From: Phycisphaerales bacterium | GTDB lineage: Bacteria > Planctomycetota > Phycisphaerae > Phycisphaerales > SM1A02 | Assembly (NCBI GenBank): GCA_022616475.1 | Contig: JAKEEP010000069.1 | Span: forward strand, 1-44,003 | Direction of reading: 5' to 3' | Length of the DNA stretch: 44,003 nucleotides | In this document: one piece after another, positions 1 to 44,003 of the stretch | Position numbering within the stretch: position 1 is the first letter of the stretch | Layout of the letters: the number at the start of each line of letters is the position of its first letter | The notes under the pieces: model-generated | What the model was told of the DNA's origin: nothing | The model's database searches: none | What the model saw: the letters and a program-made list of their open reading frames with translations, nothing else | Position numbers and translations under genes: made by a program

Positions 1-2
1 AG

Positions 3-887
3 GGGGTGGTGGCTGAGCAGGTGATACGGCCGACGGGGTTGCTGGATCCGGTCATCGAGATCAAGCCGGCACGCGGGCAGGTCGCTGATCTGATCGAGCA
101 GGCTCAGCAGCGCGCAGCGATCGGCGAGCGCGTTCTGGTCACCGTGCTGACCAAGCGCATGGCCGAAGACTTGACCAACTATCTGCACGATCGCGAGCTG
201 CGCGTTCGGTACCTGCACAGCGAAATCGATACGCTGGAGCGCATCGGAATCTTGCGTGACCTGCGCGAGGGCGATTACGACGTTCTGGTGGGCGTGAATT
301 TGCTGCGCGAGGGCCTGGATTTGCCGGAAGTCTCGCTGGTGGCGATTCTCGACGCCGACAAGACCGGGTTCCTCCGCAGCGAGACCAGCCTGATCCAAAC
401 CATGGGGCGAGCTGCGCGGAACGTCAATGCCAAAGTCGTCATGTACGCCGACCAGGTCACGCCGCAAATGCAGCTGGCCATCGATGAGACCGAGCGACGG
501 CGGACCAAACAGGTCGCCTACAACCAAGAGCACGGCATCACGGCCACAACGATCAAGAAGGCGATTCGACGCGGCTTCGAGTCGGAGTTGAAGGCTCAAA
601 AGACTGCCCGCGCCGCATTCAGCCCGCAGAAACGAGCGCAAGAGTACGACCGCGACGAGTTGGTCAATATGCTCGAAGCCGAGATGCTCGAGGCGGCCCA
701 GCGACTGGAGTTTGAGAAGGCGGCAAAGCTGCGCGATCAGGTGGCCCAACTCCGCGCGATGCCCGACTATGGTTCGGATCGCAAGTTGACGCTGCAAGAA
801 GTGGAGTCCCCGCAGCCTAAGCCCGGCGAGGCGCGATCCAAGGCCGGAAGCAAGCGCAAGCAGAAGGGTAAGAAGATCTGGGGATAG
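3..887 (+). CDS. uvrB: UvrABC system protein B, C-terminal part (5' end outside window)
   Basis: This is the C-terminal 294 or so residues of the damage-recognition helicase of nucleotide excision repair; the frame is open to the left edge, so the gene starts upstream. Visible are the second helicase domain, with a YLHSEI motif followed by [20 protein letters not shown] (motif V) and QTMGRAARN (motif VI, arginine finger), the family-typical run [14 protein letters not shown], and near the end the UVR motif ([16 protein letters not shown]) that contacts UvrC. The extreme C-terminus is a Lys/Arg/Gly-rich tail of about 30 residues. It stops at TAG. An imperfect hairpin and purD follow on the same strand. 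Identification is very secure from the motifs alone. Confidence 0.97.
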
Positions 888-906
888 GTTGCGGCAGCAA
901 GGTGCC

Positions 907-933
907 ATGCTTCATCCGGACAGGGTGAAGCAT
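907..933 (+). terminator. Imperfect hairpin after uvrB
   Basis: Arms at 907-917 and 923-933 pair over 11 bp with one G:U, around the 5-base loop GGACA. It lies 20 bases after the uvrB stop. No T-run follows, so it may be a Rho-independent terminator of poor quality or simply a palindromic intergenic repeat. A related stretch, ATGCTTCGCCCTG, recurs at about 967. Confidence 0.35.
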
Positions 934-1051
934 GAAGCGGCGCACCGAGCCACTCGACTCCGCATGCATGCTTCGCCCTGACGCATGGCCCCCATCATCG
1001 AATCGCAACGGACCAAGACTCTCTATCCGCTTCTGTCGCTACACTTCCCCG

Positions 1052-2383
1052 ATGGCCAAACCCCGCCCCTGTCCAGAACAATGCAACATGCTGCTCATTG
1101 GCGGCGGCGGGCGCGAGCACGCGCTGGCGTGGAAGCTCAAGCAATCGCGGCGGCTGGGGAAACTTTGGACGAGCGGGTCATCGAATGCTGGTCTGGCAAA
1201 GCTTGGAACCCCATGTCCGATCGAGATGAATGCCAAGGATGCCTTTCGCATTCAACGATGGTGCGACACGAATGACATTCATCTGGTCGTGATTGGGCCC
1301 GAAGGCCCGCTCGCGGCGGGATTGACCGATGTGCTTCAATCGGCCAAGCGAATGGTGTTTGGACCGACCAAAGCCGGTGCACAGCTCGAGGCCGACAAGG
1401 CGTTTGCCAAACAGTTGATGCGGCAGGCATCGATTCCCACCGCTGAGGGCCGCGCGTTCACCGATACCGAATCGGCGCGCGCGTTCGTGTTGGCCCGGCC
1501 GGAGGATCAATGGGTGATCAAGGCCTCGGGCCTGGCGGCCGGCAAGGGTGTGATCGTGTGCGAGACCATCAGCGAGGCGCTCGATGCCATCGACCGCATG
1601 CTCGTTCAGCGCGAGTTCGGCGAGGCCGGCGCGACGATCATTATTGAGGAGAAACTTCAAGGGCAGGAAGTCAGCGTGCTGGCGCTGGTCGATGGGCGGA
1701 CGATCTCGATTCTCGATCCCTGTCAGGATCACAAGCAGCGCGATGAAGGCGATAGCGGGCCTAACACTGGAGGGATGGGCGCATACTGCCCCACGCCTGT
1801 GGTGGATGCCCCGACGATGCGCGCGATCGAGCAGCAGATTCTGTTGCCGGTCGTCGATGCGCTGCGCCGCGATGGGATCGAGTATCGCGGCGTGCTCTAC
1901 GCCGGGTTGATGCTCACGCCCGGCGGGCCAAAGGTGCTGGAGTTCAATTGCAGGTTTGGCGATCCCGAATGCCAGCCATTGATGATGCGGTTGCGCGGCG
2001 ACCTGGTGGAGATTCTTTGGGCGACCGCTGCCGGAATTCTCGATCAAGTTGACTTCGATTTCGATCCGCGCGTGGCGGTATGCGTGGTCATGTGCTCTGC
2101 CGGCTATCCGGGGCAGTATGAGAAAGGCAAGGCGATCACGGGCATCGAGGAAGCCGAGGCGTTGAGTGGCGATACCGGGGAGATTGTCGTTTTCCACGCC
2201 GGCACGACGACGAATCAAACTGGACAGCTCGTCACCAATGGCGGCCGCGTGCTCGGCGTCACCGCGCTGGCCGATGATCTTCACTCAGCGCGCGACCTCG
2301 CGAACGCCGCGTGCGAACGAATTCACTTTGAGGGAGCGTTCTGGCGCCGCGACATCGGCGATCGCGTGCTGGCGCGCACGTGA
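1052..2383 (+). CDS. purD: Phosphoribosylamine-glycine ligase
   Basis: This ATP-grasp enzyme makes glycinamide ribonucleotide, the second step of purine synthesis. The N-terminal nucleotide-fold motif LLIGGGGREHALAWKL, the segment IGPEGPLAAGL, the ATP-grasp loop KASGLAAGKGVIV, EVSVLALVDG, the metal/ATP segment NTGGMGAYCPTP and FNCRFGDPECQPLM are all classic PurD motifs in the right order. The protein is about 443 residues, normal for the family. The frame is open further upstream, to an ATG at 932, but the extra residues are not PurD-like. ATG 1052 gives a 12-residue leader before the first strand; ATG 1088 would start 2 residues short of the usual N-terminus. No strong ribosome site supports either. 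The 3' end overlaps the convergent DUF1501 gene by 61 bases. Confidence 0.95.
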   Translation: MAKPRPCPEQCNMLLIGGGGREHALAWKLKQSRRLGKLWTSGSSNAGLAKLGTPCPIEMNAKDAFRIQRWCDTNDIHLVVIGPEGPLAAGLTDVLQSAKRMVFGPTKAGAQLEADKAFAKQLMRQASIPTAEGRAFTDTESARAFVLARPEDQWVIKASGLAAGKGVIVCETISEALDAIDRMLVQREFGEAGATIIIEEKLQGQEVSVLALVDGRTISILDPCQDHKQRDEGDSGPNTGGMGAYCPTPVVDAPTMRAIEQQILLPVVDALRRDGIEYRGVLYAGLMLTPGGPKVLEFNCRFGDPECQPLMMRLRGDLVEILWATAAGILDQVDFDFDPRVAVCVVMCSAGYPGQYEKGKAITGIEEAEALSGDTGEIVVFHAGTTTNQTGQLVTNGGRVLGVTALADDLHSARDLANAACERIHFEGAFWRRDIGDRVLART

Positions 2384-3591
2384 TGTCGAACCCTCGCTTC
2401 CGAAACGGCGCTCCGCGGAGCAGCCATGCTGTCAGCGAATCGATGGCCCGGGAACACCTTGCTCAGATCCACCGTCGGCGCGTGCCTCAGCAAGATCGGC
2501 GCCAGAGCATCGCGGTAGTTGATGAGGGCCGGCACATCGCCTACGTCATCGAGATTCGACGCCGACAGATCGCTCCAGCCGCTGCGCACGGTTCCGCCGC
2601 CGTTGGCTGACACGCCATCGCCCAGGAGCATCATCACCGATCCGGCGCCGTGATCGGTACCGAAGCTGGTGTTCTCGTTCAAGCGCCGGCCGAACTCGGT
2701 CATGGTGACGATCGTGACGCGGCGCATGTGCTCGCCCAGATCAGTGACCAACGCGTTCAATCCAGCGGCGAGATTGCGCATCAAACCGCCAATGAGCTGG
2801 CCTTGCACAAAGTGCGTGTCCCAGCCGTCGAGGTCGATCGTCGTGGTAACCAAACCGACATCGGCCTTGATCAGCTTGGCGATCTCGCGCAGGCCCCGGC
2901 CGAAATTTGAATCCGGATATTGCGCGCCATTGGCGGGTGGAGCATTCTGGGTGCGCAACAGGCGCAATTTCTTCACGGCATCGATGGTGTCGCGAGCGGC
3001 CTGGCCGAGCGGGCCGGCTTCGACGGCGTAGAGGCGAGCGAGCTGGTCGATCACGGTTGGATCGTCATCGCCGAACGAAAAATCGCGAACGGTCTGCATG
3101 ACCGCGCCGACCGGCGCGCCGCGAAGCGATTCGGGTTGCGTTGTTCCGATCGCCACTGCGCCCAGAGCCGAGGGCGCCTTGTCGCGGGCCCGCAGGTATC
3201 GCGCCAGCCAGCCGCCTCCGCCGGCAGGACCGCCGTGCTCCATGAAATCCTGGGCTTCAAAGTGCGAGCGAGTGTGGTCTTCGGAGCCGGCGCCGTGGAT
3301 GACGGCAAGATGACCGGATTTGAAGTGCTGGTGCAGCGGGTCGAGCGCGACGTTCAGTGCAAAATAGCCATTCAAATCGATCGCGTCGGCCTTCTTGACC
3401 CCAAGCGAGGGTCGAACGCGGTGATATCGATCGTCGCCGACGGGAGGCACGAGCGTTAGGCCGTCGGCCCCACCGCGAAGGAAGACCACGACCAGAACGC
3501 GTTCGTCGGTCGCGGCGGCGCTTCGATCGACGAAATCGCTGCGCGTCACGCTTGGCGCTGGATTGTGGATGGGCAGGGAGATTGGCGGCAT
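2323..3591 (-). CDS. DUF1501 family protein
   Basis: A 422-residue DUF1501 protein, a family related to arylsulfatase/alkaline-phosphatase folds and very common in planctomycetes beside DUF1800 genes; its enzymatic role is not established. Typical features visible are VVVFLRGGADGLTLVPPVGDDRYH near the start, the GWDTH segment, TEFGRRLNEN and GTDHGAG, the last two being the most conserved parts of the family. Most relatives begin with a twin-arginine signal; this copy does not (it starts MPPISLPIHNPAPSVTRSDF), so export may depend on its partner or it may stay inside. It lies 18 bases after the DUF1800 gene and is probably cotranscribed. The ribosome site is weak. Its end overlaps the end of purD. 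Confidence 0.88.
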   Translation of the reverse strand: MPPISLPIHNPAPSVTRSDFVDRSAAATDERVLVVVFLRGGADGLTLVPPVGDDRYHRVRPSLGVKKADAIDLNGYFALNVALDPLHQHFKSGHLAVIHGAGSEDHTRSHFEAQDFMEHGGPAGGGGWLARYLRARDKAPSALGAVAIGTTQPESLRGAPVGAVMQTVRDFSFGDDDPTVIDQLARLYAVEAGPLGQAARDTIDAVKKLRLLRTQNAPPANGAQYPDSNFGRGLREIAKLIKADVGLVTTTIDLDGWDTHFVQGQLIGGLMRNLAAGLNALVTDLGEHMRRVTIVTMTEFGRRLNENTSFGTDHGAGSVMMLLGDGVSANGGGTVRSGWSDLSASNLDDVGDVPALINYRDALAPILLRHAPTVDLSKVFPGHRFADSMAAPRSAVSEARVRHHVRASTRSPMSRRQNAPSK

Positions 3592-3609
3592 TTGTGGTGA
3601 ATCGCTCGC

Positions 3610-5073
3610 TCAGAATCGCTGGAACGCCGGGCTCGCCAGCATGACCGCCAGCGGCGCGTTTGTTTCATTCAAGATCTGCTGTTCCATCTGGGTTGGGCGC
3701 CGTCCGAGTAGGTGCGCTGCAACGGACGCTGCGCTTCCGAAGTCCCTGGTCAGTTTGCTCAAATCGACCGAGGTATCCTGCAACTGGCCAGCTTGCAGCG
3801 CTAGCGCGAAGTTCCATCGCCATAGCAGGGTTCCGAGCCAAGGTTGCTCCTCCAAGGGATAGCCATCGGGAGTTGGATATTGAAACGGAGCGTGGCCCAT
3901 ACGGCGAAGGCTGTCGATTACCGGTTCCCCGGCATGGCTTTTGGCATTGGTGGCACGCAGCGCCGACGCGATGAAGTGCATCGGGCGCTTGAACAGTTTG
4001 CCGCGCACTGTTTGGGATCGGAATTCATCGGAGTCGAAGAGGCTCTGGAGGACGCGCTTGATGTCGCCGCCGGAAGCCTCGAATTCCTGCGCGGCTGCCT
4101 CGACAGCGCTCTGCGGCGGCGGATCGTCGATAAACCTGCGGCACAGCTTGGTCGCGATGAACATCGCAGTCGAGGGATGTCCGCACACGATGTCGAGCAC
4201 GCGCTCAAGATCATCCGCGCCGCCGCCCGCTGGAATGTGCTGCCCAAGAACAGTCTTCTCGCCGTTCTCGTGGCGGGCCGAGTTGAATTCGACGTGCGCC
4301 TGTTTGAAGCGCAGGAAATAGTGCCCGTAGGTCCACCCGCTCAGACACCGCGCGACCTCCATCACATCCTTCTGCGTGTAGCCGCCATGCACTCCGAGCG
4401 TGTGCAGCTCCAGTAGTTCGCGGGCGTAATTCTCGTTGGGGCGGTCTTCAGGATGCTCGACCTTGTTGTCGTGGCCGTCGAGGTAGATCAACATCGCCGG
4501 GCTGACGGCGCTGGCTCGCACCAAGTCGCGGAACTTGCCCAGCGCATGTCTGCGGATCACATCTCGATCGTCGGCGGCCTTGACCCATTTGCACTCGCCC
4601 TTGTCGGAGACGATGTTGAAGTGATCGGTCCAAAACTCGACCATGATCTCGTAGAGCTGCCGCTTGCTGTAGACAGCGCGCAGAATGCGCGCGCGAGTGA
4701 GGTCAAACAAGAGCTGCTGCGGCGGATAGTCGTAGAGTTCCGGGGCGGGCTGATTGAGCGATTCGATCGAGGCGACTCGCCACTCGCATCGCCGATCATC
4801 GATCGACAGAGGGTCGAGCTGTTGCGCGATGCAAGCGTCCAGGCCCAGCGCCGCGACGCGCCGGTAGTCGCCGGGGCGCGGGCCGTAGGTCAGACGATTG
4901 ATGGCATGTGACACATCGTCGATCTGATCTGAATCGGGAGGGCGGAAGTCCGCGCCTTCCTCGATCGCAAGCAGGTGCGCCAGCGCATCGCTTGCCGATT
5001 CGCATCCGGTCAACGCGGCCGACAGGCCGGCAAAACCAACCGATTGAACGAATGTCCGGCGAGACGTGCGCAT
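3610..5073 (-). CDS. DUF1800 family protein, Tat-type lipoprotein
   Basis: A 487-residue DUF1800 protein; function is unknown but the gene nearly always pairs with DUF1501. The start chosen (ATG 5073) gives MRTSRRTFVQ then a hydrophobic stretch and LTGC, i.e. a twin-arginine signal ending in a lipobox, with GAGGA about 9 bases upstream; the frame is open further to 5130 but that extension would bury the signal. Family marks include the early HAINRLTYGPRPGD, the central ENYARELLELHTLGVHGGYTQKDVMEVAR region and the late FIATKLCRRFIDDPP. It is likely translocated folded and anchored as a lipoprotein. It follows a small membrane protein by 16 bases and precedes DUF1501, suggesting a three-gene operon. 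Confidence 0.88.
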   Translation of the reverse strand: MRTSRRTFVQSVGFAGLSAALTGCESASDALAHLLAIEEGADFRPPDSDQIDDVSHAINRLTYGPRPGDYRRVAALGLDACIAQQLDPLSIDDRRCEWRVASIESLNQPAPELYDYPPQQLLFDLTRARILRAVYSKRQLYEIMVEFWTDHFNIVSDKGECKWVKAADDRDVIRRHALGKFRDLVRASAVSPAMLIYLDGHDNKVEHPEDRPNENYARELLELHTLGVHGGYTQKDVMEVARCLSGWTYGHYFLRFKQAHVEFNSARHENGEKTVLGQHIPAGGGADDLERVLDIVCGHPSTAMFIATKLCRRFIDDPPPQSAVEAAAQEFEASGGDIKRVLQSLFDSDEFRSQTVRGKLFKRPMHFIASALRATNAKSHAGEPVIDSLRRMGHAPFQYPTPDGYPLEEQPWLGTLLWRWNFALALQAGQLQDTSVDLSKLTRDFGSAASVAAHLLGRRPTQMEQQILNETNAPLAVMLASPAFQRF

Positions 5074-5089
5074 GACCGCGTCATCCTCG

Positions 5090-5581
5090 TTACGCCGCGA
5101 GCGCCTGCTGACGACTGGGAACCAGACCAACGATCAGGCAACCGATGCCGCTGGCGAGCGTGAGGGGAATCATGATGAGCCAGCCGACCAGCGGCAGGAC
5201 CCAGGTCAGTGTGATGAACAAGCCGCCGCGAACGCTGCGTACCCAGGCCTCGCTGGTCGCCGCGCCCTGGCCGACATGCTGTGCGATCGCCGCGCCGCCG
5301 ATCAATCCGCAGAGAATCCAGAGCAAGCCAAGCGTGGCGCCGGCAAACTTTGCCCCGCCCATCGGCAGGCTCATCAAGACCAGCGACGCCACCACCCACG
5401 GCAACGAAACTCCGATGCCAATCAGCGCCGGCAGCCATGGCCGTTTGGCAAATCGCAGCCGAGCGCGCTCGGTGAGGTGCGGGGCCATCGCGGCGCTCAG
5501 CGCGTAGTACGCGCAGACGACGGCAATGACTCCCAGATGGATAAGCAGGTACGTGTGAACCGTGGCGGTATTGGGATACAT
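5090..5581 (-). CDS. Small integral membrane protein, unknown function
   Basis: A 163-residue protein that I do not recognise. It has four to five hydrophobic segments, starting with TVHTYLLIHLGVIAVVCAYY near residue 10, then WLPALIGIGVSLPWVVASLVLMSL, FAGATLGLLWILCGLIGGAA, and a last pair around LFITLTWVLPLVGWLIMIPLTLASGIGCLIV. ATG 5581 is chosen because CGGAG lies 9 bases upstream and the longer open frame (to 5827) runs through low-quality sequence with an intergenic inverted repeat. It is the first gene of the leftward set ending in DUF1800 and DUF1501, so it may act with them. Confidence 0.75.
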   Translation of the reverse strand: MYPNTATVHTYLLIHLGVIAVVCAYYALSAAMAPHLTERARLRFAKRPWLPALIGIGVSLPWVVASLVLMSLPMGGAKFAGATLGLLWILCGLIGGAAIAQHVGQGAATSEAWVRSVRGGLFITLTWVLPLVGWLIMIPLTLASGIGCLIVGLVPSRQQALAA

Positions 5582-5689
5582 GGGTTCGGACTCCGTTGAG
5601 GATGGGGTGTCGCTGGTGAGCGCACGGTACCGCAACCCCATCGGTTCATCCATGAATTTCATACGGATTAGCATTCGCTGGATTTCAAC

Positions 5690-5788
5690 GGTGCCACGGC
5701 CAGCGACCGAAGGGAGTCGGCCGTGGCGGAGTGCCTGTGTGGACGCCGAGCACTGCCGACGTCGCGTCGCTCCGCTGGACGTGGCACC
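5690..5788. repeat. Nested intergenic inverted repeats
   Basis: An outer pair (GGTGCCACG at 5690-5698, CGTGGCACC at 5780-5788) encloses an inner hairpin with 9-bp arms at 5693-5701 and 5719-5727. The region sits between the cysteine desulfurase stop and the next leftward gene, so it may end transcription. It could also be a dispersed planctomycete-type palindromic repeat: CGTGGCACCC recurs at about 8803. Confidence 0.45.
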
Positions 5789-5830
5789 CACAATCGCCGA
5801 GCCAGTCGTGTCTGTCCCGCCCGGCAATCG

Positions 5831-7039
5831 CTATGCCATCGCGCCGGTCATCTTGCGCAGCCGATTCACCACCCCAGGCACGATCTCGACGGCCTTGTCC
5901 AGCTCTTCCTGCGTGGTATATCGCGAAAGGCTGAAGCGGACCGAGCCGTGTGCGCGCTCGGGCGGAATGCCCATGGCCTTCAGAATGGGCGATGGGTCGA
6001 TTGAGCCTGAGGCACAGGCCGAGCCGCCCGAAGCGCAGACACCGCGCTCCGAAAGCGACAGCAGAATCGCCTCGGTGTCCAATCCGCAGAAGGCGATGTT
6101 CGATGTATTCCACTGCCGCTGGGCGCCCGAGCCGTTGATCGTCGCGCAATCGACGGCTTCGAGCATCTGCTTCTCAAATCGATCGCGCGTGCCTGCCAGT
6201 CGCAAGCGCTCATCGGTCTGCAACCACTTCCAGGCAAGCTGCGCCGCGACGCCCATGCCCAGGAAACCCGAGACGTTCTCGGTGCCGCCGCGCCGCTCAC
6301 GTTCCTGCGGGCCCCCGATCGTCATCGGCACCAGCCTCGTCTTGGGCTTCACATACAAGCCGCCCGCTCCCTTGGGGCCGTGAAACTTGTGCGCGGCGAA
6401 GCTCATCAAGTCAATCGGCATCTGGGACACGTTCGTCGGCATCTTGCCAACCCACTGCGTGCCATCGGTGTAGAACCGCACGCCATGCTCGGCGCACAAT
6501 GACCCAAGCTTCTGGACCGGCTGGATCACTCCGGTTTCGTTGTTCGACCACATCACCGCGACCAGCGCAATCTCAGCGGCGCGGAAGTTGAGCAGTTCGG
6601 CGAGCGCGGCGACATCAACCACCCCATCCTCATCGTTGGGCAGATAGACAACCTCGTATCCTTCATTGCTCAGCCGCTTTGCGGATTCGCGAATGGAGCT
6701 GTGCTCGACCTGGCTCGTGACCAGAACGCGGCGTTTGGTCCCCCCACTGCCCCCCCCATGTCCATGTTGTGCACCCTCTGAAAACGCACGCAGCGAACCG
6801 AAGATTGCCAGGTTCGCCGCTTCCGTACCGCCGGAGGTAAAGATGATGTCGCGATCTTTACATCCCAGCAGCTGCCCTACCGACTGCCGCGCTAGATCCA
6901 TCTTGCGGCGAACCGTTTGCCCCACGCGATGAATGCTCGAAGGATTGCCCCAGCACTCGGTCATCGCCTCATGCACGGCTGCGATGACCTCCGGCGCCGG
7001 GCAGGTGGTGGCGTTGTTGTCCAGATAGATCGTATTCAT
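5831..7039 (-). CDS. Cysteine desulfurase (NifS/IscS-like)
   Basis: A PLP enzyme of about 402 residues that takes sulfur from cysteine to an active-site persulfide for Fe-S clusters and other thio-compounds. The N-terminal IYLDNNATTCPAPEV, GGTEAANLAI, VEHSSI, the PLP lysine in SFAAHKFHGPKG (K218) and the catalytic cysteine in GGSACASGS (C342) are all present. The start at ATG 7039 has GAAGG 5 bases upstream; an alternative 10 codons earlier overlaps a palindromic repeat. A His/Gly-rich insertion (residues about 88-102) follows the GGTEAAN helix and looks lineage-specific. No iscU, iscA or thiI is adjacent, so whether it serves Fe-S assembly or tRNA thiolation cannot be said. Confidence 0.93.
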   Translation of the reverse strand: MNTIYLDNNATTCPAPEVIAAVHEAMTECWGNPSSIHRVGQTVRRKMDLARQSVGQLLGCKDRDIIFTSGGTEAANLAIFGSLRAFSEGAQHGHGGGSGGTKRRVLVTSQVEHSSIRESAKRLSNEGYEVVYLPNDEDGVVDVAALAELLNFRAAEIALVAVMWSNNETGVIQPVQKLGSLCAEHGVRFYTDGTQWVGKMPTNVSQMPIDLMSFAAHKFHGPKGAGGLYVKPKTRLVPMTIGGPQERERRGGTENVSGFLGMGVAAQLAWKWLQTDERLRLAGTRDRFEKQMLEAVDCATINGSGAQRQWNTSNIAFCGLDTEAILLSLSERGVCASGGSACASGSIDPSPILKAMGIPPERAHGSVRFSLSRYTTQEELDKAVEIVPGVVNRLRKMTGAMA

Positions 7040-7059
7040 CGTTGCCTTCAGCCAAGGTG

Positions 7060-7108
7060 GCACGGGCATTCTGCCCGTGCGTTAAGGTGCGGGCAGAATG
7101 CCCGCACC
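7060..7108. repeat. Tandem short-loop palindromes (REP-like)
   Basis: Two consecutive hairpins: 7060-7068/7072-7080 (9 bp, loop TTC) and 7086-7095/7099-7108 (10 bp, loop GAA). They share the core GGGCA-N3-TGCCC and are near-copies with the loop complemented. They lie between the transporter stop and the desulfurase start and could end transcription of the transporter. The duplicated form suggests a mobile or dispersed palindromic repeat. Confidence 0.6.
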
Positions 7109-7124
7109 ACCGACTCCCAGCAGT

Positions 7125-8474
7125 TTACCCATTTGGCGCGACGGGGTCGCTGGGCAACTCGCCCTTGTAATCGCGATGCTTGCGAATGTGCTCGCGCGCT
7201 GCCCGTATTGCGGCAATGCGGCCCTCACGCTCATCGATCCAGAACATCAGGAAGAATCCCGCGATGAAGAAGACAGATGAGGCGGCAATTGCCCAGTTAA
7301 ACGCGACTCCCATCGTGCCCAGCAGAAACTGAAAGCCCAGCCCCAGGATCACCGCGAGCTTCTGCGCCATGCCATAGAATCCGAAGAACTCCCCGGCCTT
7401 GTACTGAGGGCTGAACAGACCGGCCATGACGCGGCTGGCCGAGCCCAGAGCGCCCATTGAGAAACCCACGAAGTTGCCCAAGACCCAGAAGACCGCCTGC
7501 CGGGTGGCAAACCCAGCAAGGAACATGGTGAGGCTCCAGATCACCAGCAATCCCAGAATCGTCGTTCGCGTGCCGATGCGGTCTTGCACGCGCCCCGTGA
7601 TCGCCGCACCGATGATGCCGGTGATGATCACTTGTGCAAAGAAAATCCCCTGCTGGGAGGTGGTAAACTTGAACACGTCGTTCGCGATGCTGCCGGCGTA
7701 GAAGATAACGACCTGCATGCCGGCCATGTAGATCATGACGATCACGAGGAATCGCATGAGCTGCCGGAAACGGCGAATATCTTTAAACGTTTGGGCAAGA
7801 CGGTGAAACCCGACGGTGAAGATGGTCTGGCCGGGCGGCAGTTGTTCCTTCAACTTGCGCTCGGTGAGCAAGATGAATGTCGGAATTCCTCCAAGCAGAA
7901 AGTACACGCCGCACCAGACGGCTACGGTGCGGTTTCCAGCCGGCCCTTTGCCAAGCCAGCCAATGATCCCGTACGCAACGGCGGTTGAGAGCAGCGCGCC
8001 GGTGTAGGCGATGGCCCACGAGAACGCCGAGACGCGCCCCATGTCACGGTGTTCGGCGATTTCAGGCAGGAAGGCGTTGAGGAAATTCTCGCCGGCGCCG
8101 AAGAAAATGTAGCCGATGATGAACAGCGTCATCCCCAGCGCCACATCGCCCGGTCCCACCAGGCCCAGGCCCAGCGTCGCCAGGACGCACCCCATGTAGG
8201 TGATGAACAAAAACTTCTTCTTGGCGCCCGAGAAATCCGCCAGCGCGCCAAGCAGCGGCGAGATCGCGATGATCACCAACTCGGCGCTGATATTGGAGAT
8301 CTCCCACAAGCGCTTGCCGTGATGATCCGATTCCCCCACCATCGGCACCACCTGCTTGATGAAGTACTGCTGGTACAGCGCGGTGATGATCACCATCGTG
8401 AACGCCTGGTTGGCGAAGTCGAACATCGTCCAGCCGACGACTTCCTTGGTGAGCCATGCAGGTCGCTTGATCAT
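7125..8474 (-). CDS. MFS transporter, UMF1/Atg22-like family
   Basis: A 449-residue protein with about 12 hydrophobic segments. The N-terminal GWTMFDFANQAFTMVIITALYQQYF is the signature of the UMF1 (Atg22-like) branch of the major facilitator superfamily; several later segments (ISPLLGALADFSGAKK, the loop between helices 2 and 3) also fit. In fungi Atg22 exports amino acids from the vacuole; the substrate of bacterial members is not known. ATG 8474 begins MIKRPAWLTKEVVGW, the usual start of the family; the frame is open 14 codons further. The C-terminus is charged and cytoplasmic. It appears to be a single-gene unit, with tRNA-Leu upstream on the same strand. Confidence 0.87.
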   Translation of the reverse strand: MIKRPAWLTKEVVGWTMFDFANQAFTMVIITALYQQYFIKQVVPMVGESDHHGKRLWEISNISAELVIIAISPLLGALADFSGAKKKFLFITYMGCVLATLGLGLVGPGDVALGMTLFIIGYIFFGAGENFLNAFLPEIAEHRDMGRVSAFSWAIAYTGALLSTAVAYGIIGWLGKGPAGNRTVAVWCGVYFLLGGIPTFILLTERKLKEQLPPGQTIFTVGFHRLAQTFKDIRRFRQLMRFLVIVMIYMAGMQVVIFYAGSIANDVFKFTTSQQGIFFAQVIITGIIGAAITGRVQDRIGTRTTILGLLVIWSLTMFLAGFATRQAVFWVLGNFVGFSMGALGSASRVMAGLFSPQYKAGEFFGFYGMAQKLAVILGLGFQFLLGTMGVAFNWAIAASSVFFIAGFFLMFWIDEREGRIAAIRAAREHIRKHRDYKGELPSDPVAPNG

Positions 8475-8501
8475 TGTCAGGCTCTCTTGATCGCGCTGTG
8501 A

Positions 8502-8530
8502 GAAGCCCACGGACAATGTCCGTGGGCTTC
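8502..8530. repeat. Near-perfect 29-base palindrome
   Basis: Arms of 14 bases (8502-8515 and 8517-8530) flank a single central A. It lies downstream of tRNA-Leu and just upstream of the transporter gene, so as RNA it would form a 13-bp stem with a 3-base loop. No T-run follows on the minus strand. It is similar in design to the palindromes at 7060-7108. A smaller hairpin (GAAAGTC-A-GACTTTC, 8534-8548) precedes it on the tRNA side. Confidence 0.55.
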
Positions 8531-8567
8531 AGCGAAAGTCAGACTTTCTATCGGCGATACGCGCCAA

Positions 8568-8653
8568 TGCGGATGAGAGGAGTCGAACCTCCAAGGGATT
8601 TTACTCCCACCAGAACCTGAATCTGGCGCGTCTGCCAATTTCGCCACATCCGC
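8568..8653 (-). tRNA. tRNA-Leu (CAG)
   Basis: Minus-strand sequence begins GCGGATGTGGCG and ends CATCCGC plus discriminator A. The acceptor stem of 7 bp is perfect, the anticodon arm CCAGA-TTCAGGT-TCTGG shows anticodon CAG, a variable arm typical of class II tRNAs (GGGAGTAAAATCCC) follows, and the T-arm contains GGTTCGACTCC. CCA is not encoded. Length is about 86 bases. It decodes CUG. Confidence 0.96.
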
Positions 8654-8842
8654 GTGGGCGAAAATCATACACGGATGCCCCAGCGCGGGCTATCCCATCG
8701 TCTCAACTGCCATCCCAGTCGGGCAGGACTGGTCAGAGCGCGAGCTCAGACCCGTACCGGCTGGGAGTGGGTGCACCGCACAGGTCTGCCTACGGTCGAC
8801 TCGTGGCACCCCAGCGCACTGCAACGAACACGTCTCACCGTG

Positions 8843-9898
8843 TCATTCGTCATCCTCAGCCCCGGCGCTCGCAACTGTCTTCGGCGCCGGTGCGCCCAGG
8901 TGCCGCTTCTCCAAGACTGCCTGCCGCAGCTCGGCCGCCAGATCAGGATTGTCGCGCAGGAACACCTTGGAATTCTCACGCCCCTGGCCCAAGCGCGTTC
9001 CCTTATAGCTGAACCACGCGCCGGACTTCGCAATGATCTCATCGGCCACTGCCAGGTCCAGCAGATCACCCGCCACGCTGATGCCCTCGTTGAACATGAT
9101 GTCGAACTCCGCCTCGCGGAACGGCGGTGCGATCTTGTTCTTCACCACTCGCGCCCGCACTCGATTGCCGACGTTCGCTTCCCCTTCCTTGATCGCGCTG
9201 GTGCGCCGAATGTCGATGCGAACCGAGGCGTAGAACTTCAGCGCCCGGCCCCCGGGAGTCGTTTCCGGATTGCCGAACATGATGCCGATCTTCTCACGAA
9301 GCTGATTGATGAAGATCACCACCGTTTCACTCTTGGAGATGGCGCCTGTGAGCTTGCGCAGGGCCTGGCTCATCAGCCGCGCTTGAAGCCCGACATGCGC
9401 ATCGCCCATGTCCCCTTCGATCTCCGCTCGCGGAATCAGCGCCGCCACTGAGTCGATCACTACCACATCAACGGCGTTGGACCGAACCAGCAACTCGCAA
9501 ATCTCAAGAGCCTGCTCGCCGGTATCCGGCTGCGAAACCAGAATCTCATCAAGGTTGACGCCGATTCTCTTGGCCCACGCCGGGTCAAGCGCGTGCTCGG
9601 CATCGATGAACGCCGCCACTCCCCCGGCCTTCTGCGCGCTGGCGATGATCGACAACGCCAGTGTCGTTTTGCCCGACGATTCGGGCCCAAAAATCTCGAT
9701 GACCCGCCCTCGCGGCACGCCCGCTCCGCCCAAGGCAATGTCCAGACTGAGCGCTCCGGTGGGAATGCCCGCAATGGCATTGGTGGCATTCGAATCCAGG
9801 CGCATGATCGACCCCTTGCCAAAGGTCTTCTCGATCTGCCCTACGGCCCTTTCCAGAGCCTGGAGTCGTCCCTTGTCTTCAACCATGACGTTGGCCAT
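8843..9898 (-). CDS. recA: RecA recombinase
   Basis: The strand-exchange ATPase of homologous recombination and co-protease of the SOS response, 351 residues from the start chosen. Visible are the family N-terminus [21 protein letters not shown], Walker [11 protein letters not shown], the [11 protein letters not shown] segment, Walker [13 protein letters not shown], loop L1/L2 region ([38 protein letters not shown]) and a short acidic C-terminus ending GAEDDE. ATG 9898 has GAAGGG just upstream and gives the standard N-terminal length. An upstream ATG at 9985, also with a plausible AGGGA site, would add 29 Ala/Thr-rich residues; I cannot exclude it. No recX is adjacent. Confidence 0.96.
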
Positions 9899-10026
9899 GT
9901 TCCCTTCTCGCTTGTCGGAAACCGCGTCAGAGTTGCCTCGACGCCCGTTGGTCGTTGCTGCCGCTGTTGCTGCTGTGCTCACCATATCAGTATCCCTGTT
10001 TTCAGTCCAATTGTTCGGTTTTCGAT

Positions 10027-10054
10027 AGGATACCAGGTGTATCGGCGATTGCAA
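10027..10054 (-). promoter_or_regulatory. Candidate recA promoter
   Basis: On the minus strand TTGCAA (10049-10054) and TATCCT (10027-10032) are separated by 16 bases, about 40 bases before the earlier possible recA start. GTTCG half-sites occur at about 10013 and 10071, but no full LexA palindrome is seen. Prediction by eye only. Confidence 0.3.
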
Positions 10055-10120
10055 GCCAATGTTCGCAATATTTTAGGTGCCAGGCCCGCAGGGTTTTCGA
10101 GAGACTCGGAGGTCAACGAA

Positions 10121-10144
10121 AACGCCGCACATACGTGCGGCGTT
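10121..10144 (-). terminator. Intrinsic terminator after acidic-tail secreted protein
   Basis: A 10-bp perfect stem (10121-10130/10135-10144) with a 4-base loop. On the minus strand it is followed by TTTTCGTT. It lies about 30 bases beyond the stop at 10175 that would end the restored acidic tail, supporting the view that the tail region is part of the gene. Confidence 0.75.
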
Positions 10145-10174
10145 GTGGTTTCGCCAAACTACTATCCAAAGCGA

Positions 10175-10346
10175 TCAATTGTCATCGCTGCAGTCGTCGC
10201 TGCTGGCGTCGTCATCGTCGCTTTCTTGGTCGTCATCGCTGTCGTCGCCGCTGCTGCCATCATCATCGCCATCATCGTCCCCGTCGCTGCCATCGTCGCT
10301 GCTGTTGTCGCCGTCATCACTGGCATCATCGTCATCGCTGTCGTCA
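10175..10346 (-). pseudogene. Frameshifted continuation of the Asp/Ser-rich tail
   Basis: On the minus strand, removing one base near 10346 (the T of GGCAGCAGCTGACGAC) makes the Asp/Ser/Gly tail run on for about 56 residues (composition like DDSDDDDASDDGDNSSDDGS) to a TGA at 10175. A true terminator follows. This points to an indel inside a GAT/GAC/AGC repeat, by slippage in the cell or by sequencing or assembly error. The same DNA read in other frames gives only repetitive nonsense. Confidence 0.6.
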
Positions 10347-11300
10347 GCTGCTGCCATCATCGTCATCGCTGCCGTCATCGTCGTTTGAGCCATCGTCGTC
10401 ATCACCATCATCGTTCGAGTCGTCATCAGCGTTCGAATCATCGCCGTCAGAATCATCGTCAGAATCATCGCTAGACGCGTCGTCATCGCTCGACGCATCG
10501 TCGCTGGAGGTGTCATCGTCATCGCTCGAGGCGTCATCGCTCGAATCGTCATCCTCGTCTTCCTCCGTCATACACGTAAGAGTGACGCTGATCGAGCCGA
10601 CCTCCACCACCGTGCCGCTCACAAGTGATGGGAAGTCATCGGGAATGGAATTGTTGTCAAGCTTGAACTCGGCGTCGCCCTCGGCATCGGCGAAGGCGGT
10701 CCCTGCGAAAAAGCCGTCGACAAAGATGTCAAACGCTTCGTCAGGCGCAGCGCCGCTGATCATGACCTTGAAGCACCGGTTGAGTTCGCCATCGTCGAAT
10801 TTTTCGAGATAGCTGACGGTCGCCTTGGCGCCGAACTCGTTCTCGCCAACGCCCGAACACTTGTATTTCTGCGGCTGCGGATCGTCACAGCAGAACATCA
10901 CGCCGCAAGCTGGACCGACCGAAATGACGTCACCGGTGTCCAGAGCCGGAAAGTCGGGGGGGATCGGCTCGCAGCTGCTGTTGCCGTTGATGAACGCCGG
11001 CGAGCGCAGCTCGAACTTCCCGTTGCCCGCCGTATTGGTCGAAAATGCGCCGACCAACTCGCCGTTCACATACACGCCGTAGTTCTGCGACGACTCGCCG
11101 TGCTTGACCTTGACGCGAAAACTCCTGAACTTCTGACCGTCCTTTTTCATCTTCAGGTAGGTTGCGGTGACATTCGTCCCCGCCTGGCCATACAGCTTCG
11201 CTTTCGTCGAATGCTTGGCACCGCTGCCTCCAACCTGTGCGCCCAGCGCCACCACAGCCAGCAGCGCCACAACGGCTCCGACAATCAAAGACTTCCTCAT
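10344..11300 (-). CDS. Secreted two-domain protein with Asp/Ser-rich tail (paralog A)
   Basis: A 318-residue exported protein of a family I cannot name. It has a clear signal peptide (MRKSLIVGAVVALLAVVALGAQ) and GGAGG 9 bases before the ATG. Two copies of a domain of about 100 residues follow (roughly 33-134 and 155-243), each with a pattern of F-x-V-x-(I/V), a YxVxVNGxxVG-like strand, a Gly-rich turn, then P-x-x-FPxLxxGxV(I/V)xVG. The first copy is followed by a Cys-rich link (CGVMFCCDD, later YKCSG). From residue 245 the protein is almost only Asp and Ser with some Gly. The tail ends at a TGA that looks like the result of a one-base shift; in the next frame the same composition goes on to 10175. 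The next two genes are paralogs in the same orientation. Confidence 0.8.
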   Translation of the reverse strand: MRKSLIVGAVVALLAVVALGAQVGGSGAKHSTKAKLYGQAGTNVTATYLKMKKDGQKFRSFRVKVKHGESSQNYGVYVNGELVGAFSTNTAGNGKFELRSPAFINGNSSCEPIPPDFPALDTGDVISVGPACGVMFCCDDPQPQKYKCSGVGENEFGAKATVSYLEKFDDGELNRCFKVMISGAAPDEAFDIFVDGFFAGTAFADAEGDAEFKLDNNSIPDDFPSLVSGTVVEVGSISVTLTCMTEEDEDDDSSDDASSDDDDTSSDDASSDDDASSDDSDDDSDGDDSNADDDSNDDGDDDDGSNDDDGSDDDDGSS

Positions 11301-11472
11301 GGATGTGTACCTCCTTCATCCGCGCCCTCACGCGAATTGATGATGCTCAATATATCCCGTTGCTCATGGGGTTTCCTTGCAGAAAACCGCCCTACTCGCC
11401 GGCAACCTCCCGATTACCTGTGAAGGTAGGTAGGCCTCGACCATGCTCGCCTTAACAGCGACCGTAATGAAA

Positions 11473-11500
11473 ACCGGCATCGTCGAGAGGCGATGCCGGT
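11473..11500 (-). terminator. Intrinsic terminator after paralog B
   Basis: Stem of 10 bp (11473-11482/11491-11500), 8-base loop. On the minus strand it is followed by TTTTCATT. It is 46 bases beyond the stop of the leftward gene that ends at 11547. Confidence 0.75.
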
Positions 11501-11546
11501 CCAAACCAAACGATCAAACAGACCCCATTTGCGTCAGCAGGGCCGT

Positions 11547-12320
11547 TTACGATGTACCCTCAACGATTTCCATGGTTGTGACGAACGGTCCGACCGTCAC
11601 GACATCCCCATCCTGAATTGCCGGAAAGGCCCGTGGCATCGGCTCCTGATCATCGTTGTTGATGAACCTCGCGGTTCGCAGCTCAAATTCTGACTGCGCG
11701 GCGCCGGTGGCCACCAAAATCCCTACCGGCTCGCCGTTCAACAGAATCTCGAACTCGTCGCCTTCGGCCGCGTCTTCGATTTGGACCGTGAAGCGACGGT
11801 CCAACCCGTTCGACGTTTTGAATATTTCTCGGTATCGCACGTCACCCGAGGGCCCGGTAGTGTCGCCAAAGTCGCCCCGCAGCCTCACGCGCTGCTTGGC
11901 GTCGTCGAGGAGGTCAAAGAAGTATCCCGAGAGCGGCCCAACGGTGACCAGGTCACCGGTATCCAACGTCGGAAAGTTGTCGGGAATCGGCTCGACGTCC
12001 TGCCCGGGCTCGATAAAAGCAGCGGTGCGAAGGTCAAGTTTGCCCCGGCCGTTGTCCGCCACCGTAATGTCCCCGACATCCTGGCCATTGACCATCACGT
12101 CAAGGACATCGCCAGGCGTGGCGTCGCTGACACTGGCGAGGAAGCGCTGAAAAAGCTCCCCGTCTTGATCCCGTTCCACGAACGTCGCGTTACCCTTCAA
12201 ACCTGGGCCAAAGAGGCGGGCCTTCGAGCGGGCCAAGAGTTGGGCCGAGGCCGTCGATTCCAACCCCAGACTGGCCACGAATGCGAGAATCAAACTGCCT
12301 AGAGAGAGTGTTCTGAACAT
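11547..12320 (-). CDS. Secreted two-domain protein (paralog B)
   Basis: A 257-residue exported protein of the same unnamed family as its two neighbours. The signal peptide is MFRTLSLGSLILAFVASLGLESTASAQ; ATG 12320 has GGAG 9 bases upstream, so the longer open frame to 12398 is not used. Domain 1 (about 28-130) contains DVMVNGQDVGDITV and PIPDNFPTLDTGDLVTVGP; domain 2 (about 140-255) contains EILLNGEPVGIL and PMPRAFPAIQDGDVVTVGP. There are no cysteines in the mature part and no acidic tail. The domain looks all-beta; a surface, matrix or adhesive role is only a guess. It has its own terminator. Confidence 0.8.
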   Translation of the reverse strand: MFRTLSLGSLILAFVASLGLESTASAQLLARSKARLFGPGLKGNATFVERDQDGELFQRFLASVSDATPGDVLDVMVNGQDVGDITVADNGRGKLDLRTAAFIEPGQDVEPIPDNFPTLDTGDLVTVGPLSGYFFDLLDDAKQRVRLRGDFGDTTGPSGDVRYREIFKTSNGLDRRFTVQIEDAAEGDEFEILLNGEPVGILVATGAAQSEFELRTARFINNDDQEPMPRAFPAIQDGDVVTVGPFVTTMEIVEGTS

Positions 12321-12711
12321 GATTGCGGCTCCTTTTTTGCCACCGGTACCGGTTTGATGGCGTAGCCGCATTGTTTCCCCACGCCTATTCGTCATCACGA
12401 TCGAGTTTCAAATTGGCGAATGATTCATCGTCGCTACCGCGCGATTCGTAGGAATCGCGACCCACAGTTCGTAGGCTGAACGTAAAACGTTGGATGTTCG
12501 TTCGCATCGGCGCAACACTGAGAATGAAAACCGGCGCTTGCGTCAGGCAATCGTCGTGACCGTTCTCAAATCGCTCTAAGCAGCGAACCCGACGCTCCGC
12601 CGGCGCCGAAGTCGGTTCACAGCTTGAGTCGCAGCACCCGAGCGTTGAACCTGGGCGCAAAGAGAAAGCCCGAGCCGAAGCCCGGGCTCAAAGTTCCGCC
12701 GATGAGAATGG
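12321..12711. other. Intergenic region between paralogs B and C
   Basis: About 390 bases with the ribosome site of paralog B at one end and the terminator of paralog C (12667-12688) at the other. One leftward frame (12385-12660) is open but has no ribosome site, no recognisable motif and Cys/Arg-rich composition, so I do not call it. Nothing else seen. Confidence 0.5.
12667..12688 (-). terminator. Intrinsic terminator after paralog C
   Basis: A 9-bp stem with one G:U and a TTCG tetraloop (12667-12675/12680-12688). On the minus strand it is followed by TTCTCTTTG. It lies 24 bases after the stop at 12712. Confidence 0.8.
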
Positions 12712-13419
12712 TCAACTCAAGGTCGTCGACATCGTTCCTACTTCGACCACGTCACCGGCGACAAGGTTCGGGAAATCATGTTCCATCGGCTGCCAACCGT
12801 TGCCATGCAAAAGGCTCGATTCTCGAAGCTTGAGCTGGCCCTCGCCATCGTCCCCGATGGTGATGGAGCCGACAAGAACGTCGTTGACATACACATCGTA
12901 AATCTCGCCGGCGGCTGCTCCCGAGACTGAAACATGGAAGCGTCGATCAAGCTCCCCGTGCTTGGGCTTTTGCTGATACTTCACGTGGCCGACGACCGTC
13001 GTGCCTTCCAGCGCCACATCGCCGTGGACCTTGTATTTGTCGGCATTGGTGAACAGCATTCCGCTGAGCGGTCCTACGGTGATAATGGAGCCGGATGCGA
13101 TCGGCGGAAGCACGTCGTCGGGTGTCTCAAGATGGAGCTTGCCGTTCCCCGCAGGGTTGGTGTCAATGGTGCCTACAACGGCGCCGTCGACCGTGACTTC
13201 AAGCGTTTCCGAGGGCAAACTTCGCTTGACCTGAACTTTTAGGCGCTGCACAAATACGCCGTTGTCGTCAGTCCCCTCAAAGTATTGCACCTTAGCCCTG
13301 CCATCGCCGATGCCGACCAGATCGGCTTTGCCCTTCAGGCCGGCCGTCCCAACCGAACTGAAACACAGCACAGCCGCAAACGCCAATATCACTCGAGTCG
13401 TGAATGAAGATCCATGCAT
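12712..13419 (-). CDS. Secreted two-domain protein (paralog C)
   Basis: A 235-residue exported protein, third of the tandem family. The signal peptide is MHGSSFTTRVILAFAAVLCFSSVGTAG. ATG 13419 has AAGGAG 6 bases upstream, which decides it over an ATG 13 codons earlier. Domain 1 carries LEVTVDGAVVGTIDTNPAGNG and ASGSIITVGPLSGMLF; domain 2 carries YDVYVNDVLVGSITIGDDG and MEHDFPNLVAGDVVEVG. The divergence from its neighbours is large outside the VNG/VG/DFP/VG positions, so the duplication is old. Each paralog has its own ribosome site and terminator, so they are probably separately transcribed. Confidence 0.8.
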   Translation of the reverse strand: MHGSSFTTRVILAFAAVLCFSSVGTAGLKGKADLVGIGDGRAKVQYFEGTDDNGVFVQRLKVQVKRSLPSETLEVTVDGAVVGTIDTNPAGNGKLHLETPDDVLPPIASGSIITVGPLSGMLFTNADKYKVHGDVALEGTTVVGHVKYQQKPKHGELDRRFHVSVSGAAAGEIYDVYVNDVLVGSITIGDDGEGQLKLRESSLLHGNGWQPMEHDFPNLVAGDVVEVGTMSTTLS

Positions 13420-13677
13420 TGGTTTCTCCTTCGTAAAAGTCATGGACTGCTCAGGCATTGAGCAGCGAACTCAGCGGTACCCTGCTGGGTTCAACCATAT
13501 CGGTTGCGTATCACCGGGTGCAAGCGCAACTTCGAGCATTAGGGTCGAATGCCTACGGGGCCCATCACAGTAACTGAGGAAATGGGAAGAGGTGGGAAGA
13601 TGGGGCGGGTCGGTTCAGGCGATGTAGGGGCGCTCATCGATGATGCGGGCAACATTTTTGTGCGAAGGCTGTCCATC

Positions 13678-14655
13678 TCAATAGTTTGGCGTCGGGGCGC
13701 GAAAGGCCGCAAGATCAATCGACTTGAACCAGTCGATCGTTGGCCGCAGCCCGTTTTGCAGCGACATTCTCGGCTCCCACCCCAACCGCCGCTTGGCCAG
13801 CGAGATGTCCGGCTGCCGCTGAATCGGATCGTCCTCCGGCCGCGGCCGGGTTTGAACGATCTTTGATTTCGATCCCGACAGCGATACCACGCACTCGGCC
13901 AGCTCGCGAATCGTAAATTCCTCGGGGTTCCCCAGATTCACCGGCCCCGTAAAGTCGTCCGGCGCATCCATCATCTTCAGAAGCCCGTCGATCAGATCAT
14001 CGACATAGCAAAACGACCGGCTTTGCGATCCGTCGCCGTAGAGCGTGATGTTCTCGCCCCTCAGCGCCTGACGAATGAAGTTGCTGATGACCCGCCCGTC
14101 ATAAGGGTGCATCCGCGGGCCGTACGTGTTGAAGATGCGCACCACGCGGATGTTGACCTTGTTCTGGCGGTGATAGTCGAACATGAGAGTCTCGGCAGCG
14201 CGCTTGCCCTCGTCGTAGCAGGCCCGCGGCCCGATGGGGTTCACATTTCCGCGATAACTCTCGGGCTGGGGATGGGCTTCCGGCGGCGGATCGCCATACA
14301 CCTCGCTGGTGGACGCGTGGAGCACCTTGGCTTTGGTGCGTTTGGCCAGGCCCAGCACGTTGATCGCGCCCATCACCGACGTCTTGATGGTCTTGATCGG
14401 GTTGTATTGGTAGTGCCCCGGCGCCGCTGGACACGCCAGGTTGAATACTTCATCAACCTCCAGCCAGAGCGGATGCGTCACATCGTGCCGGATCAACTCG
14501 AAGTTATGATTCTCGAGCAGATGCTCGATGTTGGATTTCTGGCTGGTGAAGAAATTGTCGACGCAGATCACATCCTGCCCGCGCGCCACCAGCCGGTCGC
14601 ACAAGTGCGATCCTAGGAACCCAGCCCCGCCCGTCACGAGAATGCGTTTGATCAT
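13678..14655 (-). CDS. UDP-glucuronate decarboxylase-like NAD-dependent epimerase
   Basis: A 325-residue extended short-chain dehydrogenase closest in pattern to UDP-xylose synthase, which converts UDP-glucuronate to UDP-xylose. It has the NAD-binding [14 protein letters not shown] at the start, the hallmark [40 protein letters not shown], the catalytic Tyr147/Lys151 (CYDEGK), [21 protein letters not shown] and the late [15 protein letters not shown]. Length is normal for soluble bacterial members. Likely role: sugar nucleotide for exopolysaccharide or glycan synthesis. The ribosome site is not obvious. It is a single gene on the minus strand; no glycan cluster is adjacent. Confidence 0.92.
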
Positions 14656-14839
14656 GGAAGCCGACTGATTTCACCAAATTTCTATACAACGAAAACCACG
14701 GCACGAGTATCGCGCCACCAAAACCTGCTTGGACCGCGCTCAGCCTAACCGATTGCCAGCGATCCCGCATCTTGGTGTTGGGATCTCGCTCACACCGTCA
14801 AGTTGAACAAGCTCTCGATCGCCGCGTCGCAAAGTCGAA

Positions 14840-15118
14840 TCACGACGAAGATCTCTGCAACTCCAGCCACACATCGACGGGCCGCAAGGCTGCCCGAACC
14901 GCCCGATACGCCACCTTCCGGCCACGAGGCTCGGGCACAATCAATCCCGATGCCCGCAAGACTCGCAAGTGAAATGAAAGCGTTGGCCGGCTGCACTCAA
15001 ACGACTCGGCCAGCTCCTGAACGAGCATGACTCGACGGCGCAACAAATCGAGGATCTTGCGCCGCGTCGGATCGGCAACCGCTCGAAATACATCCGGCGA
15101 TGAAAATGGTCGGCCCAT
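14840..15118 (-). CDS. ArsR-family transcriptional repressor
   Basis: A 92-residue winged-helix protein. ADPTRRKILDLLRRR and the recognition helix region CSRPTLSFHLRVLRASGLIV followed by the wing GRKVAYRA are diagnostic for ArsR/SmtB proteins. The metal-site motif ELCVCDL is absent (MLVQELAESFECS instead), so it is probably not an arsenic sensor; many such proteins of the SdpR-like type respond to other cues. A perfect palindrome 9 bases before its ATG is a likely autoregulatory operator. The gene is divergent from anmK. There is no Shine-Dalgarno sequence before the ATG. Confidence 0.88.
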   Translation of the reverse strand: MGRPFSSPDVFRAVADPTRRKILDLLRRRVMLVQELAESFECSRPTLSFHLRVLRASGLIVPEPRGRKVAYRAVRAALRPVDVWLELQRSSS

Positions 15119-15126
15119 CTAATGAG

Positions 15127-15138
15127 TTTTAGCTAAAA
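15127..15138. promoter_or_regulatory. Palindromic candidate operator
   Basis: TTTTAGCTAAAA is a perfect 12-base palindrome, AT-rich in an otherwise GC-rich region, in the divergent gap between the ArsR-type gene and anmK. It lies 8 bases before the repressor's ATG, so binding there would block its own transcription. Confidence 0.5.
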
Positions 15139-15254
15139 ATGATCAGATTGGCAACACCGCCCCGCAGCCGCCGGATCAGCCGCACCAGTTGTGACCGATT
15201 TGCGCAGTCGCCCGCAGTTGAACGCGCCGCAAGCTCCGGCCATCATGTCAACCG

Positions 15255-16382
15255 ATGACCAAGGCCCCAGCCAAATCCCTTGTGCGCCGCGTCATCGGCG
15301 TGATGAGCGGCACCAGCATCGATGGTATCGATGCTGCACTCGTCCGTTTGGACGGCTCCGGCCTGTCCATCCAAGCCACCTTGTTGCGCCATGCCGCCAT
15401 CCCTTTGGGCGAGTTGGCCCAACCCCTTCGCGATGCCGCCGAGCAGAAGCCGATGCCCGCCGGCGAGTTCGCCCGCCTCGCTTGGAATTTCGGCTGCCTC
15501 CACATCAAGCTCATCGAGTCGCTCATCGAATCAAACAGCGCGCCCGATCTCATCGCCATCCATGGCCAGACCGTCTTCCACCAACCGCCAGTCTCCTGGC
15601 AACTGCTCAACCCCGCCCCCATCGCACGGCGATTCGGCTGCCCAATCGTCTGCGATTTCAGGCAGGCCGACCTCGCTGCCGGTGGCCAGGGCGCGCCGAT
15701 TACTCCAATCGCAGATTGGATCATGTTCCGCGATCAACACAAATCGCGGGCCGTCGTGAACCTCGGCGGGTTCTGCAACATCACGATCCTGCCCGCCGGC
15801 AACAGCACATCCGACCTGGCATCCATCAACGGCGCCGACATCTGCCCATGTAACCACGTCTTGGATGCCGTCGCGCGGCTGGCGCTCAAGCAGGCAGTGG
15901 ATGTTGATGGAGCAGCCGCTGAGTCGGGCATGGCCGACCCCGACGCCGTCAATACGCTGGTCTCCTGGATGAATCGCCGCTCTGCGCCCAGCGCTCAACG
16001 CTCCATGGGAACCGGCGATGAGGCAGCCGAATGGGTTCGCCACCATTTTGGACGCCTCAGCGCCCAAGATTTGGCCGCCAGCGCCGCCAACGCCATCGGC
16101 AGTTACATCGCCCTCGCGCTTCGCTCCAAGCGCGCTGATGAAGTCATTCTCGCGGGCGGCGGCGCTCGCAACCGCGCCCTTGTTGCCGCCATTCGAAGCA
16201 TTTCCAAGCGCCCAGTTCGATTGAGCAACGATCTCGGCGTGCCGATCGAAGCGCGCGAATCGATGGCCATGGCCGTGCTCGGCGCGCTCAGCGCCGATGG
16301 CGTCGCGATCACGCTGCCGCAAGTCACTGGCTGCTCCCAACCGGCGCCGGTTGCCGGCATGTGGACGCGTGTTCGTGGCTAA
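15255..16382 (+). CDS. anmK: Anhydro-N-acetylmuramic acid kinase
   Basis: A 375-residue sugar kinase that phosphorylates and opens 1,6-anhydro-MurNAc in peptidoglycan recycling. The N-terminal VIGVMSGTSIDGIDAALVRL, the segment LIAIHGQTVFHQP, PIVCDFRQADLAAGGQGAP, VVNLGGFCNIT and the C-terminal VILAGGGARNRALV and ESMAMAVLG are typical. The start at ATG 15255 gives a short basic leader. It stands alone without murQ or other recycling genes. Its presence fits current evidence that planctomycetes possess peptidoglycan. Confidence 0.94.
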   Translation: MTKAPAKSLVRRVIGVMSGTSIDGIDAALVRLDGSGLSIQATLLRHAAIPLGELAQPLRDAAEQKPMPAGEFARLAWNFGCLHIKLIESLIESNSAPDLIAIHGQTVFHQPPVSWQLLNPAPIARRFGCPIVCDFRQADLAAGGQGAPITPIADWIMFRDQHKSRAVVNLGGFCNITILPAGNSTSDLASINGADICPCNHVLDAVARLALKQAVDVDGAAAESGMADPDAVNTLVSWMNRRSAPSAQRSMGTGDEAAEWVRHHFGRLSAQDLAASAANAIGSYIALALRSKRADEVILAGGGARNRALVAAIRSISKRPVRLSNDLGVPIEARESMAMAVLGALSADGVAITLPQVTGCSQPAPVAGMWTRVRG

Positions 16383-16435
16383 GGAGGACTTTGCCGGAAC
16401 GCGAGTCGCCTCAAACGCGTATCCATTTTTGGAAC

Positions 16436-17272
16436 ATGGCGACTCTCCTTCGGCAAGTCCTGCCCGTACTGATCTCGATCGTCGCCGCCATAGGTTGGAA
16501 CGACGCCGCCAGTGCATGCAGCCAATACCGGCGTGAAGCCGGTGAACTGAATCAACTTGCCTGGGCTGCGGATTGGTATTTCCACGAACATGGACGCTAC
16601 CCCGCAACCGATGAACAAGGCACCTGGTTTGAAAAGCTCGCGGCCGAGTGGTTTGTTGTCCCATCCAACATTGGTCTTGGACTCACGGCAGACCGATCGT
16701 TGCCCCTCGACCGCTTCGGGTTTGTGTTGATCTATGAACCGCCAGCTCACCCTGACAAGGGCGGCGCCGTCATCCGATCAGTGGGAGCAAATGGAGTCGA
16801 TGACCACGGTGCTTTGGATGATTGGGATACGCGCTACGGACCGAACCTTGGCTACTGGCACAAGACGAAGTGGCCAGCGCTGTACCGCCAGACCGCGTTC
16901 TGCGCAATGGTCGGTTCAATTGGGGTCGGGTTAATCCTTCGATGGGCACGACGAAAAGCAACGGGGCTCGGACTCGGAATTCTGTTTGTTGGCCTTGATA
17001 TGGCGGTAGCCTTACCCTTCGGCTTCGATGCCGGTTTGTGGCGCACCTCAGTGAGTGACATGCCACGCTGGGTCGATTCCATCGCAGGAGCCGGCGTCTT
17101 CTTGATACTGATGGGCTCGCTCGTCCTCGTGATTCTGCTCGTCGACGAGGCTACTCGCCGCCACAAGATTCATGTTGCCCAGACCTCAAATCTTTGTCTG
17201 AAATGCCGATACGATTTGCGAGGGTGCGCAACTTCTATCTGTCCCGAGTGTGGAACCGATCAACTGCAATGA
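16436..17272 (+). CDS. Membrane protein with GspG-like exported domain and C-terminal zinc ribbon
   Basis: A 278-residue protein of unusual layout. Residues 1-26 form a signal peptide or first membrane helix. Residues about 30-130 resemble the periplasmic part of type II secretion major pseudopilins: AWAADWYFHEHGRYPATDEQ, then LDRFGFVLIYEPP and VIRSVGANGVDDHG, matching the GspG pattern (D-x-(W/F)-G-x-x-x-x-Y ... S-x-G-x-(D/N)-G). Three hydrophobic segments follow (about 147-230), and the end is a zinc ribbon CLKCRYDLRG...CPECGT, a form characteristic of planctomycetes. ATG 16436 is chosen because it places the signal at the N-terminus. The start is 53 bases after the anmK stop. Function unknown. 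Confidence 0.75.
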   Translation: MATLLRQVLPVLISIVAAIGWNDAASACSQYRREAGELNQLAWAADWYFHEHGRYPATDEQGTWFEKLAAEWFVVPSNIGLGLTADRSLPLDRFGFVLIYEPPAHPDKGGAVIRSVGANGVDDHGALDDWDTRYGPNLGYWHKTKWPALYRQTAFCAMVGSIGVGLILRWARRKATGLGLGILFVGLDMAVALPFGFDAGLWRTSVSDMPRWVDSIAGAGVFLILMGSLVLVILLVDEATRRHKIHVAQTSNLCLKCRYDLRGCATSICPECGTDQLQ

Positions 17273-17307
17273 GAGGGTCGCGTCGCACTCCTTGAAAGTA
17301 CGCAGCG

Positions 17308-18351
17308 TCACCGCGCTACCCGCGATGTCGCCATCAACTCCAACTCTCGATCTCGCAGCATCTCGCCGCTGAACCTCCAATTGGCCGTCTTCGGGCTTTG
17401 TGAGTCGGAATTACTGGCGATGATTTCGCCGGGCATTTCAACGGTAATCTCAAACGAGTCGTCTCCGAGGTCTTCGCTGATCTCGAAAATCCGAGCATAC
17501 AGCTCATACCGCCTCACGAAGTCGGCTGTCTGCGATCCGTTGTAACCCGCCAACTCTCGCACCGCCTGCTTCATCCGCTGCATCGACATCTCTTGGAATT
17601 TCTCGGTCTGTGCCTCAATCCTGTCCTTGCGCTCGCGTTCCTCGCGCGGCTCTTCCACCGGCTCGAGCAACTTCTCCAGGCTCTGATAGTCCAGCCGATC
17701 AATGCAATCGAGCATTTCGTATCGCACCGCCAGCCAGCTGTCCTGGGGAGCTTTCGGCGTGGTCTCAGCAAACGCGGTCCGCGCAAAGCTCAGCATCTTG
17801 TGAATCTCAAAGCTCGCCAGTGCCCGCAACGCCGCGATTCGCTGAACCGGTGTCCAATCGCTTGGCTCGACGCCCTTGAGTTCCTGCAGCGGCACTTCCA
17901 GGTGCTGCTGGCGCAAGACTTCGATTGCCGCCCACTCGCGCCCGCCGTAGCGCCGAGAGAAATGGTAGTACGTCCCGTCAGCGCGCTCTTCGATCGTCAC
18001 GCTCGTCGGAAACTGCAAATACGCTTCCGCATCCGCATCGTGCGCCAACGCGAAACTCCATGGCAGCTCGGCGCCAGGCGCAAAGAATCTCTGTGCCCTC
18101 AACCGGAATGTCTCTTTGCCTTCCTCATTCTTCTCAACGATCTGCTCGGCAACCCAACCGCCGGCGATCAGCGGCACCGCATCGCCTTCATACAAATCGG
18201 TCGGCGATTCGCTCGCGTACATGATCTTGTACATGACGCCGCCCGTCGGCGAAATCGAAAGATGCTCCTTGCGTTCAACGCACCCCTCGCACGCGATCAT
18301 TGACAAAAGAACAATCGCGATCCGAATTGTGGCTTTCAGATCGACCGACAT
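17308..18351 (-). CDS. Lipoprotein, unknown function
   Basis: A 347-residue protein that I do not recognise. Its N-terminus is a lipoprotein signal (IVLLSMIACEGC, Cys at about 21 or 24), and AAGGAG lies 6 bases before the ATG. The body is mixed alpha/beta with a charged helical stretch around 230-265 (EEPREERERKDRIEAQTEKFQEM is split by Pro/Arg). Near the end the pattern ANWRFSGEMLRDRELELMATSRV suggests a strand-rich closing module. It ends convergently 36 bases from the GspG-like gene. It is probably anchored in a membrane facing the periplasm. Confidence 0.75.
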   Translation of the reverse strand: MSVDLKATIRIAIVLLSMIACEGCVERKEHLSISPTGGVMYKIMYASESPTDLYEGDAVPLIAGGWVAEQIVEKNEEGKETFRLRAQRFFAPGAELPWSFALAHDADAEAYLQFPTSVTIEERADGTYYHFSRRYGGREWAAIEVLRQQHLEVPLQELKGVEPSDWTPVQRIAALRALASFEIHKMLSFARTAFAETTPKAPQDSWLAVRYEMLDCIDRLDYQSLEKLLEPVEEPREERERKDRIEAQTEKFQEMSMQRMKQAVRELAGYNGSQTADFVRRYELYARIFEISEDLGDDSFEITVEMPGEIIASNSDSQSPKTANWRFSGEMLRDRELELMATSRVAR

Positions 18352-18478
18352 GGCATGCTCCTTCCAATTCGCGCCCGTTGGGTGAGCCCCGGCGCGCCGG
18401 CCTATGGAACGATTCTACATCGGCGCGCGATCAGTACGCCTGGAAAAAATGCTCAATGGAATCCGTTGAAATGCCTCC

Positions 18479-18501
18479 CAAATCCCCCAACCCTCGGGAT
18501 T
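18479..18501 (-). terminator. Weak hairpin after the carboxypeptidase gene
   Basis: A 7-bp stem (AAATCCC/GGGATTT) with a 9-base loop, just 5 bases beyond the M32 stop on the minus strand. No good T-run follows. Weak terminator candidate. Confidence 0.35.
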
Positions 18502-18505
18502 TCTC

Positions 18506-20125
18506 TCACACCCCGTAAATCGGGTTGAGCTTGCCCTCCAGATACCGCATCAACGGCTCGGCTGACAGCGCCTTTCCCGTCACCTTCTTGCACAGGTCCG
18601 CGGCCGGATAGCGCCGGCCATGCGCGTGAACTTTCGTATTCAACCACTTCTTCAGCGCGCTGAATCGCCCCTTCTCAAACTGCCCGAGAAGATCGGGAAT
18701 ATCGCTCACCGCCTTCTCAAAGATCTGCGCGCTGTACAGGTTCCCCAGCGTATACGTCGGGAAGTACCCCATCGACCCCATCGACCAGTGCACATCCTGA
18801 AGGCAGCCGCGGCGGTCATCCGGCACCGTCAGTCCCAGGTATTCCTTGTACTTCTTGTTCCACGCCCCCGGAATGTCCTTCACATTCAGATCGCCGGCCA
18901 GCATCGCCCGCTCGATCTCGAACCGAATCATGATGTGCATGTTGTAGGTGGCCTCATCCGCCTCCACGCGGATGAAGTCGGCCTTCACGATGTTCGCCCC
19001 GCCGTAGACATCTTCCATCGTCAGCGAACCCGCGGCACTTCCGAAGAAGTCTGCCAACTTCGGATGAAGCCACTTCCAGAATTGGCGCGATCGGCCGACC
19101 TGATTCTCCCACATCCGGCTCTGGCTCTCGTGAATGCCCAGCGAAACCGCGCTGCCCATCGGCGTGCCGATATGCTCGGTCAGAAGCCCCTGCTCGTACA
19201 TCCCGTGCCCGCACTCGTGCATCACCGACCCCAGCGCGTCATTGACGTTGTCTTCCTTGAATCGCGTCGTGATGCGAACATCGTTGCAGTGCGTGCCCCC
19301 GCAGAACGGGTGCGTCGAAACATCCAGCCGGCCTCGCTCGAACTCGAATCCAATCTGCTCGGCCACAAATCGCACGAACTTCTGCTGCTGCTCGACGGGG
19401 AGCTTGAGTTGATTGAACGCGTTCGATGGTTTCTTCCTTCCGGCCGCAAGCTCGCCCAGCAATTTCTGCAGCCGCTCACGCAATGGCGCGAACACCGCCT
19501 GCACATCCTTGGCCGTGCAGCCCGGCTCGTAGTCTTCGGCCAGCGCGTCCCACGGCTCGCCGCCCTTGGGATAGCCGTAGTACTTGGCCTTGCGGCGCAA
19601 CAAATCGACCATGCTCTCCAGACATGGCCGGAACTTGGAAAAATCAGATTCTTGACGCGCGCCCCGCCACACGTGCAGGCCCGTGCTCGAGAGCCTGGCT
19701 TCTTCCTCCACGAGTTCGGCCGGCAATCGGGTCTTGCGGTCGTAATCGTGGCGAATCTCGCGCGCGTTCACCGCCGCCACGCTCGTTGCATCCTTCATCA
19801 AGCCCGAATCGCCTTCGCACTGCTCCAGCAATTCACCAATCCGCGGCAGCGTCGCCATCTCATGGCTCAAACGCGCAAGCTGCGCCATTTGCGAACTCCG
19901 ATGCTCGACCCCTTTGGCCGGCATCATCGTCTCCTGATCCCAGCTCAGCAACGAACTGGTGCTCGCCATCAAACTCGCTTCCTTGACCAGCTTGATCAAC
20001 TCGTCGTACGGTTTGAGCGCCGGCTTTCTCGCGCGCATTCCCGCCCTGCCCTTCTTGCGCAGGGGAGATTTCCTGACCAGCTTGCTCGAAGGCTTTCGAC
20101 GCGGAGAAGTGGCGGTGGTTGGCAT
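18506..20125 (-). CDS. Carboxypeptidase Taq (peptidase family M32)
   Basis: A zinc metallocarboxypeptidase. The HExxH zinc site is HECGH (residues 303-307), with the third-ligand segment GIHESQSRMWEN downstream; other M32 signatures are HPFCGGTHCNDVRITTRF, IRVEADEATYN and LQDVHWSMGSMGYFPTYTLG. The core starts at about residue 37 (KPYDELIKLVKEASLM) and is of normal length. The first 36 residues are basic and rich in Arg, Lys, Ser and Thr; an internal ATG at 20038 with GGGCGGG upstream could be the real start, which would shorten this tail. It is cytoplasmic in the known members. It appears to be a single gene. Confidence 0.93.
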   Translation of the reverse strand: MPTTATSPRRKPSSKLVRKSPLRKKGRAGMRARKPALKPYDELIKLVKEASLMASTSSLLSWDQETMMPAKGVEHRSSQMAQLARLSHEMATLPRIGELLEQCEGDSGLMKDATSVAAVNAREIRHDYDRKTRLPAELVEEEARLSSTGLHVWRGARQESDFSKFRPCLESMVDLLRRKAKYYGYPKGGEPWDALAEDYEPGCTAKDVQAVFAPLRERLQKLLGELAAGRKKPSNAFNQLKLPVEQQQKFVRFVAEQIGFEFERGRLDVSTHPFCGGTHCNDVRITTRFKEDNVNDALGSVMHECGHGMYEQGLLTEHIGTPMGSAVSLGIHESQSRMWENQVGRSRQFWKWLHPKLADFFGSAAGSLTMEDVYGGANIVKADFIRVEADEATYNMHIMIRFEIERAMLAGDLNVKDIPGAWNKKYKEYLGLTVPDDRRGCLQDVHWSMGSMGYFPTYTLGNLYSAQIFEKAVSDIPDLLGQFEKGRFSALKKWLNTKVHAHGRRYPAADLCKKVTGKALSAEPLMRYLEGKLNPIYGV

Positions 20126-20232
20126 ATGGCGGATCGCTTGGTGGAATGAAGACTCGGAACCAATTGAACATTCGGATCATACCGGAATGACCGGCACAGG
20201 ACGCGCAGTCCCCGACCTGGCGCGGCTCTCGT

Positions 20233-20270
20233 AGGGCAAAAAGAATCGCGGCCCCACTTGGGGCCGCGAT
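20233..20270 (-). terminator. Intrinsic terminator after DUF1573-ankyrin gene
   Basis: An 11-bp GC-rich stem (20245-20255/20260-20270) with a 4-base loop. On the minus strand it is followed by TCTTTTTG. It lies 35 bases past the stop at 20305. Confidence 0.88.
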
Positions 20271-20304
20271 CAGGGTCAACTCTTAATCAACTGCCAACCG
20301 ACGC

Positions 20305-22230
20305 TCAGTTGCCGGCAGGTGCGGGTGTCTTCGAATCGTCTGCGGCCGGCGTCTCGGCGCCCAGCAGCGGCTCCAACAACGCAACCACCGCCGTGCCGCG
20401 CGGATCGGTCCGCTTTCGCGCCAACTGCAACGCGTTGAAGCCGCGATTGTCCTTGGCCCGAATGTTCGCCCCGGCATCAACCAGCGCCTTCACCTTGTCG
20501 ACATCGCCGCCCGATTGGCCCGCTGCGGCCAGGAACGCCGTGTTACCGTTGCGGTCCACGTTCTCAATGTTGGCGCCGAGCTTGATCAGCACTTTGATCG
20601 CCTCCGGCTTGCCCATCGTCGCCGCTCGGATCAACGGCGTTGCGCCTTCCAGATGATCGGGGGCTTCGAGGTTCGCGTTCGCCTTCACCAGTGGCTCGAT
20701 CGACTCAACATCGCCAACCGCGGCCGCCCAGATCAGCGGCGTCCAGCCCGTCATCAGGCCGACCGCCTCTACATCCGAGCCCGCGTCCACTAATTCCTGC
20801 ACGCTGGCCGCGTCGCCCCGCATCGCCGCCCAGCTCAACGCTGTGCTGCCGATCGCGTCCTTGGTCGCCGTGCTCGCTCCGGCGTCAAGCAATACGCGAA
20901 CCGCCTGGGCGTTCCGCGTCGTCGCCGCGTGCATCAATGGCGTCCGGCCTTGCTTGTCGGCCGTTTCCAGATCGGCCTTCTTGGTCGCCACCAGCGCCTT
21001 GATCAACTCCACGTTGCCGTGCTTGGCCGCCTGGCCCAGCAGCGTCAGGCCTGTGCTGTCCTTGAGGTTCACGTCCAGACCAGTATCAAGGCGCTTGATC
21101 ACTTCCTCGTTGTTGCCTGCTTTGATCAGGTTCGCGACTTCGACTTCCGGCGTTGGCGCGACCGGCTCAGCCTTCAGCAGAGGATCGCCCTTCTTGGGAT
21201 TGGGATCCAACAGTTCCTGCCCGAGCTTCTCCCGCTGGAGTTGCCGTTTTCTGAGCTGCTCCTTGGCAATCTCTTCCTGCGAGAACTTCATCGGAATCGC
21301 CACCCACGAGCACTTGGGATGGTCCAGATACACTTGCGCCTGCCGGGCCACACCGATCTCACGAAACTTCTCCCACGAAAACGTCAGCTCGTGCTCGACT
21401 TTCGACTCCTTGTCAAGCTCCGCCAATGCGGCCGGCGTCGCGCTCATCACCCGGAACGCCTGGCCGTCGATCGACTTCAGTTTGACCTTGCCGTCACCTG
21501 CCGGATCAAGCTCTGCCGGCTCGAACGTCACAAAACTGATTGCCTGCGCTTTGAGCTTCACGATCACGTCAGGCTGACCTTCGACGGTGAAGGTAACGGT
21601 CTTGCTATGGATTGGCCCAGGCCGTGTCCCGCCGCTCAGTTGCACATCAACAGCCAGTTTCTCCTTGGCCGGGATCACCGTGTTGGGCGAAAACTTCAGC
21701 GTCGTGCAGCCGCACCCCGCTTTGGCAGCGGTGACCGTCGCGGGTGTATCACCCGTATTGATGAGCGTCACCGTGCCGCGCTTGCTGTCGTTGGTCGGAA
21801 TCTCGCCCAGGTCGACTTCGCTTTGCTCGGCCTTCACGATGAACAGCGCCGGATCAACCACCGGCTTTGCTCCATGCCCGCTCGGATCAGGCCTGGCCAT
21901 CTCGCGGGTGATCACTTGTCCTTCAACATTGGCCCCCTCAGCGACGGTCGGCTTCACCGCTGGCTTTACGTCCACAGCCGTTGGTTGAAGGGCGGACTTC
22001 TCAGTCACAGCCCTTTCCACAGCCTTCTCAGTCGATGCAAAGCTCGGCGCGGCCGGCGCCTCCGCCTGCTTGGGGCTGGCCTCGGTTGGGTTCGAACTCG
22101 CCTTCGCATCCTTCTGCGGGCTCGCTTGCTTGACCTGAGCCGATGCCGATTCCGATCGATCGCATCCCGAAATGATCGATCCGGTCGCAGCGAAAACTCC
22201 CAACAGCACGATTGGTTTAATTGCTTTCAT
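20305..22230 (-). CDS. Lipoprotein with DUF1573 domain and ankyrin repeats
   Basis: A 641-residue fusion. Residues 1-23 are a lipoprotein signal ending in ISGC. A Pro/Ala/Lys/Glu-rich linker runs to about 125. A DUF1573 domain (about 130-230; VDLGEIPTNDSKRGTVTLINTGDTPATV split by strands, with the hallmark AGCGCTT) resembles ASH-type immunoglobulin domains. A less clear region (230-380) follows, then about seven ankyrin repeats (about 390-620; units like GRTPLMHAATTRNAQAVRVLLDAGA in pieces). The end is Ala/Pro-rich. The start is decided by the ribosome site: GGGAG abuts the ATG at 22236 but lies 6 bases from the ATG at 22230. The protein is probably anchored outside the cytoplasm, unusual for ankyrin repeats, and likely binds proteins. 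Confidence 0.85.
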   Translation of the reverse strand: MKAIKPIVLLGVFAATGSIISGCDRSESASAQVKQASPQKDAKASSNPTEASPKQAEAPAAPSFASTEKAVERAVTEKSALQPTAVDVKPAVKPTVAEGANVEGQVITREMARPDPSGHGAKPVVDPALFIVKAEQSEVDLGEIPTNDSKRGTVTLINTGDTPATVTAAKAGCGCTTLKFSPNTVIPAKEKLAVDVQLSGGTRPGPIHSKTVTFTVEGQPDVIVKLKAQAISFVTFEPAELDPAGDGKVKLKSIDGQAFRVMSATPAALAELDKESKVEHELTFSWEKFREIGVARQAQVYLDHPKCSWVAIPMKFSQEEIAKEQLRKRQLQREKLGQELLDPNPKKGDPLLKAEPVAPTPEVEVANLIKAGNNEEVIKRLDTGLDVNLKDSTGLTLLGQAAKHGNVELIKALVATKKADLETADKQGRTPLMHAATTRNAQAVRVLLDAGASTATKDAIGSTALSWAAMRGDAASVQELVDAGSDVEAVGLMTGWTPLIWAAAVGDVESIEPLVKANANLEAPDHLEGATPLIRAATMGKPEAIKVLIKLGANIENVDRNGNTAFLAAAGQSGGDVDKVKALVDAGANIRAKDNRGFNALQLARKRTDPRGTAVVALLEPLLGAETPAADDSKTPAPAGN

Positions 22231-22426
22231 AAACATCTCCCGCCAAACGAACGGCTCCTTTGTCCTTCGATGATCCTCTATGGGCGACCCGGCCTCACCA
22301 GCAACCAACCGCGGTGCGAAACGGGCTTCAGTTTCTAGCCAAGGGGCGACATCCTACCCTACCTGGCCCACCGTCAAGAGCAACCGCCAGTTGAAATTTC
22401 AACGTCACTTCACCCAACCTATTGCT

Positions 22427-22687
22427 GTGAAAAATGTTCTTGTTGCCTATCTTCTCTGGTTCTTGGGCGGCTTTGGCGTTCTCGGACTTCACCGCTTCTA
22501 TCTCGGACGCTGGATTACGGGCCTGATCTGGCTCTTCACCGGCGGCCTTTTCTTCATTGGAGCCATCATCGATTTGTTCCTCATCCCGGGAATCGTCAGA
22601 GTCGAAAACCTCACCCGGCAACTGCTCGCACATGCCAACCACCAGCCCCCAGCCGGCTTCATTCCCCGCTACCAAACCAACGGCTAA
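22427..22687 (+). CDS. TM2 domain membrane protein
   Basis: An 86-residue protein with two membrane helices. It has the TM2 hallmark: VAYLLWFLGGFGVLGLHRFYLGR, the short turn, then WITGLIWLFTGGLFFIGAIIDLFLIP (segments listed in order). The start is taken at GTG 22427 because the helix begins directly after KN; an ATG at 22280 would add 49 residues without similarity. No clear ribosome site is visible. Function of bacterial TM2 proteins is not defined. The gene is divergent from the ankyrin lipoprotein and followed by the Memo-like gene after 72 bases. Confidence 0.8.
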   Translation: MKNVLVAYLLWFLGGFGVLGLHRFYLGRWITGLIWLFTGGLFFIGAIIDLFLIPGIVRVENLTRQLLAHANHQPPAGFIPRYQTNG

Positions 22688-22759
22688 CTTTTGCTTGCAA
22701 TTCGCAGCGTTTCCACAATCTGTTTCCCGCTTTGTCTCGCATAGCGTATTGTCAACGCC

Positions 22760-23959
22760 ATGAGCATTGACTCGCTTCCAGAGCACATCCGCCGCCCCCA
22801 TGTGCGGCCTTACCAGCCGATTCCCCTTGTAAAAGATGGCAAGCAGTTCATTGCACTGCGCGATCCGGCCATGCTCAGTCAAAGGACCATGGTCGTCCCC
22901 GTCAACGTTTTGCCAATCCTCCAACTGTTCCGCGGCGATCGCCCGATCGATCAGATCGCCTCTCAAATCAATGGCCAGGTCAACCAGCTGATCGAGCTGG
23001 CGCGCGGACTCGACAACATCGGACTGCTCTGGGGTCCGACCTTCGAACATCTCGAAGAACAAGTTCAACAGAAAATCAAGACCCAGGGCGCGTTCCCCGC
23101 CAACGCTTCGCTCTCGCTCGGAACCACCGAGGCTGCCTGTCGCGAAGCGCTTGATGAATACTTCAACCAGACCGAAGACCCCGAAATCGATACCGTGCCC
23201 GTCGGCATCGTCGCCCCGCACCTCGATTACCAACGCGGCTGGCCCAACTATGCCGCCGCGTACTACTGCCTGCGCAACACGCCCGCGCCCCAGCGCGTGG
23301 TCATCCTCGGCACGAACCACTACGGCATGGGCGATGGCGTCGTACTCGCCGAGTACGGCTTCGACTCACCCATGGGCCGCTGCCCCGCCGACTCGCCAGT
23401 GATCGAGAGAATCGTCGCCGACCTGGGCCGGCCGATCGTCGTCGATCAACTCGACCATGTGCCCGAGCATTCGGTCCAGTTGCACATGCCCTGGCTGCAA
23501 TACTGCTTCGGCAGCGTGCCGGTGATCGCCGCGCTCATACCCGATCCGCTCGCGCCCATGATTAAAGATGATGGCCAGCGGGCTACTGGCGAGCAGTTTG
23601 TCGCCTCGCTTAAGGACGCCCTCGAGCAGGTCGGCGGACGCACGCTCTTTATTGCCTCCAGTGATCTGAGTCACGTCGGCCCGCAATTCGGCGAGCCGCG
23701 GCCCGTCGATGAACGGCGGCGGTTTGATGTCGAGAAGCACGATCGCGACATGATGGCCAAGTTCATCAGCGGCGACGCGCAGGAGTTTCTGGCGGCCATG
23801 CGCTGGAGCAAGAACCCGACGCGCTGGTGCAGCATCGGGAACATGACGGCGATTTTGGAGTTGGCCCAGCCGCAGTCGATTGAGTTGATCGACTATCGCC
23901 AGGCCTACGACGAGAAGGGGATGGTGATGGTGAGCAGCGCGGCGATGGCGCTGATCTGA
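22760..23959 (+). CDS. Memo-like protein (AmmeMemoRadiSam system protein B)
   Basis: A 399-residue protein. From about residue 145 it is the Memo fold: VGIVAPHLDYQRGWPNYAAAY, VVILGTNHYGMGDGVVL, the conserved HVPEHSVQLHMPWLQYCF, FIASSDLSHVGPQFG and the closing NMTAILELAQ. Memo proteins resemble class III extradiol dioxygenases; the His residues in APHLDY, GTNHYG and EHSVQ are the likely metal site. In many bacteria Memo is found with an AMMECR1 protein and a radical SAM enzyme (AmmeMemoRadiSam); neither is adjacent. The first 140 residues are a planctomycete-type extension including a domain with MVVPVNVLPILQLFRGDRPI. Chemistry is unknown. Confidence 0.88.
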   Translation: MSIDSLPEHIRRPHVRPYQPIPLVKDGKQFIALRDPAMLSQRTMVVPVNVLPILQLFRGDRPIDQIASQINGQVNQLIELARGLDNIGLLWGPTFEHLEEQVQQKIKTQGAFPANASLSLGTTEAACREALDEYFNQTEDPEIDTVPVGIVAPHLDYQRGWPNYAAAYYCLRNTPAPQRVVILGTNHYGMGDGVVLAEYGFDSPMGRCPADSPVIERIVADLGRPIVVDQLDHVPEHSVQLHMPWLQYCFGSVPVIAALIPDPLAPMIKDDGQRATGEQFVASLKDALEQVGGRTLFIASSDLSHVGPQFGEPRPVDERRRFDVEKHDRDMMAKFISGDAQEFLAAMRWSKNPTRWCSIGNMTAILELAQPQSIELIDYRQAYDEKGMVMVSSAAMALI

Positions 23960-24043
23960 GCGGGGCGACATGACAGGATTGATTGGCCAAGAACAATTTG
24001 TTGCACGATTCGATCAATCGATTCCTCTCCTGAGCAATGCTTG

Positions 24044-24649
24044 ATGTCCGCGCTCGCCACCAAGGTTCGTCCGAAACTCACACTCACGACCTTTGTAGCA
24101 ATTGCAGCAATCGTCGGGCTCTTGGCCGGCATCGCCACGCGCGTGGCTGCGACTTTTGTTTTCCCAGATGGGCTTCCCGCTGAAGTGTTCCTCTGGTCAG
24201 TGTTCGTACTGGTTTTTGCCTTTGCCGCGTGGATGAGTACGCGCACTCACGGACGTCTTGGTCTCTTCCTATCTGGGTATGTTTCACGGCAGTCTTTCTC
24301 ACGACGTGGGTCATGGCGTTTGCGTCAAGTACATCGGCCATGTACCTCGAGCGTGGATGGTTGGAGCACTCAAGCATGTTGGCCGCTGCTCTCATTGCTG
24401 CGGCTCTTGGTGGTTTGCTGAATTATCTCGTTGGCTTGCTTGTCGGCAGCTGCCTTTTCAACATTCGTGAACAAGACGGTCATGATGTTCAGCGTTGTTG
24501 CAATCGCTCTGACTTGGCATCATGTGAATCGTGTAGAACCGCTGCGTCGGTTTGTAAAACGGTTCATTGCGGCCGATCACCAGAACTTCTGCTTCGACGA
24601 GGTCGTGGGTGCGGCACCGGCTGAGGAGATGGCCGTGATTGGCATTTGA
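24044..24649 (+). pseudogene. Decayed or frameshifted membrane-protein gene
   Basis: Three partly overlapping frames together look like one membrane protein of about 200 residues. Frame one from ATG 24044 gives KLTLTTFVAIAAIVGLLAG and FLWSVFVLVFAFAAW; near 24260 the reading appears to move to another frame giving SLPIWVCFTAVFLTTWVMAF and SSMLAAALIAAALGGLLNYLVG; near 24455 it appears to move back, ending at 24649 with a charged tail. GC content is visibly lower than in neighbouring genes. No family was recognised. It may be a pseudogene or contain sequence errors. It ends 40 bases from the convergent dtd gene. Confidence 0.4.
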
Positions 24650-24689
24650 CTCTTGCTGAGCAACACAACCTTCCGCGATGGTCAAGGCC

Positions 24690-25139
24690 TCAAATCCTGC
24701 TGGACAAAATCAATGTCACCGGTCCATCGTTCACCAGCTCGACTTGCATCATCGCGCCGAAGATTCCCTTCTTCACCAACAGACCTTGCTCGTGCGTGAG
24801 CAGTCGCGCGACTTGCTCGTACAACTTCTCCCCCACTTCCGGGGGCGCGGCGTCGATGAAGCTCGGGCGGTTTCCCTTTGTGGCGTCGCCGGCGAGTGTG
24901 AACTGACTGATGAGAAGAATCTCGCCGGCGATGTCCTGAACCGAGCGGTTCATCTTGTTTTGGTCATCGCGAAAGATGCGCAGACGCGCGAGTTTGCTGG
25001 CCATCCATTTCGCGTCGGAGTCGGTGTCGCCTACTTGCACGCCCAAGAGCACGCAGAGGCCCGGACCGATCGATTGGTGATAGCTCTCGGCTTCGACGGT
25101 GACTGAGGCGCGCGAAACGCGCTGGATGACGGAGAGCAT
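24690..25139 (-). CDS. dtd: D-aminoacyl-tRNA deacylase
   Basis: A 149-residue enzyme that removes D-amino acids (and glycine from tRNA-Ala) from mischarged tRNAs. The N-terminus VIQRVSRASVTVE, the active-site motif ISQFTLAGD, NRPSFIDAAPP and the cross-subunit motif FGAMMQVELVNDGPVT (family form G-x-M-x-V-x-x-x-NDGPVT) are all present. Length is standard. Start at ATG 25139. It is a single gene, convergent with the decayed membrane gene. Confidence 0.95.
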   Translation of the reverse strand: MLSVIQRVSRASVTVEAESYHQSIGPGLCVLLGVQVGDTDSDAKWMASKLARLRIFRDDQNKMNRSVQDIAGEILLISQFTLAGDATKGNRPSFIDAAPPEVGEKLYEQVARLLTHEQGLLVKKGIFGAMMQVELVNDGPVTLILSSRI

Positions 25140-25151
25140 GGCGGGATGTTA

Positions 25152-25177
25152 GTGGTTCGTGGTTCGTGGTTCGTGGT
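25152..25177. repeat. Tandem GTGGTTC repeat
   Basis: Three exact copies of GTGGTTC (25152-25172) and a partial fourth, just upstream of dtd. Fragments of the reverse complement (AACGAACC) occur about 30 bases on. It could be a short repeat or part of the dtd promoter region. Confidence 0.5.
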
Positions 25178-25232
25178 CAAGCGATGTCCTGCCTGGCAAC
25201 GAGCAACGAACCAGCGACAACAAACGACGAAT

Positions 25233-25275
25233 CAAAGAAAAAGAGCCCGTCGCTGGTGACAGCGTAGACGGGCTC
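25233..25275 (-). terminator. Intrinsic terminator after uracil-DNA glycosylase gene
   Basis: On the minus strand an outer 8-bp stem (25243-25250/25268-25275) with a 3-base bulge and an inner 5-bp stem (25251-25255/25260-25264) with a 4-base loop, followed by TTTTTCTTTG. It is about 217 bases beyond the stop at 25492. The gap between the two holds no gene, only a G8 run near 25281. Confidence 0.8.
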
Positions 25276-25491
25276 CTTGTGGGGGGGGTCAAGATGTGCG
25301 AGGCTAACCGCCTCTGCGGCAATTCTATTCGCAATCAAATCGGTAGAAGTTGCCTGATCGCTCCAATTATTGCACAAAACCCCGCGCAAGCAAGTCCCGC
25401 CAGAAATTCCACCGTTTATCCCCAATTTTGCGTGGCCTCGGGCGGTCTGCGTGGTTCTGGCCAGAGCAGCGAGTACCGCGCCACGCAATCC

Positions 25492-26280
25492 CTAGCCGTT
25501 CTTGAGCCGCTCAAGCACTGCTTTCATGTCGGACCAGACCTTTTGGCGGGTATCGGTGGTGTAGTTTCGCAGGATGTACGCGGGGTGAAAGGTCGGCATC
25601 ACGGCGATGCGCAGCGGCTGCCTTGCGGCGGCCAGCAGATCGCCACCGCCTTCTTCGTACCAGGCCCACTGCCCGCGCAGCCGGGTGATACCTACATCTG
25701 TTCGAAGCAGCAGCTTGGCAGCCGGTCCCCCAAGTGCGACGATCACCTTCGGCCGGATGATCCGAATCTGCTGGGCCAGGAAGGTGCCGCACTTTTCGGC
25801 TTCGTCGGCAAGGGGGGTGCGATTGTCGGGCGGGCGCGATTTGAGCACGTTGGCGATATAGACTTGCTCGCGCTGCAGGCCCATGGCCTTGATGATGTCA
25901 TCGAGCTTCTGACCGGCGCGGCCCACGAAGGGGCGGCCGGTGCGGTCTTCCTCTTCGCCTGGAGCCTCGCCGATGAACATCAGGTCGGCCGCCGGGTTGC
26001 CCTCGCCAAAGACGATGCGGGTGTGGTAGGAACTGGTGGTGCAATGGGGGCAGGTGTCCTGGTGGCGGATTCGAAGCTCTTCGAGAGCGTGCTGCTTTTC
26101 GGCGGCGCTGCCAGCCTGGTCAGGCCGATCCGGGGCGGCGGCCGGTTGCTCAGCGCATAGACCAGAAACCGGCTCAAAATCAACGCCGAGCAATAGGCTG
26201 GTGTGTAGGTGCTGGCGGGCGGCAGCGGCAATTTGGGCTGCATTGGCGCTCATCGTGGCATCATCCGCCCCGGCAGCCAT
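25492..26280 (-). CDS. Uracil-DNA glycosylase, family 4
   Basis: Removes uracil from DNA in base-excision repair; about 262 residues. Motif A is [21 protein letters not shown], the segment [18 protein letters not shown] is the cluster-bordering loop, and motif B is the HPAYIL histidine region. Family 4 enzymes bind a 4Fe-4S cluster through four cysteines. Here three are visible (CPHC, and the Cys of EKCGTFL), but the one usual in K-C-RPP is Ser (codon at 25837-25839). The N-terminus is Ala-rich. ATG 26280 is used; ATG 26253 and TTG 26289 are alternatives and none has a good ribosome site. Confidence 0.9.
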
Positions 26281-26368
26281 CGGGGCCAATGGCGATGGCT
26301 AGTTCGGCAGGTAATCCACCGCCTCTCAACCAGTTGCGCAAATTCTGCCGTGAAAATGCGCGAATGTT

Positions 26369-26447
26369 CCGGAAAAAACGCCCTTCGGAACGGAAAAAGG
26401 CAAGATGGCTGATCCAGTCGCGTTTTTCCGGCGTATTTACAAAATAC
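26369..26447. promoter_or_regulatory. Inverted repeats upstream of conserved hypothetical gene
   Basis: CCGGAAAAAACGC (26369-26381) and GCGTTTTTCCGG (26420-26431) form an inverted pair differing by one base in the A/T run. A second palindrome GTATTT-ACA-AAATAC (26433-26447) lies directly after it. All are 90-170 bases before the next rightward gene. They are candidate operators or promoter elements; no gene is seen in 26281-26538. Confidence 0.35.
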
Positions 26448-26538
26448 TGTTGCGTTTGCACATCATTTGGCAACAATGCTGTGCGCTCCGGGAGGGGCGG
26501 GAAAGACTCGCATACCTGGGGTCTTTTAAGGAAAAATC

Positions 26539-27087
26539 ATGACTGTCGTTTCGAAAATATCGAGTCTGCAAGCGTACAACATGCTCCTGTACAAGAACGC
26601 CGTCCACCCGGAGTTTTTCCCGATTTCTGGGCGCCGGCGGATCGAGCATGGCGAATACGACTTTGAATCGTGGATCTTTCGTGGCGGGCATGTCTTGCGC
26701 TTCGAATTCGACAGCGTGGTAGCCACCGAAGTGGTCACCGACCGCAACGACGGCCTACCCGACCGCGGTCTGGCTGCGACCCTGCCGTGCGCCGGCGAGA
26801 AGGACCACGAGACTGATTTCGGGGACCATATCACGTACATGGCATCGGTCCAGACCGAGACTCTCTCCGACCACCTTTACATCAGCACCTACAACGAATT
26901 GGTGGAGCACGGCCGGATGTGCGAGGGATTGATGTCGGTTTGGGCCGACGAGCTTGGCCGGAACAACCTCTCAATGATCGACATGCAGCGGTTCAGCGAT
27001 CAGGTGCATGTGCAGGCCTATCACTGCCGCAGCGATTGTGGGTTGGTGCTTCGCACCCAGACCATCTTCCAGATCAAGGCAGACTGA
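26539..27087 (+). CDS. Conserved hypothetical protein
   Basis: A 182-residue soluble protein that I do not recognise as a named family, though it reads as a well-kept globular protein (LQAYNMLLYKNAVHPEFF, YDFESWIFRGGHVLRFEF, ATLPCAGEKDHETDF, VQTETLSDHLYISTYNELVEHGR, SDCGLVLRTQTIFQIK in order). There is no signal peptide or membrane helix. AAGGA lies about 7 bases before the ATG. The conserved-looking Asp, His and Glu residues could bind metal, but that is a guess. It is divergent from the uracil-DNA glycosylase gene and convergent with the next membrane protein. Confidence 0.8.
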   Translation: MTVVSKISSLQAYNMLLYKNAVHPEFFPISGRRRIEHGEYDFESWIFRGGHVLRFEFDSVVATEVVTDRNDGLPDRGLAATLPCAGEKDHETDFGDHITYMASVQTETLSDHLYISTYNELVEHGRMCEGLMSVWADELGRNNLSMIDMQRFSDQVHVQAYHCRSDCGLVLRTQTIFQIKAD

Positions 27088-27200
27088 GGAACTGTGTAGA
27101 GTAGATGATGACTCGGGCACTGGTCTGGGCCTAGCGCCCCGACCGGTGGCACCCTCAACAGAGCCAGATAATCTCCAAGACAAGACCGGGGTCGGGGGGC

Positions 27201-28655
27201 CTAGTCGGCGGTGTCGAGGGCGGCCGAATCGGCGGATGATGTCTTTGTGCGCGTGCTGGTGGGAACTGCGGCACGAGCGGCCTCTGAATCGGCCCGCCAG
27301 ATCTCCTGCATGTCTTGGCCATCGCTGGCTCGGCGCATGAGAAGGTACATGATCGTCGCAGCCCCAAACGAATAGGCGATGACGTACGCGCCAATCAGAC
27401 TCACAACCAAGGCCTGCCAAAAGGCAATTCCCGCGCCGGCCCACCGGCTATGCCAGGGGCCGGGCACTTCCGGCGGCGGTTGTAGGAACTTGAAGTTGTC
27501 TACCCCAGCGACGATCAGGGCCGGATTGTTGGTCCAGTAGCCAAAGAGCCACTTGGTTACGTTCAATGTCAGAGAGGCGACGACGCTGACGACCATGAAA
27601 CCCAACGCCAGACCCACAAGCGCGATCACCCAATAGCACAACAGGTGAAGTGGACGGCTAACGACATAGGCGTAGGCCCGCTGCATGGCATCGGCGCCAT
27701 CGCAGTTTTCGCTGGCGACAGCGGGCAGGAGCATTGGAAAACCGAGCCAATAGCCGAGCAGAAGGAAGGTGACCAGGAACCCCACAAGCAACGCCAAGCC
27801 GTAGATCAAGCCGCCAATCACATCGAGGACGGGCACCTCCATGAGCAGACCCATCATGACGATGGCGACGGCGAGCACAGAGGCAATCATCAGTGGAAGA
27901 ATGATCGCCCACACCAGGCGTCCCCAACGCGAAATCGCGAAATCGATCGCCTCGCGCATGCGAAGCTGCTCACCGGCGGCAAAGTGAAGGGCCGCCATGC
28001 GCGAGAGCGCGCCGCCTCCGATAGCCAGCACAGCCACGAAGACCAAGCCATAGAAGATCGCAAACCAGGTTTGATTGGTCCAGAGGAGCCGGGGCGTGTC
28101 AACGAAGAGACGCACGGCTCCTTCGGCGACTTTTGTCGGATTGAGCTCGAAGATGGCCCAAACAATCTTGTCGAACTCAGCAGAGACGTGCATGACAGTC
28201 GCCTCAAAGTCGCCGCGAGGCCTGGTGTCTGTGATTGGGTGGATCACGCTGTCGTACCGCGCATCGATCCGTTTGATTGCATCGTCGGAGGTAAGCGGCT
28301 GACGCTCAGCCTCGTATCCGCGGCGGATGGCGCGCAGCGCCTCGTCGGTATCAAGCTCATCGGCACCCAGCTCATTGGGAGCGAACGCTCGCATTCCATC
28401 GCGCAAGGCTTCTTGATGCACTTGTTGATCGGCCACGGTGGCGCGGGCTTCCAGACCACTGGTGGGGTGAACGTTGGGCTGGGTGACTGCATCCCAAAGG
28501 CGCCCCATCGCGACCAGAGCGATCACCATGAAGAGCGCGATGATCAGTCGGGAAGGCCCGAAGGCCCAGGTCACAGCGCGGAAGATTTGCGGGAAGAGGA
28601 AGACCTGGCCGAACTCGACCCCGTCAACGATCAAGCGCTGTTTGGTTTCCGGCAC
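27201..28655 (-). CDS. Large polytopic membrane protein, unknown function
   Basis: A 484-residue protein with about seven membrane helices. GTG 28655 is chosen since GGAGG lies 7 bases upstream; the frame stays open to 28802 without support. The first helix (about 25-45, LIIALFMVIALVAMG) is followed by a soluble loop of about 130 residues, then helices around FAIFYGLVFVAVLAIGGG, LVWAIILPLMIASVLAVAIV, a long hydrophobic GLIYGLALLVGFLVTFLLLG, LLCYWVIALVGLALGFMVVS and a final VVSLIGAYVIAYSFGAAT. The C-terminus is Ala/Ser/Thr-rich. The middle part resembles DUF975/YckC-like paralog patterns only in general. No function can be assigned. Confidence 0.78.
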   Translation of the reverse strand: MPETKQRLIVDGVEFGQVFLFPQIFRAVTWAFGPSRLIIALFMVIALVAMGRLWDAVTQPNVHPTSGLEARATVADQQVHQEALRDGMRAFAPNELGADELDTDEALRAIRRGYEAERQPLTSDDAIKRIDARYDSVIHPITDTRPRGDFEATVMHVSAEFDKIVWAIFELNPTKVAEGAVRLFVDTPRLLWTNQTWFAIFYGLVFVAVLAIGGGALSRMAALHFAAGEQLRMREAIDFAISRWGRLVWAIILPLMIASVLAVAIVMMGLLMEVPVLDVIGGLIYGLALLVGFLVTFLLLGYWLGFPMLLPAVASENCDGADAMQRAYAYVVSRPLHLLCYWVIALVGLALGFMVVSVVASLTLNVTKWLFGYWTNNPALIVAGVDNFKFLQPPPEVPGPWHSRWAGAGIAFWQALVVSLIGAYVIAYSFGAATIMYLLMRRASDGQDMQEIWRADSEAARAAVPTSTRTKTSSADSAALDTAD

Positions 28656-28849
28656 GGCGTTTCCTCCACACGATTGAGTTCGGCCTGCGGTCGTTGGGCC
28701 AAATGCTAACAGAAGGGCAAGTTCGCGCGAAGCGGCCGGCCGCACTTGATGCCGCGGTGGCTGGATGCCATGATGCCGTCTTTCATATCGCATTGACGCC
28801 ATGACGCCTCAATGTCGTTTCTTCAACGAATCGAAAGACGAGGACCACC

Positions 28850-29488
28850 ATGGCCTTCAAACTTCCCGATCTGCCCTACAAGTACGACGCACTGGAGCCG
28901 CACATCGATGCCAAGACGATGGAGATCCATCACGGCAAGCATCACGGCGCGTATGTGACCAACCTGAACAAGGCGATCGAAGGCAAGCCCGATCTGGAGA
29001 AAATGCCGATCGAGGAACTGTGCCGAAAGATCGAGAAGGTTCCGCAGGACATTCGCACGGTGGTGCGCAACAACGGAGGCGGGCACTACAACCACAGCAT
29101 GTTCTGGACGGCGATGGCCCCGGCTGGAACCAAGGGCGGCGGAGGCGGCATGCCCACCGGTGCGCTGCTGGAAGCAATCAAGAAGACCTTTGGGTCATTC
29201 GATCAGTTCAAGGCTCAGCTCGGCGATGCGGGAATCAAGCGCTTTGGATCGGGGTGGGCCTGGCTGGGTGTTGCGAATGGCAAGCTGGTCATCGCCTCGA
29301 CGCCCAACCAGGACAATCCTCTGATGAAGGGGGTGGTGGAGAACGCCTTCGAGCCGATTCTGGGATTGGATGTCTGGGAACACGCCTATTACCTGAAATA
29401 CCAGAATCGGCGGCCGGACTACATCACCGAGTGGTGGAACGTGGTGAAATGGCCGGAAATCGAAGCGCGGTACGCCAAGCTGATGTGA
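28850..29488 (+). CDS. sodA: Superoxide dismutase, Mn type
   Basis: A 212-residue enzyme of the Fe/Mn superoxide dismutase family, converting superoxide to oxygen and peroxide. Metal ligands are all present: H27 (MEIHHGKHH), H82 (YNHSMFW), D174 and H178 (LDVWEHAYY). Gln154 in NQDNPLM, with Gly in the N-terminal GGGHYNH, is the pattern of Mn rather than Fe enzymes. There is no signal peptide, so it is cytoplasmic. GAGGA lies 5 bases before the ATG. A Gly-rich loop (about 96-100) is common in Mn forms. It is a single gene. Confidence 0.95.
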
Positions 29489-29549
29489 CGAGGCGCGATT
29501 AGTCGGCATTTCCTAGTTGCCAGTTTGTGAACGGCGGCTCGAATAGGCG

Positions 29550-30284
29550 ATGCCGTTGCTCGCACGCCTGAGGGGATCGAGTTCGCATGCAGAAGCGCCG
29601 TTGCCCGAACCGTCGGGTCACCGACGTGCATCACGACTGGCGAACATCCCGATTCTGCAGGCTGGCGTGCAGTCGATGCGGGATGTTCGTGCCGCACTGA
29701 TCGACCGCTGGCTCCGCATCAACACGTGCGGGTCGGCGGTTGCGCCAACGTCGAGCGCGCAGGGCGATGCGGTTTTTTATGAGCCGACCGATTACCGCCT
29801 GTTGCAAAAGTACATCAAGCCGCTGGGCCTCAAAGGAGACGATGTGGTTTTTGATGTGGGGTGCGGCATGGGTCGAACGGTATGCATTCTTGCGCGCCGA
29901 ACAATCCGTAAATGCGTCGGAATCGAGATTGACCCCTTGCTTGCCGAATGCGCCAGGAGCAATGCCGTAACGCTGCGCGGGCGGCGGGCCACCATCGAAA
30001 TCCGCCTGAGCGACGCAGCCGTGGCCGACTATTCTGACGGAACGGTTTTCTGGTTCAACAATCCGTTCGGGTCGAAGACGATGGAGGCGACGCTTGAGCG
30101 CATTGAAGAGTCGCTGAAGGTGCAGCCGCGCCGCATACAGATCGCGTACGTTTATCCGATTCACGAGCGGGTGCTCTGGAACTGCTCGTGGCTGCGATGC
30201 GTGAATCGACTGCGGCCGCTGCTGTACAGCACATCGCAAGCGGTGTACTGGACCAACTATTTTTTCGCGAGCGTCGGCGGGTGA
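29550..30284 (+). CDS. SAM-dependent methyltransferase-like protein
   Basis: A 244-residue protein with a class I methyltransferase core: motif I VVFDVGCGMGRTVCILA, motif II GIEIDPLL, and WFNNPFGSKTM in the place of the NPPF/DPPF motif IV. It may act on DNA, RNA or protein N atoms, but the substrate is unknown. The first 42 residues (to ATG 29676) are Arg/Pro/Ala-rich and may not be translated; ATG 29676 starts MRDVRAALIDRWLR and would leave about 202 residues. No strong ribosome site decides it. It stands between sodA and tRNA-Asn. Confidence 0.75.
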   Translation: MPLLARLRGSSSHAEAPLPEPSGHRRASRLANIPILQAGVQSMRDVRAALIDRWLRINTCGSAVAPTSSAQGDAVFYEPTDYRLLQKYIKPLGLKGDDVVFDVGCGMGRTVCILARRTIRKCVGIEIDPLLAECARSNAVTLRGRRATIEIRLSDAAVADYSDGTVFWFNNPFGSKTMEATLERIEESLKVQPRRIQIAYVYPIHERVLWNCSWLRCVNRLRPLLYSTSQAVYWTNYFFASVGG

Positions 30285-30563
30285 TCGAGGCGCCGAGAAG
30301 GCGGAAGAGGGAGAGGAACGAAGGCAAGGCAAGTCCACAGATCTCGCAGGTGGCGCGGATGGACGGACTTCAACATGCGCCATTGGGCTGTGATATATGA
30401 TTCTTGGGCACTCTCAGCGCGGGCTCCGTAGTGTGCACGACGGTTGGTTGTTTGATGGGTCGATGGCGGGGTGGCTTCGGATTGGGGTTGACGGCCGTAG
30501 TTGACCCCGGGGTTTTTACCGATATTGTGTTAGCCCGCCTCAATTTGGTTTGGGAGGCGAAAT

Positions 30564-30636
30564 TCCCCTATAGCTCAATCGGTAGAGCGGCCGGCTGTTA
30601 ACCGGCAGGTTGCTGGTTCGAGTCCAGCTGGGGGAG
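30564..30636 (+). tRNA. tRNA-Asn (GTT)
   Basis: The cloverleaf is complete: acceptor stem TCCCCTA/TGGGGGA, D-arm AGCTCAATCGGTAGAGC, anticodon arm CCGGC-TGTTAAC-CGGCA region with anticodon GTT, T-arm GCTGGTTCGAGTCCAGC, discriminator G. CCA is not encoded. It is the last backbone gene before the mobile region. Confidence 0.96.
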
Positions 30637-30643
30637 CTTCTTC

Positions 30644-30666
30644 AAGGGCCTCGGAACGAGGCCCTT
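30644..30666 (+). terminator. Intrinsic terminator after tRNA-Asn
   Basis: A 10-bp perfect stem (30644-30653/30657-30666) with loop GAA, followed by TCTCGTT. It lies 7 bases after the tRNA. Confidence 0.75.
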
Positions 30667-31032
30667 TCTCGTTGACGGTGACCGGTCGGAGAAGTTGGCG
30701 CAGAACGCTCGCAATTCGCGGGCATTTGCGCGTGGTGCCAGTCTCACGGCGCTCTCGGTTCCGAGACTTCATTTCTGCCTTGCGGTCGCCACCCCGAGGG
30801 TTCCAACAGCGGTCTGACGGTGAAGTCTCAAAGTCTCATACTCTCTTGGTTTACGCGGCGTTCCCGTGAACGCGGTGTTGCCTTCGGACACCGTGTCGGT
30901 TCATCACCGTTTCGCGTATTCAGAGAATGACGGCCCGCCGCTGCGGCGGGCTCCCATCAACGCCAGACGCGATGCCGAGCGCACAGCGCACGTCCGCGTG
31001 GGCGCATGACCCCTTCCACAAAGGGCGTGCCC
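30667..31032. other. Gene-free stretch between tRNA-Asn and recombinase cassette
   Basis: About 365 bases with no convincing coding sequence. It holds an 8-bp GC hairpin at 30933-30951 and a CGGTGT/ACACCG stem near 30880. The left end of the mobile region probably lies here or at the tRNA, but I see no clear repeat to define it. Confidence 0.4.
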
Positions 31033-31257
31033 ATGCTTCAGGACGTTGCGCTCACTGACGACATCGTGCATCCAGTGCCGGACACGCCGGCAAGTCCGGC
31101 CGAACGACTCGATGCCATCGCCACGATTCTGGCTGCGGGCGTTCGTCGCCGCCGGCGACAACTCGCGGTTTGTTGCCCAAATATCGCGCCTTGTGGCGGC
31201 ACTCAAACTGGACTTGATCTTCCGGCCAGCCCTTGCCCTGATGGGTCCGCGGGTTGA
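31033..31257 (+). CDS. Small protein ahead of DUF2924-recombinase cassette
   Basis: A 74-residue protein. It starts MLQDVALTDDIVHPVPD, then SPAERLDAIATILAAGVRRRRR. A short ORF with an ERLDAIA-x-ILA-x-G helix is common just before such recombinase cassettes; this is from memory of the cassette layout, not a search. The end is Cys/Pro/Gly-rich. It ends 23 bases before the DUF2924 gene. Function unknown; the helix could contact DNA or a partner. Confidence 0.55.
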   Translation: MLQDVALTDDIVHPVPDTPASPAERLDAIATILAAGVRRRRRQLAVCCPNIAPCGGTQTGLDLPASPCPDGSAG

Positions 31258-31280
31258 CGCACCCGAGAACGGAGAACCAT

Positions 31281-31787
31281 ATGGCGATCGATGTGAAAGC
31301 CGCCGAACGGGCCTTGAGCCAGATGACCGTGCCGCAGTTGCAGCGGCGCTACGCGGAGCTGTTCGGTGACGAAACCAGAACCCACCACAAGACGCTGCTC
31401 ATCAAACGCATCCTGTGGCGCATGCAGGCGCTGCGCGAGGGTGATCTCTCGGAGCGTGCACCGCAGCGGGCGCGAGAGCTGGCCAATGATGCGGATCTTC
31501 GTCGCGGCCCGCCGCAGCGGACAACCCCCGCGTCCGTGCCGGGCGACACCGTCGTGCACGCTCGGATTGAGACGCTCAGCGACGCTCGACTGCCAGCACC
31601 GGGAACACTGCTTCGTCGCGAGTACAAGGGCCGCGCGATTCTGGTCCGCGTCTTGCCAAGAGGCTTCGAGTTCGATGGCGAGGTGCATAGGTCGCTCAGC
31701 GCCATCGCGGCCAAGGTGACCGGTTCGCACTGGAACGGATATCGCTTCTTCGGGCTGGTGCAGACCGGCAAACTGGAGGATTCATGA
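31281..31787 (+). CDS. DUF2924 family protein
   Basis: A 168-residue protein. MTVPQLQRRYAELFGDETRTHHKTLLIKRILWRMQALREG (in two parts) and the later GTLLRREYKGRAILVRVLPRGFEFDG and SHWNGYRFFGL are typical of DUF2924, a family nearly always found directly before a serine recombinase. GGAG lies about 8 bases before the ATG. The stop overlaps the recombinase start by 4 bases (ATGA), so the two are translationally coupled. It probably helps DNA binding or controls recombination direction; this is inference from context. Confidence 0.9.
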   Translation: MAIDVKAAERALSQMTVPQLQRRYAELFGDETRTHHKTLLIKRILWRMQALREGDLSERAPQRARELANDADLRRGPPQRTTPASVPGDTVVHARIETLSDARLPAPGTLLRREYKGRAILVRVLPRGFEFDGEVHRSLSAIAAKVTGSHWNGYRFFGLVQTGKLEDS

Positions 31788-33373
31788 CAACGATGGAAAA
31801 GCCAACGAAACGATCTGCCGTGGCTACGGTGCGGTGCGCCATCTACACGCGCAAGAGCACCGAAGAGGGACTGGAGCAGGAGTTTAACTCGCTGGATGCC
31901 CAGCGTGAAAGCGCCGAGGCATATGTCGCCAGCATGAAGCACGAGGGATGGATCGCAGCGCCGGATCGATATGACGACGGCGGCTACACCGGCGGCAACA
32001 TGGAGCGCCCGGGCGTCAAGCGGCTCATGGCCGATATCGAGGCTGGGAAAATCGACTGCGTCGTGGTCTATAAAGTCGATCGGCTGAGCCGGTCGTTGCT
32101 GGACTTCGCGCGGATGATGGGCGAGTTTGACAAGCGCCACATCTCGTTCGTCTCAGTGACGCAGCAGTTCAACACCACCCAGTCAATGGGTCGGCTGACG
32201 CTCAACATCCTGCTGTCGTTCGCCCAATTCGAGCGCGAGATCATCTCGGAGCGCACCCGCGACAAGATCGCGGCCTCCAAGCGTAAAGGCATGTGGTTCG
32301 GCGGCAAGCCGATCCTCGGATACAACATCGCCCCCAAGTCTGGCGGAGGCAGTAGATTGGTGGTCAACGACGCCGAGGCCGAGCGCGTCCGCGAGATCTT
32401 CCAGTTGTACCTAGAGCATCGCTCGCTCACCAAGGTCGCCCGAATCCTCAACGACCGCGGTTGGCGCACGAAGCAGTGGTCAACCCGCAAAGGCAAGGCG
32501 GTGGGCGGCCGGATGTGGGACAAGCACGTTTTGATCAACGTGCTCACCAACCCGGCGTACCTCGGCAAAGTCCGACACAAGGCCGACCTGTTCCCCGGCG
32601 AGCACACGGCGATCGTGGATGAGGGACTCTGGAAGCAGGTCTACGGCATCATCAAGCACAATGGCCGGACTGGCGGAATGCACGTGGGCAACCAACACGG
32701 CGCGCTGCTCAAGAGTCTTCTGCACTGCGGCCCGTGCGGGCACCTGATGGGGCACACCTACAGCGTCAAAGACGGCAAGGCCGCGTACCGGTACTACGTC
32801 TGCTACGTGGCGCAGAAGCAGGGCTGGCACGCTTGCCCATCCGGTTCGCTGCCAGCAGAGCAGATCGAGCGGCTGGTGGTTGATCGCATCAAGCACATCG
32901 GCAGTGATCCAGCGCTACTCACGGCGACGTTCCGCAAACTACAGGAGGGTGTTCGCCAGCAAATGGCGCAGATCGAGTCGGACCAGTCGCTGGTGGAACG
33001 CGAGATCAGGAAGATCGCGGCGGATATTCGCAAAACCGCGTCGACCGCCGGGAGCGATGCCCACGCCGCAGCGCGCCTGGCCGACCTGCACGACCGGCTT
33101 GCAAAAGCCCAGGAACGGGCGCGCGACCTCCACGCCGATGCCGAACGAGTCCGTGAGGAGTTCATCGGCAAGGGCGAAGTCGCCCGCGCGCTGGGTGAAT
33201 TCGACCAGACGTGGGAAGTGCTGCGCCCGAAGGAGCAGGTCGCTTTGCTGCGGGCGCTTGTGAAGCGAATTGAGTACGACGGCGGCAAGAAGACCGTTTC
33301 GATCACCTTCCACCCGGCCGGTTTGCGATCGCTCGGACAGGTGCCCGTGGCGGCAGAACAGGAGGCGGCATGA
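31784..33373 (+). CDS. Large serine recombinase
   Basis: A 529-residue site-specific recombinase, probably the integrase of the element. The resolvase domain (about 15-160) begins CAIYTRKSTEEG with catalytic Ser25, followed by VVYKVDRLSRSLLDF and the FAQFEREIISERTRDK helix. The recombinase domain (about 170-290) includes ILGYN, the TKVARILNDRGW segment and a NPAYLGKVRH region. A zinc ribbon follows (CGPCGHLMGHTY ... YYVCY ... HACPSG, about 315-350), then a coiled-coil-like helix rich in Ala, Glu, Arg (about 380-470). This is the complete layout of large serine integrases. It overlaps the next gene by 4 bases. Confidence 0.95.
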   Translation: MTTMEKPTKRSAVATVRCAIYTRKSTEEGLEQEFNSLDAQRESAEAYVASMKHEGWIAAPDRYDDGGYTGGNMERPGVKRLMADIEAGKIDCVVVYKVDRLSRSLLDFARMMGEFDKRHISFVSVTQQFNTTQSMGRLTLNILLSFAQFEREIISERTRDKIAASKRKGMWFGGKPILGYNIAPKSGGGSRLVVNDAEAERVREIFQLYLEHRSLTKVARILNDRGWRTKQWSTRKGKAVGGRMWDKHVLINVLTNPAYLGKVRHKADLFPGEHTAIVDEGLWKQVYGIIKHNGRTGGMHVGNQHGALLKSLLHCGPCGHLMGHTYSVKDGKAAYRYYVCYVAQKQGWHACPSGSLPAEQIERLVVDRIKHIGSDPALLTATFRKLQEGVRQQMAQIESDQSLVEREIRKIAADIRKTASTAGSDAHAAARLADLHDRLAKAQERARDLHADAERVREEFIGKGEVARALGEFDQTWEVLRPKEQVALLRALVKRIEYDGGKKTVSITFHPAGLRSLGQVPVAAEQEAA

Positions 33374-33819
33374 ACGAGCTCAACGAAGTCACGATCGAGT
33401 TCCCGGTCCATTTCACCCGCGGAGCGGGCGGGCGCAAGGACCTCAACACGGGCATCGCGCCCCCGGAACCCCCGACGGAAGCGGGCCGGGTACCCCGTGT
33501 CGCCCGGTTGATGGCCTTGGCGATCCAGTTCGCGGAACTCGTCCGTCGCGGCGAAGTCGATTCCTACGCCGACCTGGCCCGACTCGGGCACGTCACCCGC
33601 GCCCGGATCACGCAGATCATGGATTTGCTCTGTCTCGCGTCCGACATCCAGGAGGAGATACTGTTCCTGCCGCGCGTCGAGCGGGAGCGGGACGCGGTGA
33701 GCGAGCACGAACTCCGACCGGTCTGCGCCGTCGCGCACTGGCGGGAGCAGCGAAAGCGCTGGCGTAGCCTCCGCGAGTCCCGTGGCGGCCAGCGCCGCAA
33801 ACATGACAAACAAGCGTGA
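33370..33819 (+). CDS. HTH protein coupled to the recombinase
   Basis: A 149-residue protein. The middle, VARLMALAIQFAELVRRGEVDSYADLARLGHVTRARITQIMDLLCLASDIQEEILFLP (given here only to name the region, 40-105), has a helix-turn-helix of the ParB-like/sigma-like type in DLARLGHVTRARITQIMDLL. The N-terminus is short and strand-like, the C-terminus Arg/Lys-rich. It overlaps the recombinase stop (ATGA) and so completes the three-gene cassette. A recombination directionality factor or repressor role is likely but unproven. Confidence 0.85.
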   Translation: MNELNEVTIEFPVHFTRGAGGRKDLNTGIAPPEPPTEAGRVPRVARLMALAIQFAELVRRGEVDSYADLARLGHVTRARITQIMDLLCLASDIQEEILFLPRVERERDAVSEHELRPVCAVAHWREQRKRWRSLRESRGGQRRKHDKQA

Positions 33820-33886
33820 CTTCGCGCTGGGAGCCGGGCGCGGTTCGCCACCGGGTGTTGGATCAGCGCCGCGATTCGCGCGGTCC

Positions 33887-34195
33887 TCAGGCGGCTTCGA
33901 CGGTCGTCTCCGTCCGGCGGTAGACATAGACGAAGTGCGCGGCCGCATCATTGCTCGGGATAGACCCGCCTTGGCAGCCCAACGTGCGCTGGAGCGCGAT
34001 CATCGTGGCGTAGGCGGCGCGGTCCGATCCCGCATCGACAGTGGCGTACTTGCCCATTCGCCGGTCCACGCCGTGGTTATGGAACAGGCGCTGCTCGGTG
34101 TCGGCTGCGACGCCGACGTGCCATCTGCCATAGTCGCTGCCGCAGGCATCGATGTACTTCTTGATCTTGTTGTAGGCGCTGGCGTTAACGTTCAT
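33887..34195 (-). CDS. Small conserved-type protein, opposite strand
   Basis: A 102-residue protein of unknown function. It reads as a compact domain: YNKIKKYIDACGSDYGRWHVGVA, DTEQRLFHNHGVD, YATMIALQRTLGCQGG and AAHFVYVYRRT. The W-x-V-G-x-A ... R-L-F-x-x-H pattern and the closing V-Y-x-Y-x-x-T resemble small GIY-YIG-like or phage-borne proteins I have seen, but this is a weak memory. It is the only leftward gene inside the element. No clear ribosome site. It may be cargo. Confidence 0.6.
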   Translation of the reverse strand: MNVNASAYNKIKKYIDACGSDYGRWHVGVAADTEQRLFHNHGVDRRMGKYATVDAGSDRAAYATMIALQRTLGCQGGSIPSNDAAAHFVYVYRRTETTVEAA

Positions 34196-34394
34196 GCCGG
34201 TTCCACTCAGATGGGAATGCGGAGCGGCCTGTCACACATTCCGGCGGGAAGTGCTCGCTCCACTACCTGAATACGCAATCCATCGCCCAGTACGACGACG
34301 ATCAGTCGAACACAACCCGCAGGAGTCAGTCAACCGCATGCACGGGAGTGCGGGACGTGGGCTTGGCGACCGCTGCCTGCTCTAATATCTGACC

Positions 34395-35465
34395 GTGGAC
34401 CAGACATCGCGCGATTTCGATTTCTACTACAACCTGCTTGGGCCGCTCTTCGCAGGCAAAGGCGTCGATCCGCTGGAGTACGCGTGCGCGCTCTTGCGGG
34501 TTGACGGATTGGAGGACAAGGGCTGGGACACGCTGGCAGAATCGTTCGACACCCTGCGCGACCTCACGCACCTCGCGGATGTCAATTTGCCCGCCGAGAC
34601 ATTCCCTGATGCCGAAAAGACCCGGCTGCGTCTGCACCTGATCTCGTACGCGCATCTGGTCGAGTGCGATGCGCCCTACGACATCCTCGCCAACCTGTGC
34701 CGTGTGAAGGCTGGCCTGCCCTCGAGCATTCGGCCGTTCTGGGATGAGGCCGAATACCAGCGCCGGCAGAAGCAGGCGGCCAAGAACCCCGGCAAGTTGC
34801 CGCGCGAAGCCAAGCCGCCCTCACCTTCGAGCAAGATACGCGCATTCAAGGCGCTGGCGCATCGCGCCGGCGTGCCGGACGTCGGCGCGGCCTTCGACGA
34901 TTTCTACTTCCCTGTGATCCGCAACGCGATCGACCACTCCGACTACATCATCCACGGCGACGAGTTCCGGATGCGCAAGGGGCAGTTGCTGACCGTAGAT
35001 GCGACGCCCGTCGAATCATCCATTGTGCCGCTCCCGCGATTGCGGGCGATTATTGACCGGTCCTATGCCTTCTACAACGCGTTCTTCACCCTGCACGAGC
35101 AGATGCGGCGTTGGTTCTCGACGATGAAGGGCAAGGCCATCCCGTACGACCTCCGGCTGAAGGGGCTGTTGGAGTTCCTGGTGGATGACGCGGGGCTACT
35201 CTGCGGCTGGAAGGTTCACTGGCCCAATGGAACGGAGTCGAGCTATCGGAGAGACTCCGATGGTTCCCATCCACTGAACATCCATCCCCACATCGACGAA
35301 CCGATAGGGATGTTCGTGGGCGAATACCACAAGGACCATGAACCCTTCTCGCGGCTGGTGCCGCGCGGGGAGCAGCCCGCCTACACGCCCGCGGCTGGGG
35401 CGACCGAACCACTGCGCTGGCCCGAAGATGCGGCGATTCCAGTTCCGAAAGTCGAAGCCGGTTGA
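34395..35465 (+). CDS. Unknown protein with HEPN-like motif (first of pair)
   Basis: A 356-residue protein of unknown family, mostly helical in its first 245 residues. The segment FYFPVIRNAIDHSDYIIHGDEF contains R176-x4-H181, the RxxxxxH active-site pattern of HEPN RNases, followed by a second His (H187). A basic Pro/Lys linker (about 130-147) separates the N-terminal helical region. The C-terminal 100 residues are mixed and end acidic. The start is GTG 34395 with no ribosome site; TAATAT lies 6 bases before it, so the message may be leaderless. It is 84 bases before a second helical unknown protein with a similar motif. HEPN assignment is inference from motif and context. Confidence 0.6.
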   Translation: MDQTSRDFDFYYNLLGPLFAGKGVDPLEYACALLRVDGLEDKGWDTLAESFDTLRDLTHLADVNLPAETFPDAEKTRLRLHLISYAHLVECDAPYDILANLCRVKAGLPSSIRPFWDEAEYQRRQKQAAKNPGKLPREAKPPSPSSKIRAFKALAHRAGVPDVGAAFDDFYFPVIRNAIDHSDYIIHGDEFRMRKGQLLTVDATPVESSIVPLPRLRAIIDRSYAFYNAFFTLHEQMRRWFSTMKGKAIPYDLRLKGLLEFLVDDAGLLCGWKVHWPNGTESSYRRDSDGSHPLNIHPHIDEPIGMFVGEYHKDHEPFSRLVPRGEQPAYTPAAGATEPLRWPEDAAIPVPKVEAG

Positions 35466-35549
35466 AGGCAACACCTCGCACCGCGGTGGTGGATGAAGCT
35501 TCGCGGCCATCGACAACGTTGCAGTGTCTGTCGCCATTGAGGAGCACGC

Positions 35550-36518
35550 ATGCAATACAGCCGATTCGCAACAGACATGAAGCCGTGGTGTGTGTGGGAC
35601 TGGGATCTGAAGGAACAGACCACTACCTTCCTCAAGACATTCGACGCCACATACTTTGAGTACCTCGCCAACCTCCACGCCGAGCGGCTCGAAGGCGACG
35701 ATGCCCGTCACGCCGCCACGGCGGTGCGCACGACCTATTGCCATGCGATGGAAACGCTCTTCGCCTTGCTCGGCGCGATCGTGCAGGCGCCGGACTGCAT
35801 CCCCGGCTGGATACAGAAGTACCGCCCGGAACACCTGGATCAACTGGTCGAGAAGATCAGCAAGGGTCGCGAGGTGTACTCGAAGGTCCGCGCTGAGCGG
35901 CTGACGTGGCAAACCCTCGCCGAGATCACCTTGCGATGCCTGTCGCTCTCAGACAAGGACAAGGAGCGGCGGATCAAGGAGGGATTCGGCCGCTTCTGGA
36001 GCCGCCTCGCGCAAGAGTTTCTGAGCGATGAGATTCGTGCTGAATACAACAGCATCAAGCACGGGTTCCGCATCGGCTCAGGCGGGTCATGGATTGCGAT
36101 GGGCGAGGAAGAGGTGCCTGGCGCGCCATGCCCACCCGAGAAGATGCAGGTGGTGGGCGGTAGCGAGTTCGGCAGCACGTTCTTCGAGCCGAAGGAGCTG
36201 CTCAAGCACAACCTCCGGCTCGTGCGCCGATCCGTGAATTGGGACCCCTTCGTTCTATGCGGGCGGATACGCCTGATCTCGCTGTCGCTCCGCAACCTCG
36301 TCTCCTTCCTCCTGATCGGGCACGGCGCGCACGCATCGAGCGCACAATTCCGATGGCCGGAGGAACTGGATCATTTCGACGAAGTGTGGCACGGCCCATC
36401 GCTTCACACGTCTTCGTTTTCCAACATCATCGAGTTGAAGGATATCAAGCCGCAGAGCGCCGACGAGATCCTCGCCGTGTATGCGCGCCCGACTGAACCC
36501 GGCGAGGGAAACGCGTGA
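35550..36518 (+). CDS. Unknown protein with HEPN-like motif (second of pair)
   Basis: A 322-residue mainly helical protein. Conserved-looking features are RTTYCHAMETLFALLGAIVQAP (about 60-81), RFWSRLAQEFLSDEIRAEYNSIKHGFRI (about 148-175, in pieces) with R163-x7-H171, and GGSEFGSTFFEP. The YNxxKHG motif occurs in other unknown helical proteins related to HEPN-like folds; I infer, not prove, this link. GAGGAG lies 5 bases before the ATG. It is in the same direction as the previous gene and they probably form a two-gene cargo unit. No signal peptide or membrane segment. Confidence 0.65.
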   Translation: MQYSRFATDMKPWCVWDWDLKEQTTTFLKTFDATYFEYLANLHAERLEGDDARHAATAVRTTYCHAMETLFALLGAIVQAPDCIPGWIQKYRPEHLDQLVEKISKGREVYSKVRAERLTWQTLAEITLRCLSLSDKDKERRIKEGFGRFWSRLAQEFLSDEIRAEYNSIKHGFRIGSGGSWIAMGEEEVPGAPCPPEKMQVVGGSEFGSTFFEPKELLKHNLRLVRRSVNWDPFVLCGRIRLISLSLRNLVSFLLIGHGAHASSAQFRWPEELDHFDEVWHGPSLHTSSFSNIIELKDIKPQSADEILAVYARPTEPGEGNA

Positions 36519-36619
36519 CTCGAAACCGCTGCTATCCGATCTCCTGTGCTACGTTCGCCGCAGCATGCCCTCGGCTGCTGCTATCCTCACCGCCATGACC
36601 CATCAGCGGAGCCACAAGC

Positions 36620-37336
36620 ATGGCCGAATCTGAGCCGAAGCGCCTTTGTGCTGGCCGCGCCTTCATGGAAGCGGTTCAAGGCGATCCCGAGGCGATGGCT
36701 GCCCTTCGGCGAACACAGGAGCGACTGCGGGCGTTCGCCGAGCACCAGCAGCAGCTGCCGAACAGCGCTGCGCTCGTGCGTCGCGCGCTGGAGATTATCG
36801 CAGAACAGCTTCGGGAAGCGCACGCGGCACTTGATGCTGCGCATGCTGAGGCTGCCGAGCTGATGGCCGATCTCATTCGCGGCGCGCTCGATGACATGAA
36901 CTCCCGGCTCCAACAGGCCGGATTCGAGCCGTCCGGGCGCGATCTGGAAGCATGGGAGCACCTGGCGCGGATGGTCGAGTGCGAGCCAACCGCGATGACG
37001 CTTGGAGATATTTTCAACTGGGCGATTGCCTGGGCGGATCGGGAGAAGATGCGAGCGCGGATTGGTGCGTCAGTCCAGAAGCCGAGCAAGCGACAAGCAT
37101 CCGGCCTGACCGGCGAGGCCCAGGCCGTGGCGCTGCTCGTTCAGCACCCGGAGTGGACTGACAGCCAGATCGCCGAAGCCGTTGGATGCGCACGAACCAG
37201 TCTTTATCGCTGGCCGAAGTTCACGATCTCCCGCGCTGCTCTCGAACAGGGCCGCGGCGGGATCGCCACGGGACGCAAGGATGCCCAAACAGGTGATCTC
37301 GAAGCCTGGGACGAGGACGAGGATCAGGATGACTAG
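36620..37336 (+). CDS. HTH-containing protein of replication operon
   Basis: A 238-residue protein, phage- or plasmid-like. Residues 30-100 are a long Ala/Glu/Gln/Arg helix, probably coiled coil. Toward the end (about 170-205) VALLVQHPEWTDSQIAEAVGCARTSLYRW forms a helix-turn-helix. The end is acidic (DLEAWDEDEDQDD). CGGAG lies 8 bases before the ATG. It could be a regulator, or resemble a terminase small subunit, but no terminase is seen. A good terminator follows, so it may be its own unit. Confidence 0.75.
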   Translation: MAESEPKRLCAGRAFMEAVQGDPEAMAALRRTQERLRAFAEHQQQLPNSAALVRRALEIIAEQLREAHAALDAAHAEAAELMADLIRGALDDMNSRLQQAGFEPSGRDLEAWEHLARMVECEPTAMTLGDIFNWAIAWADREKMRARIGASVQKPSKRQASGLTGEAQAVALLVQHPEWTDSQIAEAVGCARTSLYRWPKFTISRAALEQGRGGIATGRKDAQTGDLEAWDEDEDQDD

Positions 37337-37366
37337 GCGACAATCTTTGCGACACGTGGGATGAGA

Positions 37367-37388
37367 AGACCCCGGAATCCCGGGGTCT
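37367..37388 (+). terminator. Intrinsic terminator
   Basis: A 9-bp GC-rich perfect stem (37367-37375/37380-37388), loop AATC, followed by TTGTGTTT. It is 30 bases after the HTH gene stop and before the next gene's ribosome site. Confidence 0.8.
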
Positions 37389-37452
37389 TTGTGTTTCTGT
37401 CGCGCGACTTCCTTGCGACACCGGCCCAGCCTCCAGAAGGAGGCATGGTCCG

Positions 37453-37671
37453 ATGCCGAAGCAACAACCGACAGTCCCCGATGAGCCTTGGCGCGATTCA
37501 CCGGCCGGCTGGTTCGTCGTGCTGGAACGCGCAAGGGAGACCAACGACTACGAGGCTGCCGGGCGGGCGCTGCGAGAACTTCGACGCCTTGGCGTGATCG
37601 TGAAGTACCGCCCACGGAAACGCCGCCCCGACCCGCTGAATACGACGCGGAAGGAGACCGGCGATGCGTGA
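37453..37671 (+). CDS. Small basic protein, first of tight operon
   Basis: A 72-residue protein with GGAGG 9 bases before the ATG. It has the helix-rich segment WFVVLERARETNDYEAAGRALRELRRLGV (in one region, 20-49) and a basic tail. Short proteins with an ARETNDYEAA-x-x-A-x-RELRRLGV-like pattern are known to me from other planctomycete element operons, but I can name no function. It overlaps the next gene by 8 bases. Confidence 0.7.
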   Translation: MPKQQPTVPDEPWRDSPAGWFVVLERARETNDYEAAGRALRELRRLGVIVKYRPRKRRPDPLNTTRKETGDA

Positions 37672-38047
37672 TGCCGCAGCGGTCTCAATCAGCGCGCCTC
37701 CTATCGAGCGCCGTACTTCGGTCGTCCGTACTTGGCGGGCGCTGACCGGTGAGGAGCGGCGGCTCGTCGAGTTGATGCGACGGATCGCGTTCGGCAGGAT
37801 CGAGCGGCTGTGCGTGATAAATGGCTCGCCGACATTCGAACCCATGCCGCGGATCGTGCGCGAAGTGAAGCTCGGGCATGAGCGAACAAGCGGCGCGATC
37901 GCCCCATCAGTGGACTTCACGCTCAAACAGGCAGTTATCGAACTGCTCGCTGAACTACAGGCGATCGGCGATGGCGTCGTCGCATTGATCGAAGTTCGGC
38001 ACGGCTTGCCATGCCGACTGGTTCTGGAGGAGGCCGGCGATGTGTGA
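37664..38047 (+). CDS. Small conserved-type element protein
   Basis: A 127-residue protein with ALTGEERRLVELMRRIAFGRIERLCVINGSP and MPRIVREVKLG (about 26-70), then a helix LKQAVIELLAELQAIGDG and a closing VRHGLPCRLVLEE. Function unknown. The start overlaps the previous stop by 8 bases and the stop overlaps the next gene by 8 bases, so it is translated as part of one operon. Confidence 0.7.
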   Translation: MRDAAAVSISAPPIERRTSVVRTWRALTGEERRLVELMRRIAFGRIERLCVINGSPTFEPMPRIVREVKLGHERTSGAIAPSVDFTLKQAVIELLAELQAIGDGVVALIEVRHGLPCRLVLEEAGDV

Positions 38048-38600
38048 CTTCCAGACAGCAGACTCACCGTGGCAAGGGTTGGACCTCGATCACGCGAGAG
38101 CGGTCGCATACAGGCAGGCACGTGCGATCGCCGGGAATGGAGCAACGAGGGAGGACGTTTGCGACCTGCAGAGCGACCTGGTACTCGCGGCTCTGGAGCG
38201 ATGGCCGCGATTCGACCCGTCTCGCGGCCGGGCACGGGCGTTCACATCTGTGTGCATCAGCCGCGCAGGCACATCCATGTTCCGTGCGCGCAGCGCCGCG
38301 AAGCGTGGCGGCTGCCAGAACACGCTCAGCCTCGACCAGATGGTGCAGGCCGGAACGGAGCCGAGGATTCGATTCGCCGCCCCGTCACGTGATCGCGACC
38401 GAGTGCGTGATGTGGACCTTTCGCACGATGTGTCCACGGCGATAGCGGTATTGCCGCCGGACCTGCGGGCCACTTGTCAACGTTTCCTGATGGGCGCTTC
38501 TGACCCAACCTCACCGCGCCGCACCCCGCGACTCGGCAACGTGGCGGCGCGTCTGCGGGAGCACTTCGAGCCTCTCGGACTCAAGGAGTATGTGTCATGA
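38040..38600 (+). CDS. Sigma-70-like region 2 protein of mobile element
   Basis: A 186-residue protein. The part ATREDVCDLQSDLVLAALERWPRFDPSRGRARAFTSVCISRA (about 35-76, named here by its ends) resembles region 2 of small sigma factors, where the pattern DLxQDLxLxALxxxxxFDPxRGxxxxF is usual. Downstream there is a region (about 130-180) of helices that could be region 4. It may direct transcription of the element or only use the fold for DNA contact. It overlaps the previous gene by 8 and the next by 4 bases. Confidence 0.7.
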   Translation: MCDFQTADSPWQGLDLDHARAVAYRQARAIAGNGATREDVCDLQSDLVLAALERWPRFDPSRGRARAFTSVCISRAGTSMFRARSAAKRGGCQNTLSLDQMVQAGTEPRIRFAAPSRDRDRVRDVDLSHDVSTAIAVLPPDLRATCQRFLMGASDPTSPRRTPRLGNVAARLREHFEPLGLKEYVS

Positions 38601-39325
38601 CTTCCAGCAATGAGCATGGATCGCTCTCGCGTCACGATGGTCGCTCACCCTTGGCACCGAGACCGACTGTGATGGCGTCAAGGAACGGAGCGCCGGCTGG
38701 CCGAACACCTCGGCGCATACCGCCCCTGCCGGTCGTGCGGCCGCAACAGCCCATTCCGCCGCAGTCGCCCGCCGGCACAAACCAGCCCCCGACCTCGACT
38801 GCCTCCGGGGGCGGGGATTCCGGGGGCTGGGGAGGCAGGCGGCTTCCGCGACTCTACTTCGCCGGCAAGATCGGTCACACCGATTGGCGGCACACGCTCG
38901 GCGCTGACCTGTGGGACGGAGAGTTCGGTGAGCCGATTCGATGCGAGCGGTTCATCTACTGCGGTCCGTTCTTCGTGGCCTGTGATCACGGATGCTCGCA
39001 TGGCGATTGCACGCACGGCCTGGGCCACGGCTGCGGAACGATTCGCGTGCCGCCGCGATGGCTCATCCCATCGTTGTGCCTGGAGTGGATTCGCCGGTGC
39101 GATTTGTTCTTCGCGTGGATCGATGATCCGACCTGCTACGGCACGCTCGTGGAGATCGGCTGGGCCCAGTTGATGCGGAAGCCCGTCTACATCGGATTCA
39201 AGTTGTCGTGTCACTATTCAGAGATGTGGTTCGCGGCGATGGGGCCGCGAACGGTCGCCCGCATTCATACCAACGCTGCCGAGGCACTCGAACGGGCGCT
39301 CGCTTACGGAGCCGCCACGCTGTGA
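38597..39325 (+). CDS. Nucleoside 2-deoxyribosyltransferase-like protein
   Basis: A 242-residue protein. The first 82 residues are low-complexity, rich in Pro, Arg and Gly. The rest resembles the nucleoside deoxyribosyltransferase/TIR-like Rossmann group: LYFAGKIG (about 87), CDLFFAWIDDP, then CYGTLVEIGWAQ with Glu186 in the place of the catalytic nucleophile, and KPVYIGF. Between strands is a segment with C129, H131, C133, H135, C138, H140, H144 and C146, possibly a metal site. Start ATGA overlaps the previous stop by 4 bases, and its stop overlaps the GTG of the primase gene. It may act on nucleotides during element replication or against competitors. Confidence 0.72.
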   Translation: MTSSNEHGSLSRHDGRSPLAPRPTVMASRNGAPAGRTPRRIPPLPVVRPQQPIPPQSPAGTNQPPTSTASGGGDSGGWGGRRLPRLYFAGKIGHTDWRHTLGADLWDGEFGEPIRCERFIYCGPFFVACDHGCSHGDCTHGLGHGCGTIRVPPRWLIPSLCLEWIRRCDLFFAWIDDPTCYGTLVEIGWAQLMRKPVYIGFKLSCHYSEMWFAAMGPRTVARIHTNAAEALERALAYGAATL

Positions 39326-41832
39326 CGCTGCAGACAGCGATGTCGTATCGGCAGGCGGGCCTCTGCGTGCTCCCAGCGCGCGGCGACGAGAAGCGGCCGG
39401 CGGTCGCCACGTGGAAGGACTATCAGCGACGGCTTCCGACCGATGACGAGCTGCAGTCGTGGTTCGGCCCCCGGAACTCCCGTAACCCGCAGAACGACAC
39501 CGCGCTGTGCATCGTCGCCGGGACCATCTCCGGCAATCTGGAGATGATCGACTTCGACCTTGGCGGAGAACTATTCGATCCGTGGGCGGAACTGGTCGAG
39601 GCAGAAGCGCCTGGGCTGTTGAGCCGACTCTTCACCGAGCGATCGCAAGGCGGCGGGCGGCACGTGGTGTACCGCACAGAACATGCGGTGAGCGGCAACC
39701 TCAAACTTGCGCAGCGCGTGGTCGTTGCTCCGTCAGCCGACCCGGTTGCCATCGCTGGCAAGCAGTTCGTTCCCCGGCGCGTGGATGATCGCTACGAAGT
39801 GCTCATTACGCTGATCGAAACCCGGGGCGAAGGCGGCGTGTTCCTCTGCCATCCGACTCCCGGATATCAGGCGCTCCAGGGTGAACTCACAGCTTTGGCG
39901 GTGCTTTCGGAACACGAACGCGACGTGCTGTTCGCCGCCGCTTGGTCGTTGAACGAACACGTTCCAGAGCCGATCGCGGCAAGTACTGAAGATGGCATTT
40001 CTGTGGCGGGTGCCGGGGCGCGACCCGGTGACGACTACAACCGCAGCGGCAACCCGAAGGAGATGCTTCTCCAGCATGGCTGGTCTGTGGCGCGAACTTC
40101 CGGGGGCGGGGGAAACGAGTATTGGCGTCGGCCGGGCAAGGACCGTGGCTGGAGCGCCACCCTCAAGGCAGGTGTTCTCTATGTCTTCAGCAGCAACGCG
40201 CCGCCGTTCGAGCCCAATCGCGCCTACTCACCATTCGCCGTGTACGGGCTGCTTGAGCACGGCGGCGACTTCGCCAAGGCGGCCTCGGCGCTGCGAACGC
40301 TGGGATACGGCAAGGCACTGTCGGAGAATGTCGCTGTCGATCTCACCCAGTTCCAAACCAGTAATCCGCGGCCGGAAGCATCGCCCACAGCCGGTGCTTC
40401 GGCGTGGCGACCATTTCCTACAGATGCCCTGCCCGAGCCGGTTGCGACGTATGTGCAACAAGCCGCGCAGGCCGCGATGCTCGATGACGCGACGATCGCC
40501 GTGCCGATCCTCGGTGCGCTCGCAGGCGCGATCGGAAATGCCCGGCGTGTGCGTCTGAAGAATGGATGGAGCGAACCGTGCATCGTGTGGGCGGCGATCT
40601 CGATGCGATCAGGCGACGGCAAGTCGCCGGCGCTGGACGCCGCCACGCGCTTCGCGCGCGATGAGCAGCTTCGTGAACTGGAGCGGTACAGGCAGGAAAC
40701 GGCCGAATGGGAGAAGGCCGCAGCGCAGGCCCAGGCGAACGGTGAAGAAGAACCGCCCGAGCCGCACCCGCCGAAGCGCGTCCTGGCCAACGACACCACC
40801 ATCGAAGCGCTCGTGAAGATGCTCGCCGAGCAGCCGCGCGGCATCCTGCTGGAACGGGATGAACTCGCCGGCTGGCTGGGTTCGTTCGATCGCTATGCTC
40901 GTGCCTCCGGAGCCGATCGGCCGTTCTGGCTGGCCGCCCACGGCGGACGACCTCATATCGTCGATCGCAAGACCAGCGGCACGCTGATGGCACCATCATG
41001 CGCCGTGAGCATCGTCGGCGCGATCCAACCCGGCATCCTCGAGGCCCAAGTCACGCAGCAGGATCGCGATTCGGGTCTGTTGGCCCGACTGCTCCTGGCC
41101 AGTCCGCCGGTGCCCGAGCAATCGTGGACCGAGGCCGAGGTCGATGGATCAACCCTGAATGTGATGGAGGGGGTGTTTCGCTGGCTGTTCGATCTGGACA
41201 TGTTGCGCGCCGAGAAGGGTCCCGAACCAATCGATATCCCGTTGTCGCCCGAGGCGAAGAAGATCTGGGTGCCGTGGTTCAACTCGGCCAAGCGGCGGCA
41301 GCGCACGACGGCTGACGATGACATGCACGCGGCGTGGTCGAAACTCATCGGCTACGCGGCCAGGCTGGCCCTGATCTTTGAACTGGTCGAGCGGGCGAAC
41401 ACGGTCGTGAGTGCGGCCGAGGCCCCCCGGCCGTTCGATGCCGCCATTCTTGCCGGTGCCGGCGACATTCGGGCGTCGGTTCTCGACGCGGCGATCATGG
41501 TCGTGGAGTGGTTCGTGGCCGAGGAGGAACGGCTCTACTCGCGCCTCTGTGCCGATGAACAGGACCGTGATCTGGATGACCTGATCGTCTGGATCGAACG
41601 CAAGGGTGGGCGTGTCACCGTCCGCGATGTCACGCGCGGCCCGCGTCGTTTCCGCGGGAAGGCCGGCGATGCGTTCGCGGCGCTCGATGGGCTGGTCAAG
41701 CAGGGACGGGGCACATGGCAGGAGCAGCCGCCGACGGCTTCCGGCGGTCAGCCGACGCGCGTGTTCGCGCTCAACGCTTCTGAGCATGTCGAGGCAAGCA
41801 ATCCTGAATCCGTGGCGACGCAACCTCCGTGA
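39322..41832 (+). CDS. Primase-polymerase / DUF3987 replication protein
   Basis: An 836-residue protein. The N-terminus (about 1-200) is a bifunctional primase/polymerase-type domain: AGLCVLPARGDEKRPAVATW, LCIVAGTISGNLEMIDFDL (likely metal Asp pair) and GGGRHVVYRTE. After a middle linker, the C-terminal DUF3987 domain (about 395-760) carries a P-loop MRSGDGKSP (428-436), LANDTTIEALVKMLAEQPRG, LLERDELAGWLGSFDRY and GAIQPGILEAQV. It is the typical replication initiator-helicase of integrative elements. GTG 39322 (GTGA overlap with the previous stop) is chosen over an ATG at 39208 that would overlap the previous gene by 118 bases. Confidence 0.9.
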   Translation: MTLQTAMSYRQAGLCVLPARGDEKRPAVATWKDYQRRLPTDDELQSWFGPRNSRNPQNDTALCIVAGTISGNLEMIDFDLGGELFDPWAELVEAEAPGLLSRLFTERSQGGGRHVVYRTEHAVSGNLKLAQRVVVAPSADPVAIAGKQFVPRRVDDRYEVLITLIETRGEGGVFLCHPTPGYQALQGELTALAVLSEHERDVLFAAAWSLNEHVPEPIAASTEDGISVAGAGARPGDDYNRSGNPKEMLLQHGWSVARTSGGGGNEYWRRPGKDRGWSATLKAGVLYVFSSNAPPFEPNRAYSPFAVYGLLEHGGDFAKAASALRTLGYGKALSENVAVDLTQFQTSNPRPEASPTAGASAWRPFPTDALPEPVATYVQQAAQAAMLDDATIAVPILGALAGAIGNARRVRLKNGWSEPCIVWAAISMRSGDGKSPALDAATRFARDEQLRELERYRQETAEWEKAAAQAQANGEEEPPEPHPPKRVLANDTTIEALVKMLAEQPRGILLERDELAGWLGSFDRYARASGADRPFWLAAHGGRPHIVDRKTSGTLMAPSCAVSIVGAIQPGILEAQVTQQDRDSGLLARLLLASPPVPEQSWTEAEVDGSTLNVMEGVFRWLFDLDMLRAEKGPEPIDIPLSPEAKKIWVPWFNSAKRRQRTTADDDMHAAWSKLIGYAARLALIFELVERANTVVSAAEAPRPFDAAILAGAGDIRASVLDAAIMVVEWFVAEEERLYSRLCADEQDRDLDDLIVWIERKGGRVTVRDVTRGPRRFRGKAGDAFAALDGLVKQGRGTWQEQPPTASGGQPTRVFALNASEHVEASNPESVATQPP

Positions 41833-41874
41833 TCGGTGACGGAACCTCCGTTTTGGCATGCGCCAGCGGGGTTG

Positions 41875-41997
41875 TGTCGCCATGTCGCCAGTCGCCAGTG
41901 GGAAGAAGAGAGAGAAGGAACGGAAAGGAATGGATGGTTGCGATGTTCCTCTTCTTCCTTTCTATATGTTCCTTCTCCCCTTGGCGACATGGCGACA
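41875..41997. repeat. Large imperfect palindrome with GTCGCCA iterons
   Basis: Outer arms of 16 bases (41875-41890 and 41982-41997) are perfectly complementary. Inside are further pairs of 10 bases (41912-41921/41968-41977) and 8 bases (41923-41930/41955-41962). The arms are made of GTCGCCA units: 41876, 41884, 41891 forward; 41982 and 41990 reverse; one more forward at 42060. A 13-base palindrome AGAACC-C-GGTTCT follows at 42004-42016. The structure is 43 bases after the replication gene. It could be an origin, a terminator or a structured RNA. Confidence 0.6.
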
Positions 41998-42119
41998 GGC
42001 GACAGAACCCGGTTCTTGGTGGTGCGAGCGTGGGTTCCGTCGCCGGACGAGCAGGTAGCGTCGCCAGCCCGCGGAGGAATCACCGCCCCAGGGGCCGCGC
42101 GTGCTGCGTTGGGTCCACC

Positions 42120-42269
42120 CACCGCGCAAGTGAGTGAAAAGAAAAACCGGACAGCGCAAATGGCTATAGGTTTGACCTTTGTGGTCAGCGCAGTGAAAAC
42201 GGGATGCCTCGAAGCAGTGGCGTGAGGCAGCCGCAATGCGTTGCCAGCCACGTACAGGAGGTCATCCCG
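42120..42269 (+). ncRNA. Possible IS110 bridge RNA region
   Basis: In the IS110 subgroup a structured guide RNA is encoded before the transposase, as known for IS621. This 150-base leader has at least three short stem-loops, with stems at 42205-42210/42224-42229 and near 42172-42186. I cannot define its ends or its target and donor loops by eye. Confidence 0.3.
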
Positions 42270-43577
42270 ATGGCACAATCGTACTCGGCACGGACGTTGA
42301 GTTCGGTGAATATTGCGAGCCTGGCGCAGGGACGCGACGGCCAGGCGGTCGTGATCGGCGTGGACGTCAGCAAGGCGGAGCTGCGGCTGGTGCCGCGCTG
42401 GGCCGACGGTGAGTTTGCGCGGCCGGTCCGTGTGCGGCAGCCCAGCGAGATCGGACAAGGCGTGGGTCTGCTGCGCGAGCTGGGCAGGGATCGTGAACTC
42501 ATCGTGGCGATCGAGCCGACCGGCCGGTACGGCGATGTCTTCCGGCAGGCATGTCATCGCGCGGGGATCACCGTGCATCGCGTGAGCGCGAAGGTCTCGC
42601 ACGACTACGCGGAAGTGTTCGACGGCGTGCCCAGCCAGCACGACGGGAAGGACGCGGCGCTGATTGCGGAACTCGCCGCGATTGGGAAGAGCCGGCCCTG
42701 GCCGTGGCCGGAACCTGACGGCTGGGAACAGCGGCTGTCGGTGTGCGCGGCCCTGGGCGATGCGTACCAGCGACAACGGATCGCATGGATGAATCGCATC
42801 GAGGCCTGGCTGGCAGCGCACTGGCCGGAAGTGCAGGAGCACCTGTGGCTGACGAGCGCGACGCTTCCACGAATCCTGGCGCGCTATGGCAGCCCGCGCG
42901 CGTTGGCGGCTGATCCTCAGGCGGCTGTTCGTCTGCAGCAATGGGGGCGTGGCCTGTTGTCGCCAGATCGGATCGAGAAGATCCTGCGCTCGGCGCGCGA
43001 GACGGTCGGCGTGGAGGTGATGCGCGAGGAAGCCATGCGGGTGCGGCGATACGCCATCGAGGTGCTGCGCGCCAGACTGCGGCTGCGGCGCTACAAGAGC
43101 CAGATGGCGAGACTGGCCCGGGCGCATCCAGTGACATCGAGGATGGCCAAAGCCGTCGGTCCGGCGACGGCCGGAGTGCTGTGGCTGGAAGCGGGCGATC
43201 CGGGCAAGTACAGCTGCGGCCGCGCGTACCTGAAGGCGCTGGGGCTGAATCTGGTCGAGCGCTCCAGCGGCGCCTACCAGGGCCCGCAGCGCATCAGCAA
43301 GCGCGGCTCGTCGCGGGCGCGGCGCTGGCTGCACTTCGCCGCGATGCGGATTGTGATGGAGGAACCGGTCAACCGCTGGTACGCCGCGAAGATCGCGCGC
43401 GATGGCGGGATCAAGAAGAAGGGGCTGACGGCGATCATGCGAAAGCTGGCCCTGGCCCTGCACCGGGTCGCCAAGGACGACGTGGAGTTCGAACCGAATC
43501 GCCTGTTCGCCGGCCGTCGCCGGCGTCGGCGCAGTCAAGCAACGGCGGGTCAGGAGGACAGCCGCCAGGAGGTGTAG
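42270..43577 (+). CDS. IS110-family transposase
   Basis: A 435-residue transposase. The RuvC-like N-terminal domain carries the DEDD set: D32 (VIGVDVSKAEL), E82 (AIEPTGRYGD), D125 and D128 (QHDGKDA). The C-terminal Transposase_20 domain starts around MAKAVGPATAGVLWLEAGDP and has the Ser-rich motif KRGSSRARRWLHFAA, holding the likely catalytic serine. AGGAGG lies 8 bases before ATG 42270, so the frame's extension to 42204 is not used. The end is Arg-rich (RRRRRRSQ). The gene looks intact and the element may be active. Confidence 0.92.
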   Translation: MAQSYSARTLSSVNIASLAQGRDGQAVVIGVDVSKAELRLVPRWADGEFARPVRVRQPSEIGQGVGLLRELGRDRELIVAIEPTGRYGDVFRQACHRAGITVHRVSAKVSHDYAEVFDGVPSQHDGKDAALIAELAAIGKSRPWPWPEPDGWEQRLSVCAALGDAYQRQRIAWMNRIEAWLAAHWPEVQEHLWLTSATLPRILARYGSPRALAADPQAAVRLQQWGRGLLSPDRIEKILRSARETVGVEVMREEAMRVRRYAIEVLRARLRLRRYKSQMARLARAHPVTSRMAKAVGPATAGVLWLEAGDPGKYSCGRAYLKALGLNLVERSSGAYQGPQRISKRGSSRARRWLHFAAMRIVMEEPVNRWYAAKIARDGGIKKKGLTAIMRKLALALHRVAKDDVEFEPNRLFAGRRRRRRSQATAGQEDSRQEV

Positions 43578-44003
43578 GCAGGACGCACAGGGTGCGATGA
43601 TGCGGATCGGGTTGGCTCTGTCCGGCCACTTCCGGAATGTTTGTCTCGTGGACGAAAAACCACCACGCGAAATCTCGAAGGGCCTGGACAGAGCCGCTGG
43701 ATGAAATCTTCGATACTGCCATGTTGATGCTCGCCGCGTCAGTGCATGCGGCGCGACATCCCAAGTTGAGCAAGGCAGAGGTACCCCAGCCGTGAAGTCC
43801 CAGGGCCGGCCCGCCTCCGGCGCATCGCACGCAGCACCCGCCATGAACGACGACGCAGTTGCATCCCGACCCGCGGATGGGTACGAATCGGCGCGGCACG
43901 GCATGTGCCCCTCGGGGCACATGCCGTGCACCCTGTGTTCTCTACTGGAAACGTAGAGAGAGATCATCTGGTCCTCCTGGACTTGACTCGGACAAGAGCA
44001 ACA
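43578..44003. other. Non-coding right flank of IS110 to window end
   Basis: 426 bases with no supported gene. It has a 10-base inverted pair (GGCTCTGTCC 43614-43623, GGACAGAGCC 43686-43695), the strong 16-bp stem at 43896-43929 and a smaller CTCTAC/GTAGAG stem near 43940. The right end of the IS110 element lies somewhere here. Confidence 0.5.
43896..43929. repeat. Perfect 16-bp stem hairpin
   Basis: GCACGGCATGTGCCCC and its exact complement are separated by only two bases (TC). No T-run follows on either side. It may be a palindromic target of the IS110 element, the element's end, or a terminator. Confidence 0.7.

Follow-up and report, generated by a model that had tools for sequence, protein, structure and literature searches.

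The two adjacent genes described here are, as we consider fairly probable, two separate pieces of cargo in a mobile element, gene 1 encoding a stand-alone HEPN ribonuclease and gene 2 an independent HEPN-like effector acting on RNA. This reading builds on the genes themselves, their conservation, their predicted folds, the slot in which they reside and the missing pairing of the two families in the loci found. Both genes lie in a stretch of 44,003 nucleotides, one whole contig of a draft genome of a Phycisphaerales bacterium, which is referred to as the window (Table 1). The ORF calls bear out the original prediction in placing two ORFs on one strand with a spacing of 84 bases, and the patterns it had pointed to, R176-NAID-H181 in gene 1 and R163-AEYNSIK-H171 in gene 2, are present in the translations. 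Both genes are indeed unnamed, carrying no Pfam, NCBIfam or PADLOC name. Searches of the two genes and their families against Pfam, NCBIfam, PHROGs and PADLOC returned nothing usable, with no match of PADLOC models to the members of the main gene-1 alignment (A5) and only stray matches to single members of the gene-2 alignment (A9; best E 0.012), and a sequence search among solved structures gave no match.

Table 1. Positions in the window of genes 1 and 2, their motifs and start signals, and the backbone genes of the surrounding element
Feature	Position	Strand	Basis and remarks
DUF2924 gene, element backbone	31254..31787	+	Pfam PF11149, 4.8e-39; same place in L081, L083, L084
Large serine recombinase, backbone	31784..33373	+	Pfam Resolvase, Recombinase, Zn ribbon
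149-aa gene directly after recombinase, backbone, left border of variable slot	33370..33819	+	
TAATAT, candidate -10 element of gene 1	34383..34388	+	sequence
Gene 1	34395..35465	+	ORF, 356 aa, GTG start
Gene 1 codons 176-183, RNAIDHSD, predicted HEPN active-site motif	34920..34943	+	alignments
AGGAG, Shine-Dalgarno-like site of gene 2	35538..35542	+	sequence
Gene 2	35550..36518	+	ORF, 322 aa, ATG start
Gene 2 codons 165-174, EYNSIKHGFR, conserved motif	36042..36071	+	alignment
Primase-polymerase / DUF3987 replication gene	39298..41832	+	Pfam

Two neighbouring genes in a variable slot

The backbone of the element is recognisable in three related genomes (L081, L083 and L084), in which the order of DUF2924-type gene, recombinase, 149-aa gene, variable stretch and primase-polymerase is kept. 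The serine recombinase is common to all three at 51-58% identity, and the 149-aa gene, which has no match in Pfam, has counterparts there at 52-57%. Downstream of genes 1 and 2, a sigma-like gene and the primase-polymerase/DUF3987 gene follow. Of 61 related genomes, 24 contain relatives of the primase-polymerase gene, with as many as five in a single genome. Genes 1 and 2 are absent from the variable stretch of the three relatives, which holds other genes instead, and a search with the gene-1 profile among 392 genomes of the phylum returned the window's own genome only. Since relatives of the backbone carry other genes in this place and gene 1 occurs, among these 392 genomes, only in that of the window, we regard both genes as swappable cargo, and the proposed cargo slot is supported by these three elements of the same backbone.

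The same slot contains a set of two genes that includes a QueC-like ATPase in L081 (6483-9105) and an MqsA-Panacea antitoxin gene in L084 (11656-12738), and it may supply further unknown defence genes. In the window, a protein encoded ahead of the replication gene (38597-39325) weakly resembles nucleoside 2-deoxyribosyltransferase, scoring slightly under the Pfam cut-off. No clear repeat pair that could mark the attachment sites of the element was found within the contig, near the end of which an IS110-type transposase gene (42204-43577) hides the right end of the element. An Rfam scan of 30300-44003 gave no family besides the tRNA.

The two genes differ in their start regions. Gene 1 has no Shine-Dalgarno-like run upstream of its GTG, as had been noted, and TAATAT ends 6 bases before this codon, which is the earliest possible ATG/GTG/TTG start, given an in-frame TAA just upstream. 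A promoter scan called no sigma-70-like site at gene 1. Judged from these letters, the candidate TAATAT and the missing Shine-Dalgarno site would fit a leaderless message, which we consider possible. In gene 2, AGGAG is located 7 bases ahead of the ATG.

The central claim of the original prediction was that both genes could form one system, with homologues never occurring side by side fixed beforehand as a refuting outcome, and side by side they were never found. Outside the window, 9 loci with gene-1 relatives and 16 with gene-2 relatives were obtained, none of which has both families, and the 15 gene-2 genomes yielded no gene-1 relative, a set without positive control in which the same profile was used that found the window's gene elsewhere. 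By BLAST, the proteins of gene 1 and gene 2 show no relation, and comparison of the two family profiles gave a local match at N-x-x-x-H only, with a probability of 1.9%. Among the scanned neighbouring proteins of the window there is no nucleotidyltransferase, the partner expected for an MNT-HEPN pair. A single defence or toxin-antitoxin system, with gene 1 as RNase and gene 2 as its partner or sensor, is suggested by the common strand, the 84 bases in between, the helical and HEPN-like character of both products and the shared slot. It is nevertheless very unlikely in our view, considering that adjacency is missing in all these loci and genomes, that two plasmids share a 1.2-kb block with gene 1 alone, that a ribosome site of its own precedes gene 2 and that 322 aa are large for an antitoxin. 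The two-gene system is therefore not supported. It is simpler to read the genes as independent pieces of cargo lying next to each other, which would be adjacent since both entered the same swappable slot.

Conservation and predicted fold of gene 1

Metal-independent ribonuclease activity by a dimer is one of the characters of the HEPN superfamily, and an acidic E-x3-[KR] is conserved in many, not all, of its families. Relatives of gene 1 were found on two Agrobacterium plasmids (37-38% identity over at least 90% of the length), on a Rhizobium sullae plasmid, in a Microcystis phage, in a faecal phage record and on IMG/VR contigs, while gene 1 as a single query found no relative in the genome contig collection. 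Although the plasmid and phage members of the main alignment share only about 20-40% identity, R176, N177, H181 and D183 are invariant in its 7 sequences and in the 6 of a further alignment (A8). R192 is likewise invariant across relatives sharing no more than 18-22% identity in places, and so is E90, which yet lies outside any E-x3-[KR]. The second histidine, H187, which had been proposed together with R-x4-H, is not conserved, so that only the R-x4-H part of the claimed motif stands. The HEPN signature has a polar residue directly behind the arginine, in most cases N, D or H, with N as the usual form (PMC3710099), and gene 1 displays a conserved R-x4-6-H with such a polar residue behind its R.

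As a bare pattern, R-x4-H in gene 1 is meaningless, because at least one occurs in 62% of shuffled copies of the protein, and the R-x7-H of gene 2 appears at least once in 58% of shuffled gene-2 copies. That both patterns arose by chance in ordinary proteins, as their presence in more than half of the shuffles would allow, is nonetheless scarcely credible as a general explanation, given the invariance of R176, N177 and H181 across divergent relatives and the structural matches to HEPN proteins. Conservation refutes a chance pattern for gene 1; for R163 of gene 2, we accept it.

The AlphaFold2 model of gene 1 has a mean pLDDT of 58.7, and the better-modelled parts of its HEPN region mostly reach 75-87; residues 1-245 are of moderate quality and the C-terminal 110 residues are unusable. 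For residues 30-245, HEPN or HEPN-like structures make up 8 of the 12 best structural matches: the HepT entries 7ae6 (Z 7.4), 7ae8 (7.1), 6m6w (6.6) and 7bxo (6.2), the Csm6 entries 6tug (7.2) and 5yjc (5.7), and 1ylm (7.3) and 2hsb (5.8). These eight comprise HEPN toxins, HepT, one protein of the DUF86 type and the HEPN domains of two Csm6 entries. The motif is located at 68% of the aligned range, as is R102 in 7ae6. Foldseek with the gene-1 model gave no significant match (best E 0.13). A HEPN helical bundle is present in a predicted sense, with a moderate model and Z of 5.7-7.4, and since Z values of 5-7 are within reach of unrelated helical bundles, the HEPN assignment of gene 1 rests on the fold and the invariant motif together. 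With an invariant RN-x3-H and HEPN structures leading the fold comparison, the assignment made for gene 1 in the original prediction is well supported.

The C-terminal part behaves differently. By tblastn, the window's gene 1 aligns with the phage-type relatives to about residue 206 (no further than 230) and with the Agrobacterium relatives as far as residue 343, and the C-terminal stretch of about 110 aa is conserved only with the latter. From these alignments, the C-terminal part appears exchangeable, differing between branches of the family.

Relatives of gene 1 sit singly as extras on plasmids or (pro)phages, in the Microcystis phage among tail genes. The two Agrobacterium plasmids have a common block of 1.2 kb that contains gene 1 alone, with differing flanks, and between these two copies dN/dS is 0.28, from only 24 changes, which shows purifying selection on gene 1. 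From the single-gene block and this dN/dS, gene 1 therefore appears to be mobile and to be maintained alone. On the Agrobacterium pusense plasmid, an imperfect direct repeat of 44 bases (L008, 9796-9839 and 11072-11115) brackets the gene; the second Agrobacterium plasmid has short similar repeats between other genes, like a gene-cassette array. On an IMG/VR contig (L028, 422-5101), the relative is flanked by the gene of an AAA_21 (AbiEii/OLD-like) ATPase and by that of an unnamed 356-aa protein, and the three genes point the same way.

For gene 1 we infer RNA cleavage, dimer formation, a trigger and a role in phage defence. Its N-terminal helical domain would probably be dimeric, with R176, N177 and H181 at the cleft, and would be kept silent until the branch-specific C-terminal part binds or senses a trigger. 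The released protein would then cut RNA, so that the infected cell, and hence the phage, stops growing, and gene 1 would protect the host of the element alone, as the one-gene prophage protein Tha does. Less activity is assumed if gene 1 encodes a regulatory or RNA-binding HEPN protein without cleavage activity. A number of HEPN families are regarded as non-catalytic (PMC3710099), and the E-x3-[KR] conserved in many HEPN families is not seen here; unlike in inactive families, however, R-N-x3-H is intact and invariant in all aligned relatives, and we consider a non-catalytic gene 1 unlikely.

Gene 2: family, fold and neighbourhoods

Gene 2 has 16 relatives, 13 from the genome contig collection, 2 from same-order genomes and 1 from a Deinococcus plasmid; searches among viral and phage sequences gave none. 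The hosts of the 13 are Armatimonadota, Chloroflexota, Nitrospinota, Deltaproteobacteria, Acidobacteria, Gammaproteobacteria, Nitrospirota, Actinomycetota, Planctomycetota, Ignavibacteria and Gemmatimonas. The family spans about a dozen phyla; most of the relatives come from metagenome bins, so some phylum labels may be wrong. Alignment A9 combines 15 relatives with the window's gene 2 to 16 sequences, a shorter copy (L026) being included in another alignment (A4) only. In all 16 sequences, R60, E68, E165, N167, H171, G172 and R174 are invariant, and Y166 and K170 are kept in all but one, giving the motif E-[YH]-N-x-x-[KQ]-H-G-x-R. R163, in contrast, varies, its column reading RIQSTSVGSIAAIVRR down the 16 sequences. 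The R-x7-H pattern proposed for gene 2 is thus retained in its histidine and lost in its arginine, and at the positions 5 to 7 residues ahead of H171 no R is conserved that would supply the R-x4-6-H of HEPN proteins.

The structural model of gene 2 is confident (pLDDT 88, pTM 0.84). In it, the motif stands at the end of a helix, after which come a beta insertion and then the long final helix, the same order as in the gene-1 model. Foldseek found nothing significant (best E 2.4). In the realigned structural list, a Csm6 HEPN domain comes first with Z 5.2 over 132 residues, the next row having 4.1, and a second HEPN structure, 4nqf, reaches Z 3.3. With the arginine of the motif missing and one weak HEPN best match, the HEPN assignment of gene 2 in the original prediction is suggested only. 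With moderate confidence, we describe gene 2 as HEPN-like, without counting it among the HEPN proteins proper.

Probably, gene 2 encodes an R-less HEPN-like protein acting on RNA, a distant and altered relative of the HEPN fold. The main competitor is a new helical RNA- or nucleotide-binding fold, unrelated to HEPN, in which ExNxxKHGxR would be a different active site. The motif without R, the non-significant Foldseek result and HEPN matches no better than Z 5.2 and, for 4nqf, 3.3 argue for it. Against this stand the helix-end motif, the beta insertion and the long last helix, which resemble gene 1, the local profile match, which pairs N-x-x-x-H of both families, the AbiU2 HEPN that occupies the same rtc slot in a relative (see below), and the Parep1/8 families, described as HEPN families keeping H without R (PMC3710099). 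We judge a fold outside HEPN to be a real possibility, if at less than even chances. For the HEPN-like protein, which we prefer, a bundle without the motif arginine but with the invariant H171 would act as an independent effector that binds or cuts RNA, with activity centred on this histidine; E165, N167, K170 and R174, plus R60 and E68 on an earlier helix, are further fixed polar residues.

No fixed partner of gene 2 was found, its neighbours differing in nearly every locus inspected. Individual loci contain PemK toxins (L018, L020), an MNT-HEPN pair (L017), AIPR (L022), Schlafen AlbA_2 and SIR2-like genes (L014) or MmeI with RES/Xre genes (L010). These neighbours of homologues and the swappable cargo support the defence or toxin setting that had been proposed for the pair. 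In an Ignavibacteriaceae MAG (L025, 7968-9925), the homologue is arranged tail to tail with a DUF5677 gene.

One neighbourhood relates gene 2 to RNA repair. In genome G068 (L012, G068:C2:482000-501900, 8150-11662), a gene-2 homologue lies between rtcB and rtcA and overlaps both, with RtcR and Ro60/TROVE-type genes upstream of rtcB-gene2-rtcA. In G080, which belongs to the same family as G068, the rtcB-rtcA slot is filled by a HEPN_AbiU2 gene (L045, 849-1520; Pfam 2e-14). There has consequently been at least one entry of HEPN-type genes into this slot that did not involve gene 2, and the sharing of one place beside RNA repair by a classical HEPN and a gene-2 homologue, a single occurrence, is suggestive. 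In G174, the slot contains an unnamed 245-aa protein with CPCC near its N-terminus and no Pfam match (L058, 2505-3242, minus strand). Twelve loci with rtcB just before rtcA were inspected, of which 9 are empty and one each holds gene 2, AbiU2 and the unnamed protein; with 1 of 12, we rejected the gene-2 family as a regular part of the rtc operon. A further-reaching and rather doubtful proposal is that gene 2 and its relatives make up a so far unrecognised family of RNA-acting proteins derived from HEPN, in which a new ExNxxKHGxR active site replaces R-x4-6-H and which can be wired directly into RNA repair, as in rtcB-gene2-rtcA. If true, RNA damage and RNA repair would be encoded in this one operon.

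Comparison with known systems

HEPN proteins are among the main bacterial RNA-cutting weapons against phages, of which single-gene ones such as Tha are barely understood yet. To these, gene 1 adds an unnamed HEPN-type family with exchangeable C-terminal parts that is directly testable, while gene 2 contributes a second unnamed family, widespread among bacteria, and its position in an RNA repair operon offers a test of whether it acts on RNA.

The closest known counterpart of gene 1 is Tha, an anti-phage HEPN protein from prophages of S. aureus that is activated by phage tail protein, with 301 aa and the motif R265-NSIM-H270, for which RNA cutting and aborted infection by the single protein were shown and whose DALI matches are Csm6 and an MNT-type HEPN toxin (PMC11087260). 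Both are single, mid-sized proteins that combine a HEPN domain with a part of no known fold and are carried as extra genes of mobile elements; R265-NSIM-H270 is comparable to R176-NAID-H181, and both match structures of MNT-type HEPN toxins and Csm6. By analogy, a mode of action like that of Tha is the most likely one for gene 1. The comparison is by description only, and the HEPN domain is C-terminal in Tha and N-terminal in gene 1. A further difference is the inhibitor gene ith, which overlaps tha.

HepT, the toxin of MNT-HEPN pairs, provides top structural matches of gene 1, which however has no nucleotidyltransferase antitoxin gene beside it and is more than twice as long. The HEPN domain of Csm6 is among the best matches of gene 1 and the best for gene 2, while no CARF domain was recognised and no CRISPR genes were noted nearby. 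For gene 2, which keeps the H together with other fixed polar and basic residues and lacks the R, the Parep1/8 families with H and no R (PMC3710099) offer a likeness by description, Parep being archaeal and gene 2 broadly bacterial. HEPN_AbiU2 differs from gene 2 in that no member of the gene-2 alignment matches PF18734, but it fills in G080 the very slot between rtcB and rtcA that is held in G068 by a gene-2 homologue.
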